In this document: piece by piece, positions 1-49,339 of the stretch
Layout: every line of letters starts with the position of its first letter
Numbering within the stretch: position 1 is the stretch's first letter
Origin: Oscillospiraceae bacterium
GTDB taxonomy: Bacteria > Bacillota > Clostridia > Oscillospirales > Ruminococcaceae
Reading direction: 5' to 3'
NCBI GenBank assembly: GCA_017462785.1
Contig: JAFTQJ010000027.1
Coordinates: forward strand, 1 to 49,339
Length of the DNA: 49,339 nucleotides
The notes under the pieces: generated by a model
What the model was told of the DNA's origin: nothing
The model's database searches: none
What the model saw: only the letters and a program-made list of their open reading frames with translations
Made by a program: the position numbers and the translations under genes

Positions 1-14
1 ACTGCGGTGAGCGA

Positions 15-117
15 CAAGGGGCTTCGCCCCTTGACCCCACGACCTTTTTGAAAAAAGGTCGATCAAAAACTTTTGTCCCTGCCTTCGGCTTCAAAAGAGT
101 GGTTTTTCGACAGACTG
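15..117 (-). repeat. Modular triloop-hairpin repeat, copy 1
   Basis: Read on the minus strand this element begins with a 17-bp head, CAGTCTGTCGAAAAACC (plus 101-117), which is identical in the copies at 44552-44568 and 49225-49241. Behind the head come a hairpin at 70-97 (CTTTTG arm, inner GCC-TTC-GGC), a 10-bp stem at 40-61 (GACCTTTTT with a 2-nt loop) and an 8-bp stem with a TTC triloop at 15-33. Only the head is shared with the other two copies; the hairpins differ in sequence but share the C(GAA)G triloop design on this strand. There is no ORF inside. The head directly abuts the hairpin that follows fba. It probably belongs to a dispersed non-coding repeat family; mobility is inference. 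Confidence 0.6.
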
Positions 118-145
118 AGACCGCCGTACCGAAGTACAGCGGTCT
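118..145 (-). terminator. Hairpin downstream of fba
   Basis: Arms AGACCGC (118-124) and GCGGTCT (139-145) pair, with an inner GTAC/GTAC helix and a CGAA loop. It lies 20 bp after the fba stop on the minus strand and is followed there by the 17-bp repeat head rather than by a clean T-run, so termination is plausible but not canonical. Confidence 0.5.
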
Positions 146-164
146 TTGCTGATTCAAGCTAAAA

Positions 165-1028
165 TCAAGCCTTGCCAACAGAGCCGAACAGCTCCATCTT
201 TTCCTTAACAGTAGCCTTGATTGCCTCGAAGCCGGGAGCCAGAAGCTTTCTGGGGTCGAAGCCCTTGCCCTGCTGATCCTTGCCAGCCTCGATGTATGCT
301 CTTGTAGCTTCCTGGAATGCCAGCTGGCACTCTGTGTTTACGTTGATCTTTGCAACGCCCAGAGAGATTGCCTTCTTGATCATGTCAGCAGGAATGCCTG
401 TACCGCCGTGCAGTACCAGAGGCATGTCTCCTACCTTCTCCTTGATGGCAGCCAGAGTTTCGAAGGACAGACCTTCCCAGTTCTCCGGATACTTGCCGTG
501 GATGTTGCCGATACCAGCAGCCAGCATGGTTACGCCCAGATCTGCAACAGCCTTGCACTCGTCGGGATCTGCACACTCGCCCTTACCGATTACGCCATCC
601 TCTTCACCGCCGATGGAGCCAACCTCTGCTTCCAGAGAAAGACCCAGAACCTCACATGCATTCACCAGAGCTGTGGTCTTTGCGATGTTCTCCTCGATCG
701 GATAGTGGGAACCGTCAAACATTACGGAAGAGAAACCTGCGTTGATGCAAGCCTTTGCACCCTCGAAAGAGCCGTGGTCAAGATGCAGAGCAACCGGAAC
801 TGTGATACCCAGCTCTTCGATCATGCCCTCTACCATGCCCACTACGGTCTTGTAGCCGCACATGTACTTGCCGGCACCCTCGGATACACCGAGAATTACG
901 GGGGAGTTCAGCTCCTGTGCTGTCAGCAGGATTGCCTTTGTCCATTCGAGATTGTTAATGTTGAACTGGCCTACTGCATACTTGCCGTCACGAGCCTTGT
1001 TCAGCATGTCCTTAGCGGAAACTAACAT
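165..1028 (-). CDS. fba: Class II fructose-bisphosphate aldolase
   Basis: Cytosolic zinc-dependent aldolase that interconverts fructose-1,6-bisphosphate with dihydroxyacetone phosphate and glyceraldehyde-3-phosphate in glycolysis and gluconeogenesis. The 287-residue product has the usual length for a short class II enzyme. Visible motifs: HLDHG at residues 82-86 (catalytic Asp84, zinc ligand His85), GIGNIHGKY around His177, LHGGTG with His207, and INVNT at about 228-232 for phosphate binding. The start has a good ribosome site (AGGAGG about 10 bases upstream) and a near-consensus promoter further upstream. It is monocistronic, diverging from the DUF975 cluster. A related tagatose-bisphosphate aldolase is possible by motif alone, but the genomic setting shows no tagatose pathway. 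Confidence 0.95.
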   Translation of the reverse strand: MLVSAKDMLNKARDGKYAVGQFNINNLEWTKAILLTAQELNSPVILGVSEGAGKYMCGYKTVVGMVEGMIEELGITVPVALHLDHGSFEGAKACINAGFSSVMFDGSHYPIEENIAKTTALVNACEVLGLSLEAEVGSIGGEEDGVIGKGECADPDECKAVADLGVTMLAAGIGNIHGKYPENWEGLSFETLAAIKEKVGDMPLVLHGGTGIPADMIKKAISLGVAKINVNTECQLAFQEATRAYIEAGKDQQGKGFDPRKLLAPGFEAIKATVKEKMELFGSVGKA

Positions 1029-1080
1029 ATATTCGTCCTCCTAAATTTTACTGCGGGAGCATTGCTGCCCCATCGTTATT

Positions 1081-1109
1081 ATTATAACAAATCTGCAAAA
1101 AAAAAGCAA
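1081..1109 (-). promoter_or_regulatory. Predicted fba promoter
   Basis: On the minus strand a TTGCTT box (plus 1104-1109) and a perfect TATAAT (plus 1081-1086) are separated by exactly 17 bases. The spacer contains a run of seven T. It lies about 50 bases upstream of the fba start. Confidence 0.7.
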
Positions 1110-1228
1110 GCATTTCCAAAAATTTTCTCTCAGTTCTTCGTTTTTTTCTTTTTCGCACAAAAATATACAAAAAAAGAGTCAGTTTTATTTCCCGTTTCGT
1201 GCATGATGTGGAATCTCGTTGGAAACCA

Positions 1229-1257
1229 TTGACTTTTTAGTAAATCTGATTTACAAT
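1229..1257 (+). promoter_or_regulatory. Predicted promoter of the DUF975 cluster
   Basis: TTGACT (1229-1234), 17-base spacer, TACAAT (1252-1257). The box lies downstream of the upstream in-frame ATG at 1219, which supports the shorter start at 1315 for the first DUF975 gene. Confidence 0.75.
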
Positions 1258-1314
1258 AGTAATATCAGCAGTGCAGGACACTGCAAAAAAATCAACCATA
1301 GGGGGACACAGATC

Positions 1315-2127
1315 ATGTGGACACGAAGCTTATTGAAACAGAATGCGTGGAATTCGCTGAAAGAAAAGGGATATTACTGGAATGCGTTTCTGGTTTGCCT
1401 GCTGACGGGATTATTTGTTGACGGAAGCGGAGGCGGCGTTTCCTCTTCATCCTCAGTGAATTTCCAGAACGAGTTTCCCACCGGAGAGATGACGGAAGAG
1501 GAACATGCAATCATTATTGGTGCGATCATCACATTTATTGTGGTCTTTGTGATCGCACTGGCAATCGCCTTTGTCATTTCAGCATTCGTCGGCGGTCCGA
1601 TGGAGGCAGGCAGAGCAAACTTCTTCATTAAGGCAAGAGAGGGCGACACTTCTCTGATGCATATGTTTGACAATTTCGGCAGCGGCAAGTACATGCCCAC
1701 TGTCAAGACCATGTTTGCACGTTTTCTTTATACATTCCTGTGGTCACTGCTCTTTGTGATTCCGGGCATCATCAAAACTTATGAATACCACCTCATTCCC
1801 TACCTGATGGCAGAGAACCCGAATCTCCCGAAGGAGCGTGCGTTTGAGATCTCCAGACGTGCAATGGACGGTGAGAAGTGGAAACTGTTCGTATTGCAGC
1901 TTTCTTTCATCGGCTGGTACCTGCTGGGTGCACTGGTCTGCTGCGGCAGCGTCTTTGTTTCACCCTATGAGCAGGCAACGATGGCAGAATTCTATGCATG
2001 CATGAGAGCAAAGATCATCGCTCAGGGCATCTCCACAGAGGAAGAGCTGACGGGCGGTATGAACGGTTTCGGCGGCGGCATGATCTCCGGTCAGATCACA
2101 TCCGCACAGAATCCCTATGATATGTGA
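1315..2127 (+). CDS. DUF975 family membrane protein, copy 1
   Basis: Integral membrane protein of 270 residues in the DUF975 family, whose biochemical role is unknown. The start was set at 1315 because all three paralogues here begin with MWT..LLKQNAWNSLK-like sequence, a G-rich ribosome site precedes it, and the promoter lies inside the longer reading. Several hydrophobic segments are visible: near the N-terminus (TGLFVDG region), a long one around IIIGAIITFIVVFVIALAIA, one at LYTFLWSLLFVIPGIIKTYEY, and one at SFIGWYLLGALVCC. The conserved block PYLMAENPNL with a following 'AFEISRRAMDGEKW' is the family hallmark. First of three adjacent copies; the C-terminus ends in a polar EEELTGG...NPYDM tail shared with copy 2. 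Confidence 0.85.
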   Translation: MWTRSLLKQNAWNSLKEKGYYWNAFLVCLLTGLFVDGSGGGVSSSSSVNFQNEFPTGEMTEEEHAIIIGAIITFIVVFVIALAIAFVISAFVGGPMEAGRANFFIKAREGDTSLMHMFDNFGSGKYMPTVKTMFARFLYTFLWSLLFVIPGIIKTYEYHLIPYLMAENPNLPKERAFEISRRAMDGEKWKLFVLQLSFIGWYLLGALVCCGSVFVSPYEQATMAEFYACMRAKIIAQGISTEEELTGGMNGFGGGMISGQITSAQNPYDM

Positions 2128-2146
2128 TCGGGGGACTGACGAAGCT

Positions 2147-2932
2147 ATGTGGACGAGAAAAGAACTGAAGCAGAACGCATGGAATTCCCTGAAGCCGCAT
2201 TACTGGGCGGCTTTGGGCGTGTCCTTGCTCGCCGGTCTGCTGGGCGGCACCCAAGCAAGCGGTAAGCTGGATTTTTCGGAAATTCCGAGTGCATATGAGA
2301 ATCTTGTGACGATGTACATGCAGGAGGGCGGCGTGGAGTCCGAAGCCTATGCAGCAGCTCTGGTGACGCTTGGCATCATCCTGCTGATCGCTGTCCCGAT
2401 CGGGCTTGTGCTCTATGCATTTTTAAGCGGCCCTGTCAATGTGGGCTACTGCAAATTCTTCATGCAGGCAAGGGAGAACGATGTGCAGATTTCCCATCTC
2501 TTCTCTGCATTTACCGGCGGCAGGTACATGAATATCGTCAAGGTCATGTTCCTTCGCTGCCTCTACACCTCGCTCTGGTCTTTGCTGTTTGTGATTCCGG
2601 GCATCGTCAAGGGCTATGAGTACTACCTCATCCCCTACCTGCTGGCGGAGAATCCGAATCTCCCGAAGGATCGTGCATTTGCGATTTCCAAACAGGCGAT
2701 GAACGGCGAGAAGTGGAATGTTTTTGTGCTGGAGCTTTCGTTCATCGGCTGGTATCTGCTGGGTCTGCTGGCTTGCTGTGTCGGCATGTTTGCCGTTGTA
2801 CCTTATGAGAAGGCAACCTATACGGAATTCTATGCATGCATGAGAGCGAAGATCGTTGCACAGGGCATTGCCGCTGAGGAAGAGCTGACGGGCGGCGTGA
2901 TCTCCGCAGCACAGAATCCGTATGATATGTAA
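2147..2932 (+). CDS. DUF975 family membrane protein, copy 2
   Basis: Paralogue of the preceding gene, 261 residues. The start at 2147 is chosen by alignment with the MWTRKELKQNAWNSLK N-terminus; an ATG at 2117 overlapping the previous gene is rejected. The gap to copy 1 is only 19 bases, so the two are cotranscribed. The family block (LIPYLLAENPNLPKDRAF, then MNGEKW) and the hydrophobic SFIGWYLLGLLACC segment are retained, and the C-terminal EEELTGG and AQNPYDM tail is nearly identical to copy 1, consistent with a local duplication. The N-terminal loop between the first two membrane segments is different in each copy and is where the paralogues have diverged most. Confidence 0.85.
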   Translation: MWTRKELKQNAWNSLKPHYWAALGVSLLAGLLGGTQASGKLDFSEIPSAYENLVTMYMQEGGVESEAYAAALVTLGIILLIAVPIGLVLYAFLSGPVNVGYCKFFMQARENDVQISHLFSAFTGGRYMNIVKVMFLRCLYTSLWSLLFVIPGIVKGYEYYLIPYLLAENPNLPKDRAFAISKQAMNGEKWNVFVLELSFIGWYLLGLLACCVGMFAVVPYEKATYTEFYACMRAKIVAQGIAAEEELTGGVISAAQNPYDM

Positions 2933-2949
2933 CAGGAGGAAATCAATTT

Positions 2950-3699
2950 ATGTGGACAATTGGTTTATTGAAGCAAAATGCATGGAATTCTCTGAAAGGC
3001 TACTACTGGACAGCATTTCTGGTATGTCTGCTGAGCAGTCTGATCATGAGCATGGTGGGCGGCGGAACGGGCATGCTCCATACGCCGACGATCGGTATGT
3101 TCATGGATGGCGGCACTTCTGGTGATGCAGGTGCAGCACTGGCGATCGGTGCACTCATCGTTGTCTATCTGCTGATCTTTGCTGCGGCTCTTGCGTTGGG
3201 CTTTGCAACTTCTGCATTTCTGGGCAATCCGATCTTTGTGGGACAGTGTTCCTTCTTCCGTAAGGCAAGACAGGGCGACGTGGACTTTGTACACATGTTC
3301 GAGGGCTTCGGCGGCAACTACATGAACACCGTGAAGGTGATGTTCCTGCGGATGCTCTACACGTTCCTTTGGTCGCTGCTGTTCCTCATTCCTGGCATCA
3401 TCAAGGGGCTGGAATACACGATCATCCCCTATCTGATGACGGAGAATCCGAATCTTTCCGCAGATCGTGCATTTGAGATCTCACGCCGCACCATGAACGG
3501 CGAGAAGGGCAAATGCTTCCTGTTCCAGCTTTCTTTCATCGGCTGGTTCCTGCTCGGTACGCTTGCCTGCGGTGTGGGTGTGTTTTTTGTAATGCCGTAC
3601 TATGAGGCAGCAATGGCAGAATTCTATGCCTGCATGAGAGCAAAGGCAATTGCACAGGGGATTACCACGGAAGAGGAGCTTTCCGGAGGGATTGCGTAA
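2950..3699 (+). CDS. DUF975 family membrane protein, copy 3
   Basis: Third paralogue, 249 residues, preceded by a strong AGGAGG ribosome site at 2935-2940 and starting MWTIGLLKQNAWNSLK. It carries the same membrane topology and the family block (IIPYLMTENPNLSADRAF, MNGEKG). Its first extracytoplasmic loop is rich in Gly, Met and Thr, and it lacks the NPYDM tail of copies 1 and 2, ending shortly after EEELSGG. It is the last gene of the cluster, followed 17 bases later by a strong hairpin. Function unknown; different heteromeric partners or dosage are only guesses. Confidence 0.85.
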   Translation: MWTIGLLKQNAWNSLKGYYWTAFLVCLLSSLIMSMVGGGTGMLHTPTIGMFMDGGTSGDAGAALAIGALIVVYLLIFAAALALGFATSAFLGNPIFVGQCSFFRKARQGDVDFVHMFEGFGGNYMNTVKVMFLRMLYTFLWSLLFLIPGIIKGLEYTIIPYLMTENPNLSADRAFEISRRTMNGEKGKCFLFQLSFIGWFLLGTLACGVGVFFVMPYYEAAMAEFYACMRAKAIAQGITTEEELSGGIA

Positions 3700-3716
3700 A
3701 ACTGAACAGAGCTAAG

Positions 3717-3745
3717 AAGCGTCCGCTGACTGCGGACGCTTTTCT
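3717..3745. terminator. Bidirectional terminator, DUF975 cluster / anti-sigma gene
   Basis: A 10-bp perfect stem AAGCGTCCGC (3717-3726) / GCGGACGCTT (3732-3741) with loop TGACT and a following TTCT lies between two convergent genes. Confidence 0.85.
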
Positions 3746-3752
3746 GATCCAA

Positions 3753-4787
3753 TTACTTCGCCAGTTCCTCCCGAACCGCATTCATATCGATCCGGATCTC
3801 CTTGGCATACACGATATTGCCCTGTGCATCCTGCACATTCTTGTCAAAGAATACCGCTGTCACCGTGTCGCCCATGATAGGAACGATGCAGCCAATTTCA
3901 AAGCCGTCGGCATAATCGGGATACGCACGCACCTTGACAGGTGCAAGCTCTGTGCGGTTTTCATCAATGAGCCATGCACCGCTTCCGTTGGGATCGTCAA
4001 AGCCAACGATCATCATGGCAGGCGAGATCTCATAGAACCGCACGGAATAGCCGTCCTCCGTGATCGTATAGGTCTGCTTGCTGCGAAGGGAAAGGTCGGG
4101 GGTGATGTCAGCGGAAAGACTGCCGCTGCCGAGCGGTACGGGCTTCTTGTCCATGTAATCCGTCTTTGCCGCACTGTCCGCAAAGGTCACGGATGCAGTG
4201 CCGCCCACGGTGATCTCCTCGAATGCGACCAGTTCGATCGTGCCGGAAAAATCATTTTCGGTCTGTTCGTCCAGCGTCAGACTGCCGCGCAGAAGTGCAA
4301 GTCCCTCCGTTCCGGCATTGTAGCTGTAAACCGTATCACCGAGCGTGATCGTCAGATCTTCAAGGGAAATGAGCCGCTTGCCCTCGGGGTTGCCGTCCTT
4401 CAGGCTGCCGCTGATGCCGATCATGGTCGTGATGCCGTCACAGTACACGCTCCCGACCGAAAGCTCCATGCCCTGTGCCGATGCCGAGCCGTCCGCATTC
4501 TGTGCGTGTGTGCCGATGGCTTCATAATCATACTGCACAGCCTGCTTATCCAGCGGACGCTGGAGGAAAGCGGCAGCGGCAGTTCCGCAGCAGGCAGCGG
4601 CACACACAGCGGCAGCAAGGGTGACGGTGATCTTGGTTCTGTGCTTCTTCATTGTGATCTTCTTGTTCTCGTTTCTGAATCGTTCCATAATATTGCTGAC
4701 CTCCTCATTGTTCAGCGGTTCTGCGTTCGGGCATTCGGTATGTTCTGCGATCTGATTCATCAGCTCTGCAAATTTCTGTTCCATCAT
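3753..4787 (-). CDS. Membrane-anchored anti-sigma-like protein, DUF4179 type
   Basis: Product of 344 residues with a short cytoplasmic N-terminal helix region (1-50), one membrane segment at about 52-74 (TVTLAAAVCAAACCG) and a large extracytoplasmic part. That layout and its position directly after an ECF sigma factor fit a membrane anti-sigma factor of the DUF4179 group, which would hold the sigma factor at the membrane until a signal releases it. The start codon overlaps the sigma stop (ATGA, 4784-4787), indicating translational coupling; a second ATG at 4784 has the better spacing to the GGAGG box and may be the real start. No complete HxxxCxxC zinc anti-sigma motif is visible. The signal sensed is unknown. 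Confidence 0.75.
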   Translation of the reverse strand: MMEQKFAELMNQIAEHTECPNAEPLNNEEVSNIMERFRNENKKITMKKHRTKITVTLAAAVCAAACCGTAAAAFLQRPLDKQAVQYDYEAIGTHAQNADGSASAQGMELSVGSVYCDGITTMIGISGSLKDGNPEGKRLISLEDLTITLGDTVYSYNAGTEGLALLRGSLTLDEQTENDFSGTIELVAFEEITVGGTASVTFADSAAKTDYMDKKPVPLGSGSLSADITPDLSLRSKQTYTITEDGYSVRFYEISPAMMIVGFDDPNGSGAWLIDENRTELAPVKVRAYPDYADGFEIGCIVPIMGDTVTAVFFDKNVQDAQGNIVYAKEIRIDMNAVREELAK

Positions 4788-5332
4788 GATTCCTCCTTCC
4801 GGAAATAGCCGGGATTATTGTGCATGATTTTCTTTTTTCCTCTGGAAATGCGGTTGTACACGACCGACCGGTCTTTTCCCATTGACCTCGCCGCTTCTTC
4901 AGGCGACTGCCCCAGCCAGAAAATTCTGGTGAACAAGAGCTTGTCCTCGTCACTCAGACAGGCGGTCAGCTCTGCAAAGAAGCTGTTGAAATTGCTGTCC
5001 GCTGTGAGCTGTGCGGTGTCCTCGATCTGCATTTCCGTGATGTCCACGGTCGGTTCGATCCGTTCGAGCTGCCGCAGGCGGTTGAGTGCCGTGTATTTTG
5101 CGATCGTCGCAGCCCATGCCTCAAAGGGATGTGCTTCGTCATAGCTGCCGATATGCTCCCAGATCTTCATGATGCTGTCATACAGACATTCCTCCGCATC
5201 CTCCGGATGGGCATAGAGGATGCGCCGGATGACGGCTTTCATCATGCCGCCGTAGGTACGCACCATAAATTCCAGTGCGTCTTCGTTTCTTTGCCGGAGC
5301 AGCCCGACAAAATTCTGTTCTGTGATATTCAA
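4784..5332 (-). CDS. ECF-type RNA polymerase sigma factor
   Basis: A 182-residue sigma-70 family factor of the extracytoplasmic-function type. Region 2 spans about residues 8-80 (DALEFMVRTYGGMM, then DAEECLYDSIMKIW and FEAWAATIAKYTALNRLR) and region 4 about 120-175 (FFAELTACLSDEDKLLF, then SPEEAARSMGKDRSVVYNRISRG). It lacks region 3 as expected. The start is a TTG at 5332: there is no ATG before residue 23, the GGAGG box seven bases upstream fits the TTG, and region 2 needs the upstream residues. It is cotranscribed with its probable anti-sigma partner through an ATGA overlap. It probably directs its own transcription, but no convincing ECF promoter pair was found in the 130 bases upstream. 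Confidence 0.9.
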   Translation of the reverse strand: MNITEQNFVGLLRQRNEDALEFMVRTYGGMMKAVIRRILYAHPEDAEECLYDSIMKIWEHIGSYDEAHPFEAWAATIAKYTALNRLRQLERIEPTVDITEMQIEDTAQLTADSNFNSFFAELTACLSDEDKLLFTRIFWLGQSPEEAARSMGKDRSVVYNRISRGKKKIMHNNPGYFRKEES

Positions 5333-5384
5333 TGTTTTTCCTCCTGATGCTGTGTTGTATTGTCCCTACACTTACTACTACACG

Positions 5385-5423
5385 CCGGAACATGCAAATC
5401 TATCATGTTCCGGAAAATTTTTT
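5385..5423 (+). other. Strong hairpin upstream of the sigma gene
   Basis: CCGGAACATG (5385-5394) pairs with CATGTTCCGG (5404-5413) around a 9-base loop, followed on the plus strand by AAAATTTTTT. It resembles an intrinsic terminator in the plus direction, yet no plus-strand gene reads into it. It may insulate the sigma gene or act in the minus-strand transcript. Confidence 0.5.
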
Positions 5424-5457
5424 CAAAAAAATTGCGGCATGGGGAAAACATGCCGCA
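5424..5457 (-). terminator. Terminator of the lipoprotein gene
   Basis: On the minus strand TGCGGCATG and CATGCCGCA (plus 5433-5441 and 5449-5457) form a 9-bp stem followed by ATTTTTTTG, starting 9 bases after the lipoprotein stop codon. Confidence 0.85.
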
Positions 5458-5465
5458 TTGCCGTA

Positions 5466-6077
5466 TTATTCCGAGGCCGTTGTGTCCGTCGTTTCTGCTG
5501 TCGTTTCCGTCTGCACAGTTTCCGCTGTATCTGCGGATGTTCCGCTGTTTTCCGCACTGCCGTTCTCGATGAAGCTGTCAAATGTGATCGTCAGACCGTA
5601 GCACGGCAGGGAGAATTCCACAGGGATTCCCTCCTTGTTGAAAGTCAGGGAATAGCTGCCCTCGTCGATCTCACCCTCACAGATGATGCTGTTTTCCTCC
5701 TGTGTGCCGTTCAGCTCCGTTTCGGCTGCCATTTCGTCCACGATCTCCATCAGCTCGGCAAGCACTGTTTTCACAGCCTGTGCGGACTGCGGCACGGAGA
5801 ATTCCAGACCCTTGTAGGATGCGGTCACATCATTGTCGAGAAAATCAAGCTGCACACCGGAGAGAGCCGGCGGTTCGGTAAAGCTCACACTCCATGCGTC
5901 CGTGCCGCAGCGTGTGAGCACTGCCTTGGTTTCGCTGTCCTCCATAGACATGGTCACTTCAGCGGTAAAGGCTCCGTTCATGCGGTTGCTGACGTTGCTG
6001 GCGGTCTGTGTTCCTGCACATCCGGCAGCGGAGAGCATCACTCCGCAAAGACAGAGAATTGTCAGAATACGTTTCAT
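5466..6077 (-). CDS. Secreted lipoprotein, unrecognised family
   Basis: A 203-residue exported lipoprotein. The N-terminus has a short basic start (MKR), a hydrophobic core and the lipobox LSAAGC, placing the lipid-modified cysteine at residue 20. The mature part is acidic, contains alternating beta-like segments (AFTAEVTMSM, SYSLTFNKEGIPVEFSLP, GLTITFDSF) and ends in a Thr/Glu/Ala-rich low-complexity tail from about residue 172. The beta pattern recalls LolA/LppX/GerS-like lipoprotein folds, but no family is recognised with certainty. The ribosome site GAGGTG is six bases upstream. It stands alone between the sigma gene and the NAD(P)HX repair gene, on the same strand as both. Confidence 0.75.
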   Translation of the reverse strand: MKRILTILCLCGVMLSAAGCAGTQTASNVSNRMNGAFTAEVTMSMEDSETKAVLTRCGTDAWSVSFTEPPALSGVQLDFLDNDVTASYKGLEFSVPQSAQAVKTVLAELMEIVDEMAAETELNGTQEENSIICEGEIDEGSYSLTFNKEGIPVEFSLPCYGLTITFDSFIENGSAENSGTSADTAETVQTETTAETTDTTASE

Positions 6078-6141
6078 GGTATCACCTCAAATGTATGATT
6101 GGGTTATACATCCGGTTTCTTACGCATTCCATAGTATTCTA

Positions 6142-7629
6142 TCACATCACGTCCTGTAAATTGCAGATCAGATCCTGCGGCAGCATATAGTGCTCCGGCA
6201 GATGCTCTGCGGCGGCATCTCCGGCACTTGCATGGAGGTACACCGCTGCACAGGCGGACTCAAACAGCTCCATTCCCTGTGCTGCAAGGGAGGCGGTCAT
6301 GCCGGCGAGCACATCGCCGCTTCCGGCTCTCGCCATGCCTGCGTTTCCCTTGGTGCACACCGCTGTGCGGATGCCGTCCGTGATGATCGTGCCGGCTCCC
6401 TTGAGGGCGACAACGGCTCCCGTTTTTTCGGCAAGGAGCTTTGCGGCTGCCGGTCTGTCCGACTGCACCTCTGCTGCAGTCATGCCGAGCAGCCTTGCTG
6501 CTTCCGCAGGATGGGGTGTGAGAATGGTTCGTCCCCTTGGTATGCATTCTATGCAGCTGCACACCGCATTCAGACCATCCCCATCGAGAATGACGGGACA
6601 GCGGCTTTCGGAAAGGAGGAATTTTGTCAGATCGGCGGTGTTTTCGGTCATGCCCATACCGCAGCCGATCAGGAGGGCGGTCTTATCCGTGAGGGCGTGA
6701 CGCAGGAGAGCGTGGTTTTCCGCATTCCGGAAGAAACCCTCCTCATCCGTTTGCAGCGGCAGGCACATGCATTCCGGCACACGGACTGCAATGGTCTGCA
6801 ATGCGGCTTCTGCGGAGGCAACAGTTGCAAGTCCTGCACCGCTTCGCATGGCGGCTTGTGAAGCAAGCACGCACGCCCCACGCATCCGGACACTGCCGGC
6901 TGCAATGAGCAGATGCCCACGCCTGTTTTTATGGGTATCGGGGGCAAGCTCCGGCAAATGAACACGATCCCCCTCCAGCAGAAGGGCGGCAGGGGGATCC
7001 AGCTTTGCAGGGGCATCCGCCGGAATGCCGATGTCCATGCAGAGGATCTCACCGCAGTGGGCACGCAGGGGGTACTGGGTCATGCCGAGCTTGACTGCAC
7101 CAAAGGTCACGGATGCATCCGCATGGGCAGTGAAACGGCTGACACTTCCGGTGGAGGCATTGCCGCCGCTGGGAATATCACAGGCAATGAGCTTTGCCCC
7201 CTCGGGGATGCGGAGCAGCTCATCCGTTCCCTCCGGCAGTTCCCCACGAAAACCCGTGCCGAACAGACCATCCACAATGACATCCGCATGCTGACGGAAG
7301 CTGCCCGATGCAGGCACGACCGGAACGCCTGCCAGCTGCACGGCTCGTTCAGCGGCATTGCGTGAAATTTCTGTTTTCGGGGCACCGAAGGGAGCAGTCA
7401 CCTGCACCTCCCATCCGGCAAGGGCGAGGTGGTAGGCGGCAACATAGCAGTCACCGCCGTTGTTTCCGGTTCCTGCAAGGAATTCGGCTCTTCTGCCCTC
7501 CGGCACGAGCTGCCGGATGCATGCGGCAAGGCTGTAGCCTGCCCGTTCCATCATCCGTGCATAGGAAATACCGGCGGCATCCGTGAGCTGTTCGAGCTGC
7601 TGCATCTGTTTGGGTGTGACAAGTAGCAT
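6142..7629 (-). CDS. nnr: Bifunctional NAD(P)H-hydrate epimerase / ADP-dependent dehydratase
   Basis: Metabolite-repair enzyme of 495 residues that epimerises and dehydrates the damaged cofactors NADHX and NADPHX. The N-terminal YjeF_N epimerase domain (about 1-210) shows GTGNNGGD at 53-60 and DGLFGTGFRGE. The C-terminal ribokinase-like dehydratase domain (about 225-490) shows GCGMGM, ILDGDGLNAV, LTPHPAEAARLLG and AGSGDVLAG at 435-443, where Asp439 is the expected catalytic base. Length and order match the standard fused protein. A GGAGG ribosome site lies eight bases before the ATG. A hairpin separates it from the upstream same-strand gene, so it probably has its own transcript. Confidence 0.95.
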   Translation of the reverse strand: MLLVTPKQMQQLEQLTDAAGISYARMMERAGYSLAACIRQLVPEGRRAEFLAGTGNNGGDCYVAAYHLALAGWEVQVTAPFGAPKTEISRNAAERAVQLAGVPVVPASGSFRQHADVIVDGLFGTGFRGELPEGTDELLRIPEGAKLIACDIPSGGNASTGSVSRFTAHADASVTFGAVKLGMTQYPLRAHCGEILCMDIGIPADAPAKLDPPAALLLEGDRVHLPELAPDTHKNRRGHLLIAAGSVRMRGACVLASQAAMRSGAGLATVASAEAALQTIAVRVPECMCLPLQTDEEGFFRNAENHALLRHALTDKTALLIGCGMGMTENTADLTKFLLSESRCPVILDGDGLNAVCSCIECIPRGRTILTPHPAEAARLLGMTAAEVQSDRPAAAKLLAEKTGAVVALKGAGTIITDGIRTAVCTKGNAGMARAGSGDVLAGMTASLAAQGMELFESACAAVYLHASAGDAAAEHLPEHYMLPQDLICNLQDVM

Positions 7630-7645
7630 CAGTTTTCCTCCTGTT

Positions 7646-7671
7646 CCAAAAATCCCCGCCGGTGGGCGGGG
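7646..7671 (-). terminator. Terminator between the small membrane gene and nnr
   Basis: CCCCGCC (7654-7660) pairs with GGCGGGG (7665-7671) around GGTG; on the minus strand the stem is followed by ATTTTTGG. It begins 6 bases after the stop of the 7678-8202 gene. Confidence 0.8.
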
Positions 7672-7677
7672 GTGGGT

Positions 7678-8202
7678 TTACGAAATCTTCTTTCTCAGTG
7701 TTCTCGGCAGAAACGGCTCTATTGCCCCTCTCATCCGTCCATCCGGTGTGAAATACAGGCAGCATTTGCCATGCTCGGGGTGGTCGAATTCTGCATAGTA
7801 CTCCTCCGCATCCTCTTCATCGCCCATCATGGACACGCCGACTGCGGAAAATGTGGTCATGTCATCCTGTGATGCCGTGCATGCATCCGCTTTGCCGTAC
7901 ATGGTGAATGCGGAAACGTCAATACTCAGCATGTTCACACGCTTAGTCTGCCCGAGGATCTTGTCAATATCAAAGGTGCCGTTAGTGCAGGAATATTCAT
8001 ATTCCACATTCTGGATCTTCAGCAGATAAATGGCAAGATAGACGATGCCGACCGGCAGCACCACCGCAATGGGGGCTACGAAAAAGGTCAGATAGAGGGA
8101 GAAGAGCGTGAGCAGGACGGCTCCGGCAATGAGAAGCCCCTTTTTCAGGTCATCCTGCGAGGTGTTGTTTTTTTTGACAAGCTGTTCAGCGAACTGATCC
8201 AT
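7678..8202 (-). CDS. Small membrane protein, possibly DUF6106-like
   Basis: A 174-residue protein with a polar N-terminus (MDQFAEQLVKKNN) and two closely spaced hydrophobic segments at about 22-45 (LLIAGAVLLTLFSLYLTFF) and 48-65 (IAVVLPVGIVYLAIYLL). The remaining cytoplasmic domain (about 66-174) has a conserved-looking block YSCTNGTFDIDKILGQ and an acidic patch EDAEEYYAEF. The start is set at 8202, where GGAGG stands nine bases upstream; 51 additional upstream in-frame residues are not protein-like. The pattern resembles a clostridial family I remember as DUF6106, with low certainty. Function unknown. Confidence 0.7.
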   Translation of the reverse strand: MDQFAEQLVKKNNTSQDDLKKGLLIAGAVLLTLFSLYLTFFVAPIAVVLPVGIVYLAIYLLKIQNVEYEYSCTNGTFDIDKILGQTKRVNMLSIDVSAFTMYGKADACTASQDDMTTFSAVGVSMMGDEEDAEEYYAEFDHPEHGKCCLYFTPDGRMRGAIEPFLPRTLRKKIS

Positions 8203-8271
8203 TTGAATTCCTCCGTTTATGTTGTTTTTACTATTGTAGCACATTTCACAGAAAAAAACAAGAGCCTTTGT

Positions 8272-8307
8272 ATATAAAAAAGAAGCCGCTGGGTATGTCA
8301 GCGGCTT
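8272..8307 (-). terminator. Terminator downstream of the GH11 gene
   Basis: AAGCCGCTG (8283-8291) pairs with CAGCGGCTT (8299-8307); on the minus strand it is followed by CTTTTTTAT. It lies about 95 bases after the GH11 stop, beyond a second palindrome. Confidence 0.8.
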
Positions 8308-8326
8308 TGAAAAGGAAGAAATTGAA

Positions 8327-8385
8327 ATACTGTCCCTCACAATTCCAATGGGCAAAGCCCATCGGAATCATGTGAGAATCAGTAT
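8327..8385. repeat. Long imperfect palindrome after the GH11 gene
   Basis: Nested arms ATACTG / CAGTAT, CTCACA / TGTGAG, ATTCC / GGAAT and ATGGGC / GCCCAT fold into one 59-base imperfect hairpin with an AAA triloop at 8354-8356. It starts 16 bases after the xylanase stop on the minus strand and precedes the T-tailed terminator, so it would sit in the 3' untranslated region and could stabilise the transcript. Its triloop style is like the other repeats in this window. Confidence 0.6.
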
Positions 8386-8400
8386 CAGGGGGGCGGAGAA

Positions 8401-10554
8401 TTATCTGGCGTTTCCGTAGATCTGACCGTCATACATCACTTTGCCGTTCGCCTTGAACAGCTCGGAAACAGTCACGATCTGCCAGCCCTGCTGCTTCATG
8501 TAAGGAGCAAGGTACTCGACCGCTTCAGCGGTGGAGGTATAGGTTTCGTGCATCAGCACGATGGAATTGTCCAGACTGCCGTCATTCATGCCGGCAACGA
8601 TCTTGTTGATCATATCCTGTGCGGTTGCACCGCTCCAGTCAGCGGAATCCACGGAGCATGTGATCAGCGGTGCTCCGGCATTCGCCTGTACGGTGGAATT
8701 AACAGAAAGATAGGGAGGACGGATCAGGAAATTGTCCCTGCCTGTCAGTCTTGTCAGGATGCTCTTGCAGCTGTTGATCTCGTTCTGTACTTCGGCGGCG
8801 GAAAGATTGGTCAGATAGGGGTGGCTCATTGTGTGGTTTGCTACTTCAAAGCCCAGCTCATGGGCACGGGTGATCTCTGCTTCATTGGAGCCGTTGATGA
8901 AATTGCCCCAGTAGAAGAATGTCGCATGGAAGCCGTTTTTGCTGATGGCATCCTGAATGCGGATGGAGGTGTCACTGCTTGCTGTACCTACGGGACCGTC
9001 ATCAAAGGAGAGTGCCACCATGGGCTTGGAGGTGTCGATCCACGAAATATCCGCAGTATTGTACCACTGACCCTCCACATATTCCGGAGCGTCCGTTGTG
9101 GGTTCTGTTGTGGGTTCCGTTTCAGGCTCTGCCGGTCTGTCCCAGAAGCCGGTGAGAATGCCCTTCTTGAGGATGGCAAGATCAAATGCGGTGACGCTGC
9201 CGTCATTGTCAAGATCTGCCTCTGCATTGCTGATGGTCACATTCTGACCGAGCAGCCACTTTTGCAGAGCAATGATGTCGGTGACATTTGTGGTGCTGTC
9301 CTTGTTGATATCACCGTTTCCGGAAACTGTTCCTCCGCCTTCGTAAGCGGTACCCTTGGGTGCAGCCATTGCTTCATCCATGTAGAAACTTGTCAGACCC
9401 TCGTTGGTTTCTACGTACAGCAGGAGATTGGAGGCACCGGAAGGAATGGTGAATGCTGTATTTTCCAGCTGGATCCATTCGCCCTTTGCTCCTGAACCCT
9501 CTGCAACTGTTGCATAATTTGCCTCACCGTTCAGATCGTACTGAAGGGAGAGCTTGAAATCCTCGGAGGATGCTTCATTCTGCATTACCATGACGCTGAA
9601 GCTGTAGGCATTGCCCGGCTGGAATGTGGAGGTGCTCAGGGTATAGCCTGCACCGTTCCATGCATCCGTTCTGCCGCTGACATACAGGGAGCTTCTGCCG
9701 GCATATGCAGCATTCTGTGTGCGTTCTACGCTGTCCTCACCTCTGACGGTCCAGCTGTCCATGCCGGATTCAAAGGGGCAGTAGAAATAATAACCGCTTG
9801 CATCGGGATCGGGCTGTGCCGGAGCTTCCGTTGTGGGCTGGGTGGTCTGCTCGCCGCCGACAAGAATGTCGAACTGCTTGACTGTTGCAGAACCCTGGCT
9901 CTGGTAGCCCTCCACGCAGAGTGCTACTTCGTACATTTTGCCCATCGGCAGACCGAGTGCTTCCCATGCTGCAAAATGGTCATCCACGGAGATCGTGCCG
10001 GAGGTTTTCTTATCCGTGCGGACGCTCCAGTACTGGTCGAATGTGGTCTCGCCGATGATGGAGGGCTGGTTCTCACGGATGGTGTGATACACATCATAGG
10101 TGCCGCCGTCCACGGTGATCGTGTCGATCGCAGTTGCTCCCGGCGGTCTCCAGGTGCCCCAGCTTTCTACAATATAGTACTCCACCAGCGGTTCCTTGGT
10201 CCAGCCATATACACAGAGGTAGGAGTTGCCGTTCGGATTGTAGTCCACATCATACTGCACCTCAATATTGCCCAGCTCCTTGTAGGTCTGTGTGCAGTCA
10301 AATTTCTGACCCTTGCGGAAGAGTGCATTGTTGATGTTGCTCCACTCGCAGCTGAATGTGCCGCCGCCCGTGAGCGTCATGCTCGTGGTTCCGGTATCCT
10401 TCCACAGCTCGTAGTCATAGCCGTCCTCACTGCCGGTCTTGTTCTCGGTGATGACGGTTGCCGCAGAAAGCTCCTGCACCGGCAGCATCATTGCCGTCAT
10501 AACCACGGACAGGAAAGCACTCAGAAATCTGCTCCTGCTTTTTTGCATTTTCAT
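8401..10554 (-). CDS. Cellulosomal GH11 xylanase - CBM22 - dockerin - CE4 deacetylase
   Basis: A 717-residue secreted multidomain enzyme for acetylated xylan. Domains in order: signal peptide 1-32; GH11 endo-1,4-beta-xylanase 34-234 with nucleophile Glu125 (in EPLVEYY) and acid/base Glu215 (in CVEGYQ); a Thr/Pro linker; CBM22 xylan-binding module about 255-397; type I dockerin about 412-470 with two calcium loops (DINKDSTTN and DLDNDGSVT); a Thr/Glu/Pro linker; and a CE4 polysaccharide deacetylase 507-700 with SFDDG (Asp518, Asp519), HTMSH (His574, His578) and RPPY (612-615). The order matches the R. flavefaciens XynB type. Start 10554 is chosen because GGAGGT precedes it and the signal peptide follows; 120 upstream in-frame residues are not signal-like. 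It diverges from the MoxR operon. Confidence 0.95.
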
Positions 10555-10635
10555 AATACCTCCACCTTTCTGTTTTGCTGCCGCAGCAGCGATTTTTTCG
10601 TACACATTGTCGGGTTTCCCCTTCGTTCTGATGTC

Positions 10636-10641
10636 ATTATA
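10636..10641 (-). promoter_or_regulatory. Extended -10 promoter of the GH11 gene
   Basis: On the minus strand the sequence TGTGCTATAAT gives an extended -10 (TGn before a perfect TATAAT). No good -35 box stands 17 bases upstream, which is common for extended -10 promoters. It lies about 85 bases before the GH11 start. Confidence 0.6.
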
Positions 10642-10826
10642 GCACAAAACCCTTGAAAATTTCTTGAAAGAATGAAATAAATTTGAAGCATTTGTTTCGG
10701 AAGTTTGAATACGGAGGGAGGCAATGTCACATTCGGCGGACAGAGCATCTGCAAAAATCTGCATACAGACCAAAAAATTTCCAGTTTGTCTACTTCTGAA
10801 CAACTGGAATGTTATTATGATTATGG

Positions 10827-10855
10827 TTGAATTTGGGCGGAGAATGTGGTATAAT
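10827..10855 (+). promoter_or_regulatory. Predicted promoter of the MoxR-DUF4132 operon
   Basis: TTGAAT (10827-10832), 17-base spacer, perfect TATAAT (10850-10855). It leaves a leader of about 80 bases before the moxR start. The 387-base gap between the GH11 gene and moxR otherwise holds only the opposing GH11 promoter; no further gene is seen. Confidence 0.75.
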
Positions 10856-10941
10856 AAAGAGATAATACATAAAAGCGGACGAATCCCCCAAAACAAACAG
10901 AATTTTTTGATCATCTTGTACGATCACAGGAGGAACTACAT

Positions 10942-12051
10942 ATGGAACAGAATTTCATCAAACCGCCGGTGGAGGTACGCTGTGCAGAAGAGCTGGCGGT
11001 GCTGGCTCAAACGGATACCGGCAAAAAACCTGAAAACTGGAAGCTCTCCCCGAAAGCTGTGCGGACATTCATCCTCGGCGGTGAGGCGGTGCATCCGGAC
11101 GGCAGCAAAACAACCATCTCACGCAAATTCTACGGCAATGATGCCCTTGTGGAACGCTGCATCATCACGCTTGCCGGCAGCCGTGGTCTGATGCTCGTGG
11201 GCGAACCCGGCACGGCAAAAACGATGCTCTCGGAACTGCTCTCCGCTGCCATCTGCGGCGTGAGCACCAACACCGTACAGGGCACCGCCGGCACAACGGA
11301 GGACATGATCAAATACAGCTGGAACTACGCTCTCCTGCTCTCCAAGGGTCCGAGCCGTGAGGCACTCGTTCCGGCTCCGCTGCTGGTCGGCATGGAAAAG
11401 GGCATCTTTGCAAGATTTGAGGAGATCACCAGAACACCGGCGGAAATTCAGGACAGCCTGATCTCCGTCATGAGTGACAAGATCCTCAATATTCCGGAGC
11501 TGGGTGATGACGGCTTTGTCTTTGCAAAGCCGGGCTTCAACATCATCGGCACAGCAAATACCCGTGACAAGGGTGTCAATGAAATGTCCGGTGCTCTCAA
11601 ACGCCGTTTCAATTTTGAAACGGTCGCTCCCATCCGTGATGTGCGGCTGGAAAAGGAGATCATTGTCAAGGAAGCTCAGGATCTGGCAAGGGCTGGACAT
11701 ATTGACTGTCCGGTGGATACGGATGTTGCCGAGCTTCTGGCGGTCACTTATCACGAGCTGCGTGAGGGCGTGACGGCGGAGGGAACGCTGGTGGATCGTC
11801 CGGCGGCAGTCATGAGCACAGCGGAGGCGGTTTCCGTCTATTTCCAGACACTCAGCCATGCATGGTACTACGATGACGGCAGGATCGACCTGCGGCTCCT
11901 GACGGAAAACCTGCTGGGTGCGGTCTGCAAGGAAAACCGTGACGATCTGGAAAAGCTCAAGGGCTATTTCCACACAGCGGTCAAGGAAAAAAGTGCGAAA
12001 GAGGGCGGATTATGGAAAGCGTATTACGAAACAGGGAAATTTCTGAAATGA
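10942..12051 (+). CDS. MoxR-type AAA+ ATPase, YehL-like
   Basis: A 369-residue AAA+ ATPase, first gene of the operon. Walker A GEPGTAKT is at 87-94. The Walker B region reads GIFARFEEITR at 154-164, with Glu160-Glu161 where most relatives have Asp-Glu. Sensor 1 is GTANTRDKG (203-211) and the arginine pair at 221-222 is a candidate arginine finger. MoxR ATPases typically act with von Willebrand A proteins as chaperone or chelatase-like pairs, and a VWA gene lies two genes downstream. The sequence style and gene order match E. coli YehL, which is uncharacterised. AGGAGG about 10 bases upstream supports the ATG at 10942. The stop overlaps the next gene's possible ATGA start at 12048. Confidence 0.9.
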   Translation: MEQNFIKPPVEVRCAEELAVLAQTDTGKKPENWKLSPKAVRTFILGGEAVHPDGSKTTISRKFYGNDALVERCIITLAGSRGLMLVGEPGTAKTMLSELLSAAICGVSTNTVQGTAGTTEDMIKYSWNYALLLSKGPSREALVPAPLLVGMEKGIFARFEEITRTPAEIQDSLISVMSDKILNIPELGDDGFVFAKPGFNIIGTANTRDKGVNEMSGALKRRFNFETVAPIRDVRLEKEIIVKEAQDLARAGHIDCPVDTDVAELLAVTYHELREGVTAEGTLVDRPAAVMSTAEAVSVYFQTLSHAWYYDDGRIDLRLLTENLLGAVCKENRDDLEKLKGYFHTAVKEKSAKEGGLWKAYYETGKFLK

Positions 12052-14405
12052 TCCCCTGTGACATGCAGCAGCCCGTTCTGCTGTTTCCCGTCCGGCACCA
12101 CAGCCCCGTGTGCAGCTATCAGCTCATGCGGACGATCGCTGCCTACCAGCCGGACACCATCCTCATTGAGGGTCCGGAGAATGCCAATGAGCTGATCCCC
12201 ATTCTCACAAGTGAAGAAACGGTACTGCCGGCGGCGATCTATTATTTCTACAAGGATACGAAAAAGCTCGTCAGCGAGGAGGGCGAGGATTACCATTGCT
12301 ACTATCCGTTTCTGTATGCATCACCCGAGTACAATGCAATGGCAGAAGCGAAAAAGCTTGGCATTCCGACAAAATTCATTGACCTCCCATACAGTGAGAT
12401 CCTGATTCACACCAAAGGTGACAGGGGACTTCGCACGGAGCAGGAAAAACACAGCTATGCGGATGATTCCTACCTTGTGAAAAGCCGCTTTTATGCGAAG
12501 CTCTGTGAAAAAACGGGGCTTCGGAATTTCGAGGAGTTCTGGGAGAAATATTTCGAGATCGGCGGCATCCGGAAAACACCGGAGGCATTCATCCGGCAGA
12601 TGTACACCTACTGCATCCTCACACGCAGGGAAACACCGCAGGAGGAGATGGAAGCGGATGCAACATTTGCCCGTGAACAGTGCATGGCAGCACGGATTCA
12701 GGAGGCAATGCAGCAGTACAAAAAGGTGCTGGTCGTGACCGGAGGTTTTCACAGCCTCGGACTGCATGAGCTTTTGCAGGCAGAGGTCAAGACTCCGAAG
12801 CTGCACAGCTTTTCTCCGGAGGTGCAGAACTGCTACCCGATGGCGTATTCCTATGATGCGGCGGACGCTCTGCGAGGATATGCCTCCGGCATGCAGCATC
12901 CGCAGTTCTATGATGAGATCTGCAAAGACCTCCTTTCCGGCAGGGAGCCGGAGGGGGTCTATCGGGATCACACACTGGATCTGCTGGCGAGAACTGCCAA
13001 GGAATCGGCAAAAAAGGACATTCCCATTTCCATTGCCGATGTGACGGCGGCTTACTCCCTGATGGAGGGGCTGGCGGCTCTGCGTGGTGCACAGGAATGC
13101 GGCATGTATGAGCTTTATGACGGTGTGACTTCCTGCATGATCAAGGGCGAAAAGACGACGGCAAGTGCGATGCCGCTGGAGCTTCTCGGACGGCTTGCGA
13201 CCGGTGATGCGGTCGGCAGGATCGGCGACCGGACGCATGTGCCGCCGCTGATTGCGGATTTTGAAGCACAGTGCGAAAAATTCCGGCTCAAAGCGAGGAG
13301 TGCCGTGCCGCAGGAGGTGGAAATCCCCCTCTTTCAGAAAGGAAAGGGCATGGAGGAAAGCCGTTTTCTGCACCGGATGGAATTCCTCGGCACGGAATTT
13401 GCACAGCGGCTGAAAGGTCCCGACCTGCACAGGGGCACGGACAGGAGCCGTGTGCGTGAGGTCTGGAAATACCGCCGCACACCCCATACGGATGCGGTGC
13501 TGATCGACCATACGACGGACGGTGTGAATCTGGAGGAGGCATGCCGGACACTGGCTGGAAAGGCTCTGCACCGTGAGAGAAGATGTGAAATGGCTGCAAG
13601 GATCTCCGTGGACTGCTTTCTGATGGGGATCACGCTGCCGCCGCAGGATACCGCCTGCATGGAGGAGATTCTGGTGAATGACGGCGATTTCTTTTCCATC
13701 GGCAAGGGGCTGTATTATTTCGATATGCTCCATTCCCTGCGGATGCTCTACGGCTTTTCGGATGATGCAGTACTGCGGTATATTTCCCAGTGCTTCAGCA
13801 AGCTGACGGCTCTGCTGCCCACGATGGGGGATGTGCCGCCGGAGCATGCACAGGAATGCATTGAGATCTGCCGCATCCTCTACGGCGTGACGGGGCGTGT
13901 GCTGCCGGAGCGTCGGGAGGAGCTGGAGCTTGCCCTGCTCACGCTCACGGAGCGTGAAGAGAAGGAACCCTCCGTATTCGGTGCAGCTTCCGGTCTATTG
14001 TACGCAATGGACGGGAGCCGCCGGACACAGGCAGAGGGGGCAATGCGTGGCTATCTGCGTGGCAGTCTTGCGATGCAGAAGCAGGGTGCACTCTTCCTCA
14101 AGGGCTTGTTTGAAACGGCGAGGGACATTGCCCTGACGGATCAGAGCTTCCTGCGGATGACGGATGAGCTGATCGGGGGTATGGACTTTCAGGATTTTCT
14201 GGAGGTACTCCCCTCTTTGCGGCTGGCGTTCAGCTATTTCACGCCCTCCGAAATCCAGAGCACAGCGGCTGCGGCTGCGGCACTGCATGCAGGAGGTGCG
14301 GAGGACATTCTGCGGAAAAAGGCGGTCAATGAAGAGCTGTACCTGTTCGGTGCGGAGCTTGACCGTGAGATCTGCGGCATACTTGGAGAGGGGGCAACAG
14401 GATGA
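12012..14405 (+). CDS. DUF5682 protein, YehM-like, with TraB/ChaN-like motifs
   Basis: A 797-residue soluble protein. In the N-terminal 260 residues I see PVRHHSP (26-32), LIEGPENANE (51-60), FIDLPYS (122-128), a REQCMAARI segment (221-229) and VVTGGFHSLG (241-250). This series resembles the metal-site pattern of TraB/ChaN/EreA-like proteins, which would make it a hydrolase-fold domain; that link is my inference. The rest (about 300-797) is helical with no known motif. DUF5682 is assigned from the HHSP and IEGP signatures. Two starts compete: 12012, with a GAGGG box at good spacing but overlapping moxR by 40 bases, and 12048, an exact ATGA overlap. The stop overlaps the next start by four bases. 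Confidence 0.85.
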   Translation: MESVLRNREISEMIPCDMQQPVLLFPVRHHSPVCSYQLMRTIAAYQPDTILIEGPENANELIPILTSEETVLPAAIYYFYKDTKKLVSEEGEDYHCYYPFLYASPEYNAMAEAKKLGIPTKFIDLPYSEILIHTKGDRGLRTEQEKHSYADDSYLVKSRFYAKLCEKTGLRNFEEFWEKYFEIGGIRKTPEAFIRQMYTYCILTRRETPQEEMEADATFAREQCMAARIQEAMQQYKKVLVVTGGFHSLGLHELLQAEVKTPKLHSFSPEVQNCYPMAYSYDAADALRGYASGMQHPQFYDEICKDLLSGREPEGVYRDHTLDLLARTAKESAKKDIPISIADVTAAYSLMEGLAALRGAQECGMYELYDGVTSCMIKGEKTTASAMPLELLGRLATGDAVGRIGDRTHVPPLIADFEAQCEKFRLKARSAVPQEVEIPLFQKGKGMEESRFLHRMEFLGTEFAQRLKGPDLHRGTDRSRVREVWKYRRTPHTDAVLIDHTTDGVNLEEACRTLAGKALHRERRCEMAARISVDCFLMGITLPPQDTACMEEILVNDGDFFSIGKGLYYFDMLHSLRMLYGFSDDAVLRYISQCFSKLTALLPTMGDVPPEHAQECIEICRILYGVTGRVLPERREELELALLTLTEREEKEPSVFGAASGLLYAMDGSRRTQAEGAMRGYLRGSLAMQKQGALFLKGLFETARDIALTDQSFLRMTDELIGGMDFQDFLEVLPSLRLAFSYFTPSEIQSTAAAAAALHAGGAEDILRKKAVNEELYLFGAELDREICGILGEGATG

Positions 14406-15547
14406 ACAGCATGGAACAGCAGGATCAGCAGGCGGTGAACCGCTGGCGGCTGGTGCTCGGCGGCATGTCCGACCGGCAATTGCAGTTCGGCGGCAGTGCC
14501 CGTGAGATCCAGCGGTTTGAGAATATGGAGGAGCTGCTAGACTATCTCTATTCCAATGCACAGGGCGAGGATGTCCGCACAGCCGACAGAAAAGGCGGCA
14601 TGGGCGGCTCCGTCCTGAGTGCAGCGGAATGGATCACCAAGGTACGCAAGCTCTTCCCGAAAGAAACAACCGATGTGCTGGAAAAGCATGCACTGGAAGA
14701 ATTCAGGATGACCGAGCTGATCACGGATAAAAAGGTACTCGAAAAGCTGGAACCGGACATGGATCTGCTGAAATCCATCCTCCAGCTCAAACACCTGATG
14801 AAAGGCGAGGTACTGGAAGCGGCGAAGAAGATCGCCGAAAAGGTAGCGGAACAGCTGCGTGAAAAGCTGGAAAACAGCATCCGGCGTTCCATCCTCGGCA
14901 GGATCGACCGCAATTCCTCCAGCCCCGTGCATTCGGCAAGGAATCTGGACATCAAAAAGACCATACGCCGGAACCTGAAGCATTATGACACGGAGCAGAA
15001 CCGGCTTGTTTTGCAGGATGTGTATTTCAGCGACCGAGTGAAGAAGTACAGTACATGGCGTGTCATCATTGCGATCGACGAAAGCGGCTCCATGATGGGT
15101 TCTGTGATCTACAGTGCAGTCATGGCACAGATCCTCTCCCGTCTGCCGTTTGCGGACATCCGGCTGGTGATCTTTGATACAAGCGTGGTCGATCTTTCCG
15201 GCGAAGCGGAGGATCCGGCACAGGTACTCATGAGCGTCCAGCTCGGCGGCGGTACGAACATCGGCAGGGCTTTGCAGTACTGCGAGGGACTGATCGAAAC
15301 GCCCCACCGCACCTGTGTGCTGGTCGTGACCGATCTGTATGAGGGTGCACCGGAAAAATACCTGCTGAACACCAGCCGGAACATTCTGGAAAGCGGTGCA
15401 AAGCTGAATTTTCTCACAGCACTCGATGAAGAAGCCAATCCGGCATTTGACCGGAATCTCGGACAGAAGCTTGCGGACATGGGAGCCTTTGTCGGTGCCC
15501 TGACACCGGAACAGCTGGGGGACTATATCGGGAGGATGTTCTCCTGA
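14402..15547 (+). CDS. VWA domain protein, YehP-like
   Basis: A 381-residue protein coupled by an ATGA overlap to the DUF5682 gene. The N-terminal half (about 1-200) is charged and helical with heptad-like stretches (VLEAAKKIAEKVAEQLREKL). The von Willebrand A domain occupies about 217-375 and has a complete metal-ion-dependent adhesion site: Asp226-x-Ser228-x-Ser230 in AIDESGSM, Thr285 in GGGTNIG and Asp311 in VVTDLYEG. An intact site suggests regulated binding of a metal-bridged ligand, probably coupled to the MoxR ATPase. There is no signal peptide or membrane segment, so it is cytosolic. It corresponds to YehP by domain and gene order. Confidence 0.9.
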   Translation: MNSMEQQDQQAVNRWRLVLGGMSDRQLQFGGSAREIQRFENMEELLDYLYSNAQGEDVRTADRKGGMGGSVLSAAEWITKVRKLFPKETTDVLEKHALEEFRMTELITDKKVLEKLEPDMDLLKSILQLKHLMKGEVLEAAKKIAEKVAEQLREKLENSIRRSILGRIDRNSSSPVHSARNLDIKKTIRRNLKHYDTEQNRLVLQDVYFSDRVKKYSTWRVIIAIDESGSMMGSVIYSAVMAQILSRLPFADIRLVIFDTSVVDLSGEAEDPAQVLMSVQLGGGTNIGRALQYCEGLIETPHRTCVLVVTDLYEGAPEKYLLNTSRNILESGAKLNFLTALDEEANPAFDRNLGQKLADMGAFVGALTPEQLGDYIGRMFS

Positions 15548-15550
15548 GCG

Positions 15551-15587
15551 AAAAGCTTTGCTTTTTTAGTATCCGCCTGCGGCGGAT
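15551..15587 (+). other. Two triloop hairpins between the VWA and SWIM genes
   Basis: AAAAGC-TTT-GCTTTT (15551-15565) is followed by two further T, then ATCCGCC-TGC-GGCGGAT (15571-15587). This is the only real gap (61 bases) between the first five genes of the operon. The first hairpin with its T-tail could act as a weak attenuator; the second resembles the C(GNA)G triloops of the dispersed repeats when read on the minus strand. Confidence 0.6.
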
Positions 15588-15608
15588 GATCGGAAGGGAG
15601 TGAACACA

Positions 15609-17624
15609 ATGGAAGAACTCAAAACAGCCCTCGCAGCAGCGGATGAAGCCTATCTCACCGGCATGTCCAACAAAGGGCTGTACAAACGTGCCTGCAAGGA
15701 CATTGACGGTGCACAGGTGGAGGCGGAATATGACGGGAACACGGCAAAAGTTTCCCTCTGCGGTGAAACCTGCACCATTACAGCTCCCCTCTGGGAGAGC
15801 AAATGCTCCTGCCCATCAAGAAGCGTTTGCCGGCACATCATCGGTGCGGTGCTCTGGCTGAAACAGCAGCTTTCCGAGGATGCGGAAGAACCCGAAGAGG
15901 AAGAGGAGCACCCGAAAGAGCCGGAACAGATCAGCACGGAGCTTGCGGATGCTCTGCGGAGCATCACGCCGAATGCACTCAAACGGGCACTCGGAAAGGA
16001 ACTGGCGAAAACAGCGGAGGATGTGCGGAACGGACGCATCACGCTCACGGAAAGCAGTATCCTCTCGGCACAGCTGCCCGACGGCACGGCGGTCAGACTG
16101 CTCCATCCGCTGGGATTTTCTACCTGTGCCTGCCACCGCAAGGAGCTTTGCAGTCACAAGGCGGCGGCGGTGCTTGCATGGCAGGCGGCACAGGGCATCC
16201 TCCAGCCGGAGGAATTGCTGGAACAGGCACAGACCCTCTCCGCATCAGAAACCGCAGGCATCCACGAAATTGCTGCCCATGCACAGGAAGTGCTCTGCGA
16301 GGTGCTGCAATGGGGATTGGTGCGGATGCCGGACAATCTGCCGGAACACCTCGAAGTTGCGGCGGTGCAGTGCCACAGTGCGAAAATGGCGGACGGTGAA
16401 CGCCTTCTGCGTGAGCTTGGGAGCAGACTGCATGACTGCCGTGAACGCCGTGCGGCATTTTCGGCGGAGGTATTCCTGCGGCGGTTCGGGGAATGTGCCG
16501 CATGCCTCGAACGGATGCGGGCGGAAAGCCTGACCGAATCTGACCTCGGTGCATTCCGGAAAAGCTACACGCAGTACAGCGGCGACCTGACGATTCTCCC
16601 CGTCGGCATGCGTACCATGCAGGGGGGAGATTATGAGGGGGAGATTTATTATTTCCTGAATATGGACAAAAACGCAGAGGACAGATTCCTGAGCTTCTCC
16701 GATTTAAGACCCGTATTCTATGAGAGTACGCAGAAGCGTGCAAGGCGGACAAGTGCAGTGCCGTGGAGCCTGAACATGCCGCTGCGGTCGGCAATGAAAA
16801 CGAAAATGACCCTGCTCAATGCCAAAGTTTCGGACGGCAAGCTTTCCTCCTCGCAGGAAACCTTTGTCGCCGGCACATCCCCTGCCAATCTTGACTGTGA
16901 AGAGATCCGGCAGATGCTGTACCGTGATTTCCGGAAGCTGGCGGCGGATCTTTCCGCAAAACAGCCCGAGCATGAGCTGCAAAGGCTCTGCTTTGTGCAT
17001 CCGCAGGCATGCACGGAAAGCGGCTTTGACAAGCACACACAGCAGTTTTACATGACACTTGCCGACCATGCAGGCAATCATATCACCGTCAAGGCACGGT
17101 ATACCGCTGAGAGCAAACAATTCATCGAGCTTCTTGAACGGATCGGAAAGGGCATGACGGAACATCCGGAAAAGCCCTATGTTCTGCTGTGTTCTGCGTA
17201 TTTTGAGGACGGTGCACTCTGCTTGTTCCCGATCGAGATCTATGATTTCATCCGTGTGCCGGAGGTATCGGAGAGCTGGCAGCCGCCGGAGCAGCTTGCA
17301 GCGGAAAGGACGAAATATGCCAAGGATGTGCTGGACGTGCTGGCAGAGGCGGAGGGCTGGCTGTGTGAGGTCATGCAGTCGGGTCTGCAAGCGGCAGGCA
17401 GCACGGGCAGGGAGCTTGCGGAGCGTGCAAAGGAGCACGGTCTGCACGGACTTGCACAGCGGCTCACGGCATTTGCAGAAAGTGCGGAGCAGAGCCGCCA
17501 TTCGATCAGAAAGGACTGCACGGATGCAGTGCACCATGCAGCCGGATGCATACAGTATATTCAGACCGGCAGAGAAAAACTTGAAGTTCTGTCGGCAATC
17601 AGAAAGATGGGAGGAACATCATAA
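15609..17624 (+). CDS. Double SWIM zinc-finger protein, YehQ-like
   Basis: A 671-residue cytosolic protein with two SWIM-type zinc-binding motifs in its first 190 residues: Cys66-x-Cys68 with Cys74-x-His76 (CSCPSRSVCRH) and Cys173-x-Cys175 with Cys181-x-His183 (CACHRKELCSH). SWIM fingers bind nucleic acid or protein partners. An acidic stretch (residues 92-106, mostly Glu) separates the two. The remainder (200-671) is helical and unrecognised. The start is the ATG at 15609, eight bases after GGGAG; a GTG at 15600 lies inside the ribosome site and is rejected. The stop overlaps the next ATG (TAATG). It corresponds to E. coli YehQ by domain and position. Confidence 0.88.
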   Translation: MEELKTALAAADEAYLTGMSNKGLYKRACKDIDGAQVEAEYDGNTAKVSLCGETCTITAPLWESKCSCPSRSVCRHIIGAVLWLKQQLSEDAEEPEEEEEHPKEPEQISTELADALRSITPNALKRALGKELAKTAEDVRNGRITLTESSILSAQLPDGTAVRLLHPLGFSTCACHRKELCSHKAAAVLAWQAAQGILQPEELLEQAQTLSASETAGIHEIAAHAQEVLCEVLQWGLVRMPDNLPEHLEVAAVQCHSAKMADGERLLRELGSRLHDCRERRAAFSAEVFLRRFGECAACLERMRAESLTESDLGAFRKSYTQYSGDLTILPVGMRTMQGGDYEGEIYYFLNMDKNAEDRFLSFSDLRPVFYESTQKRARRTSAVPWSLNMPLRSAMKTKMTLLNAKVSDGKLSSSQETFVAGTSPANLDCEEIRQMLYRDFRKLAADLSAKQPEHELQRLCFVHPQACTESGFDKHTQQFYMTLADHAGNHITVKARYTAESKQFIELLERIGKGMTEHPEKPYVLLCSAYFEDGALCLFPIEIYDFIRVPEVSESWQPPEQLAAERTKYAKDVLDVLAEAEGWLCEVMQSGLQAAGSTGRELAERAKEHGLHGLAQRLTAFAESAEQSRHSIRKDCTDAVHHAAGCIQYIQTGREKLEVLSAIRKMGGTS

Positions 17625-20600
17625 TGCTTTACGCAAACGGAAATGAAACCAACGACTATACAGGGCTGTTCAAGGCTCTTTCTGACATCGGTGTGACGGA
17701 CGAGGTGCTGGCAGTTGCAGCGGAATACCTCGATCTGTCCAAGCCCATGGACAATACACTGCTCCGGCAGATCACACCGGTGGACATGACTGCAAGGATC
17801 GGCTATCAGGAGCGTGAACTGCTCGGCAAATTTGCGGAGCGTGAGATCCTCCGTCCGCAGAATGAAGAGCTGCGTGACCGCTATGTCCTGCTCTGCGAGG
17901 CGATCGCCGGCAATACCTGTGCCGGCATGATCTACGGCACCGCACTCAATCAGCATCATGAACGTGCACTCAGATGCCGCTATGGTGCGGAAGCGGATGC
18001 GGTGAAGCTTGCGTTTGATATGCAGGTGTTCTCCAATGCAGGCTGGGCAAGACTGCCGGAATGCACGGACATCCGGACGCTTGCCGCAGCGATGGATCAT
18101 TGCATTGCGGCTCATCCGGCGGCAAAGCTCCTGCTCTGTGCGTATATCCTGACGATCGAGCCGATTCCGGAGAGAAAGCTCCTGTTCAAGACAAAGCCCA
18201 GTGCCGAAGCACAGAAAGCGATCGCATTCGTGGAGGAATGCTGGAGGAGCATTGCAGGCTTCCGTTCGGATGCCAAGAGCATTCTCCATCTGATGACGGC
18301 ATCTGCGGCGGCTTCATTCTTCTCGGAATTCGCCGCTACGCAGTTCCACGGGAATATCAAATCTCACAAGATCAATACTGCGGAGCTTGCAGTCCGCATG
18401 CCCACCCAGAATGCGGCTGTCCGCATCCTGCTTTCCATCGCAGGCAACCCCTGCGGCAATGATGCGGAATTCATCCAGAAGGTCGCAATGTGGACAAACC
18501 CGAAGAATCCTGCCCTTGCTGACGGCGGTGTGCTGGGAGATCTCGCAAAGCGTTACCCCGAAACCTACCGCAAGGCACTGACACAGGCATCCGAGAACCC
18601 GAGCCTTGCTGTTGTGATGGAACAGGTGTTCAGACAGGCGGTACCGGATTATCAGGGGGAACAGAAGGATGTCAGAGAGCTTGCAAAAGCCAAATGCAAA
18701 GAGGCGATCTGTGACGATTTCACGGACTGCAAGGAAGAGGTCAGAGCCTACCTTAACGGCGAAATCACGCTTGAAAGCCTCCTGCCCCTTGCATCAAAGA
18801 TGGAAACACGCAAATGGTACTACAACAGAAAGCGTGTGAATTATGTGGCGGCGTTCGGTGTGGATGATTTTGCAAAACGCTGCATCTGCGTACAGGCAAT
18901 GGCAGTCAATGGCTTGTCCTACTATGGGCACAGTACCCCCGGCTATGAGGTCAAGGGAAATGAACGGGGATTTGTTGCCATCCTGCGTGAGGAGGGCATG
19001 CCGTTTGAGCGTATTTTCAAATGTGCCGGTGAGCTGGTGGAGGATGCACCGGATTACAGCGGCATCCGTGTGGAGATGCGTGATAAATTCTTCCTCGAAT
19101 TCTCCAAGAACCCCGCTGAGGTCGCAGCCTGTGAGCTGAAGCCCCTGAATGTGACGGGCAGAAGTCTGTATCTGGAGATCCTCGGCAAACAGCCGGAAGC
19201 CTACAAATCCGAGATCCTCTCCCTTGCCGATGACGGCAGCAAGATCATCCGTGCGGAGCTTGCGGCATATCTCAAACAGCATCCTGAATGGATCGCTGAC
19301 GTGCTGGCACTGCTGACAGCAAAGAAAGCGGCGAAGCGTGAGCTGGCAGCCGAAGTGCTGACTGCGTTTGACATTGCGGCTCATCGGGAGGCGGTGCAGG
19401 CGGCGTTTGAAGCGGAGAAGAAAGCGGACATCAAGCAGAAGCTTGCCGTCCTGCTCGGTGAAGAGGTGCCGGAGGAGGCAGCAGCGGAAACAACGGCTGA
19501 CCTCATTAAGGATCTGACCAAGGGCAACAAGGCGAAGAAGCTTCAGTGGCTGTTTGATACGCCCTTTGCCGCAGTCCGCAATGCGGACGGTACGGAAGCG
19601 GATACTGCCCATTTGCAGGCGATTCTCCTTTGCTATGCGAATATGACGGTGTTCAGCGTGAGCGACATGGCAAAACAGCTGGCGGCACTGCTGAATGAAG
19701 CGGATCTGGCAGCATTCTCGCTGGAGGTGCTCGGCAAGTGGCTGGAACAGGGTGCACCGGCAAAGCAGAAATGGGTGCTCCATGCGGCTGCACAGCATGG
19801 CGGCTATGAAGCACAGACCACACTCCTGCACTACATCAAGGACTGGTCGGAGCATTCGAGAGGTGCGATCGCAGCAGAGGCAGTCCGTGCGATCGCTTTC
19901 AAGGGCACCTCCGAAGCACTGATGGCAGTTGACCAGATGGCACGGAAATTCAAGAACCGTCAGGTTCGCTCTGCGGCAGCGGACGCACTCGCTCAGGCAG
20001 CGGAAGCTCTGCACATCACCACCGAGGAGCTGGCGGACAGGATCGTGCCGAATCTCGGCTTTGATGAGAACCTCTGCCGTGAATTCGACTACGGCGCGAG
20101 AAAATTCAGGGTGTACCTGACACCGGCACTGGAGCTGGAGATCTTCGAGGGCGAAAAGAAGCTGAAAAATCTCCCCAAGCCCGGTGTGAAGGATGATGCG
20201 GAAATTGCAGAAAGCTCCTCCAAGGCATTCAAGGAAATGAAGAAGCAGATGAAAAACGTCATCGCTGCCCAGAAGCAGAGGCTGGAATATGTGCTCATGT
20301 GCCACAGAACATGGACGGCGGAGGGCTGGCAGGAATTGTTTGTGAAAAATCCTGTGATGCACTGCTTTGCCATCGGTCTGATCTGGGGTACCTATGATGC
20401 GGACGGTGCACTGCTCGACACGTTCCGCTACATGGAGGACGGCACGTTCAATACGGCGGATGAGGATGAATATGAGCTGCCCGAACAGGCAGTGATCGGT
20501 CTGGTGCATCCGATCGAGCTTGCGGAGGATGTGCTTTCCGCATGGACGGAACAGCTGGCGGATTATGAGATCACCCAGCCCTTTGCACAGCTTTCACGCC

Positions 20601-21013
20601 CCGTATTCACCGTGGAGGAGGACGAAATGAAGCAGACGGATTCCCTCTGCTTTGCGGACAGAAAGATCAACAACCTCTCCCTCCTCGGCAGAATGACAAA
20701 ATACGGCTGGGACAAGGGCACACCGCAGGATGCCGGCTTCTTCTATGAGTTCACACGCTCGGATGTGATCCGCCGTGAAAAGGACGAAAAGGGGAATCTG
20801 CGGAATGTGGGCAATGCCGCAGAGCTGACCTTCTCGGGCACCTGCGTTGCTGTCTATGAGCGCGAGGATGTGACCATTGACAAGGTGAAGTTCTACCGCA
20901 TCGGTGACAATCATCCCGTTGTGCTCTCCGAGGTCAATGCACGCTATTTCAGCGAGATCATGATGCAGCTTTCTGCCGCACTGGCTGTGGCAGCTGCGGA
21001 GAAAGAGGAATGA
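17624..21013 (+). CDS. DUF4132 / MolR-like giant protein, YehI-like
   Basis: A 1129-residue cytosolic protein overlapping the SWIM gene by one base (TAATG), with GGGAGG upstream. The middle is rich in helical repeats, reminiscent of HEAT/ARM arrays (for example LAVVMEQVFRQAVPD and AIAAEAVRAIAFKGT). The C-terminal third carries the DUF4132 signature: ELADRIVPNLGFDE, FDYGARKFRVYL, LKNLPKPGVKDD, CHRTWTAEGWQELF, GLVHPIEL and DYEITQPFAQLSRPVF. E. coli YehI and MolR share this domain; the old link of MolR to molybdate regulation is weak. As the largest and last cytosolic partner it could be a scaffold or effector on which the ATPase-VWA pair acts; that is inference. Confidence 0.88.
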   Translation: MLYANGNETNDYTGLFKALSDIGVTDEVLAVAAEYLDLSKPMDNTLLRQITPVDMTARIGYQERELLGKFAEREILRPQNEELRDRYVLLCEAIAGNTCAGMIYGTALNQHHERALRCRYGAEADAVKLAFDMQVFSNAGWARLPECTDIRTLAAAMDHCIAAHPAAKLLLCAYILTIEPIPERKLLFKTKPSAEAQKAIAFVEECWRSIAGFRSDAKSILHLMTASAAASFFSEFAATQFHGNIKSHKINTAELAVRMPTQNAAVRILLSIAGNPCGNDAEFIQKVAMWTNPKNPALADGGVLGDLAKRYPETYRKALTQASENPSLAVVMEQVFRQAVPDYQGEQKDVRELAKAKCKEAICDDFTDCKEEVRAYLNGEITLESLLPLASKMETRKWYYNRKRVNYVAAFGVDDFAKRCICVQAMAVNGLSYYGHSTPGYEVKGNERGFVAILREEGMPFERIFKCAGELVEDAPDYSGIRVEMRDKFFLEFSKNPAEVAACELKPLNVTGRSLYLEILGKQPEAYKSEILSLADDGSKIIRAELAAYLKQHPEWIADVLALLTAKKAAKRELAAEVLTAFDIAAHREAVQAAFEAEKKADIKQKLAVLLGEEVPEEAAAETTADLIKDLTKGNKAKKLQWLFDTPFAAVRNADGTEADTAHLQAILLCYANMTVFSVSDMAKQLAALLNEADLAAFSLEVLGKWLEQGAPAKQKWVLHAAAQHGGYEAQTTLLHYIKDWSEHSRGAIAAEAVRAIAFKGTSEALMAVDQMARKFKNRQVRSAAADALAQAAEALHITTEELADRIVPNLGFDENLCREFDYGARKFRVYLTPALELEIFEGEKKLKNLPKPGVKDDAEIAESSSKAFKEMKKQMKNVIAAQKQRLEYVLMCHRTWTAEGWQELFVKNPVMHCFAIGLIWGTYDADGALLDTFRYMEDGTFNTADEDEYELPEQAVIGLVHPIELAEDVLSAWTEQLADYEITQPFAQLSRPVFTVEEDEMKQTDSLCFADRKINNLSLLGRMTKYGWDKGTPQDAGFFYEFTRSDVIRREKDEKGNLRNVGNAAELTFSGTCVAVYEREDVTIDKVKFYRIGDNHPVVLSEVNARYFSEIMMQLSAALAVAAAEKEE

Positions 21014-21015
21014 AC

Positions 21016-21654
21016 ATGAAACAGAAAATCACTGCAATGCTGCTCTGTGCTGCCGTCCTGCCGGTTTTGTCCGGCTGTGACGGCTCCGGACAGCCCGATG
21101 CAGACACAGAAACCGCCGCCCCGACAGAAGCCGCTTCTGCATCCGCAGAAACAGAAACCCTTCCGGAGATTCCGGAAGGGGCGATTGCGGACGCATCCGG
21201 CTCCTTTGTCTACACGGGTCCTCTGCGTCAGGGGGGCGATGACGAAAACGGCTATATTCAGGTGCCGCTTGGCTATGTATCCTTTCAGGAGGAGGGCGTT
21301 TCGGGGCTGACACAGTACTCGGATGTCAGCGGTACGAATATCATCACACTCGACCATTATGCGGACATTGACTACCAGACGGCAGCCAACAACCTGCGGT
21401 ATTACATGCAGGAGGATGCCACGATCGAGGGGCTGACGGGTGCAACAGTACAGATCAACGGCTACAATTCCCTCCAGCTTTACTGCCATTTCACGGATGT
21501 GGACAAGTTTCTGGTGACGTGGCTGATCGAGGATCCTGCCGATCCTGCGGACTGCTATTATCTGGCGATCGAGTTCACGAGTGAGGATGCCAATGTCATG
21601 GCATGCTCCTCCACGTTCCAGACGAAGGAGGACTATCACGCTGCGGCGGAATAA
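21016..21654 (+). CDS. Lipoprotein at the end of the yeh-like operon
   Basis: A 212-residue exported lipoprotein with signal peptide and lipobox VLSGC, followed by a Thr/Ala/Glu-rich linker (about 25-55) and a globular part of about 150 residues (GYIQVPLGYVSF, then NIITLDHYADIDYQTAA, then LVTWLIEDPADPADCYYLAIEF). The pattern loosely recalls DcrB/PsbP-like secreted domains, not confidently. The start at 21016 is chosen because GAGGA is six bases upstream; an ATG at 21010 overlaps the DUF4132 stop and is too close to the box. It is two bases past the preceding gene, so cotranscribed. E. coli has a lipoprotein gene (yehR) after yehQ, but I see no clear sequence match. Confidence 0.75.
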   Translation: MKQKITAMLLCAAVLPVLSGCDGSGQPDADTETAAPTEAASASAETETLPEIPEGAIADASGSFVYTGPLRQGGDDENGYIQVPLGYVSFQEEGVSGLTQYSDVSGTNIITLDHYADIDYQTAANNLRYYMQEDATIEGLTGATVQINGYNSLQLYCHFTDVDKFLVTWLIEDPADPADCYYLAIEFTSEDANVMACSSTFQTKEDYHAAAE

Positions 21655-21665
21655 AAGCGGACATG

Positions 21666-21698
21666 AAAACGGCTGCCTGTGCGGGCAGCCGTTTTGCT
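21666..21698. terminator. Bidirectional terminator after the yeh-like operon
   Basis: AAAACGGCTGCC (21666-21677) pairs with GGCAGCCGTTTT (21684-21695) between two convergent genes, giving a T-run in both directions. Confidence 0.9.
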
Positions 21699-21699
21699 G

Positions 21700-24666
21700 T
21701 TATGTTGCCTGTAATAGAATCCGTTTGAGCACTGCAAGGTCGAATGCATTCACAGCTCCGTCCTTGATACGGTTGGCGGCGAGGAAGTCGATCGCATTCC
21801 CCTCACCCAGCAGATACTGCTGCAGGGCGATGATGTCAGCCACATTTTCTGCACCGTCCCTGTTCACATCACAGCTCTCTGCGGAATCTGTGACTCTTTC
21901 GAGATACTCCACATGATAGTCCGTATCTGCAAGTACCTTAGCAGCCGCACTGTCCGCATAGGTATAGATGATAGTATCCTTCGGGAATGCATTTTCGCCG
22001 ATCGATGTGATCGTACCCGGAAGTACGACCTCCCTGACATCGGTTCCCCAGAAAGCTTCCGGCTGGATGCTGCTGATGTCGTACTGCTTGCCGTCAATCG
22101 TGACCATCGGCGGAATGACAAGGCTTGTACCCTCTGCAAGTCCGCTGTTATTCTCCCAGATCATGCCGGCACTGTCGCCGACGCTGACCTGATTTGTTCC
22201 GGTCACGGCATACCGCACGCCCTGTGCATCCGCACCATTGGTCAGGGGGAATACAAGTGCGTCAAAATCAGTCCGTGTTTTGTCCATCTCATAATAGGGG
22301 TACAGCTCCACCGTTCCCATTGCAATGAAATCTTCGTCAATGATTGCGGAGCGATCGCCCTCCCTCGTGGTAAAGCCCAGCAGCCTGTACACCGCATTGT
22401 CCTGCGTTTTGCTTTCGGGGCATTCCCTGTCGAGCAGAGAAAGCACGGTCACAGCCTCCAGATGCGTGATGCTCTGGTGGCAGGTATCCTTGAAGCCGTA
22501 AGTTCCCGTGTACTGCACATCCCCGTCCGGCAGATGGAACGTCACATCATATCCTGCATGACCGCCCTCGACAAAGCCCAGCGGTGTGAGCTTCGCACCT
22601 GTCACGCCGCCCAGAGATGTGTAGGTGTCCTCGCTCCAGTAGTTTCTGCCGTCATTGATGGAAAACGCTGAAAGCTGGCTGTTTCCTTTGACGGTGGAAA
22701 CATCCGGACAATTGAACACAGAGCCGTAGAACGGAATATGCATCGCATAATAGCCGTCCTTTTCGATCACCTGATTGCGTGTGTTCAGCCCGTAGGTCGT
22801 GTATGCCGAGCCGTAGCCCTTGCCGTCCAGCGTGAAGGCGGCGTACCAGTTGCCGAGCTGGATGGGTGCAGTCACGCCCTCCGTTTTGTAGAGGAACGTA
22901 AACCCGAAATGCCCGTCCTCCGTGAAATTCCACACCTTGTCAAGCAGGTGGATGGTTTCTGTTTCGTTGAGGGGAATCGCCTGTTTTTCGGGATAATAAC
23001 CAGCTGCCCTTGTGTCGGGGTTCTCCGGCTTTTCTGCATCCGGCTCTCCGGCAACGGTCAGGCTGCCCATGTAGTTCGCCTGCAATTCCTCGGAAAACTG
23101 CAAGTCCGCATTGGCAAACTTCACCGCAAACGCCCTGTCAAAGGCAGGGTCCTCATTCTCCTCGGAGATCCGCAGATAAACATCCCATTCACCGCCCGGC
23201 ATGGTTTTCGGGAGCGTCAGCCCGATCTCCAGCTCGTTGCGTGAGCCGGATGCCCAGTCACGGGCATTCATCGTCGGGGCGGAATAGGTATAGAGAATGT
23301 CCCCGTTCGTCAGGAGGAATTCCACTTCCTTATCCTTGGGAGCTTCAGAAAAGCCCGTATTTTCGATGGTAAACTCCATGTTCAGCTCACCGCCCGGCTC
23401 TGACTGTGCCGTCAGGCGGCTTTCTCGCAGGACGTAGCGGTAGCCCAGATGTGCACGCATGTACTGATAGACCGTTTCGCCGTAGAAAGCGGAATTGTCG
23501 CATTCCGTATCCAGCAGTGCGTCCAGCTCTGCGTCAAAGGTGAAATCATCATAGCCCATCCACTTCCAGCCTGCGGTAAATGTGCCGTCCTCATTGGCAG
23601 TCACGGTCGGGGCTTCATCATAACCGCCCAGTCCGCAGTTTTCGTACAGCGTCCGGATCGCATCCAGCCGTGCCTGTGCCTCCTCCTGTGTGGCAAAATT
23701 CTGGGTCACGGTACGGCTTCTGTAAAGGTTGCTGTTGATCCGCACGAGGTTCGTGTAATACATCTCCGGCAGGGCATTTTCCGGCTGCCATGTGGTATAT
23801 TTCAGCCGCCATTCATCATTGCCCGAAAATTCGCCGCCGTAGGCAGGGGCAGCCGTCAGCCACGCCGTTTCGCCGGCACGGTTGGAGTAGGTGCCGAGGT
23901 CGCTGTCCGACCCCATATAGCCGTCATTGTACATGCCGACCCTCGCCGCCTTTGCCGCAAGCTCCGGATCGGTGATCTCGTAGGACATGTCCGCAGCCGT
24001 GGTTTCGATGCCGCAGTAATCCTTCAGCCACTGCCGCATGGTGTTCGGTGTGCGGACGGTCACGGCTACGCTGTCGGGAGTGATATTCAGGAAGGCATCA
24101 AGCACCTGTGCCTTGTGTTCGAGGGAGGTGTATTTGCCGCCCCACTGCTCGCCCCAGCAGCCGACCATGCCGGTTTCCACAAAGGAAATCACATCCTCAT
24201 ACTCGGTCAGCAGACCGCTTTCCCCGATCTGCTCAATATGCCGGAGCACCTGTTCAAATGACGCAGGCTCGGGCTTTTCAATGCCGTTGGCATCGTAGCG
24301 GAAACGAATGCCGAGCATTGCACCGTTCTTTCTGGCATTTGCAAGCGTCCCCTCAAGGCTGGTGAAAAATGCCTCGTCAAAATCATAGTCCGTGCCGCTT
24401 TCGTTCATTGCGGAGGAGTAGCCGGCAATGCTGATGAGCAGGAGTGTGTAGCGTGTGGGGGAGGCTGTCCAGATCTTGTCCGGTGCGGCGTTGATCCATG
24501 GTGTGGAGGTGAAGCCGCAGTCGGGGTATTCGAGGTCATAGCCCGTGTATTCCGTATAATTCAGTCCTGCATCCTTCAGCTCGGATGCAGCGGACACAGG
24601 CAGTGCAGCTGTGAGCTGCAAGCCCGTACAGACGGCAAGAAATGCCGCAGTCAAGCGTTTTTTCAT
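21700..24666 (-). CDS. Dockerin protein with DUF4874/DUF4832 putative glycosidase region
   Basis: A 988-residue secreted protein. Signal peptide 1-27; DUF4874-like region about 30-200 with VETGMVGCWGEQWGG, where Glu164 and Glu173 are candidate catalytic acids; DUF4832-like region to about 430; two beta-rich modules, one CBM-like around WNFTEDGHFGFTF; a short BspA-like leucine-rich segment (TSIGENAFPKDTIIYTYADS) before the C-terminus; and a dockerin at 932-988. The first dockerin loop (DVNRDGAEN) is normal, while the second (NRIKDGAVN) lacks the usual first Asp, suggesting weakened calcium binding. The substrate is unknown. The gene begins 12 bases after the barnase-like gene's stop and shares its transcript. 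Ribosome site GGGGTG. Confidence 0.85.
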   Translation of the reverse strand: MKKRLTAAFLAVCTGLQLTAALPVSAASELKDAGLNYTEYTGYDLEYPDCGFTSTPWINAAPDKIWTASPTRYTLLLISIAGYSSAMNESGTDYDFDEAFFTSLEGTLANARKNGAMLGIRFRYDANGIEKPEPASFEQVLRHIEQIGESGLLTEYEDVISFVETGMVGCWGEQWGGKYTSLEHKAQVLDAFLNITPDSVAVTVRTPNTMRQWLKDYCGIETTAADMSYEITDPELAAKAARVGMYNDGYMGSDSDLGTYSNRAGETAWLTAAPAYGGEFSGNDEWRLKYTTWQPENALPEMYYTNLVRINSNLYRSRTVTQNFATQEEAQARLDAIRTLYENCGLGGYDEAPTVTANEDGTFTAGWKWMGYDDFTFDAELDALLDTECDNSAFYGETVYQYMRAHLGYRYVLRESRLTAQSEPGGELNMEFTIENTGFSEAPKDKEVEFLLTNGDILYTYSAPTMNARDWASGSRNELEIGLTLPKTMPGGEWDVYLRISEENEDPAFDRAFAVKFANADLQFSEELQANYMGSLTVAGEPDAEKPENPDTRAAGYYPEKQAIPLNETETIHLLDKVWNFTEDGHFGFTFLYKTEGVTAPIQLGNWYAAFTLDGKGYGSAYTTYGLNTRNQVIEKDGYYAMHIPFYGSVFNCPDVSTVKGNSQLSAFSINDGRNYWSEDTYTSLGGVTGAKLTPLGFVEGGHAGYDVTFHLPDGDVQYTGTYGFKDTCHQSITHLEAVTVLSLLDRECPESKTQDNAVYRLLGFTTREGDRSAIIDEDFIAMGTVELYPYYEMDKTRTDFDALVFPLTNGADAQGVRYAVTGTNQVSVGDSAGMIWENNSGLAEGTSLVIPPMVTIDGKQYDISSIQPEAFWGTDVREVVLPGTITSIGENAFPKDTIIYTYADSAAAKVLADTDYHVEYLERVTDSAESCDVNRDGAENVADIIALQQYLLGEGNAIDFLAANRIKDGAVNAFDLAVLKRILLQAT

Positions 24667-24678
24667 GCTGTCACCCCA

Positions 24679-25329
24679 TTAATACAGCTGTGTGAAGCTC
24701 TCGTAATGGTCATCGGTATACCATACACTGCCGTCATCGCCGTAGATGATGCGTTCCGCACCACGGTAGCCGCCGTCATAGTTGATGTCGCATTCACGGT
24801 AATTACCCTCGGGAAGCAGACCTTCATAATTGCCGAAATAATCGCCGCCGATGCTCATGCCCGGTGCGACCTCCCAGAGATTGCCCTCGGAGCTTTCCCA
24901 TCCCATTTTGCCGGCTTCCTTCTTTGTGATGAAGTTTTCCGGCAGCTCGCCGTACAGGTAGATGTACTCCGCCACATCCTCTGCGGTCGTGTAGCTCTCG
25001 CCCCATATGATGTCGGATTCAGAATCCGGCGGCTGGGTCGCAGCTTCGGTGGGCGGCTCTGTCGGGGCTTCGGTCACTGGCTCCGTTACAGGCTCGGTTT
25101 CCAGCTCAGTCAGAGGTTCCGTTTTCTGTTCTGTCGGAGGTTCTGTTTTCTGTTCTGTTTCTGCTTCTGTCTGGGATTCCGGCTTGCTTTCGGCATCCGT
25201 GCCGGAATTCAGAGCCTGATCCACAACGGAAACGGTGTCAAAGAAGAGATCGACCTCTTCCTGTGTACAGCCGCAGAGCAGACCTGCTGCGGACACGCTC
25301 AGAAGCAGACTGATGAATTTTCTTTTCAT
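24679..25329 (-). CDS. Lipid-anchored barnase-like guanyl-preferring ribonuclease
   Basis: A 216-residue protein. Signal peptide with lipobox LCGC (lipidated Cys21), a low-complexity linker of Thr-Glu-Pro repeats at about 50-102, then a ribonuclease domain at 110-216 that follows barnase closely: ELPENFITKKEA (Lys136, like barnase Lys27), GNLWEVAPGMSIGGD, NYRECDINY (Glu179, like catalytic Glu73), GYRGAER (Arg189 and Arg193, like Arg83 and Arg87) and DDHYESF (His208, like catalytic His102). All catalytic positions are intact, so activity is expected outside the membrane. No barstar gene is seen in the window. The start at 25329 is the ATG directly before the basic KRK; an ATG three codons upstream is possible. 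First gene of an operon with the dockerin gene. Confidence 0.9.
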   Translation of the reverse strand: MKRKFISLLLSVSAAGLLCGCTQEEVDLFFDTVSVVDQALNSGTDAESKPESQTEAETEQKTEPPTEQKTEPLTELETEPVTEPVTEAPTEPPTEAATQPPDSESDIIWGESYTTAEDVAEYIYLYGELPENFITKKEAGKMGWESSEGNLWEVAPGMSIGGDYFGNYEGLLPEGNYRECDINYDGGYRGAERIIYGDDGSVWYTDDHYESFTQLY

Positions 25330-25347
25330 GGTGATCATCCTTTCTAT

Positions 25348-25376
25348 TTGCACTTTTCGTCAGAATATGTTATAAT
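25348..25376 (+). promoter_or_regulatory. Predicted promoter of the YgjP-like gene
   Basis: TTGCAC (25348-25353), 17-base spacer and perfect TATAAT (25371-25376), about 30 bases before the start. It lies in the 77-base gap shared with the divergent barnase-like gene; no comparably strong promoter is visible for that gene. Confidence 0.75.
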
Positions 25377-25406
25377 ACCAATATCATCCTACCGGAGGTC
25401 TGAATT

Positions 25407-26096
25407 ATGGAAATCAAATATCATGGAAAACAGATGTCCTGCGTCATCACACGCAGAAAAATGAAAAACATGCGTGTACGGGTTAAGGATGACGGCATCA
25501 TCTACGTTTCCGCACCGCATGATGTGCCGGACAGCTTCATCCGCCGTTTTCTGCTCGAACACGCCGCAGAGCTTGCGGAGATGACGGAAAAAGCGGTCAT
25601 GCAGCGAGCTGCTGCAAACGACCATTCGGACGGCTCTCAGCATCATTGGCTGGGCGGCAGGATCACCCTCCGCTGGCTGGATGCTCCACGTCCTGCCACG
25701 CTGGAAAACAACGTGCTTTCGCTCTTTGCACGTTCGCAGGAGGAGGCGGAAACGGCATTCCGTCAGTGGAAGATCGCTGAATGCATTGCACTGTGCAAGG
25801 AGCTGAACCGTGAAGTGTACCACGCTTACCATTCAAAAGGCTACGCCGTGCCGCTGGCACATATCCAGATCAAGGAAATGACCTCACGCTGGGGCAGCTG
25901 TACGCCGTCCACGGGCAGGCTCTCCATCAATTTCCGGCTGATGCAGTATCCGAAAGAATGTATCTACGGGGTATTCTGCCATGAATACGCACATTTTCTG
26001 CATCAGGATCATTCCTCCGCATTCTACGAAGCCCTCATCTCGGTCTTTCCTGAGTACCGTCAATGGGACGCAGTCCTCAAGGCTCCGCTGCGGTAG
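25407..26096 (+). CDS. YgjP/M48-like zinc metalloprotein
   Basis: A 229-residue cytosolic protein of the YgjP-type (DUF45) metal-dependent hydrolases. The zinc motif is HEYAH at 192-196 with a further His202 (HEYAHFLHQDH), and the family block SRWGSC is at 160-165, after IQIKEM. The N-terminal part (RRKMKNMRVRVKDDG, then VSAPHDVP) is the usual beta-rich entry to this family. The true substrate of the family is uncertain; members have been called peptidases or nucleotide pyrophosphatases. GGAGG precedes the ATG by about 10 bases. It stands alone, divergent from the ribonuclease gene. Confidence 0.88.
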   Translation: MEIKYHGKQMSCVITRRKMKNMRVRVKDDGIIYVSAPHDVPDSFIRRFLLEHAAELAEMTEKAVMQRAAANDHSDGSQHHWLGGRITLRWLDAPRPATLENNVLSLFARSQEEAETAFRQWKIAECIALCKELNREVYHAYHSKGYAVPLAHIQIKEMTSRWGSCTPSTGRLSINFRLMQYPKECIYGVFCHEYAHFLHQDHSSAFYEALISVFPEYRQWDAVLKAPLR

Positions 26097-26302
26097 TCCA
26101 TACTTCTATTATACCATATTCCGAGCAAAAAGTAAACTGCCCGTTTATCTGAAATTGCTGAACCGGAATTGTTCATGTCCACAATTCAGAACAGAAAGTA
26201 ATAAAGTCAACATCGTCCTGTACAGGTCAATATCTTTGCGTTGTTTATACACATCCCAGAAAAGAGGATTTGATTCCTGCAAGGATTTGTTCAATTTACA
26301 TA

Positions 26303-26331
26303 TTGATGTTTTCCAAAAAATGTGATAAAAT
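26303..26331 (+). promoter_or_regulatory. Predicted promoter of the GH10 gene
   Basis: TTGATG (26303-26308), 17-base spacer, TAAAAT (26326-26331), about 65 bases before the GH10 start. The remaining part of the 299-base gap after the YgjP-like gene is AT-rich and shows no gene. Confidence 0.65.
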
Positions 26332-26395
26332 AGAAACAAAAGCTGTGCATTTTTACAGAGAGGGCATAGCTGGAACAGAAATGAGAGGTGTTTTT

Positions 26396-28504
26396 ATGAA
26401 AACAAATAAAATCTTGTGGGCGGTCACAGCTGCCGCAATGCTGGCTGCAATGCCGCTGGGCGTTTCTGCGGAGGACAGCCTGCTGCACAGTGCGAATTTT
26501 GAGGGAGGCACAAACGGCTGGCAGGGCTTCGGCAGTTCATCCGTATCCACCACCAACAATGCGGCTCACGGCGGCACCAACAGCCTTTGGGTCGGTGACA
26601 GAACCGATTCCTGGAACGGTGCATCCTGCTCCATGGCGGGCATCATGAATGCCGGTGAAACCTACAATTTCACAAGCTTTGTCATGTCCAATGCTGCTTC
26701 CGATACCATCATGCTGACGCTCAAATACACCGACGCTTCCGGTGAAGCGGTGTACAAGACGATGGGACAGGCGGATGCCACCAACACCGGCTGGGCAGAG
26801 ATCTCCGGCAGCTATGCGGTTCCGTCCGATGCATCGGACATTCTGATCTACTTCCAGACCGCCGAGGGAACGAATGGTTTCTATGTGGATGATGTTTCCA
26901 TTTCCGGCAAGGCGGCTTGGAATACCGAGGCTCTGGAGGGAGCATCTCTTTCCGATATTTACGCCAACTATTTCCGCATCGGCTGTGCTGCAACGCCCTC
27001 CGAGCTGAATACACCCATTTCACAGGATCTGGTTTCCCATCATTTCAGCTGTCTGACCGTCGGCAATGAGCTGAAACCCGACTATGTGCTGGACAAGTAT
27101 GCAACACAGGCTATGGGCAGCAATACGGAGGTTGCCGTTTCCCTCGATCAGGCACGTTCCGTGCTGAGTTTCTGTCAGGAACGTGGCATTGCGGTGCGTG
27201 GTCATGTCCTGCTCTGGCACAGCCAGACTCCGGATTGGTTCTTCAAGGAGAATTTCTCCGATTCCGGCAACTGGGTGACAAAGGATGTCATGAAGCAGCG
27301 TCTGGAAAATTACATCAAGGCAGTCATGGAGGCAATGGAACGGGAATTCCCCGATCTGGAGGTCTATGCATGGGATGTCGTGAATGAATGCTACATGGAG
27401 GACGGCACGCTCCGTGCCGGCGGTGCGGATGCTGCAAACGGTCAGTCCCGCTGGACGATGATCTACGGCGACGATTCCTACATCAACGAAGCCTTTACCT
27501 TTGCAAGACAGTATGCCCCCGAGGACTGCAAGCTGTTCTACAATGACTACAACGAATACATTGAGGGCAAGCGTGAAGCGATCTACAACAAGGCAACGGA
27601 GCTTGCTGCTCAGGGTCTGATCGACGGTATCGGCATGCAGTCCCATCTCGATGTGGGCTATCCGGATGCGAACCTTTACAGACAGGCGATCGACAAATTC
27701 AATACCACCGGTCTTGAAATTCAGGTCACAGAGCTGGATATTACCCAGTATGACAACGGCGGCAATCTCGACAAGCAGACTGCGGCATATGAAAGCATCA
27801 TGGGACAGATCGTGGACGCAAAGCGTGACGGTGCGAATATCACAGCCGTGGTATTCTGGGGCATCACGGATGCAACAAGCTGGAGAGCGGACGGTTCTCC
27901 CCTGCTGTTTGACGGCAACTATGCTCCGAAGGACAGCTACTATGCAGTAGCAAACCAGATCGACGAAAGCGAATGGGGCAGCAATACCCAGCCGCCCTCC
28001 CAGGATACTTCCGAGGCACAGGTCTATGTTGAAGGTCTGCCGGAGGTGATCTATGTCGGTGATAACCCGACAGAGGTCACATTCACCACGAATGGTCTTG
28101 GCTACCCGAACACCATCACCATTGAGGACGAGAGCATTGCAGTGGTGGAAAGCTCCCTCGGCAACGGCACCTTTGCCATCAAGGGGCTGAAAGCCGGCGA
28201 AACCAAGATCCTTGTTACGGTCGGCGGTGCGATGTATGTTGTGGAATTCCCGCTTACAGTTGCAGAACACGGCATGGGTGATATTATCGTGCCCACAATG
28301 CATGGTGATGTCAATATGGATGGTAAGGTCAGCATTGCGGACGTACTGACATTGAATAAGAACCTGCTCAGCGGCGAAGAGCTGAGTGCTGAGGGCATTC
28401 TCAATGCGGACGTGGACCTTGACGGAAGCCCCACTTCCTCCGATGCACTCAACATCCTGAAATATACTGTTATGATCCTTGATTCACTCCCTGTTACAGA
28501 ATAA
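26396..28504 (+). CDS. Cellulosomal CBM22 - GH10 xylanase with dockerin
   Basis: A 702-residue secreted endo-1,4-beta-xylanase. Signal peptide 1-25; CBM22 xylan-binding module about 28-172; GH10 catalytic domain about 180-520 with HVLLWHSQTPDW (270-281), acid/base Glu331 in WDVVNE and nucleophile Glu446 in VTELDI; an Ig-like beta domain about 541-625; and a C-terminal dockerin about 636-695 with loops DVNMDGKVS and DVDLDGSPT. The domains pair naturally with the GH11 enzyme in this window, whose CBM22 is clearly related. The start at 26396 follows GAGAGGTG by five bases and opens the signal peptide; the upstream in-frame extension crosses the promoter. Monocistronic with its own terminator. 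Confidence 0.95.
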   Translation: MKTNKILWAVTAAAMLAAMPLGVSAEDSLLHSANFEGGTNGWQGFGSSSVSTTNNAAHGGTNSLWVGDRTDSWNGASCSMAGIMNAGETYNFTSFVMSNAASDTIMLTLKYTDASGEAVYKTMGQADATNTGWAEISGSYAVPSDASDILIYFQTAEGTNGFYVDDVSISGKAAWNTEALEGASLSDIYANYFRIGCAATPSELNTPISQDLVSHHFSCLTVGNELKPDYVLDKYATQAMGSNTEVAVSLDQARSVLSFCQERGIAVRGHVLLWHSQTPDWFFKENFSDSGNWVTKDVMKQRLENYIKAVMEAMEREFPDLEVYAWDVVNECYMEDGTLRAGGADAANGQSRWTMIYGDDSYINEAFTFARQYAPEDCKLFYNDYNEYIEGKREAIYNKATELAAQGLIDGIGMQSHLDVGYPDANLYRQAIDKFNTTGLEIQVTELDITQYDNGGNLDKQTAAYESIMGQIVDAKRDGANITAVVFWGITDATSWRADGSPLLFDGNYAPKDSYYAVANQIDESEWGSNTQPPSQDTSEAQVYVEGLPEVIYVGDNPTEVTFTTNGLGYPNTITIEDESIAVVESSLGNGTFAIKGLKAGETKILVTVGGAMYVVEFPLTVAEHGMGDIIVPTMHGDVNMDGKVSIADVLTLNKNLLSGEELSAEGILNADVDLDGSPTSSDALNILKYTVMILDSLPVTE

Positions 28505-28513
28505 CATGCACAG

Positions 28514-28543
28514 CCCCTGCTATCCGGCAGGGGTTTTGCTTTT
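28514..28543 (+). terminator. Terminator of the GH10 gene
   Basis: CCCCTGC (28514-28520) pairs with GCAGGGG (28527-28533), followed by TTTTGCTTTT. Confidence 0.88.
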
Positions 28544-28628
28544 CCCGTCCTTTCAGAGCACGATTTTTACCCAATCTTTGTATATTTTCACGATATTCCC
28601 GAAAGTGCGTTTTTTTTTGAAAAAAGAC

Positions 28629-28657
28629 TTAACAAACGGGAAATTTTGTGGTATAAT
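28629..28657 (+). promoter_or_regulatory. Predicted promoter of the PBP gene
   Basis: TTAACA (28629-28634), 17-base spacer, perfect TATAAT (28652-28657), about 70 bases before the PBP start. Confidence 0.78.
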
Positions 28658-28728
28658 GATAATGTATTGCTATCTCCAAAAATGCTCCGTCAGGAGCTTC
28701 ACCATAGAAAGAAAGGACACCTGAAATC

Positions 28729-31221
28729 ATGCAAGAAAACCGCAGACCAAGGCGTGAACCGGCAGAACCGCCGGCACCGCAGAAAAAACGCAAGAAGAAG
28801 ATCACCGGCTGGATCGTGGTGAAAAAGCTGTTTTCCATCCTGTTTTCCACGCTGCTTTCGCTCTTCCTCATCTGCATCATTACCGGTACGATCGTTGCAA
28901 CTGCTGCAACTATCTATGTTCTGGACTTTATGGACGAGTCCTCCACTATCACACTGGAGGAAATGGAACTGAGCTACAACAGCAACGTCTATGCCTATGA
29001 CAAGGAGGGAAACCTCCTCACGCTGTATGAGGTTCCGAATGAGATCCAGCGTATTCCGGTACCGCTGGAGATGATCCCCCGTCATACCCTCGATGCCTTC
29101 ATCTACACCGAGGACGAGCGTTTCTATACCCATGACGGCGTGGACTACAAAAACACTGTCGGTGCGTTCATGAACCTTGTGTTCAGCTTCTGGGATACCG
29201 AGCGAGGCGGCTCGACCATCACCCAGCAGCTCATCAAGAACGTGACCGGTGACGATGATCCCTCTCCCTCCCGTAAGATCCGTGAGATCTTCCGTGCGAT
29301 GACGCTCGAAAAGAATTACCCGAAGGACAAGATCATTGACACCTACCTCAACTACATCGGCTTCGGCGGTGCGGCAAACGGTATCCAGATGGCATCCATG
29401 AAGTATTTCGGCAAGAATGTCAATGAGCTGACCATTGCAGAAAGTGCTGTGCTTGCGGCGATTCCGCAGTCACCGGAAACCATCAATCCCTTTGCAGGCT
29501 ACAGGGATGACGAAACCGGAGAATGGGTCAACACCGGCCGTCAGCGTAACCGTGACCGTATGGAATATGTTCTCTGGCAGATGTACGACCACGGTGCGAT
29601 CACCTATGATGAATACCAGCAAGCTCTTGCAGAGCATATCATTTATACCGATACGGACGAATACAAACAGCTCCACCCCGAGCTGGAAGCTGAAAAGTAC
29701 AAGGACGAAGCCGCAACCTCGTGGGTCGTGGATGCTGCGATCCGAGAAGTACAGGCGTATCTGATGACGACCTACAACCTCGATGCGGACGATGCCCTCG
29801 AACGCTTCAACTCCGGCGGCTATCAGGTCTACACCACTGTGGATATGGATATGCAGGAATATGTCGAGGAAAAATTCCTTGACCTGAATAACCTCGTCAA
29901 GGCAAGCTCCGTGGCAAAGTATGAGGACACCAACGGGGACGGTGTGATCGACGATCAGGACACCGTCATCTATCCGCAGGTTTCGTTCATCGCAATGGAC
30001 TATGAGGGCAGAGTGCTTTCCGTTGTCGGTGCGACCGGCGAGAAGAAGGATGCCCTGATCTGGAACTATGCAACGATGGAACCCCGTCAGCCCGGCTCCA
30101 CAATGAAGCCCGTTGCAGGTTATGGCTACGGCATCTACACTGACCAGTTCCACTGGGGCAGCATGCTCAAAGACTATAGCCTGACCCTGAGTGACGGTAC
30201 GCTCTGGCCGCATAACTACGGCGGCAGCAAGGGTTCCGGCGAGAATAAGCCCATGTACTATGGTCTGATGCGATCTCTCAATACCACTTCTGCACGTCTG
30301 GTCGATGCCCTGACACCCGAGGCTGTATTCAATTTCTCCCGTGACAATCTGGGTCTGAATCTTACAGAAATTGATGCTTACGGCAATACGGACATGGCTC
30401 TGTCCCCGCTGAGCGTAGGTGCTCTGACCTATGGCGTGACCGTGCAGAATATGGTCAACGCCTATATCCCCTACGGCAACGGCGGTACCTATTATAAGTC
30501 CCACATCGTCAGCCGTCTGGAACAGGGCAATCATGAGCTGGTTTATGAAAACAACGGCGATCCGCACGAAGCGGTCGATCCGGAAACAGCATATGTCATG
30601 AACCGCATGATGAAGAATGTTGTATCCTCTCAGGGTACGGCAGGTGCGGCAAGACTTGCCAATAAGGAAGTTGTCGGCAAGACCGGTACTACACAGAACT
30701 GGGATGACCTCTGGTTCATCGGTCTGACGGAGGACTTTGTATCCGGTGCATGGATCGGCTATGTAGAGCGTGATACGATCGAAGCGAACCCCTCCTCTGC
30801 ACAGCTTTGGTACAACATCATCGGTGAGTATGCAAACAGCCTTGACACGGATGCGGAATATCCGAAATGCGACACAGTCATCGAAGCTGCGATCTGCACG
30901 AACTCCGGTCTGATCGCATCCTCCAGCTGCCCGAAGGGTGAAAAGGGCTACTGGAAGTCCTCCAATGCACCCAAGTGCAGCGGCTGTGTAGTGGAGACCA
31001 CGGAGGATCCGAGTGCAACCAAGGCAAGCGAGGATGAGGACGAAGAGAAGCCTTCCTCCTCCACAAGTGCACCGTCCGGCGGTGACACACCTGCACCGAC
31101 CGATCCGCCTGAAACACAGGCACCCGAGCCGCCTGCACCGACTGATCCGCCCGCACCGCCCGTTGAGCCGGAACAGCCGGCAGAACCTGAACAGCCGGTA
31201 CCGGAAGAACCGGCAGGATAA
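28729..31221 (+). CDS. Class A penicillin-binding protein with EF-hand-like insert
   Basis: An 830-residue bifunctional cell-wall synthase. A basic cytoplasmic tail (KKRKKK, 19-24) precedes one membrane segment (about 35-66). The GT51 glycosyltransferase domain (about 85-260) has EDERFYTHDGVD with catalytic Glu128, GGSTITQQLIKN (160-171) and the YLNYIGFGGAANG block. The transpeptidase domain has the nucleophile Ser457 in STMK, SLN at 516-518 and KTG at 651-653. Between them, residues 399-411 read EDTNGDGVIDDQD, an EF-hand/dockerin-like calcium loop unusual for this position. The C-terminal tail from 760 is acidic, then Pro/Glu/Thr-rich. It is followed 12 bases later by the methyltransferase gene. 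Confidence 0.93.
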   Translation: MQENRRPRREPAEPPAPQKKRKKKITGWIVVKKLFSILFSTLLSLFLICIITGTIVATAATIYVLDFMDESSTITLEEMELSYNSNVYAYDKEGNLLTLYEVPNEIQRIPVPLEMIPRHTLDAFIYTEDERFYTHDGVDYKNTVGAFMNLVFSFWDTERGGSTITQQLIKNVTGDDDPSPSRKIREIFRAMTLEKNYPKDKIIDTYLNYIGFGGAANGIQMASMKYFGKNVNELTIAESAVLAAIPQSPETINPFAGYRDDETGEWVNTGRQRNRDRMEYVLWQMYDHGAITYDEYQQALAEHIIYTDTDEYKQLHPELEAEKYKDEAATSWVVDAAIREVQAYLMTTYNLDADDALERFNSGGYQVYTTVDMDMQEYVEEKFLDLNNLVKASSVAKYEDTNGDGVIDDQDTVIYPQVSFIAMDYEGRVLSVVGATGEKKDALIWNYATMEPRQPGSTMKPVAGYGYGIYTDQFHWGSMLKDYSLTLSDGTLWPHNYGGSKGSGENKPMYYGLMRSLNTTSARLVDALTPEAVFNFSRDNLGLNLTEIDAYGNTDMALSPLSVGALTYGVTVQNMVNAYIPYGNGGTYYKSHIVSRLEQGNHELVYENNGDPHEAVDPETAYVMNRMMKNVVSSQGTAGAARLANKEVVGKTGTTQNWDDLWFIGLTEDFVSGAWIGYVERDTIEANPSSAQLWYNIIGEYANSLDTDAEYPKCDTVIEAAICTNSGLIASSSCPKGEKGYWKSSNAPKCSGCVVETTEDPSATKASEDEDEEKPSSSTSAPSGGDTPAPTDPPETQAPEPPAPTDPPAPPVEPEQPAEPEQPVPEEPAG

Positions 31222-31233
31222 TTGGAGAAAACT

Positions 31234-32349
31234 ATGACGAATACAAATAAGATCCGCTTTTCAGCACCCTGTCACTTCGGTCTGGAAAAGGTACTGCGAT
31301 TTGAAGTGACACGCATCGGCGGTGAGGACATCACCGTGCAGGACGGCAGAGTGAGCTGGTCGGGAGATTTCACGACCCTCGCCAAGGCGAATATCGGCAT
31401 TTCCGTTGCCGAGCGAATCCAGATCCTGTTGGCAGAATACAAAGCTGAAACCTTCGAGGAGCTGTTTGAGGGCATGTTCCGTGCCCCCCTCGAACTGTTC
31501 ATCGGCAAAGAGGATGCCTTCCCGATCAAGGGACATTCCCTCAATTCCACGCTGCACAGCATTCCGGCATGCCAGAAGATCCTGAAAAAAGCCGCTGTCA
31601 AGCGGCTGCAGGCAGCATACAAAACCGCTGAATTCCTGCCGGAGACAGGAAGCCTGCACCAGCTGCAATTCACCATCCTGAAAAATCAGGTGAGCATTTA
31701 TCTGGATACGACCGGTGCCGGACTGCATAAGAGAGGCTACCGCAGAAATTCCAACCTCGCCCCCATCCGTGAAACGCTGGCGGCAGGCATTCTGGATCTG
31801 GCAAGACTGCGGAGCGATACGATTGTATGTGATCCGTTCTGCGGCAGCGGTACATTCCTGATCGAAGCGGCTCGCCGTGCATGCAAAATTGCTCCGGGAC
31901 TGGACAGACGCTTCATCTCCGAGCAGTGGGACTGCGTGCCGAAAACGGCATGGCAGGAAGCACGAATGGAGGCACTCGACCGCATTGACAGAAGCGTGGG
32001 CTTTGAGGGCTTCGGCTATGACATTGATCCGGCGGCAGTACAGCTGACGATGGACAATGCCAAGAAAGCCGGCGTTGAGAAGATGATCCATGTGGAGCAG
32101 CGTGACATCCGTGATTTCCAGCCGGTGCCGGATGCAGTGACCATCTGCAATCCGCCCTACGGCGAGAGAATGCTGGAGCTGGAGGAGGCACGGAAAATCT
32201 ACGCCATCATGGGCAAGGTACTGACCTCCCCTGCCTACATCATCTGCGGCGATGATGAATTTGAACGCAGATTCGGCAGAAAAGCGGATAAACGCAGAAA
32301 GCTGTACAACGGTATGATCTCGTGTCAGCTGTATAGTTACTATAAGTAA
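31234..32349 (+). CDS. THUMP-domain class I RNA guanine methyltransferase
   Basis: A 371-residue SAM-dependent methyltransferase of the RlmL N-terminal/TrmN type, expected to methylate a guanine N2 in rRNA or tRNA. The ferredoxin-like and THUMP part covers about 1-160 (CHFGLEKVLRFEV, then LHQLQFTILKNQVSIYLDTTG). The Rossmann domain has DPFCGSGTF at 200-208 (SAM motif) and NPPYGER at 306-312 (target-base motif). The ATG at 31234 lies six bases after GGAG; a TTG at 31222 is upstream of that box and rejected. It sits 12 bases after the PBP gene and is probably cotranscribed. Confidence 0.9.
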   Translation: MTNTNKIRFSAPCHFGLEKVLRFEVTRIGGEDITVQDGRVSWSGDFTTLAKANIGISVAERIQILLAEYKAETFEELFEGMFRAPLELFIGKEDAFPIKGHSLNSTLHSIPACQKILKKAAVKRLQAAYKTAEFLPETGSLHQLQFTILKNQVSIYLDTTGAGLHKRGYRRNSNLAPIRETLAAGILDLARLRSDTIVCDPFCGSGTFLIEAARRACKIAPGLDRRFISEQWDCVPKTAWQEARMEALDRIDRSVGFEGFGYDIDPAAVQLTMDNAKKAGVEKMIHVEQRDIRDFQPVPDAVTICNPPYGERMLELEEARKIYAIMGKVLTSPAYIICGDDEFERRFGRKADKRRKLYNGMISCQLYSYYK

Positions 32350-32352
32350 AAA

Positions 32353-32384
32353 AAGGGACGGTGTGATTTGCACCGTCCCTTCAT
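32353..32384 (+). terminator. Terminator after the RNA methyltransferase gene
   Basis: AAGGGACGGTG (32353-32363) pairs perfectly with CACCGTCCCTT (32371-32381). The T-run is short, so the neighbouring palindrome may assist. Confidence 0.75.
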
Positions 32385-32394
32385 TATATGCAGC

Positions 32395-32430
32395 AAATCC
32401 CCCTGAACACATCGTTCAGGGGGATTTTTG
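32395..32430. terminator. Bidirectional terminator, methyltransferase / purL
   Basis: AAATCCCCCTGAAC (32395-32408) pairs with GTTCAGGGGGATTT (32414-32427); TTTTT follows the stem in the plus direction. It lies 9 bases past the purL stop. Confidence 0.85.
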
Positions 32431-32436
32431 CAGGGA

Positions 32437-35400
32437 TTACAGGAAGTACTTTACGCCGTTCTCGAAAATGTGCTGATCCTTTGCACCGGGGATGTTCTTG
32501 CAGATGTTTGCACCCTTACGCTCGGAGTGACCCATCTTACCCAGAACTCTGCCGTCCGGAGAGGTGATGCCTTCGATCGCACTCATGGAGGTATTCGGGT
32601 TGTAGCGGATGTCCATAGTGGGCTTGCCGGTCAGATCCACATACTGTGTTGCGATCTGTCCGTTTGCTGCCAGTCTCTGGATCAGGCTCTCGGGAGCTAC
32701 GAAGCGTCCCTCACCATGGGAGATCGCAATGCTGTGGAGGTCGCCCACCTTGCTGTCAGCCAGCCACGGGGACTTGTTGGAAGCGATTCTCGTTGTAACC
32801 ATCATGGACTGGTGGCGTGCAATGGTGTTGAAGGTCAGTGTCGGGGATTCGTCAGTCATGTCAACGATCTCACCGAACGGCACCAGACCGAGCTTGATGA
32901 GTGCCTGGAAGCCGTTGCAGATACCCAGCATCAGACCGTCACGGTTCTTGAGCAGCTCATGCACAGCGTCCTTGATTTCCGGATTGCGGAAGAATGCTGT
33001 AATGAACTTACCGCTGCCGTCCGGCTCGTCACCGCCGCTGAAGCCGCCGGGGATCATCACGATCTGGGACTGTGCGATCTTCTCAGCAGCTGCCTTGACG
33101 GAAGCTTCGATGTCCGCTGCGGACAGGTTGCGGATGATGAGTGTTTCTGCAATTGCACCAGCCTTTTCAAAGGCTCTTGCGGTGTCATATTCGCAGTTTG
33201 TGCCGGGGAATACCGGAATCAGTACACGGGGCTTTGCCACCTTGATGGCAGGGGACGGACGTGTTGCAGCCTCAAAGCTGTAGGTTTCCGGTGTTTCATC
33301 GGTTGTGGTGATGCGGCACGGGAATACGGATTCGAGCTTCTCTTCCCATGTTCTCTGGAGGGAATCCATGGAAACGGAGTAGTCGAGTGTGTAGATCTTG
33401 TACTCATCCATGGTCTTACCGATGCAGTTTTCATCTGCCTCGGGTTCGCCGTTCAGTTCTACGATGAATGCACCATAGCAGGGCATGAACATCATGGAGG
33501 AGGGCAGCTTGCCGGAGAAGGTGAAGCCGATCTTGTTGCCCATGCACATCTTGGCGATACCCTCTGCTACGCCGCCGTAGCCGACCGTCCAGACTGCCTT
33601 TGCTCTGCCGTCTGCAATGATCTTCTCCATCTTGTCAAAGCATGCACGAACGCTGTCGAATACCGGCAGACCGTTGCCGTCATATTCCGGAGCGATCAGG
33701 ATGACCTTGTCACCGGCAGCCTTGAATTCTGTGGAAACGACCTTTTCCGCACTTGCTGTGGAAACTGCAAAAGAAACCAGCGTGGGCGGTACGTCGATCT
33801 GCTCGAAGGTACCGGACATGGAGTCCTTACCGCCGATGGAACCGCAGCCCAGCTCGATCTGTGCCTTGTATGCACCGAGGAGAGCTGCCATGGGCTTGCC
33901 CCAGCGTGCAGGGTCGTTCTGTGTTCTTTCAAAATATTCCTGGAAGGTCAGCCAGCACTGCTCACGCTTACCGCCGGCAGCAATGACCTTTGCGATGGAT
34001 TCGATGACAGCCATCATTGCACCGTGGTACGGGCTTCTTTCGCTGACCATCGGGTTATAGCCCCAGCCCATCAGAGAGCAGGTGTCTGTTTCGCCGTTCA
34101 GAACGGGGAGCTTTGCAGCCATTGCCTGAGAGGGTGTCATCTGGTATGCACCGCCGTAGGGCATCAGGACGGTACCTGCACCGATGGTGGAGTCAAACTT
34201 TTCCACAAGACCCTTCTGGGAGCATACGTTCAGATCAGCCATCAGCTCAGTCCATGTTTCAGGGCAGTCTGTGGGAATATCGCAGCTGGAGGTGACAGGC
34301 TCATTCACAGTCACATTGGTGAACTTTGCTGCACCGTTGGAATTGAGGAACTCTCTGGACAGATCCACGATGGTCTTGCCGTTCCATTCCATCTTCAGAC
34401 GAGGTTCTGCCATGACATCTGCAACCTTGGTTGCCAGCAGGTTTTCCTTGCCTGCTTCTGCGATGAACTTCTCTGCATCTTCAGCAGCAACAACGACTGC
34501 CATTCTCTCCTGAGATTCGGAGATTGCGATCTCTGTGCCGTCCAGACCGTCATACTTCTTCGGTACTGCACCGAGGTCGATCAGCAGACCGTCGGTCAGC
34601 TCACCGATGGCAACGGAAACGCCGCCTGCACCAAAGTCGTTGCAGCGTTTGATCATTCTTGTTACTTCCGGATTGCGGAACAGACGCTGGAGCTTTCTTT
34701 CCTCCGGCGGATTACCCTTCTGTACCTCTGCACCGCAGCTTTCGAGGGATTCCATGGTGTGGGACTTGGAGGAGCCTGTTGCACCGCCGCAGCCGTCACG
34801 ACCGGTCTTGCCGCCGAGCAGGATGACAACATCGCCCGGAACCGGAGCTTCTCTTCTGATATTTTCCGCAGGAGCAGCACCGAGCACAGCACCGATCTCC
34901 ATACGCTTTGCGACATAGCCGGGGTGGTAAACCTCGGATACATGACCGGTTGCAAGACCGATCTGGTTACCATAGGAGCTGTAGCCGTTTGCTGCACCGA
35001 CTGTGATCTTACGCTGGGGCAGCTTGCCGCTGATGGTATCCTCTACGGGTACGAGGGGATTTGCAGCACCGGTCACACGCATTGCCTGATATACATAGGA
35101 TCTGCCGGACAGCGGGTCACGGATCGCACCGCCGAGGCAGGTAGCCGCACCGCCGAAAGGCTCGATCTCGGTCGGATGGTTGTGGGTCTCATTCTTGAAC
35201 ATGAGAATCCAGTCAGCTTCCTCACCGTCAATATTTGCCTTGATCTTTACGGAGCATGCATTGATCTCCTCGCTCTCATCGAGATCATTGAGCTTGCCGT
35301 CAGCCTTGAGCTTTCTTGCACCCATTGTGGCAAGATCCATCAGGGTCAGGGGCTTATTCTCTCTGCCCATTTCCCTGCGGTCTGCAAGGTACTGGTCATA

Positions 35401-36141
35401 GGTTTCCTTGATGTAGGGGGTGGTGATGTCCACATTGCGGATATTGGTCAGGAATGTGGTATGACGGCAGTGATCGGACCAGTAGGTGTCGATCATGCGG
35501 ATCTCTGTGATGGTGGGGTCACGCTTTTCTGTATTGCGGAAATATTCCTGACAGAAACGGATGTCATCGAGATCCATTGCCAGACCGAACTCACGGATGA
35601 ATGCCTTCAGACCTTCCTCGTTCAGACGGATGAAGCCTTCCAGCACTTCAACAGTGGTGGGAATATCATAGTTGGTATCCAGTGTCTGATAAGTATTGAG
35701 GGTTGCCTCACGGCTCTCTACGGGGTTGATGAGGTACTTCTTCAGACGATCAAATTCTGCATCCGTCAGATTGCCGTTGATGATGTAAATACGGGCATTC
35801 TTCACACGGCAGCGTTCCTTCTGTGTCAGGATCTGAATGCACTGCTCACAGCTGTCAGCTCTCTGGTCATACTGACCGGGGAGGTACTCCACTGCAAACA
35901 TACGCTCGGATGCCTGCAAAGCGGGCAGTTCATTGTACACCATATCCACAGCCGGTTCAGAGAACACATTCGGGATGGACATTCTGAAATCTTCCTCAGT
36001 GAGGTTGTCCGCATCATAGCGGTTCAGAATCCGGACACCATTGATGTTCAGACGCAGTGCAGTGCGTACGTCACTCAGTACGGACTGTGCTTCAACGGCA
36101 TAGGCAGGCTTTTTTTCTACATAGACACGAAAAACAGACAT
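32437..36141 (-). CDS. purL: Phosphoribosylformylglycinamidine synthase, fused PurL-PurQ
   Basis: A 1234-residue single-chain FGAM synthase of the purine pathway, converting FGAR, ATP and glutamine to FGAM. Order: N-terminal PurS-like region, two AIR-synthase-like halves (DPTITEIRMIDTYWSDHCRHT; NETHNHPTEIEPFGGAATC; CGSIGGKDSMSG), and a C-terminal class I glutaminase from about 975 (RVLIPVFPGTNCEYDTARAF, then PGGFSGGDEPDGSGK). The glutaminase nucleophile is Cys1075 in GICNGFQ, with His1205 and Glu1207 in MGHSER completing the triad. Length and order match the clostridial clade of the long form, not the separate PurL/PurQ/PurS type. AAGGAG is eight bases upstream. No other purine gene is adjacent. 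Confidence 0.96.
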   Translation of the reverse strand: MSVFRVYVEKKPAYAVEAQSVLSDVRTALRLNINGVRILNRYDADNLTEEDFRMSIPNVFSEPAVDMVYNELPALQASERMFAVEYLPGQYDQRADSCEQCIQILTQKERCRVKNARIYIINGNLTDAEFDRLKKYLINPVESREATLNTYQTLDTNYDIPTTVEVLEGFIRLNEEGLKAFIREFGLAMDLDDIRFCQEYFRNTEKRDPTITEIRMIDTYWSDHCRHTTFLTNIRNVDITTPYIKETYDQYLADRREMGRENKPLTLMDLATMGARKLKADGKLNDLDESEEINACSVKIKANIDGEEADWILMFKNETHNHPTEIEPFGGAATCLGGAIRDPLSGRSYVYQAMRVTGAANPLVPVEDTISGKLPQRKITVGAANGYSSYGNQIGLATGHVSEVYHPGYVAKRMEIGAVLGAAPAENIRREAPVPGDVVILLGGKTGRDGCGGATGSSKSHTMESLESCGAEVQKGNPPEERKLQRLFRNPEVTRMIKRCNDFGAGGVSVAIGELTDGLLIDLGAVPKKYDGLDGTEIAISESQERMAVVVAAEDAEKFIAEAGKENLLATKVADVMAEPRLKMEWNGKTIVDLSREFLNSNGAAKFTNVTVNEPVTSSCDIPTDCPETWTELMADLNVCSQKGLVEKFDSTIGAGTVLMPYGGAYQMTPSQAMAAKLPVLNGETDTCSLMGWGYNPMVSERSPYHGAMMAVIESIAKVIAAGGKREQCWLTFQEYFERTQNDPARWGKPMAALLGAYKAQIELGCGSIGGKDSMSGTFEQIDVPPTLVSFAVSTASAEKVVSTEFKAAGDKVILIAPEYDGNGLPVFDSVRACFDKMEKIIADGRAKAVWTVGYGGVAEGIAKMCMGNKIGFTFSGKLPSSMMFMPCYGAFIVELNGEPEADENCIGKTMDEYKIYTLDYSVSMDSLQRTWEEKLESVFPCRITTTDETPETYSFEAATRPSPAIKVAKPRVLIPVFPGTNCEYDTARAFEKAGAIAETLIIRNLSAADIEASVKAAAEKIAQSQIVMIPGGFSGGDEPDGSGKFITAFFRNPEIKDAVHELLKNRDGLMLGICNGFQALIKLGLVPFGEIVDMTDESPTLTFNTIARHQSMMVTTRIASNKSPWLADSKVGDLHSIAISHGEGRFVAPESLIQRLAANGQIATQYVDLTGKPTMDIRYNPNTSMSAIEGITSPDGRVLGKMGHSERKGANICKNIPGAKDQHIFENGVKYFL

Positions 36142-36204
36142 AATAAAGCTCCTTTTCTTCTGTACTCGGTTCGCTTTGCAATTAACTATTGCATGCTTAC
36201 CTCT

Positions 36205-36233
36205 ATTGTAACATATTCTCTGAAAAAACGCAA
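36205..36233 (-). promoter_or_regulatory. Predicted purL promoter
   Basis: On the minus strand TTGCGT (plus 36228-36233), a 17-base spacer and TACAAT (plus 36205-36210) lie about 65 bases before purL. The leader holds only a weak 6-bp stem (TGCAAT/ATTGCA) and no recognisable purine riboswitch. Confidence 0.7.
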
Positions 36234-36418
36234 ATGTTTTTTGCAGATTTCTGTAAAAATATTTGTGTCTGCGGGTAATTGCGTCAAAGAGGCATTTTTC
36301 CGGGGGAGGAGTTTTTTCAGGACAGGGCTTCTTCCCTCCGAAATCTTGTTTTCTGACCGTATATTTCCGGCAGAAAAAGCCATACTATCTGCATCCAAAG
36401 GAAAAAGGAGGGGCACTG

Positions 36419-36757
36419 ATGCAGAATACCTACAAGCAGATCATTCTTCTTCTGACCGCTATGACGATCTCAGCGGTCATCATTCTGCTGTCAGCGGCAA
36501 AGGGCGTGGAACAGCAGAAATCATCCGCTATGGCAAAACAGGCTTCCACGGCTGCACATGAAAACACGGGCTATGTACTCGGGGAGTACAACGGCAGACT
36601 TGCTCTCTTCCGTGAGCACAGCAGCAAACCCTACCGCATTCTGGAAATGGAGGTCTACCTCCTGCCGGAAGCGGATCAGGAATCCATCCGCAGCGGCGGC
36701 ATCACGGTTTCAACGGAGGACGAGCTGCGGCGGCTGCTTGAGGACTGGGATGAATGA
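36419..36757 (+). CDS. Small membrane-anchored BofC-C-like protein
   Basis: A 112-residue protein with one N-terminal membrane segment (about 8-27, ILLLTAMTISAVIILLSA) and an extracytoplasmic domain: GYVLGEYNGRLALF, YRILEMEVYLLPEADQ and a final DELRRLLEDWDE. This pattern matches the short BofC C-terminal-like proteins common in clostridia, linked to sporulation control in Bacillus, though the role here is unproven. AAAGGAGGGG lies about seven bases before the ATG at 36419; the longer upstream in-frame extension is basic and not protein-like. It ends tail-to-tail with pglX with no gap, so there is no room for a terminator between them. Confidence 0.72.
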   Translation: MQNTYKQIILLLTAMTISAVIILLSAAKGVEQQKSSAMAKQASTAAHENTGYVLGEYNGRLALFREHSSKPYRILEMEVYLLPEADQESIRSGGITVSTEDELRRLLEDWDE

Positions 36758-39700
36758 TCACCGAAGCGGTGCAAGGATGCTGCGGAATCGTTCATAATTC
36801 GGGATCACGCCGGCATCGGGAAGGATCTCCATGCCGGACAGCTCCCAGAGATGCTCCAGAAAGGCGGCAAGCTCCTGTTCCCTGCCCTCAAGGGCGGCAA
36901 GGCGGCGGTTCAGCGGATAGCACTGCACCTTGTTCTCCGCTGCGGCGATCCCATGCTTCACCTCTGCGATCTCTCCGGCAAGCTGCACAGCGGTTTTCTC
37001 CGCATCACGCCGGATCAGCTCCGTCTGGGAGGCATCCATGCGGTGAAGGTACATCAATCCCCTGCACACATGCCGTCTGCCGGTGTCGGTCATCCAGTAG
37101 ACCGGACGCTGCTTGTACATGCGGCAGTGATCTGCATAGAAATGCTGTATCAGCTCCTGAGCGAGGGCTTCACGGGCATGCTCCTGCTTGCCTGTGAGCA
37201 CCTGTGCGATGAAAGCAAGGTTTTCCTCCAGCGTTTCCGCACCGTAAACGGCGGTCAGGAAACGTTCCAACTCCGGCAGAAGCTCCTTGATCGGGAGGTA
37301 ATTCTCCGCAAGCGGTGCAAAGCCGGAAACTGCATATCTGCCGAACATACAGCCCACAGCAAAGCTGATCAGATCCCGTACATCCCTTTGCAGGTCGGCG
37401 GGCGGAAGGGTGATCTCGTCCATGCTGACCACGGGGCTGATCTCCCCTTCCAGCTTGCAGATGCGGATGAAGATCTCGTTAAGCCGCTGTTCGTTCGACC
37501 GCAGCAGTTCCCTCCTGCGGCGGCACTGCTCCTCCCAGACTGCGAACGCATCCGCAATGCGTGTCACGCCCTCCTGCACCAGCGGATGGACGGTGAAATC
37601 CCAGCTCTGTTCGTGACTGTCCCAGTCCTCACGGGCGGCGGCGATGTTTTCCTGCACCAGCCGTCCGACCTCGGGCTTGTCCTCTTCGCTCATGACAAGG
37701 GGCAGATTGCTGATATTTTCCACCTGAAAATTCATGGTCGGATTGTAGATCCGCAGGATCTCCAGAGCGACTCTGGATGCCAGAAAGCCCATGATCCATT
37801 CTGCATCCTCTTCCTGCGGAAACAGGCAGGAGCCTGACACATCGAACAGGAAGCCCTCCGGCTGGTACCTTGCACCGAAACGGCTGCTCTCTGTGATGAA
37901 CGGCCATGTCAGGGCAGGGCGGAAATACATCTTCTCATTCTTGATCCTGCCGCCGGAATGTTCGAGGTTGAGCATTGCATGAAAGTCACGCATTTCCTCG
38001 CCGTTCCGGTAAAAATCCACCACATGGGTGTGATTGCCGTACCATTTGCGGACCTTGCCGCCCTTGTTGTAGGGGAACCAGCGTTTTCCGGTATCGGCTG
38101 CCTCCTGAGCATTACGGCATCCGAAAGCGATGCTCTCCCTTGGCACCTCATGCCAGCACCGGAGGAAGCGGCGGTTGTCCGAGGTCGTCATGCCCTGACA
38201 GATCTTACAGCTCTCCCCGAGCTTGGGTCTTTGCAGAAGCTCATGCATCCTGCTGCTGATCCAATAGCAGAGGGGGTCTCCGGCGATCCCCTCCATCTGC
38301 CGCTGCTCCCTGACATAGCGGTTTCGCTTCAGGAAGAACGCATGCTCCTTGTCCTGTGCCTCCGTTAAGCGGAGGAAGGGGGTGCGGTAGTCCCCGATCT
38401 CACTGCCCATGCATACAAAGGCAGCGGTCTGTACGATGATCCCGACATCCGCCTGTGAAAAGGCTCTTGCTCCGAGATGCACCAGACTTTGCAGGGTGAA
38501 GCTCCGCATTTTCCGGCGGAGCTTTTCATAGCTGGAAAGGAACATCCATGAATGCTGTGTAATCATCGCACAGCACCCGTCCGCAGCGGTCAGCTCGGTG
38601 CAGCGTTCCATGAAAGCAGCGAAGAGGTCGCTCTTGCTGTCGGGGTAATGCCTGCGGACGAATGCGGAAAGTGCACGGTTCATGCTGCTGCTGCTCATAT
38701 AGGGGGGATTCGTGATGACGGCATCGTATTTTGCGGAGAGGACACAGGAAAGCTCCTGCATCCGGCTCAGTGCACCGCACGGCACCGGCACTGCACAGGG
38801 CACGGGGCGAAGAAGGGAGCCGAAGTTCTCAGCATCCGCAAACTGTGCGGCAAATGTACGGTACTGCGGCAGGATGTCCCCCTCCGGCACTGCAAGTCCT
38901 GAAAAATGGAACAGCCGGAGGGTAATGGGACGGCTCAGAAGATCGGGCACATAGCGTCGGGCTTTCATCAGGAGGACGAACGAAGCGAGGCAACAGGCAT
39001 AGGCATCAATATCCAGACCGTAAAGGTTCTGTTCCAGAATCTGCACGGCAGCTTGTTCCGGTGCAGCCCCCTCACGCAGGTACAGCTCCATGAGAGCATC
39101 GAACACATAGGCGAGGATATGCCCCGTTCCCATACAGGGGTCAATGACGGTCAGCTCTGCGGTGCGGCGGCTTCGCTGCTCATGCATCAGTGCAGTGAGC
39201 TGCTCCTGCACGGCATCGGTCTGGGGCGGTGAGGAAATGCAGTATTTCCAGCCGGAACAGGGGGTGCGGAGCATGCCGAGGGCGTTCTGTGTGAGGTACT
39301 GCACGATCCAGTCGGGGGTGAACATCTGTGTTGCAGCCGGAATCTGCTCCGGCGTTATTCTTCCATGACTGCGGATCCTGCGGCTGGTCTGCTCACGCTC
39401 CTCGGCGTTCTGGTACTGGTAGAGCCAGCCGAGCAGTTCGGGTTTGTTCCACTGGCGGCTGCTGATCTGCATGAGCTGGGTCATAAAAATGCCCCTCCGT
39501 TCTGTGACAGCATCGGGCAGGGGGAGGGATTCGCTGAACATGTCTGCAAGGGCAGGTGTTCGGGCAAGCATCCGGCAGAGCGAGAGGATACGTTCCGTGC
39601 GTGGCACCTCCGGAGGGAACAGCTCTTTTCCGTCGGGGAGCCAGCGGCTTGCCTCCAGAAAGCGGAGGGCGGTCAGCCGCACGAACCACAGCTCCGCCGT

Positions 39701-39790
39701 TTTCTGTGGAGTATCCGTCAGGGGGGAAAGCTCCTGTACAAGTGCCGCTTTGCAGCGGACAGCAATTTGTCTGAGGAGTGTTTGGTTCAT
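36758..39790 (-). CDS. pglX: Orphan PglX-type adenine-specific DNA methyltransferase
   Basis: A 1010-residue N6-adenine DNA methyltransferase resembling BREX PglX. SAM motif I is DPCMGTG at 217-223, the target-base motif IV is NPPY at 361-364, and FTPDWIVQYLTQNALG stands at 157-172. Later blocks are typical of PglX: YNPTMNFQVENISNLPL, LISFAVGCMFGRYAV and a C-terminal RRHVCRGLMYLHRMDAS. It is shorter than most PglX proteins (about 1100-1300). No brxA, brxB, brxC, pglZ or brxL lies within about 10 kb on either side, so it is a solitary enzyme: a relic of BREX, an epigenetic regulator or an independent restriction-modification protein. A GGTGG box and its own promoter precede it. Confidence 0.85.
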   Translation of the reverse strand: MNQTLLRQIAVRCKAALVQELSPLTDTPQKTAELWFVRLTALRFLEASRWLPDGKELFPPEVPRTERILSLCRMLARTPALADMFSESLPLPDAVTERRGIFMTQLMQISSRQWNKPELLGWLYQYQNAEEREQTSRRIRSHGRITPEQIPAATQMFTPDWIVQYLTQNALGMLRTPCSGWKYCISSPPQTDAVQEQLTALMHEQRSRRTAELTVIDPCMGTGHILAYVFDALMELYLREGAAPEQAAVQILEQNLYGLDIDAYACCLASFVLLMKARRYVPDLLSRPITLRLFHFSGLAVPEGDILPQYRTFAAQFADAENFGSLLRPVPCAVPVPCGALSRMQELSCVLSAKYDAVITNPPYMSSSSMNRALSAFVRRHYPDSKSDLFAAFMERCTELTAADGCCAMITQHSWMFLSSYEKLRRKMRSFTLQSLVHLGARAFSQADVGIIVQTAAFVCMGSEIGDYRTPFLRLTEAQDKEHAFFLKRNRYVREQRQMEGIAGDPLCYWISSRMHELLQRPKLGESCKICQGMTTSDNRRFLRCWHEVPRESIAFGCRNAQEAADTGKRWFPYNKGGKVRKWYGNHTHVVDFYRNGEEMRDFHAMLNLEHSGGRIKNEKMYFRPALTWPFITESSRFGARYQPEGFLFDVSGSCLFPQEEDAEWIMGFLASRVALEILRIYNPTMNFQVENISNLPLVMSEEDKPEVGRLVQENIAAAREDWDSHEQSWDFTVHPLVQEGVTRIADAFAVWEEQCRRRRELLRSNEQRLNEIFIRICKLEGEISPVVSMDEITLPPADLQRDVRDLISFAVGCMFGRYAVSGFAPLAENYLPIKELLPELERFLTAVYGAETLEENLAFIAQVLTGKQEHAREALAQELIQHFYADHCRMYKQRPVYWMTDTGRRHVCRGLMYLHRMDASQTELIRRDAEKTAVQLAGEIAEVKHGIAAAENKVQCYPLNRRLAALEGREQELAAFLEHLWELSGMEILPDAGVIPNYERFRSILAPLR

Positions 39791-39825
39791 GGGCAGCCAC
39801 CAGCTTTCTGAAATGTGATGGTATT

Positions 39826-39854
39826 ATTATAGCATATTTTTGGAGGTTTGGCAA
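39826..39854 (-). promoter_or_regulatory. Predicted pglX promoter
   Basis: On the minus strand TTGCCA (plus 39849-39854), a 17-base spacer ending TGC and perfect TATAAT (plus 39826-39831), between the 60-residue ORF and pglX. It lets pglX be expressed apart from the repressor-controlled upstream promoter. Confidence 0.7.
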
Positions 39855-39858
39855 GGTT

Positions 39859-40041
39859 TCACATTTCACTCAGATACATTTCCTCCGCATCCATCTGGAG
39901 CTGGCGAAGAGCAAGTACACAGCGTTCCAGTGTTTCCCTTTGTGCCGCATCCTCGGAAGAAATCACTGTGTTCTCCAGCTCCTGCACCATATCAGTGATG
40001 CTGTTGAAAAGAAAATAGTATGGTTTTTTATAGTCATCCAT
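39859..40041 (-). CDS. Small acidic helical protein upstream of pglX
   Basis: A 60-residue ORF with AAGGGGGTG about nine bases before its ATG and a near-perfect promoter upstream. The product is predicted helical (FNSITDMVQELENTVI, then ETLERCVLALRQLQMDAEEM) with no known family. It could be a regulatory or antitoxin-like partner of PglX or of the XRE protein; this is inference. It lies 68 bases before pglX on the same strand. Confidence 0.65.
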   Translation of the reverse strand: MDDYKKPYYFLFNSITDMVQELENTVISSEDAAQRETLERCVLALRQLQMDAEEMYLSEM

Positions 40042-40066
40042 CCGTTTTCACCCCCTTTCAAACAAT

Positions 40067-40095
40067 ATGATATCTGTATTCCAGATAAAAGTCAA
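40067..40095 (-). promoter_or_regulatory. Promoter of the small-ORF / pglX unit, overlapped by an operator
   Basis: On the minus strand TTGACT (plus 40090-40095), a 17-base spacer and TATCAT (plus 40067-40072). Operator 1 (40071-40087) occupies almost the whole spacer, so bound repressor would exclude RNA polymerase. Confidence 0.8.
40071..40087. promoter_or_regulatory. Operator 1 for the XRE repressor
   Basis: A perfect inverted repeat, TATCTG-tattc-CAGATA, lying in the -35/-10 spacer of the opposing promoter. Site 2 has the same half-site. Confidence 0.75.
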
Positions 40096-40113
40096 TATCC
40101 GTATTACAGATAT
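40095..40113. promoter_or_regulatory. Operator 2 for the XRE repressor
   Basis: ATATCCG-tatta-CAGATAT, one mismatch from symmetry and nearly the same as operator 1; the centres are 25 bp apart, or about two and a half helical turns. It is 25 bases upstream of the XRE start and probably mediates autoregulation. Confidence 0.72.
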
Positions 40114-40137
40114 GTCATACTTGATCTGGGTGATCCT

Positions 40138-40368
40138 ATGATATACGAAAGAATCCGCAATCTGCGTGAGGACAATGACTTGAAACAGCGTGAGCTTGCC
40201 AGCTTTCTGAACGTGTCCCAGAACACCTATTCGCAGTATGAAAACGGGACGATTGCATTGAGTGCAGAAAATGCGGTCAGGCTTGCCGAATTCTATCAGA
40301 CCAGCGTGGATTATCTGCTGGGGCTGACGGATGAAAAGGAACCGTATCCAAGAAAAAAACGCAGATAA
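40138..40368 (+). CDS. XRE-family transcriptional repressor
   Basis: A 76-residue single-domain helix-turn-helix protein (IRNLREDNDLKQRELASFLN, then QNTYSQYENGTIALSAENAVRLAEFY, then VDYLLGLTD), of the compact Cro/C1 type. The start at 40138 is set by domain alignment; upstream in-frame sequence crosses both operators. It faces the small ORF and pglX, and the two operators in the 96-base gap suggest that it represses the opposing promoter and itself. It is followed directly by a strong terminator. The basic C-terminus (RKKRR) may aid DNA binding. Confidence 0.9.
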   Translation: MIYERIRNLREDNDLKQRELASFLNVSQNTYSQYENGTIALSAENAVRLAEFYQTSVDYLLGLTDEKEPYPRKKRR

Positions 40369-40370
40369 CA

Positions 40371-40404
40371 AAAGAACGATGCACCGAAAATGCATCGTTC
40401 TTTT
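40371..40404. terminator. Bidirectional terminator, XRE gene / GH44 gene
   Basis: AAAGAACGATGCA (40371-40383) pairs with TGCATCGTTCTTT (40391-40403) around a 7-base loop, between convergent genes, with a T-run in the plus direction. Confidence 0.9.
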
Positions 40405-40429
40405 GCTATTTCAAAGGGGGGAACTGTCT

Positions 40430-42625
40430 TTAGTGATAGGTGACGGACTTCAGTGTCACTTCGCTCAGGTCATGCTCGATGGATTCACCGGCTGCGGCAT
40501 CATACACCGCATAGTAATATACCTGCACCTGAAGGCTTACGGCATTTTCCGGTACCTCAAAGGATACGGTAGCTTCCTTGTCGCCGTTGAAGGTCGCATT
40601 GCCGAGGGAGGTATCATCACCCTGTACCCAGCCGCCTTCGCCGTCATTCAGTGTCGGATCCCAGTAGCCGTAGCCGAAGGATGCGACATAGCCCGTTTCA
40701 CCGCCGAAGGTGCAGGTCAGGGTCTTGCCTTCCATGCCGTCCTTGACCTTCCATGTTGCGGTGTTGATCTCCTCAAAGGAAACCTCTGTTTCCACGGGTG
40801 CCTTCTGGCTTGTGAGCTTCATTTTCAGAGCTGCGAGGTCAAATGCGGAAATTCTGCCGTCAGCGTCCATATCTGCATTGGCATTCGCAATGGAAATGCC
40901 CTCTCTGTTCAGCAGCCAGCCCGTCAGGGTCACAACATCGACCACATTCACAATGCCGTCGGTGTTCACATCACCCATCATGATGTACTCATCCGCAGAA
41001 ATCTCGATCTGTACAACGGAGAGAGCCGGAATTTCCAGTGTGAAGGTATTGTCCGTGATGCCGTTTACGGACTGCATCAGCTGGATGTCGCTGGATTCGC
41101 CCGTAATGCCGTATACCGCAGCGGAGCTGTAGGAAACATCGGAATTCAGGGAAATGGTCGCATTCTGAGCATCGGTCAGGCTCTTGTTGGTCAGTACGAG
41201 CGTAACCTTGGATTCATCGGAACCATTGATCGCTGCATAGGAGGTACCCTTTGCAATGTCGGAGGTCTTGGAGGTCACGAGCGTATCACCGAATGCACTG
41301 CCCTTGCCGTCATAGTTGGTATAGAGGTCGATGGCGGAGAGCTGGTAGTCAATGCTGGAGGTCAGCGGCCAGAGTGTTGCCACATAGACATCATTTGCCG
41401 CAAATGCACCCAATGCGTCAGCCTGTGCGATCGCACCGGAAACATGGTCACCGCCGCCGAAATTGTACTCAGTCATGGCGAGCTTGGTATCCGGATAGTA
41501 CTTGTCAATGGAGCTTTGCACGGTCGGCAGAATGGGCAGATATGCCTGACACCACTGACCGATCCAGCTGTTTTCGATATAGGTGCTGTCGTAGAGAGAA
41601 CGGGGTGCCTGTACTCTGGCTGCAACACAGTCCGTGTGGGAATTGTCCGCACAGTTGGTTACACGGCAGGTACCTGTATCCTCGGAATAATAGTGCAGGT
41701 CGATCGCATCGATCAGACGCTTGCCGGCGGTTTTCTCTGCCTCTGCCATCTTGTCGAGGTAGTAGGAAACGAACCAGTCATACTTGGAAGCGTAGGTGCT
41801 CTCCCATTCCGGAGCACCGGCAAATGTGGTATAGGCACCCACACCGAACAGTGCAAGACCGAACACCTCCGCATTCGGGTCAACGGACTTGACAGCGGAC
41901 GCATATTCTGCGGACTTTGCAACGATCTCTTCGCAGGTCGTCTGCTGCTGGTGCATTCTTGCATGGGTATGGTTCCACAGGCTCGGCTCATTGTCGAGGT
42001 TGTACGCCTGAATACCGGAAGAGGTGGTGGAATCGCCCAGTGTCTGCACGAGGTAATTCACATACTCATCCATGTACACATAGTCATCGGAAGTGTCCGG
42101 TGTCATGGAAAAGGCACTGCCCTTGGTCGCCTTGACTTCCTTCCATCTTGCGGAGGGAGCTGCTTCTGCTTCGGAAACCTCGCCGTTTGCATCGGCGGAA
42201 ACATAGCCTGCCATCTGGATGGTGGCGATCTTGTAGTCCACGCCGTTTGCAGCGGCATCGGCGGACAGGTGCTGTGCACAGGCTGCCGGTGTCTTGGCAA
42301 GTGTTTCATCATAGCCGTTTGTCAGATAGGTATCGGAGCTGTGCAGCCAGTCGGAGCCGGCGTTGGAGTAGTTGTTCTCCCAGTTATAGCCGGAATAGCG
42401 GTTGCCGCCCTGACGTACTGCGGTTGCGGTCACATCATCCAGATAACCGGCATCATTGATGCCGTAGATATAGGGGCTGATGGGGGTTCTCGCACCATTC
42501 AGGTCAACAGTGACATCCAGATCATAGCTGCCTGCTGCATGGGTCAAAATTGCAGGAAGGCAGGTGGTAACGGCTGCACACATGGTCATAGCGGCAGCAA
42601 GTCCGGCAAAAAGTCTTTTCTTCAT
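40430..42625 (-). CDS. Cellulosomal GH44 glucanase with dockerin and C-terminal module
   Basis: A 731-residue secreted enzyme. Signal peptide 1-31; GH44 catalytic domain about 34-545 with GYNWENNYSNAGSDW (79-93), acid/base Glu213 in LDNEPSLW and nucleophile Glu386 in AMTEYNFGGGDH; dockerin about 551-604 (DVNTDGIVN and DMDADGRIS); and a C-terminal beta-rich module about 612-731 (FEEINTATWKVKDG, then VASFGYGYWDPTLNDG) that is probably a carbohydrate-binding module, perhaps of the CBM76 kind reported with GH44 in R. flavefaciens. GH44 enzymes cut beta-1,4-glucans and xyloglucan. It follows the XRE/winged-helix regulator by 33 bases. GAGAGGG serves as ribosome site. Confidence 0.93.
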   Translation of the reverse strand: MKKRLFAGLAAAMTMCAAVTTCLPAILTHAAGSYDLDVTVDLNGARTPISPYIYGINDAGYLDDVTATAVRQGGNRYSGYNWENNYSNAGSDWLHSSDTYLTNGYDETLAKTPAACAQHLSADAAANGVDYKIATIQMAGYVSADANGEVSEAEAAPSARWKEVKATKGSAFSMTPDTSDDYVYMDEYVNYLVQTLGDSTTSSGIQAYNLDNEPSLWNHTHARMHQQQTTCEEIVAKSAEYASAVKSVDPNAEVFGLALFGVGAYTTFAGAPEWESTYASKYDWFVSYYLDKMAEAEKTAGKRLIDAIDLHYYSEDTGTCRVTNCADNSHTDCVAARVQAPRSLYDSTYIENSWIGQWCQAYLPILPTVQSSIDKYYPDTKLAMTEYNFGGGDHVSGAIAQADALGAFAANDVYVATLWPLTSSIDYQLSAIDLYTNYDGKGSAFGDTLVTSKTSDIAKGTSYAAINGSDESKVTLVLTNKSLTDAQNATISLNSDVSYSSAAVYGITGESSDIQLMQSVNGITDNTFTLEIPALSVVQIEISADEYIMMGDVNTDGIVNVVDVVTLTGWLLNREGISIANANADMDADGRISAFDLAALKMKLTSQKAPVETEVSFEEINTATWKVKDGMEGKTLTCTFGGETGYVASFGYGYWDPTLNDGEGGWVQGDDTSLGNATFNGDKEATVSFEVPENAVSLQVQVYYYAVYDAAAGESIEHDLSEVTLKSVTYH

Positions 42626-42658
42626 GGAATAGCCCTCTCTTTCATATTTCAGAATTGA

Positions 42659-43507
42659 TTATGATTCGTTGGTATCCTCCGCAGAGAATGCCCCTTTCGT
42701 CCACTTTTCGATCAGCGGATCCGTGTACTGCAAATAGTTGATAAAGGAAGTTGCAAGGATCAGAATCGTGGTCAGCGGTGTGCTGTAGGTATAGCCGTAC
42801 ACGGAACCTTTCTCGCTGCCTTCATCGACCATGATCTTCCAGATCACGCCGGATCTGTCCAGCTCGTCCAGCGTTTTCTCTGCTGCCTGCAAGGGAAGCC
42901 GCAATTTCTCTGCAATGGAGGCTGCGGACCAGAGGTGATTCCGTTCCACCGCAGCAAAGAAATAGATGATACGCAGCGTGTCACGATCGGACAGCATCCG
43001 GAAAAACTGAAGCATCCGGTCATCGATCTTCGCATAGGAATTGATGCCCTCCTTCGGAAGCTGCACGAAACAGAAATACCGCATGTCCGGATTCAGACGG
43101 GCAAGGGCGTATTCATGATCCGTTTTCAGCTCGGAGTAGGTTTCACGCAGAAGCTTTTTGGGGATCTTCAGTTCGCATGCTTTGATATTGCTGTAGGCTG
43201 AAAGGATGGTGTAGAAAAGATTCATACAGAAATCCGGCTTCTCTGCCTCCGGAAGCTCCTGCAGAGCCTCTGCAAGCAGGGCGGCAGGACTGACGGATTC
43301 CTCACTTTTCAGCCCGAACAGCACATCGAGCGAAATATCCAGAACACGGGAGATTTCAGGCAAAAGCTCACTATCGGGGTAGCCGCCCTTTTCCCATTTG
43401 GAAACGGCCTGCGGCGTGACGCTGAGCCTGCCTGCGAGTGCCTCCTGCGTCATGCCCCGCAGACGGCGGTATTTCATCAGATTTTTGGAAAATACAGACT
43501 CCGGCAT
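42659..43507 (-). CDS. XRE - winged-helix transcriptional regulator next to GH44
   Basis: A 282-residue regulator. The N-terminal XRE domain (about 1-65) has FSKNLMKYRRLRGMTQEALA and VTPQAVSKWEKGGYPDSELL. A middle helical region (about 80-190) follows, then a winged-helix region (LRIIYFFAAVERNHLWSAAS, then LRLPLQAAEKTLDELDRSGVIWKI). The start at 43507 has AAGGAGG about nine bases upstream. The stop lies 33 bases before the GH44 start, so both are probably one transcript, making it a candidate local regulator of the glucanase. Its effector is unknown. Confidence 0.85.
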   Translation of the reverse strand: MPESVFSKNLMKYRRLRGMTQEALAGRLSVTPQAVSKWEKGGYPDSELLPEISRVLDISLDVLFGLKSEESVSPAALLAEALQELPEAEKPDFCMNLFYTILSAYSNIKACELKIPKKLLRETYSELKTDHEYALARLNPDMRYFCFVQLPKEGINSYAKIDDRMLQFFRMLSDRDTLRIIYFFAAVERNHLWSAASIAEKLRLPLQAAEKTLDELDRSGVIWKIMVDEGSEKGSVYGYTYSTPLTTILILATSFINYLQYTDPLIEKWTKGAFSAEDTNES

Positions 43508-43537
43508 ACTCAACGCCTCCTTTGATGAACTGATTTT

Positions 43538-43566
43538 ATTATAGCACATCCTGTGGTTGAAAACAA
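43538..43566 (-). promoter_or_regulatory. Predicted promoter of the XRE-GH44 unit
   Basis: On the minus strand TTGTTT (plus 43561-43566), a 17-base spacer ending TGTGC and perfect TATAAT (plus 43538-43543); extended -10 type. A GGTTGAA site at 43555-43561 overlaps it. Confidence 0.65.
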
Positions 43567-43595
43567 GTCAATCTTTTCTTAATATTGTAACATTT

Positions 43596-43621
43596 GGTTG
43601 AACTTTATGTGAATTTCAACC
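43596..43621. promoter_or_regulatory. Candidate operator with GGTTGAA inverted repeats
   Basis: GGTTGAA (43596-43602) and TTCAACC (43615-43621) form an inverted repeat upstream of the XRE-GH44 promoter. A third GGTTGAA at 43555-43561 overlaps the promoter. The three sites in 70 bases are a plausible binding array for the adjacent regulator. Confidence 0.5.
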
Positions 43622-43651
43622 AGCAATTTAGATTTGAAAGAGAGATTCTAC

Positions 43652-44191
43652 TTATGTTTCGTTTTCAGCAGTATCCGGTGTACGCTCCAGCATGCCCACC
43701 ACGATCTGACGCTGAGTGCCGTCGTCGGTGCAGGTGACGATGGTGATGCGGTCATCACCAAAATCCTTCAGCACCCACGTTTCACTCGGTTCTACAATGA
43801 AATTGTCGGTGACAATGTAGGTATAGACAGTACGCTGTTCATCATTGTCGATCAGGTGCATTTCCATGCCGGTTTCGATGTGCTTCATTTCGTTGAAGAT
43901 TTCCGCATAGATGGTGCTGTTATGTCCGGCGATGCAGTAATTTCCCCAGCCAATGCCGCCCGTATCAGGAAAATGCCCTGCTGCCTTTGAGAGCACTTCA
44001 TGTTCAGTTCCATCCATCACGGGAGCTTTGATATTCAGAGCCGGAATCTCAAATACGACGCATTCACGCAAAAGACGGTGCTTTTCCAGCTCTCGGCTGA
44101 GCTTCTTCCAGCCGAACACAGCGAGTACTGAAATGCCGCAGAGCATTGCAGCCAGTCCTGCAATGAACAGGGCTTTTTTGGATTTCTTCAT
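43652..44191 (-). CDS. Class D-like sortase
   Basis: A 179-residue membrane-anchored transpeptidase: basic start, one membrane segment (about 7-28) and a sortase domain with the catalytic triad His90 (IAGHNS), Cys154 (TIVTC) and Arg161 (TQRQIVVG). Sortases cleave a sorting motif and join the protein to peptidoglycan or lipid II. Length and the TIVTC block fit class D or a related small class. The start at 44191 follows AAGGTGG; an upstream extension (MIRVFLLHVGTK) crosses the -10 box and is rejected. No sortase substrate lies next to it. In cellulosomal ruminococci, sortase anchors a scaffoldin, so a role there is possible but unproven. Confidence 0.9.
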   Translation of the reverse strand: MKKSKKALFIAGLAAMLCGISVLAVFGWKKLSRELEKHRLLRECVVFEIPALNIKAPVMDGTEHEVLSKAAGHFPDTGGIGWGNYCIAGHNSTIYAEIFNEMKHIETGMEMHLIDNDEQRTVYTYIVTDNFIVEPSETWVLKDFGDDRITIVTCTDDGTQRQIVVGMLERTPDTAENET

Positions 44192-44213
44192 TGTACCACC
44201 TTCCTTTTTCTCT

Positions 44214-44242
44214 ATTATACCAGATTTCGTTCCAACATGCAA
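44214..44242 (-). promoter_or_regulatory. Predicted sortase promoter
   Basis: On the minus strand TTGCAT (plus 44237-44242), a 17-base spacer and perfect TATAAT (plus 44214-44219), about 20 bases before the sortase start. Confidence 0.72.
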
Positions 44243-44337
44243 CAGGAATACACGGATCAATTTTTCATGATCAAGGTCTGCGGAATCTCCCTCCAGCGGA
44301 AGGCAGGGTCCACAACTTCAGCGGAAACCGAACGATT

Positions 44338-44447
44338 CATTTTAGAGCCGCTTCACATAAAATGAGTATGCAGGCAAAGTAAAATGCACAGGCATACTGA
44401 TAAATCAGCTTGTCAAAAAAGTCTTTTTTGGGGGTTAGAACCCCAAA
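44338..44447. other. Cluster of short palindromes in a gene-free stretch
   Basis: The 517-base gap between the sortase and the GT-C gene holds, besides two promoters and repeat copy 2, four small inverted repeats: CATTTTA/TAAAATG (44338-44364), AGTATGC/GCATACT (44365-44398), CTGAT-AA-ATCAG (44397-44408) and TTTGGGG/CCCCAAA (44427-44447). No ORF or known RNA is recognised here. Confidence 0.4.
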
Positions 44448-44464
44448 GATTGCCCCCACCCCTC

Positions 44465-44568
44465 CCCCTCCCCCAGAGGGGGAGGGGCTATATTGCGAGG
44501 GTACTGCGTACCCTCAACCCGCCAAAGGACTTCGTCCTTTGAACCTAACAAGGTTTTTCGACAGACTG
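44465..44568 (-). repeat. 104-bp inverted repeat, left arm (modular repeat, copy 2)
   Basis: Identical over 104 bp, in opposite orientation, to 49225-49328. Read on the minus strand: the 17-bp head at plus 44552-44568, then AAAGGAC-GAA-GTCCTTT (hairpin, plus 44524-44540), then GAGGGTAC-GCA-GTACCCTC (plus 44497-44515), then a G/C-rich stem of CCCTCCCCC with GGGGGAGGG. The loops are C(GNA)G triloops. No coding capacity. Confidence 0.9.
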
Positions 44569-44646
44569 AAATGGCATTTTTTAACGCCGACTGCATGAAA
44601 TTTTACCGAAAAATGTATCATATTCTTCCATCCCTTTGGAACAGTA

Positions 44647-44675
44647 TTGACATTCGCCTGAAAATCTACTATAAT
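44647..44675 (+). promoter_or_regulatory. Consensus promoter of the GT-C gene
   Basis: Perfect TTGACA (44647-44652), 17-base spacer, perfect TATAAT (44670-44675), 33 bases before the ATG. It is the best sigma-A promoter in the window and lies about 80 bases downstream of repeat copy 2. Confidence 0.88.
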
Positions 44676-44708
44676 AAGTATGCAATTGTCTATGAAAGGA
44701 AGAATACT

Positions 44709-47063
44709 ATGATTTTTCGACCATCCACGCTGACCATTCCGCTGATCATGTTCATGCTGAGTGCATCCGTCTGGATCCTGCTGCATGAAAAATGCAAAAA
44801 CGTGCAGAGGTTCCCAAAATGCAGCCTCCCGAAGCTCGGGAACACAGCCTATGGTGTCACAATTTCAGCCATATGCAGTGCAGGACAGTTCCTCTGCTAC
44901 TGGCTTTCCGATCTCTTTGTTGAAAATTGTATGGCTCCTGCGGAAAATCTTCTGCCGATCACGGTGATGCTCCTGATCAGCCTGCTCTCCACTGCTTCCC
45001 TGCTCCTGCACCTGTTCGGTATTTCGGGTACACCCAAGCGGCTTTCTGCCCAGTGTACGGTGCTTTCTCTGGTGCTGCTGGTTGCGGAGATCGGCGTTTT
45101 CAATGGAAAAAGCATCTGCACGGATTATCAGGAGCAGACCATTCCCTACACTGAAATGGAGGTGGGCACTCCTGATCTGGTCAAGCCGGAAGTAGGCGGT
45201 GCGATCCACATCACCGGCAATGCACAGATCAACCTCTACGACCTCCCCTCCTATACAAGGGCAGTTTCCGTCGTAGCTGTGCAGGATGAGGAAAAGAACA
45301 ATTTCCGCATTCAGGTGAAAATGAAGGATGACAACTATTCTCAGGAATACATTGCAGTTGGTGACAAGCTCACGAAGGGCGGCAAATATCCCTGTGATTT
45401 TGCAATCCTCCCCTACGGCGAACTGCACAGCATCCAGCTCCAGTTTCTGGATGTGTACCACCGTACTGTCCGTCTTACCTCCGTGACTGTCATGAGTGCC
45501 CTGCCGTTCAGCTTCTCGCTCTGGCGGTATCTGGTGCTGTTCGGCATCTTCGCACTTGTGCTCGCTGTGAGAATCACGGGCTTTGCAAGGGTTCGTTACG
45601 ACCACCGGAACCGTGCTCACCGCATCATGGCGGCATCCATGATGGTGGTCTGTGTTTCCACGATGCTGTTCTACCATGTGCCGGAACAGGAATTTGTGCA
45701 TTATCCGCTTGAGGAAAGCCTTTCCGAATATGATGCATACACCCAGACCTTCGATGCGTTCCAGAAAGGGCAGGTCTGGCTGGACATTGAGCCGGATCCG
45801 GGACTTGCGGAGCTGGAGAATGTCTACGACCGCAACATCCGTGCCAGATCCGGTCATCCTGCATTGTGGGACAGGGCATATTTTGAGGGCAAATACTATT
45901 CCTACTTCGGCATCACGCCGGTGCTGCTGCTGTACTATCCTGTGTACTGGATCACCGGTTCGCTGCCGAGCATTGTGACGGTCAATGAATTTTTCGCAGT
46001 ATTCGCCATTCTCTTCCTCTGCCTTGCGATTCAGGCGGCGATTCGGCTGTTCGCACCGAAGGCAAATTTGCTGCTGATGCTCCTGCTGATGCCATTCATG
46101 ACCTGCATCTGCGGTGTTTACTACTGCTTCCACTACCCCGACCAGTACGGTGCGGCAGTGGCTTCCGCACTCTGTTTTACCTTTGCATCCCTCTGGCTGG
46201 GCTGCTCCGCCTGCCTGACGGAGCATAAAACGCTGAAATTCGTACAGCTTGCTGCATGCGGTCTTTGCATCGGTCTTGCGGTCGGCTCCCGTCCGAGCAT
46301 GGCGATCAGTGCCCTTGTGCTTGCTCCCGTGTTCCTCTCCATCCTGCTGGACAAGCAGAGCCCGCTGCGGTTCCGTTTGCAGCAGGCAGGTGCATTCCTC
46401 CTGCCCGTGATCCTCTGTGCGGCAGGACTGATGTACTACAACCACCTGCGTTTTGGTTCTCCGTTTGATTTCGGTGCATCCTACCAGCTCACTGTCAGCG
46501 ACATCCACGCAAATAAGCTCCGGCTCTCCGCACTTCCGGCGGCATTCATGCATTATTTCCTGCATATCCCGAGCATGCGGAATGCGTTCCCGTTCTTCGG
46601 CATGATGGGAGTCGGCACTGCCAACTACCAGATGTACACCTATGTGGACATTATTATTGGTGCGTATTTTACGCCGATCCTGCTCATGGGCACCTTTCTT
46701 CTGCCCGCCTCGCTCCGCATGCAGCCGCAGTCCTCAATGGTGCTCAGGCTCCGTGAGCGTGGCTTCCTGATCGGATGCTTTGTGATGGCTTTGTTCATTG
46801 CATGGGCGGACTTCTGCCTTGCCGGTATCCATCTGCGTTACCTGTTTGACATCATGCCCGTGCTCATTCTCGGCAGTGCCTGCACGATCCTGCGGACGAC
46901 CACACACCGCAGAAAAACGCAGTATGGGCTTGTGATCCTGACCGGCATCCTTTCGATGATCGTTGTCTGGGCGATCATGCTGACTGACAGGGCGAATACC
47001 ACAGCAGTGAAATTCCCCTATCTGTTTGAACAGCTGGAGGATCTGGTGATTTTCTGGCAGTAA
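44709..47063 (+). CDS. Large polytopic membrane protein, GT-C glycosyltransferase-like
   Basis: A 784-residue protein with about a dozen membrane segments. The first four are near the N-terminus; then comes a beta-rich extracytoplasmic region of about 150 residues (VGGAIHITGNAQINLYDLPSYT region), then a second membrane block. The loop after its second segment (EYDAYTQTFDAFQKGQ, then GHPALWDRAYFEGKYYSYFG) resembles the acceptor loop of GT-C transferases that use polyprenyl-linked sugars. Its specificity is unknown. The start at 44709 follows AAGGAAG; the longer in-frame start runs through the repeat and the promoter and is rejected. A perfect promoter precedes it. Monocistronic. Confidence 0.72.
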   Translation: MIFRPSTLTIPLIMFMLSASVWILLHEKCKNVQRFPKCSLPKLGNTAYGVTISAICSAGQFLCYWLSDLFVENCMAPAENLLPITVMLLISLLSTASLLLHLFGISGTPKRLSAQCTVLSLVLLVAEIGVFNGKSICTDYQEQTIPYTEMEVGTPDLVKPEVGGAIHITGNAQINLYDLPSYTRAVSVVAVQDEEKNNFRIQVKMKDDNYSQEYIAVGDKLTKGGKYPCDFAILPYGELHSIQLQFLDVYHRTVRLTSVTVMSALPFSFSLWRYLVLFGIFALVLAVRITGFARVRYDHRNRAHRIMAASMMVVCVSTMLFYHVPEQEFVHYPLEESLSEYDAYTQTFDAFQKGQVWLDIEPDPGLAELENVYDRNIRARSGHPALWDRAYFEGKYYSYFGITPVLLLYYPVYWITGSLPSIVTVNEFFAVFAILFLCLAIQAAIRLFAPKANLLLMLLLMPFMTCICGVYYCFHYPDQYGAAVASALCFTFASLWLGCSACLTEHKTLKFVQLAACGLCIGLAVGSRPSMAISALVLAPVFLSILLDKQSPLRFRLQQAGAFLLPVILCAAGLMYYNHLRFGSPFDFGASYQLTVSDIHANKLRLSALPAAFMHYFLHIPSMRNAFPFFGMMGVGTANYQMYTYVDIIIGAYFTPILLMGTFLLPASLRMQPQSSMVLRLRERGFLIGCFVMALFIAWADFCLAGIHLRYLFDIMPVLILGSACTILRTTTHRRKTQYGLVILTGILSMIVVWAIMLTDRANTTAVKFPYLFEQLEDLVIFWQ

Positions 47064-47069
47064 GAACGC

Positions 47070-47098
47070 TTGCAAAATATTCTGAAATATGCTATACT
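47070..47098 (+). promoter_or_regulatory. Predicted NUDIX promoter
   Basis: TTGCAA (47070-47075), 17-base spacer, TATACT (47093-47098), 33 bases before the start codon. Confidence 0.68.
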
Positions 47099-47131
47099 GA
47101 TTAGAGTAAAAAAACATTCTGGAGGTTCAAA

Positions 47132-47629
47132 ATGGAATACTGGGATATTTATGACATCAACAAGCAGCTGACCGGACGCACGATGGAGCGTAATGACTTC
47201 ACGATGGCGGACGGAGATTATCACCTGACGGTGCTGGGCGTGGTATGCCGTCCGGACGGAAAATTCCTCATCACGCAGAGGGCAATGGACAAGCACTGGG
47301 CACCGGGCTGGTGGGAGGTATCCGGCGGCGGTGTGACAGCCGGCGAATCCTCCTATGATGCGGTCTGCCGTGAAGTGCTGGAGGAAACCGGTCTGGATGT
47401 ACGCAATGCCGAGGGCGGCTACCAGTTCAGCTACCGGAGAGAAAGCAAGGGCGACAATTATTTCGTGGATATTTACCGTTTTATGATGGATTTCACGGAG
47501 GAGGATGTCACCCCCCAGCTGCGTGAAACCACAGGTTTTATGCTGGCGGACAAGGCACAGATCGAGGAGTTTGCAAAGCAGGGCATTTTCCTGCATTATG
47601 ACAGCATTAAGGATGTATTCAATATCTGA
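47132..47629 (+). CDS. NUDIX hydrolase
   Basis: A 165-residue cytosolic NUDIX hydrolase with a perfect Nudix box at residues 66-88 (G66, E72, R80-E81, E84-E85, G87) in the standard Gx5Ex7REUxEExGU spacing, preceded by the beta strand LTVLGVVCRPDGKFLITQR and a WAPGWWEVSGGG turn. It hydrolyses a nucleoside diphosphate linked to another group. The N-terminus (YWDIYDINKQLTGRTM) resembles the isopentenyl-diphosphate isomerase-like NUDIX subgroup, but substrate choice cannot be read from the sequence. GGAGG lies eight bases upstream. Own promoter and terminator. Confidence 0.92.
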   Translation: MEYWDIYDINKQLTGRTMERNDFTMADGDYHLTVLGVVCRPDGKFLITQRAMDKHWAPGWWEVSGGGVTAGESSYDAVCREVLEETGLDVRNAEGGYQFSYRRESKGDNYFVDIYRFMMDFTEEDVTPQLRETTGFMLADKAQIEEFAKQGIFLHYDSIKDVFNI

Positions 47630-47636
47630 TCAAACG

Positions 47637-47674
47637 ATCCCCCGAAAAGTCGTGGCTTTTCGGGGGATTTTCTT
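47637..47674. terminator. Bidirectional terminator, NUDIX / Imm53
   Basis: ATCCCCCGAAAAG (47637-47649) pairs with CTTTTCGGGGGAT (47656-47668) around TCGTGG, followed by TTTTCTT. Confidence 0.9.
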
Positions 47675-47682
47675 ATATATGA

Positions 47683-47979
47683 TCACTCGATCGGACAGAT
47701 TGTTTCAGCCCATTCTTTAAAAATTGAAAGCATTGTTTCCAGTTTCGATGGATCACCTGCACAGTAATATAGATTCCCGTTGATGCGGCAGCACAGCCAG
47801 TCATCATTTCCATTGTCATAATTGATCTCTTCAAATGGTTCACCCTCTAAAGCTGTATCCTCTAAGTTGATCTTTACAAGCCATCCCGGATTATCGAGCG
47901 ATTCAATCTTAATTACATTCATATGCTCCCATGAACCATCACAATTGTCAGCATACCATTTCTGAAGCCATTTCAACAC
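47683..47979 (-). CDS. Imm53-type immunity protein, orphan
   Basis: A 98-residue protein resembling immunity protein family 53: LKWLQKWYADNCDGSWEH, then IKIESLDNPGWLVKINLEDTALEG, then WLCCRINGNLYYCAGDPSKL and LSIFKEWAE. Immunity proteins of this kind neutralise secreted polymorphic toxins of neighbouring cells. The start is a GTG at 47979, because AGGAGGAG sits about six bases upstream and no ATG fits. No toxin gene is next to it, so it is an orphan. It faces the NUDIX gene across a shared terminator; the membrane-protein gene upstream is on the same strand 41 bases away, so the two may be cotranscribed. Base use looks more AT-rich than its neighbours, consistent with recent acquisition. Confidence 0.78.
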   Translation of the reverse strand: MLKWLQKWYADNCDGSWEHMNVIKIESLDNPGWLVKINLEDTALEGEPFEEINYDNGNDDWLCCRINGNLYYCAGDPSKLETMLSIFKEWAETICPIE

Positions 47980-48020
47980 GGCTATCTCCTCCTGTATGTA
48001 TTATTGAAATACTTCGTTAT

Positions 48021-48539
48021 TCACTTCTGGTACATCATTTCTTCCACGCTCTTCCCCTTCATCGTCATCCGGTAGGCGATGATGACCGCCGCATAGGGGA
48101 TCACGGAGAGGATCGCCAGAATTACCAGCCCCCAGACGGGCAGTGAAGAAGCCGTCACATCATCACAAATGAGGTTGCAGACCTGCAAAAACGGTGCACA
48201 GAGGAGCTTGTAGAAGCGGTAGAAACCGCCGTCCAGCACGCCGCATTTCGCAAGTGTGAGCAGGATCCAGAAGATCTGGAACGGGAAAATGGACACGAGT
48301 CCCAGAAATATGGGCTTGCTCGGACGCACGGCATCCGGATTCTGTTTCAGGAGCTTCCGGTCGGAATTGCCGATGCTGTGCCCTGCCTGTGCCATCAGCC
48401 CTGCAAGGATGCCCAGCGTGCAGACAGCGGTCACGAGCCGGAATATCCATGAACCGGAAAAGGCAAGCGTGACATTGATGAAGAGCGTGAGGATCTCAGC
48501 GAAGAGCAGAAAACCCAGAATTTTCAAATAATCTTTCAT
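48021..48539 (-). CDS. Small polytopic membrane protein, unrecognised
   Basis: A 172-residue protein with four hydrophobic segments (about 5-28 ILGFLLFAEILTLFINVTLAF; 32-53; 77-100 IFLGLVSIFPFQIFWILLTLA; 132-157 LPVWGLVILAILSVIPYAAVIIAY). A short cytoplasmic loop (GNSDRKLLKQNPDAVRPS) and a basic end (RMTMKGKSVEEM) give an even topology. No family recognised. GAGGTG is seven bases before the ATG. It lies upstream of Imm53 on the same strand. Confidence 0.7.
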   Translation of the reverse strand: MKDYLKILGFLLFAEILTLFINVTLAFSGSWIFRLVTAVCTLGILAGLMAQAGHSIGNSDRKLLKQNPDAVRPSKPIFLGLVSIFPFQIFWILLTLAKCGVLDGGFYRFYKLLCAPFLQVCNLICDDVTASSLPVWGLVILAILSVIPYAAVIIAYRMTMKGKSVEEMMYQK

Positions 48540-48616
48540 TTTTTCACCTCAGATTTTTTTGTCAGGTATATCTGCACGGCTGCTTCACATACTACGGACA
48601 GGAAGGAGCGTGCAAT

Positions 48617-49057
48617 ATGGAACACAAGAATAATCCGGTAGAGAATGTACTGAATGGATTCTACAAAAATGCGGCGGTCGGTGCGGACAGCATCACCAAC
48701 CTGATGGATCATGTCAAGAACACGGCACTGCGGCAGGAGCTTTCCGATCAGCGGTGTTATTATGAGTCGCAGAAGCTGAATCTCACAAAACAGATGGCAT
48801 CGGTATTCCAGCATCCGACAGAGCCGGGAACGATGGCGAAGCTTTGCAGCGACATGACGATCAAAATGCACAGCATCGGCGGACTTTCCACGCAGGAAGC
48901 GGCAAAGCTCATGGTGGAGGGTACCAACATGGGCATGGTGCAGCTGCATCAGGTGCTCAACCGCAACCAGAATATTCCCGATGAACTGAAGGAACAGGGA
49001 AAGAAAATTCTGGCTCATGAGCATGAATACCTCGACCGCATCACACCGTATCTGTAA
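48617..49057 (+). CDS. Helical CotF/ferritin-like protein
   Basis: A 146-residue protein, almost entirely helical, with spaced acidic and His residues (LSDQRCYYESQKLNLTKQM, SDMTIKMHSIGG, LMVEGTNMGMVQLHQVLN and a final KILAHEHEYLDRI). The layout of a four-helix bundle of this length recalls the CotF or DUF2383/DUF4142 ferritin-like groups; the exact family is not settled. AAGGAG is eight bases before the ATG. The next small gene begins 12 bases after its stop, so the two form a unit. Confidence 0.72.
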   Translation: MEHKNNPVENVLNGFYKNAAVGADSITNLMDHVKNTALRQELSDQRCYYESQKLNLTKQMASVFQHPTEPGTMAKLCSDMTIKMHSIGGLSTQEAAKLMVEGTNMGMVQLHQVLNRNQNIPDELKEQGKKILAHEHEYLDRITPYL

Positions 49058-49069
49058 GGGGGCGTTGGC

Positions 49070-49195
49070 ATGCAGACGGAAGAACCGACCAAGATCTATG
49101 AGCCAAAGCACAGTGACGCTGCAAGGCTTGCGGAGCTTTCACAGAGTACGGCTCCGGTGAGGGTGTATACGCCGCAGGAGCATAGAGTGCAATAA
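49070..49195 (+). CDS. Small protein of 41 residues
   Basis: Short ORF beginning MQTEEPTKIYEP and ending in the proline- and charge-rich TPQEHRVQ, 12 bases after the CotF-like gene, with AGGGGGC about nine bases upstream. No family is recognised. It is likely a cotranscribed partner or chaperone-like peptide. A 10-bp hairpin follows it directly. Confidence 0.55.
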   Translation: MQTEEPTKIYEPKHSDAARLAELSQSTAPVRVYTPQEHRVQ

Positions 49196-49200
49196 AGGGC

Positions 49201-49223
49201 GGGCAGCTTTGGAAAAGCTGCCC
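49201..49223 (+). terminator. Hairpin after the 41-residue ORF
   Basis: GGGCAGCTTT (49201-49210) pairs with AAAGCTGCCC (49214-49223) around GGA. No T-run follows; the 17-bp repeat head starts at 49225, as at the fba end. Confidence 0.6.
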
Positions 49224-49224
49224 C

Positions 49225-49328
49225 CAGTCTGTCGAAAAACCTTGTTAGGTTCAAAGGACGAAGTCCTTTGGCGGGTTGAGGGTACGCAGTACCCTCGCAA
49301 TATAGCCCCTCCCCCTCTGGGGGAGGGG
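49225..49328 (+). repeat. 104-bp inverted repeat, right arm (modular repeat, copy 3)
   Basis: Perfect inverted copy of 44465-44568. It begins with the head CAGTCTGTCGAAAAACC directly after a gene-end hairpin and continues through the GAA and GCA triloop hairpins into the G/C-rich stem near the window edge. The similarity continues imperfectly to the window end. Confidence 0.9.
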
Positions 49329-49339
49329 TTGGGGTGGGG

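Follow-up and report, generated by a model that had tools for sequence, protein, structure and literature searches.

A conserved MoxR–VWA gene set with a predicted TraB/TIKI-superfamily domain in its DUF5682 protein, related to yehLMPQ of Escherichia coli and ddrTUVWX of Deinococcus

Results

Gene Content and Layout of the Locus

The window, i.e., the whole stretch of 49,339 nucleotides of an Oscillospiraceae bacterium analyzed here, carries six genes at positions 10942–21654; these genes and the window's motifs and sites given with coordinates below are on the plus strand. The genes lie where a sequence-only reading of this DNA had placed them, the ORF check shows no internal stops, and the original observation of a six-gene unit holds.

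The first gene (10942..12051) encodes, as had been claimed, a MoxR-type AAA+ ATPase of 369 aa (Pfam AAA_5, E 1.9e-31; the bpMoxR model scores below its cut-off). Walker A, GEPGTAKT, is at 11200–11223, and the Glu-Glu of Walker B at 11419–11424; this Glu-Glu, shared with YehL, and 49% identity to YehL place the protein in the YehL subfamily. Residues K93, E160, E161, N206, R221, and R222 are kept in 91/91 aligned relatives. The second gene (12012..14405) encodes the expected DUF5682 protein (Pfam DUF5682, E 3e-91), of 797 aa unless it starts from the ATG at 12048; the ATGA considered possible at the MoxR/DUF5682 junction is present (12048–12051), yet the open frame of DUF5682 begins upstream of it, at 12012. 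The next junction has an ATGA at 14402–14405, confirmed from the sequence, and leads into a CoxE-like VWA protein of 381 aa (14402..15547; Pfam VWA_CoxE, E 7.1e-41). Its metal site is intact, with the D-x-S-G-S of the MIDAS at 15077–15091, and residues D226, S228, S230, T285, and D311 are invariant in 81/81 aligned relatives; the VWA domain extends to residue 371 of 381, with no effector behind it.

The fourth gene (15600..17624, GTG start) encodes a double-SWIM zinc-finger protein of 674 aa: two CxC-CxH motifs are read in the translation (15804–15836 and 16125–16157), and Pfam SWIM covers two stretches (E 9.3e-5). It is joined by TAATG (17622–17626, as described before) to the gene of a 1129-aa HEAT-repeat DUF4132 protein, a relative of YehI/MolR (17624..21013; Pfam DUF4132, E 9e-52; domain at 20156–20710). 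The HEAT-like character that had been read from the sequence is matched by HEAT_2 at E 8.8e-5, below the curated cut-off of that model, and among solved structures the DUF4132 profile matches best to HEAT-like repeat proteins, the majority of them designed.

The last gene (21010..21654) encodes a lipoprotein with the lipobox LSGC in its translation; its ATG is either the one at 21016, two bases past the preceding stop as originally stated, or the one at 21010, with an ATGA overlap. Pfam gives no match above cut-off for this protein, apart from the protein itself its profile finds in the scanned loci just one partial copy, in L045, and YehR of E. coli is not matched by blastp at E ≤ 1. The lipoprotein had been counted among the conserved parts; it is a local passenger outside the conserved system.

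A promoter-like site lies at 10827..10855: TTGAAT-17-TATAAT, the -10 hexamer being preceded by TG (consensus scan, 10/12 matches). Since the region has six such sites where 5.3 are expected, its position is the main argument for it. Directly 3' of the last gene, a terminator-like hairpin of 13 pairs (21666..21695) is the longest of three plus-strand hairpins listed; the hairpin scan gave 16 over the two strands, compared with 9.8 in shuffles.

The N-Terminal Domain of DUF5682

Profile comparison (hhalign) aligns the N-terminus of the DUF5682 protein, residues ~16–257, with the TraB family over the whole domain (probability 91.5, pairwise E 8.6e-7, score 62.4). Control scores do not exceed 27.5 for the MoxR, VWA, SWIM, and DUF4132 profiles and 17.0 for 30 column shuffles, and the reversed profile scores 21.5. 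Pfam is weakly concordant: at E ≤ 0.1, ChaN is matched by 7/40 and TraB by 4/40 DUF5682 members, all below the curated cut-offs shown. The presumed catalytic residues are H29 (codon 12096–12098), E53 (12168–12170), R221 (12672–12674), and H247 (12750–12752), each invariant in 79/79 proteins aligned. Such a His-Glu pair, basic residue, and distal His have equivalents in TIKI enzymes, from which the roles of the residues are taken (PMC6254334). Judged by the whole-domain profile similarity beyond controls and by these residues, the N-terminus of DUF5682 is assigned here to the TraB/TIKI superfamily, an identity that is new and had gone unnoticed in the sequence-only reading, and the protein is predicted to act as a hydrolase.

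DUF5682 does not have the first Glu of the 2His/2Glu set described for Ere/RRSP and carries Val27 at that place. The aligned TraB sequence likewise has no such Glu. A search of solved structures with the DUF5682 profile gave no match below E 0.03. Part of a DUF5682 protein is also encoded by one unannotated 14-kb phage record.

Conservation and Spread of the Gene Set

The proposed equivalence with E. coli yehI–yehLMPQ is borne out by blastp, with 49% identity for MoxR, 26% for DUF5682, and 39% for VWA; the N-terminus of the SWIM protein is 25% identical to YehQ residues 1–189, and the C-terminus of the DUF4132 protein 30% identical to YehI over 434 residues. The window has the five families (MoxR, DUF5682, CoxE-like VWA, SWIM, and DUF4132) adjacent on one strand, as a cluster of yehI/LMPQ type. 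The same coupling, claimed earlier, is seen in 50/58 related loci with enough flank, where all five genes are on one strand in four gene orders (27, 15, 6, and 2 loci). Within the loci sampled, MoxR, DUF5682, VWA, and SWIM are not mostly found apart from one another, while for DUF4132 separate occurrence is partly observed: 4 of the 7 genomes with DUF4132 among 299 Bacillota genomes are without DUF5682. Apparent loss of MoxR in L098, L115, and L124 was rejected as an artefact of gene picking in GC-rich DNA. The occurrence of the set ranges from gut bacteria to E. coli, with relatives in several phyla; no function of yehLMPQ was found in the literature searched.

Several features of this spread would suit an anti-phage or conflict system, in which MoxR–VWA would form a threshold switch, the HEAT and SWIM proteins sensors, and the TIKI-like domain an effector, as in MoxR–vWA ternary systems. 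The distribution is patchy, with 12/100 genomes of the window's family (the window included) above the DUF5682 cut-off; the long partner varies by lineage; L041 and L011 have insertions of LRR or TPR genes; DUF4132 matches reach seven per genome, fragments among them; and the system also occurs on plasmids, once adjoining a type I restriction system. In a comparison of neighbors, proteins encoded by 120 of 292 flank ORFs (150–700 aa, loci L045–L097) matched 69 PADLOC models against 12 for 16 control regions (120 of 204 ORFs), models and not proteins being counted. Among the 69, 25 are listed, all but one of them single-member and most of them related PDC-S05 models, hence the excess seems to be due to few proteins. 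Against such a system, no PADLOC-DB 2.0.0 model fits any of the six proteins (best E 0.03); the yehLMPQ quartet belongs to the core of E. coli, at least 80% covered in 5162/5426 genomes; the VWA domain reaches nearly to the end of its protein, with no effector following it; Pfam finds neither VMAP nor iSTAND among the six proteins; and radiation is the signal to which the closest relative of known regulation responds. One of 41 DUF4132 relatives has a VMAP-M7 match (E 0.081). We regard this reading as unlikely, and a dedicated phage-defence role, raised by the sequence-only reading, is not supported.

A Sister Branch That Includes ddrTUVWX

In the MoxR tree, a sister branch is set off by a long inner branch of 1.63–1.73 changes per site. 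Its clusters comprise SWIM, another long partner, MoxR, DUF5682, and VWA, and are without DUF4132; DUF4132 is replaceable as the long partner, which is reported here for the first time, this partner being HEAT-DUF4132, HEAT, or DUF5691, depending on the lineage. The DUF5691 and DUF4132 profiles are hardly related (E 0.025, with two DUF5691 sequences only), and the DUF5691 model has one match (5.1e-4) among 41 DUF4132 proteins. Membership of the Bacillota HEAT partner in the DUF5691 family was rejected (profile comparison E 0.44, again with two DUF5691 sequences only).

The ddrTUVWX operon of the radiation-resistant Deinococcus belongs to this sister branch, also a new result and one that the sequence-only reading had missed: DdrV is placed there with an SH-aLRT of 100. 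The gene order in Deinococcus taeanensis is SWIM-DUF5691-MoxR-78 aa-DUF5682-VWA, the extra 78-aa gene between ddrV and ddrW having been described (PMC9510100). The ddrT gene was found with a profile of Bacillota sister-branch SWIM proteins, which themselves match the window-type SWIM proteins at E 7e-8. The window has the SWIM, MoxR, DUF5682, and VWA components of ddrTUVWX, and DUF4132 where ddrTUVWX has DUF5691. The ddrTUVWX genes are radiation-induced under the control of IrrE/DdrO, and an RDRM precedes each homolog present in the species examined (PMC5552922); for DRA0166, a DUF4132 gene of Deinococcus, a place in a DdrO-target operon and a rise under mitomycin C have been described (PMC8533742). 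Because the sister branch includes the radiation-induced ddrTUVWX, a role in DNA damage or stress becomes the more likely one. For the five-gene form, the evidence of induction comes from the sister branch, which is without DUF4132.

The DUF4132 literature also bears on another reading, a chaperone for cofactor or metal insertion in the style of CoxDE and NorQD, with DUF5682 itself or a molybdenum enzyme as the client (cf. the old name MolR). It would fit the CoxE-like window VWA, the insertion of metal by NorQD through remodelling of the linker of a VWA protein (PMC13036017), the metal requirement of some TIKI proteases (PMC6254334), and the molybdopterin link suggested for DUF4132 in PMC8533742, where, however, the molybdate genes moeA and moeB of D. 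radiodurans did not move with the DUF4132 gene. Moreover, Pfam finds no oxidoreductase among the five conserved parts, to which this count applies; a client gene may lie among the neighbors. To our knowledge, the usual company of such chaperones does not include SWIM, HEAT, and WGR proteins. Taken together, we consider metal insertion rather improbable.

RDRM and LexA-Type Sites

The RDRM, described as a 17-bp palindrome, was scanned for with motif letters that we take to represent it; published sites agree with those letters. An RDRM-like site with two mismatches lies upstream of D. taeanensis ddrT, its end 19 bases from the start of the gene; it is the only match within three mismatches in 25 kb. 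As 30/100 shuffles also have a match somewhere in 25 kb, only its position counts. Upstream of the window operon, no RDRM is present within three mismatches, the best site having four.

Box scans used what we take to be the LexA consensus. The loose pattern GAACNNNNGTTC with at most one mismatch is found in 20/70 operons, the window's match falling in the coding start; with coding bases left out, 13/70 operons remain, against a mean of 4.6 in shuffles. Six of those 13 are related Paenibacillaceae, so that the excess comes largely from one family. The full consensus with at most two mismatches is found in 8/70 operons (2.2 in shuffles), and the operon of Priestia abyssalis has a perfect LexA-type box upstream; no second perfect site occurs in the 70 loci (1.37 Mb). 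No LexA-type box within two mismatches lies upstream of the window operon. We consider these boxes suggestive.

Discussion

The reading that we prefer, with a probability of roughly 40%, is that the five genes encode one machine of the DNA-damage or oxidative-stress response, in which a MoxR–VWA remodeller would work with a TIKI-type DUF5682 hydrolase. A protein target would be remodelled at the expense of ATP by the MoxR ring, for which the CoxE-like VWA protein would be the co-factor. DUF5682, the fixed partner, would be a hydrolase by its TIKI/TraB-type domain, most likely a peptidase, activated, loaded, or controlled by MoxR–VWA; the long partner (HEAT-DUF4132 here, HEAT or DUF5691 in the sister branch) and the SWIM protein would choose the target. 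The invariance of the Walker A and MIDAS residues agrees with an ATP-driven complex, as proposed earlier, and so does the natural fusion of DUF5682 to VWA in one locus (L112), which is new here; complex formation itself, as well as the nature of the target and the same role for the window's form, we infer.

WGR domains in PARPs bind DNA breaks. As some DUF4132 proteins carry a fused WGR, the target would probably be a damaged nucleoprotein; this fusion, also present in annotated E. coli strains, is seen in only 2/41 DUF4132 proteins, which weighs against the preferred reading, as do the missing first Glu of the Ere/RRSP set (Val27), the lack of close RDRM and LexA-type matches upstream of the window operon, the single-family origin of much of the loose LexA excess, the sister-branch source of the induction evidence, and the molybdopterin link that PMC8533742 itself suggests for DUF4132.

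The same remodeller and peptidase might serve general protein quality control, acting on misfolded proteins with HEAT and SWIM adaptors and with no specific link to DNA. HEAT solenoids bind proteins, and chaperone-like roles of MoxR proteins have been described (PMC3893208). The SWIM and WGR domains, and regulation by DdrO, speak instead for a link to nucleic acid or DNA damage, and we consider general quality control improbable.

More doubtful still is a specific form of the stress-response machine, namely, that yehLMPQ–yehI/molR, ddrTUVWX, and the window locus are forms of one bacterial machine for proteolysis at DNA lesions. In it, a WGR/HEAT or SWIM protein would find the lesion; the protein that blocks it would be pulled by the MoxR–VWA ring and cut by the TIKI-type domain of DUF5682. 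If true, this would be a bacterial counterpart, in kind and not by descent, of the eukaryotic ATPase-plus-protease repair of DNA–protein crosslinks. More generally, the ddrTUVWX link and the predicted TIKI identity give genes of yehLMPQ type a hypothesis that can be stated concretely: a stress-induced hydrolase machine driven by ATP. Such a machine would add a kind to the MoxR–VWA systems, with a third fixed part that is enzyme-like instead of a metal-enzyme client or a conflict-system regulator.

Comparison With Known Systems

RavA–ViaA, CoxD–CoxE, and NorQ–NorD share with the window an AAA+ ring with a VWA partner; we know of no work of these with DUF5682, SWIM, or DUF4132 partners, and RavA has the usual Asp-Glu in Walker B, in contrast to the Glu-Glu in 91/91 aligned MoxR proteins of YehL type. 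The MoxR–vWA ternary conflict systems (PMC7159879) resemble the locus in the MoxR–vWA core, a further conserved component, and changing partners, whereas Pfam finds none of their named third components, VMAP and iSTAND included, in the six proteins. With the TIKI/TraB/Ere/ChaN superfamily, the N-terminal domain of DUF5682 shares His, Glu, Arg, and His in step, and differs by ~540 further residues and by its place in an ATPase operon.

The ddrTUVWX operon is closer: the D. taeanensis MoxR, DUF5682, and VWA proteins are 43, 25, and 30% identical to those of the window (blastp), a SWIM protein and a long partner stand in one operon with them, and the MoxR Walker B is Glu-Glu. It differs in having DUF5691 for DUF4132, with SWIM and partner before MoxR, in its RDRM operator and published radiation induction, and in its separate branch of the MoxR tree.

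In E. coli K-12, yehI–yehK–yehLMPQ, with yehF and yehH/molR (chromosome 2196474–2210944), differs in that DUF4132 comes first, a second copy, yehH, is an annotated pseudogene, the WGR protein YehF and YehK are present, and its lipoprotein, YehR, shows by blastp no relation to that of the window. It nevertheless has the same five families in one cluster, a MoxR of the YehL subfamily, and the presumed catalytic residues of DUF5682.

Operon Structure and Counterpart in E. coli

The six open reading frames that the sequence-only reading placed at 10942–21654 are found there, on the forward strand and with no internal stops. Pfam assigns AAA_5, DUF5682, VWA_CoxE, SWIM (two stretches), and DUF4132 to the encoded proteins; the HEAT_2 match of the DUF4132 protein is below the curated Pfam cut-off, and the lipoprotein has no Pfam family above the cut-off. 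The gene junctions overlap or almost touch, the exception being 52 bases ahead of the SWIM gene. A consensus scan gives a promoter-like TTGAAT-17-TATAAT with TG ahead of the −10 element at 10827–10855 (forward strand), and a hairpin of 13 pairs lies at 21666–21695 (forward strand). With these at the two ends, the six genes look like a single transcription unit, a reading based on position, as promoter-like sites are about as many in the scan as in shuffles.

The operon neighbourhood is cellulosome-type. Dockerin-bearing enzymes lie on both sides, at 8401–10914 (reverse strand), 21700–24666 (reverse), and 26270–28504 (forward), and comprise a GH11 xylanase with CBM4_9 and polysaccharide deacetylase, a DUF4874/DUF4832 protein, and a GH10 protein with CBM4_9. 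Three consecutive DUF975 genes are seen at 1219–3699 (forward).

The same parts had been claimed for the E. coli yehI–yehLMPQ region, and Pfam indeed gives five identical families for YehI, YehL, YehM, YehP, and YehQ. Identity to the window is 49% for MoxR, 26% for DUF5682, 39% for VWA, 25% for the SWIM N-terminus, and 30% for the DUF4132 C-terminus; the YehL subfamily of MoxR proteins has been described previously (PMC3893208). The gene order in MG1655 is yehF (PF05406, WGR), yehH, yehI, yehK, yehL, yehM, yehP, yehQ, yehR, where yehH is a pseudogene assigned to DUF4132 by the profile made here. In E. coli strains, genes annotated as coding for a combined WGR and DUF4132 protein adjoin yehI. 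The lipoprotein, initially counted among the system's parts, does not match YehR, and among the loci scanned its only relative is a partial copy in L045, the nearest relative of the window.

Conservation and Gene Order

Relatives were sought by MoxR alignment, with one genome per species, and the best 80 of 589 related stretches were used; since these were ranked by similarity to the window, the sample is biased towards Bacillota. Among these best 80, 58 loci have at least 4.5 kb before and at least 9.5 kb after the MoxR start, and 50 of the 58 match all five families on one strand, in agreement with the conserved coupling proposed earlier. The order is MoxR-DUF5682-VWA-SWIM-DUF4132 in 27 of the 50, DUF4132-MoxR-DUF5682-VWA-SWIM in 15, MoxR-DUF5682-VWA-DUF4132-SWIM in six, and VWA-SWIM-DUF4132-MoxR-DUF5682 in two; three of the four orders are related by cyclic shift. 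The eight exceptions are L056, L095, L098, L102, L105, L109, L112, and L124. The full set is seen in Bacillota, Pseudomonadota (L101, L103), Planctomycetota (L100), Verrucomicrobiota (L106), Actinomycetota (L115, L123), and Bacteroidota (L085), and four of the five families are found in a Treponema locus (L087) up to the contig end.

Several loci have additional features. Two Ruminococcus loci (L047, L049) carry the cyclically shifted VWA-SWIM-DUF4132-MoxR-DUF5682 order, their close relatives being MoxR-first. In a genome of the window's genus (L041), two BspA-type leucine-rich-repeat genes of the operon (4979–5863 and 7020–7931) flank the VWA gene; a TPR-repeat gene lies between DUF5682 and VWA on the short contig of L011 (1630–3339); and MoxR and DUF5682 are separated by a UvrD-type helicase gene in L056 (11196–14762), with VWA, SWIM, and DUF4132 absent nearby.

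ATPase, VWA, and DUF5682 Proteins

All 91 aligned MoxR proteins keep the Walker A lysine, the sensor-1 Asn, and two Args. Their Walker B ends in Glu-Glu, again in all 91, at a place where RavA has Asp-Glu. The residues of the VWA metal site (MIDAS) are likewise invariant (81/81 VWA proteins of 340–450 aa). L112 has one 1248-aa open reading frame that joins DUF5682 (35–773) to the VWA domain (VWA_CoxE 1022–1243), a fusion that suggests contact between the two proteins.

Profile comparison places DUF5682 in the TIKI/TraB superfamily. Single DUF5682 sequences show sub-threshold matches to the ChaN and TraB models in 7 and 4 of 40 members, respectively (E up to 0.1). A DUF5682 profile (79 proteins of length 680–900, from 98 matches) aligns with a profile of 25 TraB-family proteins over 216 columns, window residues 16–257, with probability 91.5, pairwise E 8.6e-7, and score 62.4; the control scores are at most 27.5 for the other four families, at most 17.0 for 30 column-shuffled TraB profiles, and 21.5 for the reversed profile. 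The aligned signature His29, Glu53, Arg221, and His247 is kept in 79 of 79 DUF5682 proteins, and TIKI enzymes are reported to build their active site from a His-Glu pair together with a basic residue and a distal His (PMC6254334). Of the Ere/RRSP set, the first Glu is Val27 in the window protein, and the TraB sequence aligned with DUF5682 lacks this Glu too. Among solved structures, the DUF5682 profile retrieved no TIKI entry. The intact signature site argues for, rather than proves, a hydrolase.

Exchange of the Long Partner

DUF4132 is a separable module of the system. Among 299 Bacillota genomes, DUF5682 is above the cut-off in five, DUF4132 in seven, and both in three, where they share a contig a few kilobases apart each time; four genomes have DUF4132 without DUF5682 and two the reverse. 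Within the window's family, DUF5682 is above the cut-off in 12 of 100 genomes. The window-like form, type A (the window, G326, G333, G362, G396), has DUF4132 in five of five genomes, the G396 copy being on a different contig. In the sister branch, type B (G316, G327, G328, G361, G392, G394, and G314, which is 55% complete and typed by tree position), DUF4132 is found genome-wide in none of seven; it was likewise not found in G219 (type B) and G156 (untyped). Both types occur together in two non-Bacillota genomes, G398 (L100 and L161) and G401 (L106 and L160).

Of the seven long Bacillota type B loci sampled, six show the order SWIM (~480 aa)-HEAT protein (~620 aa)-MoxR-DUF5682-VWA, and the seventh (L035) is incomplete. 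The type B MoxR proteins form a single branch (support 100/100, length 1.73), and in a second MoxR tree (33 rows) this branch (SH-aLRT 100, length 1.63) contains L160, L161, DdrV, the MoxR of the Deinococcus operon ddrTUVWX, and its Hymenobacter relative. Beyond the zinc finger, the SWIM protein of Bacillota type B matches that of type A (E 7e-8); between the type B HEAT protein and the HEAT part of DUF4132 the match is weak (E 8.4e-5). A profile comparison based on two DUF5691 sequences, those of the Deinococcus and Hymenobacter partners, gives no link to the Bacillota HEAT partner (E 0.44) and scarcely any to DUF4132 (E 0.025); at the sensitivity of these profiles, therefore, the long partner is replaced and has not simply diverged.

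DUF4132 matches number up to seven per genome, some being fragments, and tandem copies precede the core in several loci. In L106, L116, L118, L079, and L094, two or three tandem or split DUF4132 genes lie directly before MoxR, with MoxR and DUF5682 single.

Defence and Mobility

The defence role considered possible from the sequence is not supported: by sequence coverage, 5162 of 5426 E. coli genomes contain 80% or more of yehLMPQ, and 4772 that much of the yehH–yehI region, and PADLOC gives no match for the six operon proteins. Among neighbours, proteins flanking the relatives of the operon matched 69 PADLOC models and proteins from control regions 12, an excess that seems to stem from a few proteins, each hitting many related models. 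In favour of mobility, a DUF5682 relative is encoded in 30 plasmid-collection records, several of them chromosome-sized, among them a conjugative Allorhizobium plasmid and a mobilizable Iodobacter plasmid on which the relative adjoins a type I restriction system. An unannotated 14-kb "Bacteriophage sp." record (MT835988.1, 11370–12755) codes for a partial DUF5682 protein, and a conjugative E. coli plasmid (L152, NZ_CP103756.1, 108377–127771) carries the chromosomal yehI–yehLMPQ–btsSR–mlrA stretch with an adjoining IS26 transposase gene.

Proposed Link to DNA Damage and Comparison With ddrTUVWX

The observed gene set, homologies, and residue invariance suggest that the five-part set may be an ATP-driven remodeller acting together with a TIKI-type hydrolase, whose targets would be picked by the long partner and the SWIM protein, and which might answer DNA damage or related stress; hydrolase activity, complex formation, and target are what we infer. 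The placement of DdrV and the missing partner homology weigh opposite ways on this reading.

Regulatory evidence for the DNA-damage link in type A is thin: one perfect LexA-type box, the sole one in 1.37 Mb, lies upstream of the Priestia abyssalis operon, and the window has no perfect box. A table of PMC5552922 gives D. radiodurans without ddrTUVWX; its DUF4132 protein DRA0166 and WGR protein DR2173 are reported as DdrO-controlled and up with mitomycin C (PMC8533742). A WGR domain is present in 2 of 41 DUF4132 proteins, and that of PARP2 is described as bridging DNA ends (PMC8190142).

Among open-licence PMC papers, none was found tying yehLMPQ to ddrTUVWX or DUF5682 to TIKI proteins. A Hymenobacter radiodurans plasmid (L179, NZ_CP037921.1), from an organism with a radiation-linked name, repeats the order SWIM-DUF5691-AAA-DUF5682; the DUF5682 annotation there is split in three, and the listing shows no adjoining VWA gene.

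A Deinococcus taeanensis TS293 plasmid encodes SWIM-DUF5691-AAA-78-aa gene-DUF5682-VWA (DUF5691 by Pfam, E 3.3e-14; SWIM, MoxR, DUF5682, and VWA by profiles built here). This strain is reported to have the D. deserti ddrTUVWX operon with an extra 78-aa gene between ddrV and ddrW (PMC9510100); from the gene order and the extra gene, ddrT, U, V, W, and X correspond to SWIM, DUF5691, MoxR, DUF5682, and VWA. An RDRM-like site (the operator motif of the operon) with two mismatches ends 19 bases before the ddrT start. The surrounding 25 kb contain no other site within three mismatches; 0.41 would be expected, and 30 of 100 shuffles contain such a site. The motif is reported upstream of every ddrTUVWX homolog present in the species covered by PMC5552922, which also describes IrrE-dependent radiation induction in D. 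deserti, more than 10-fold for the first gene and more than 5-fold for three further genes. ddrTUVWX belongs to the type B sister branch of the system found in the window.
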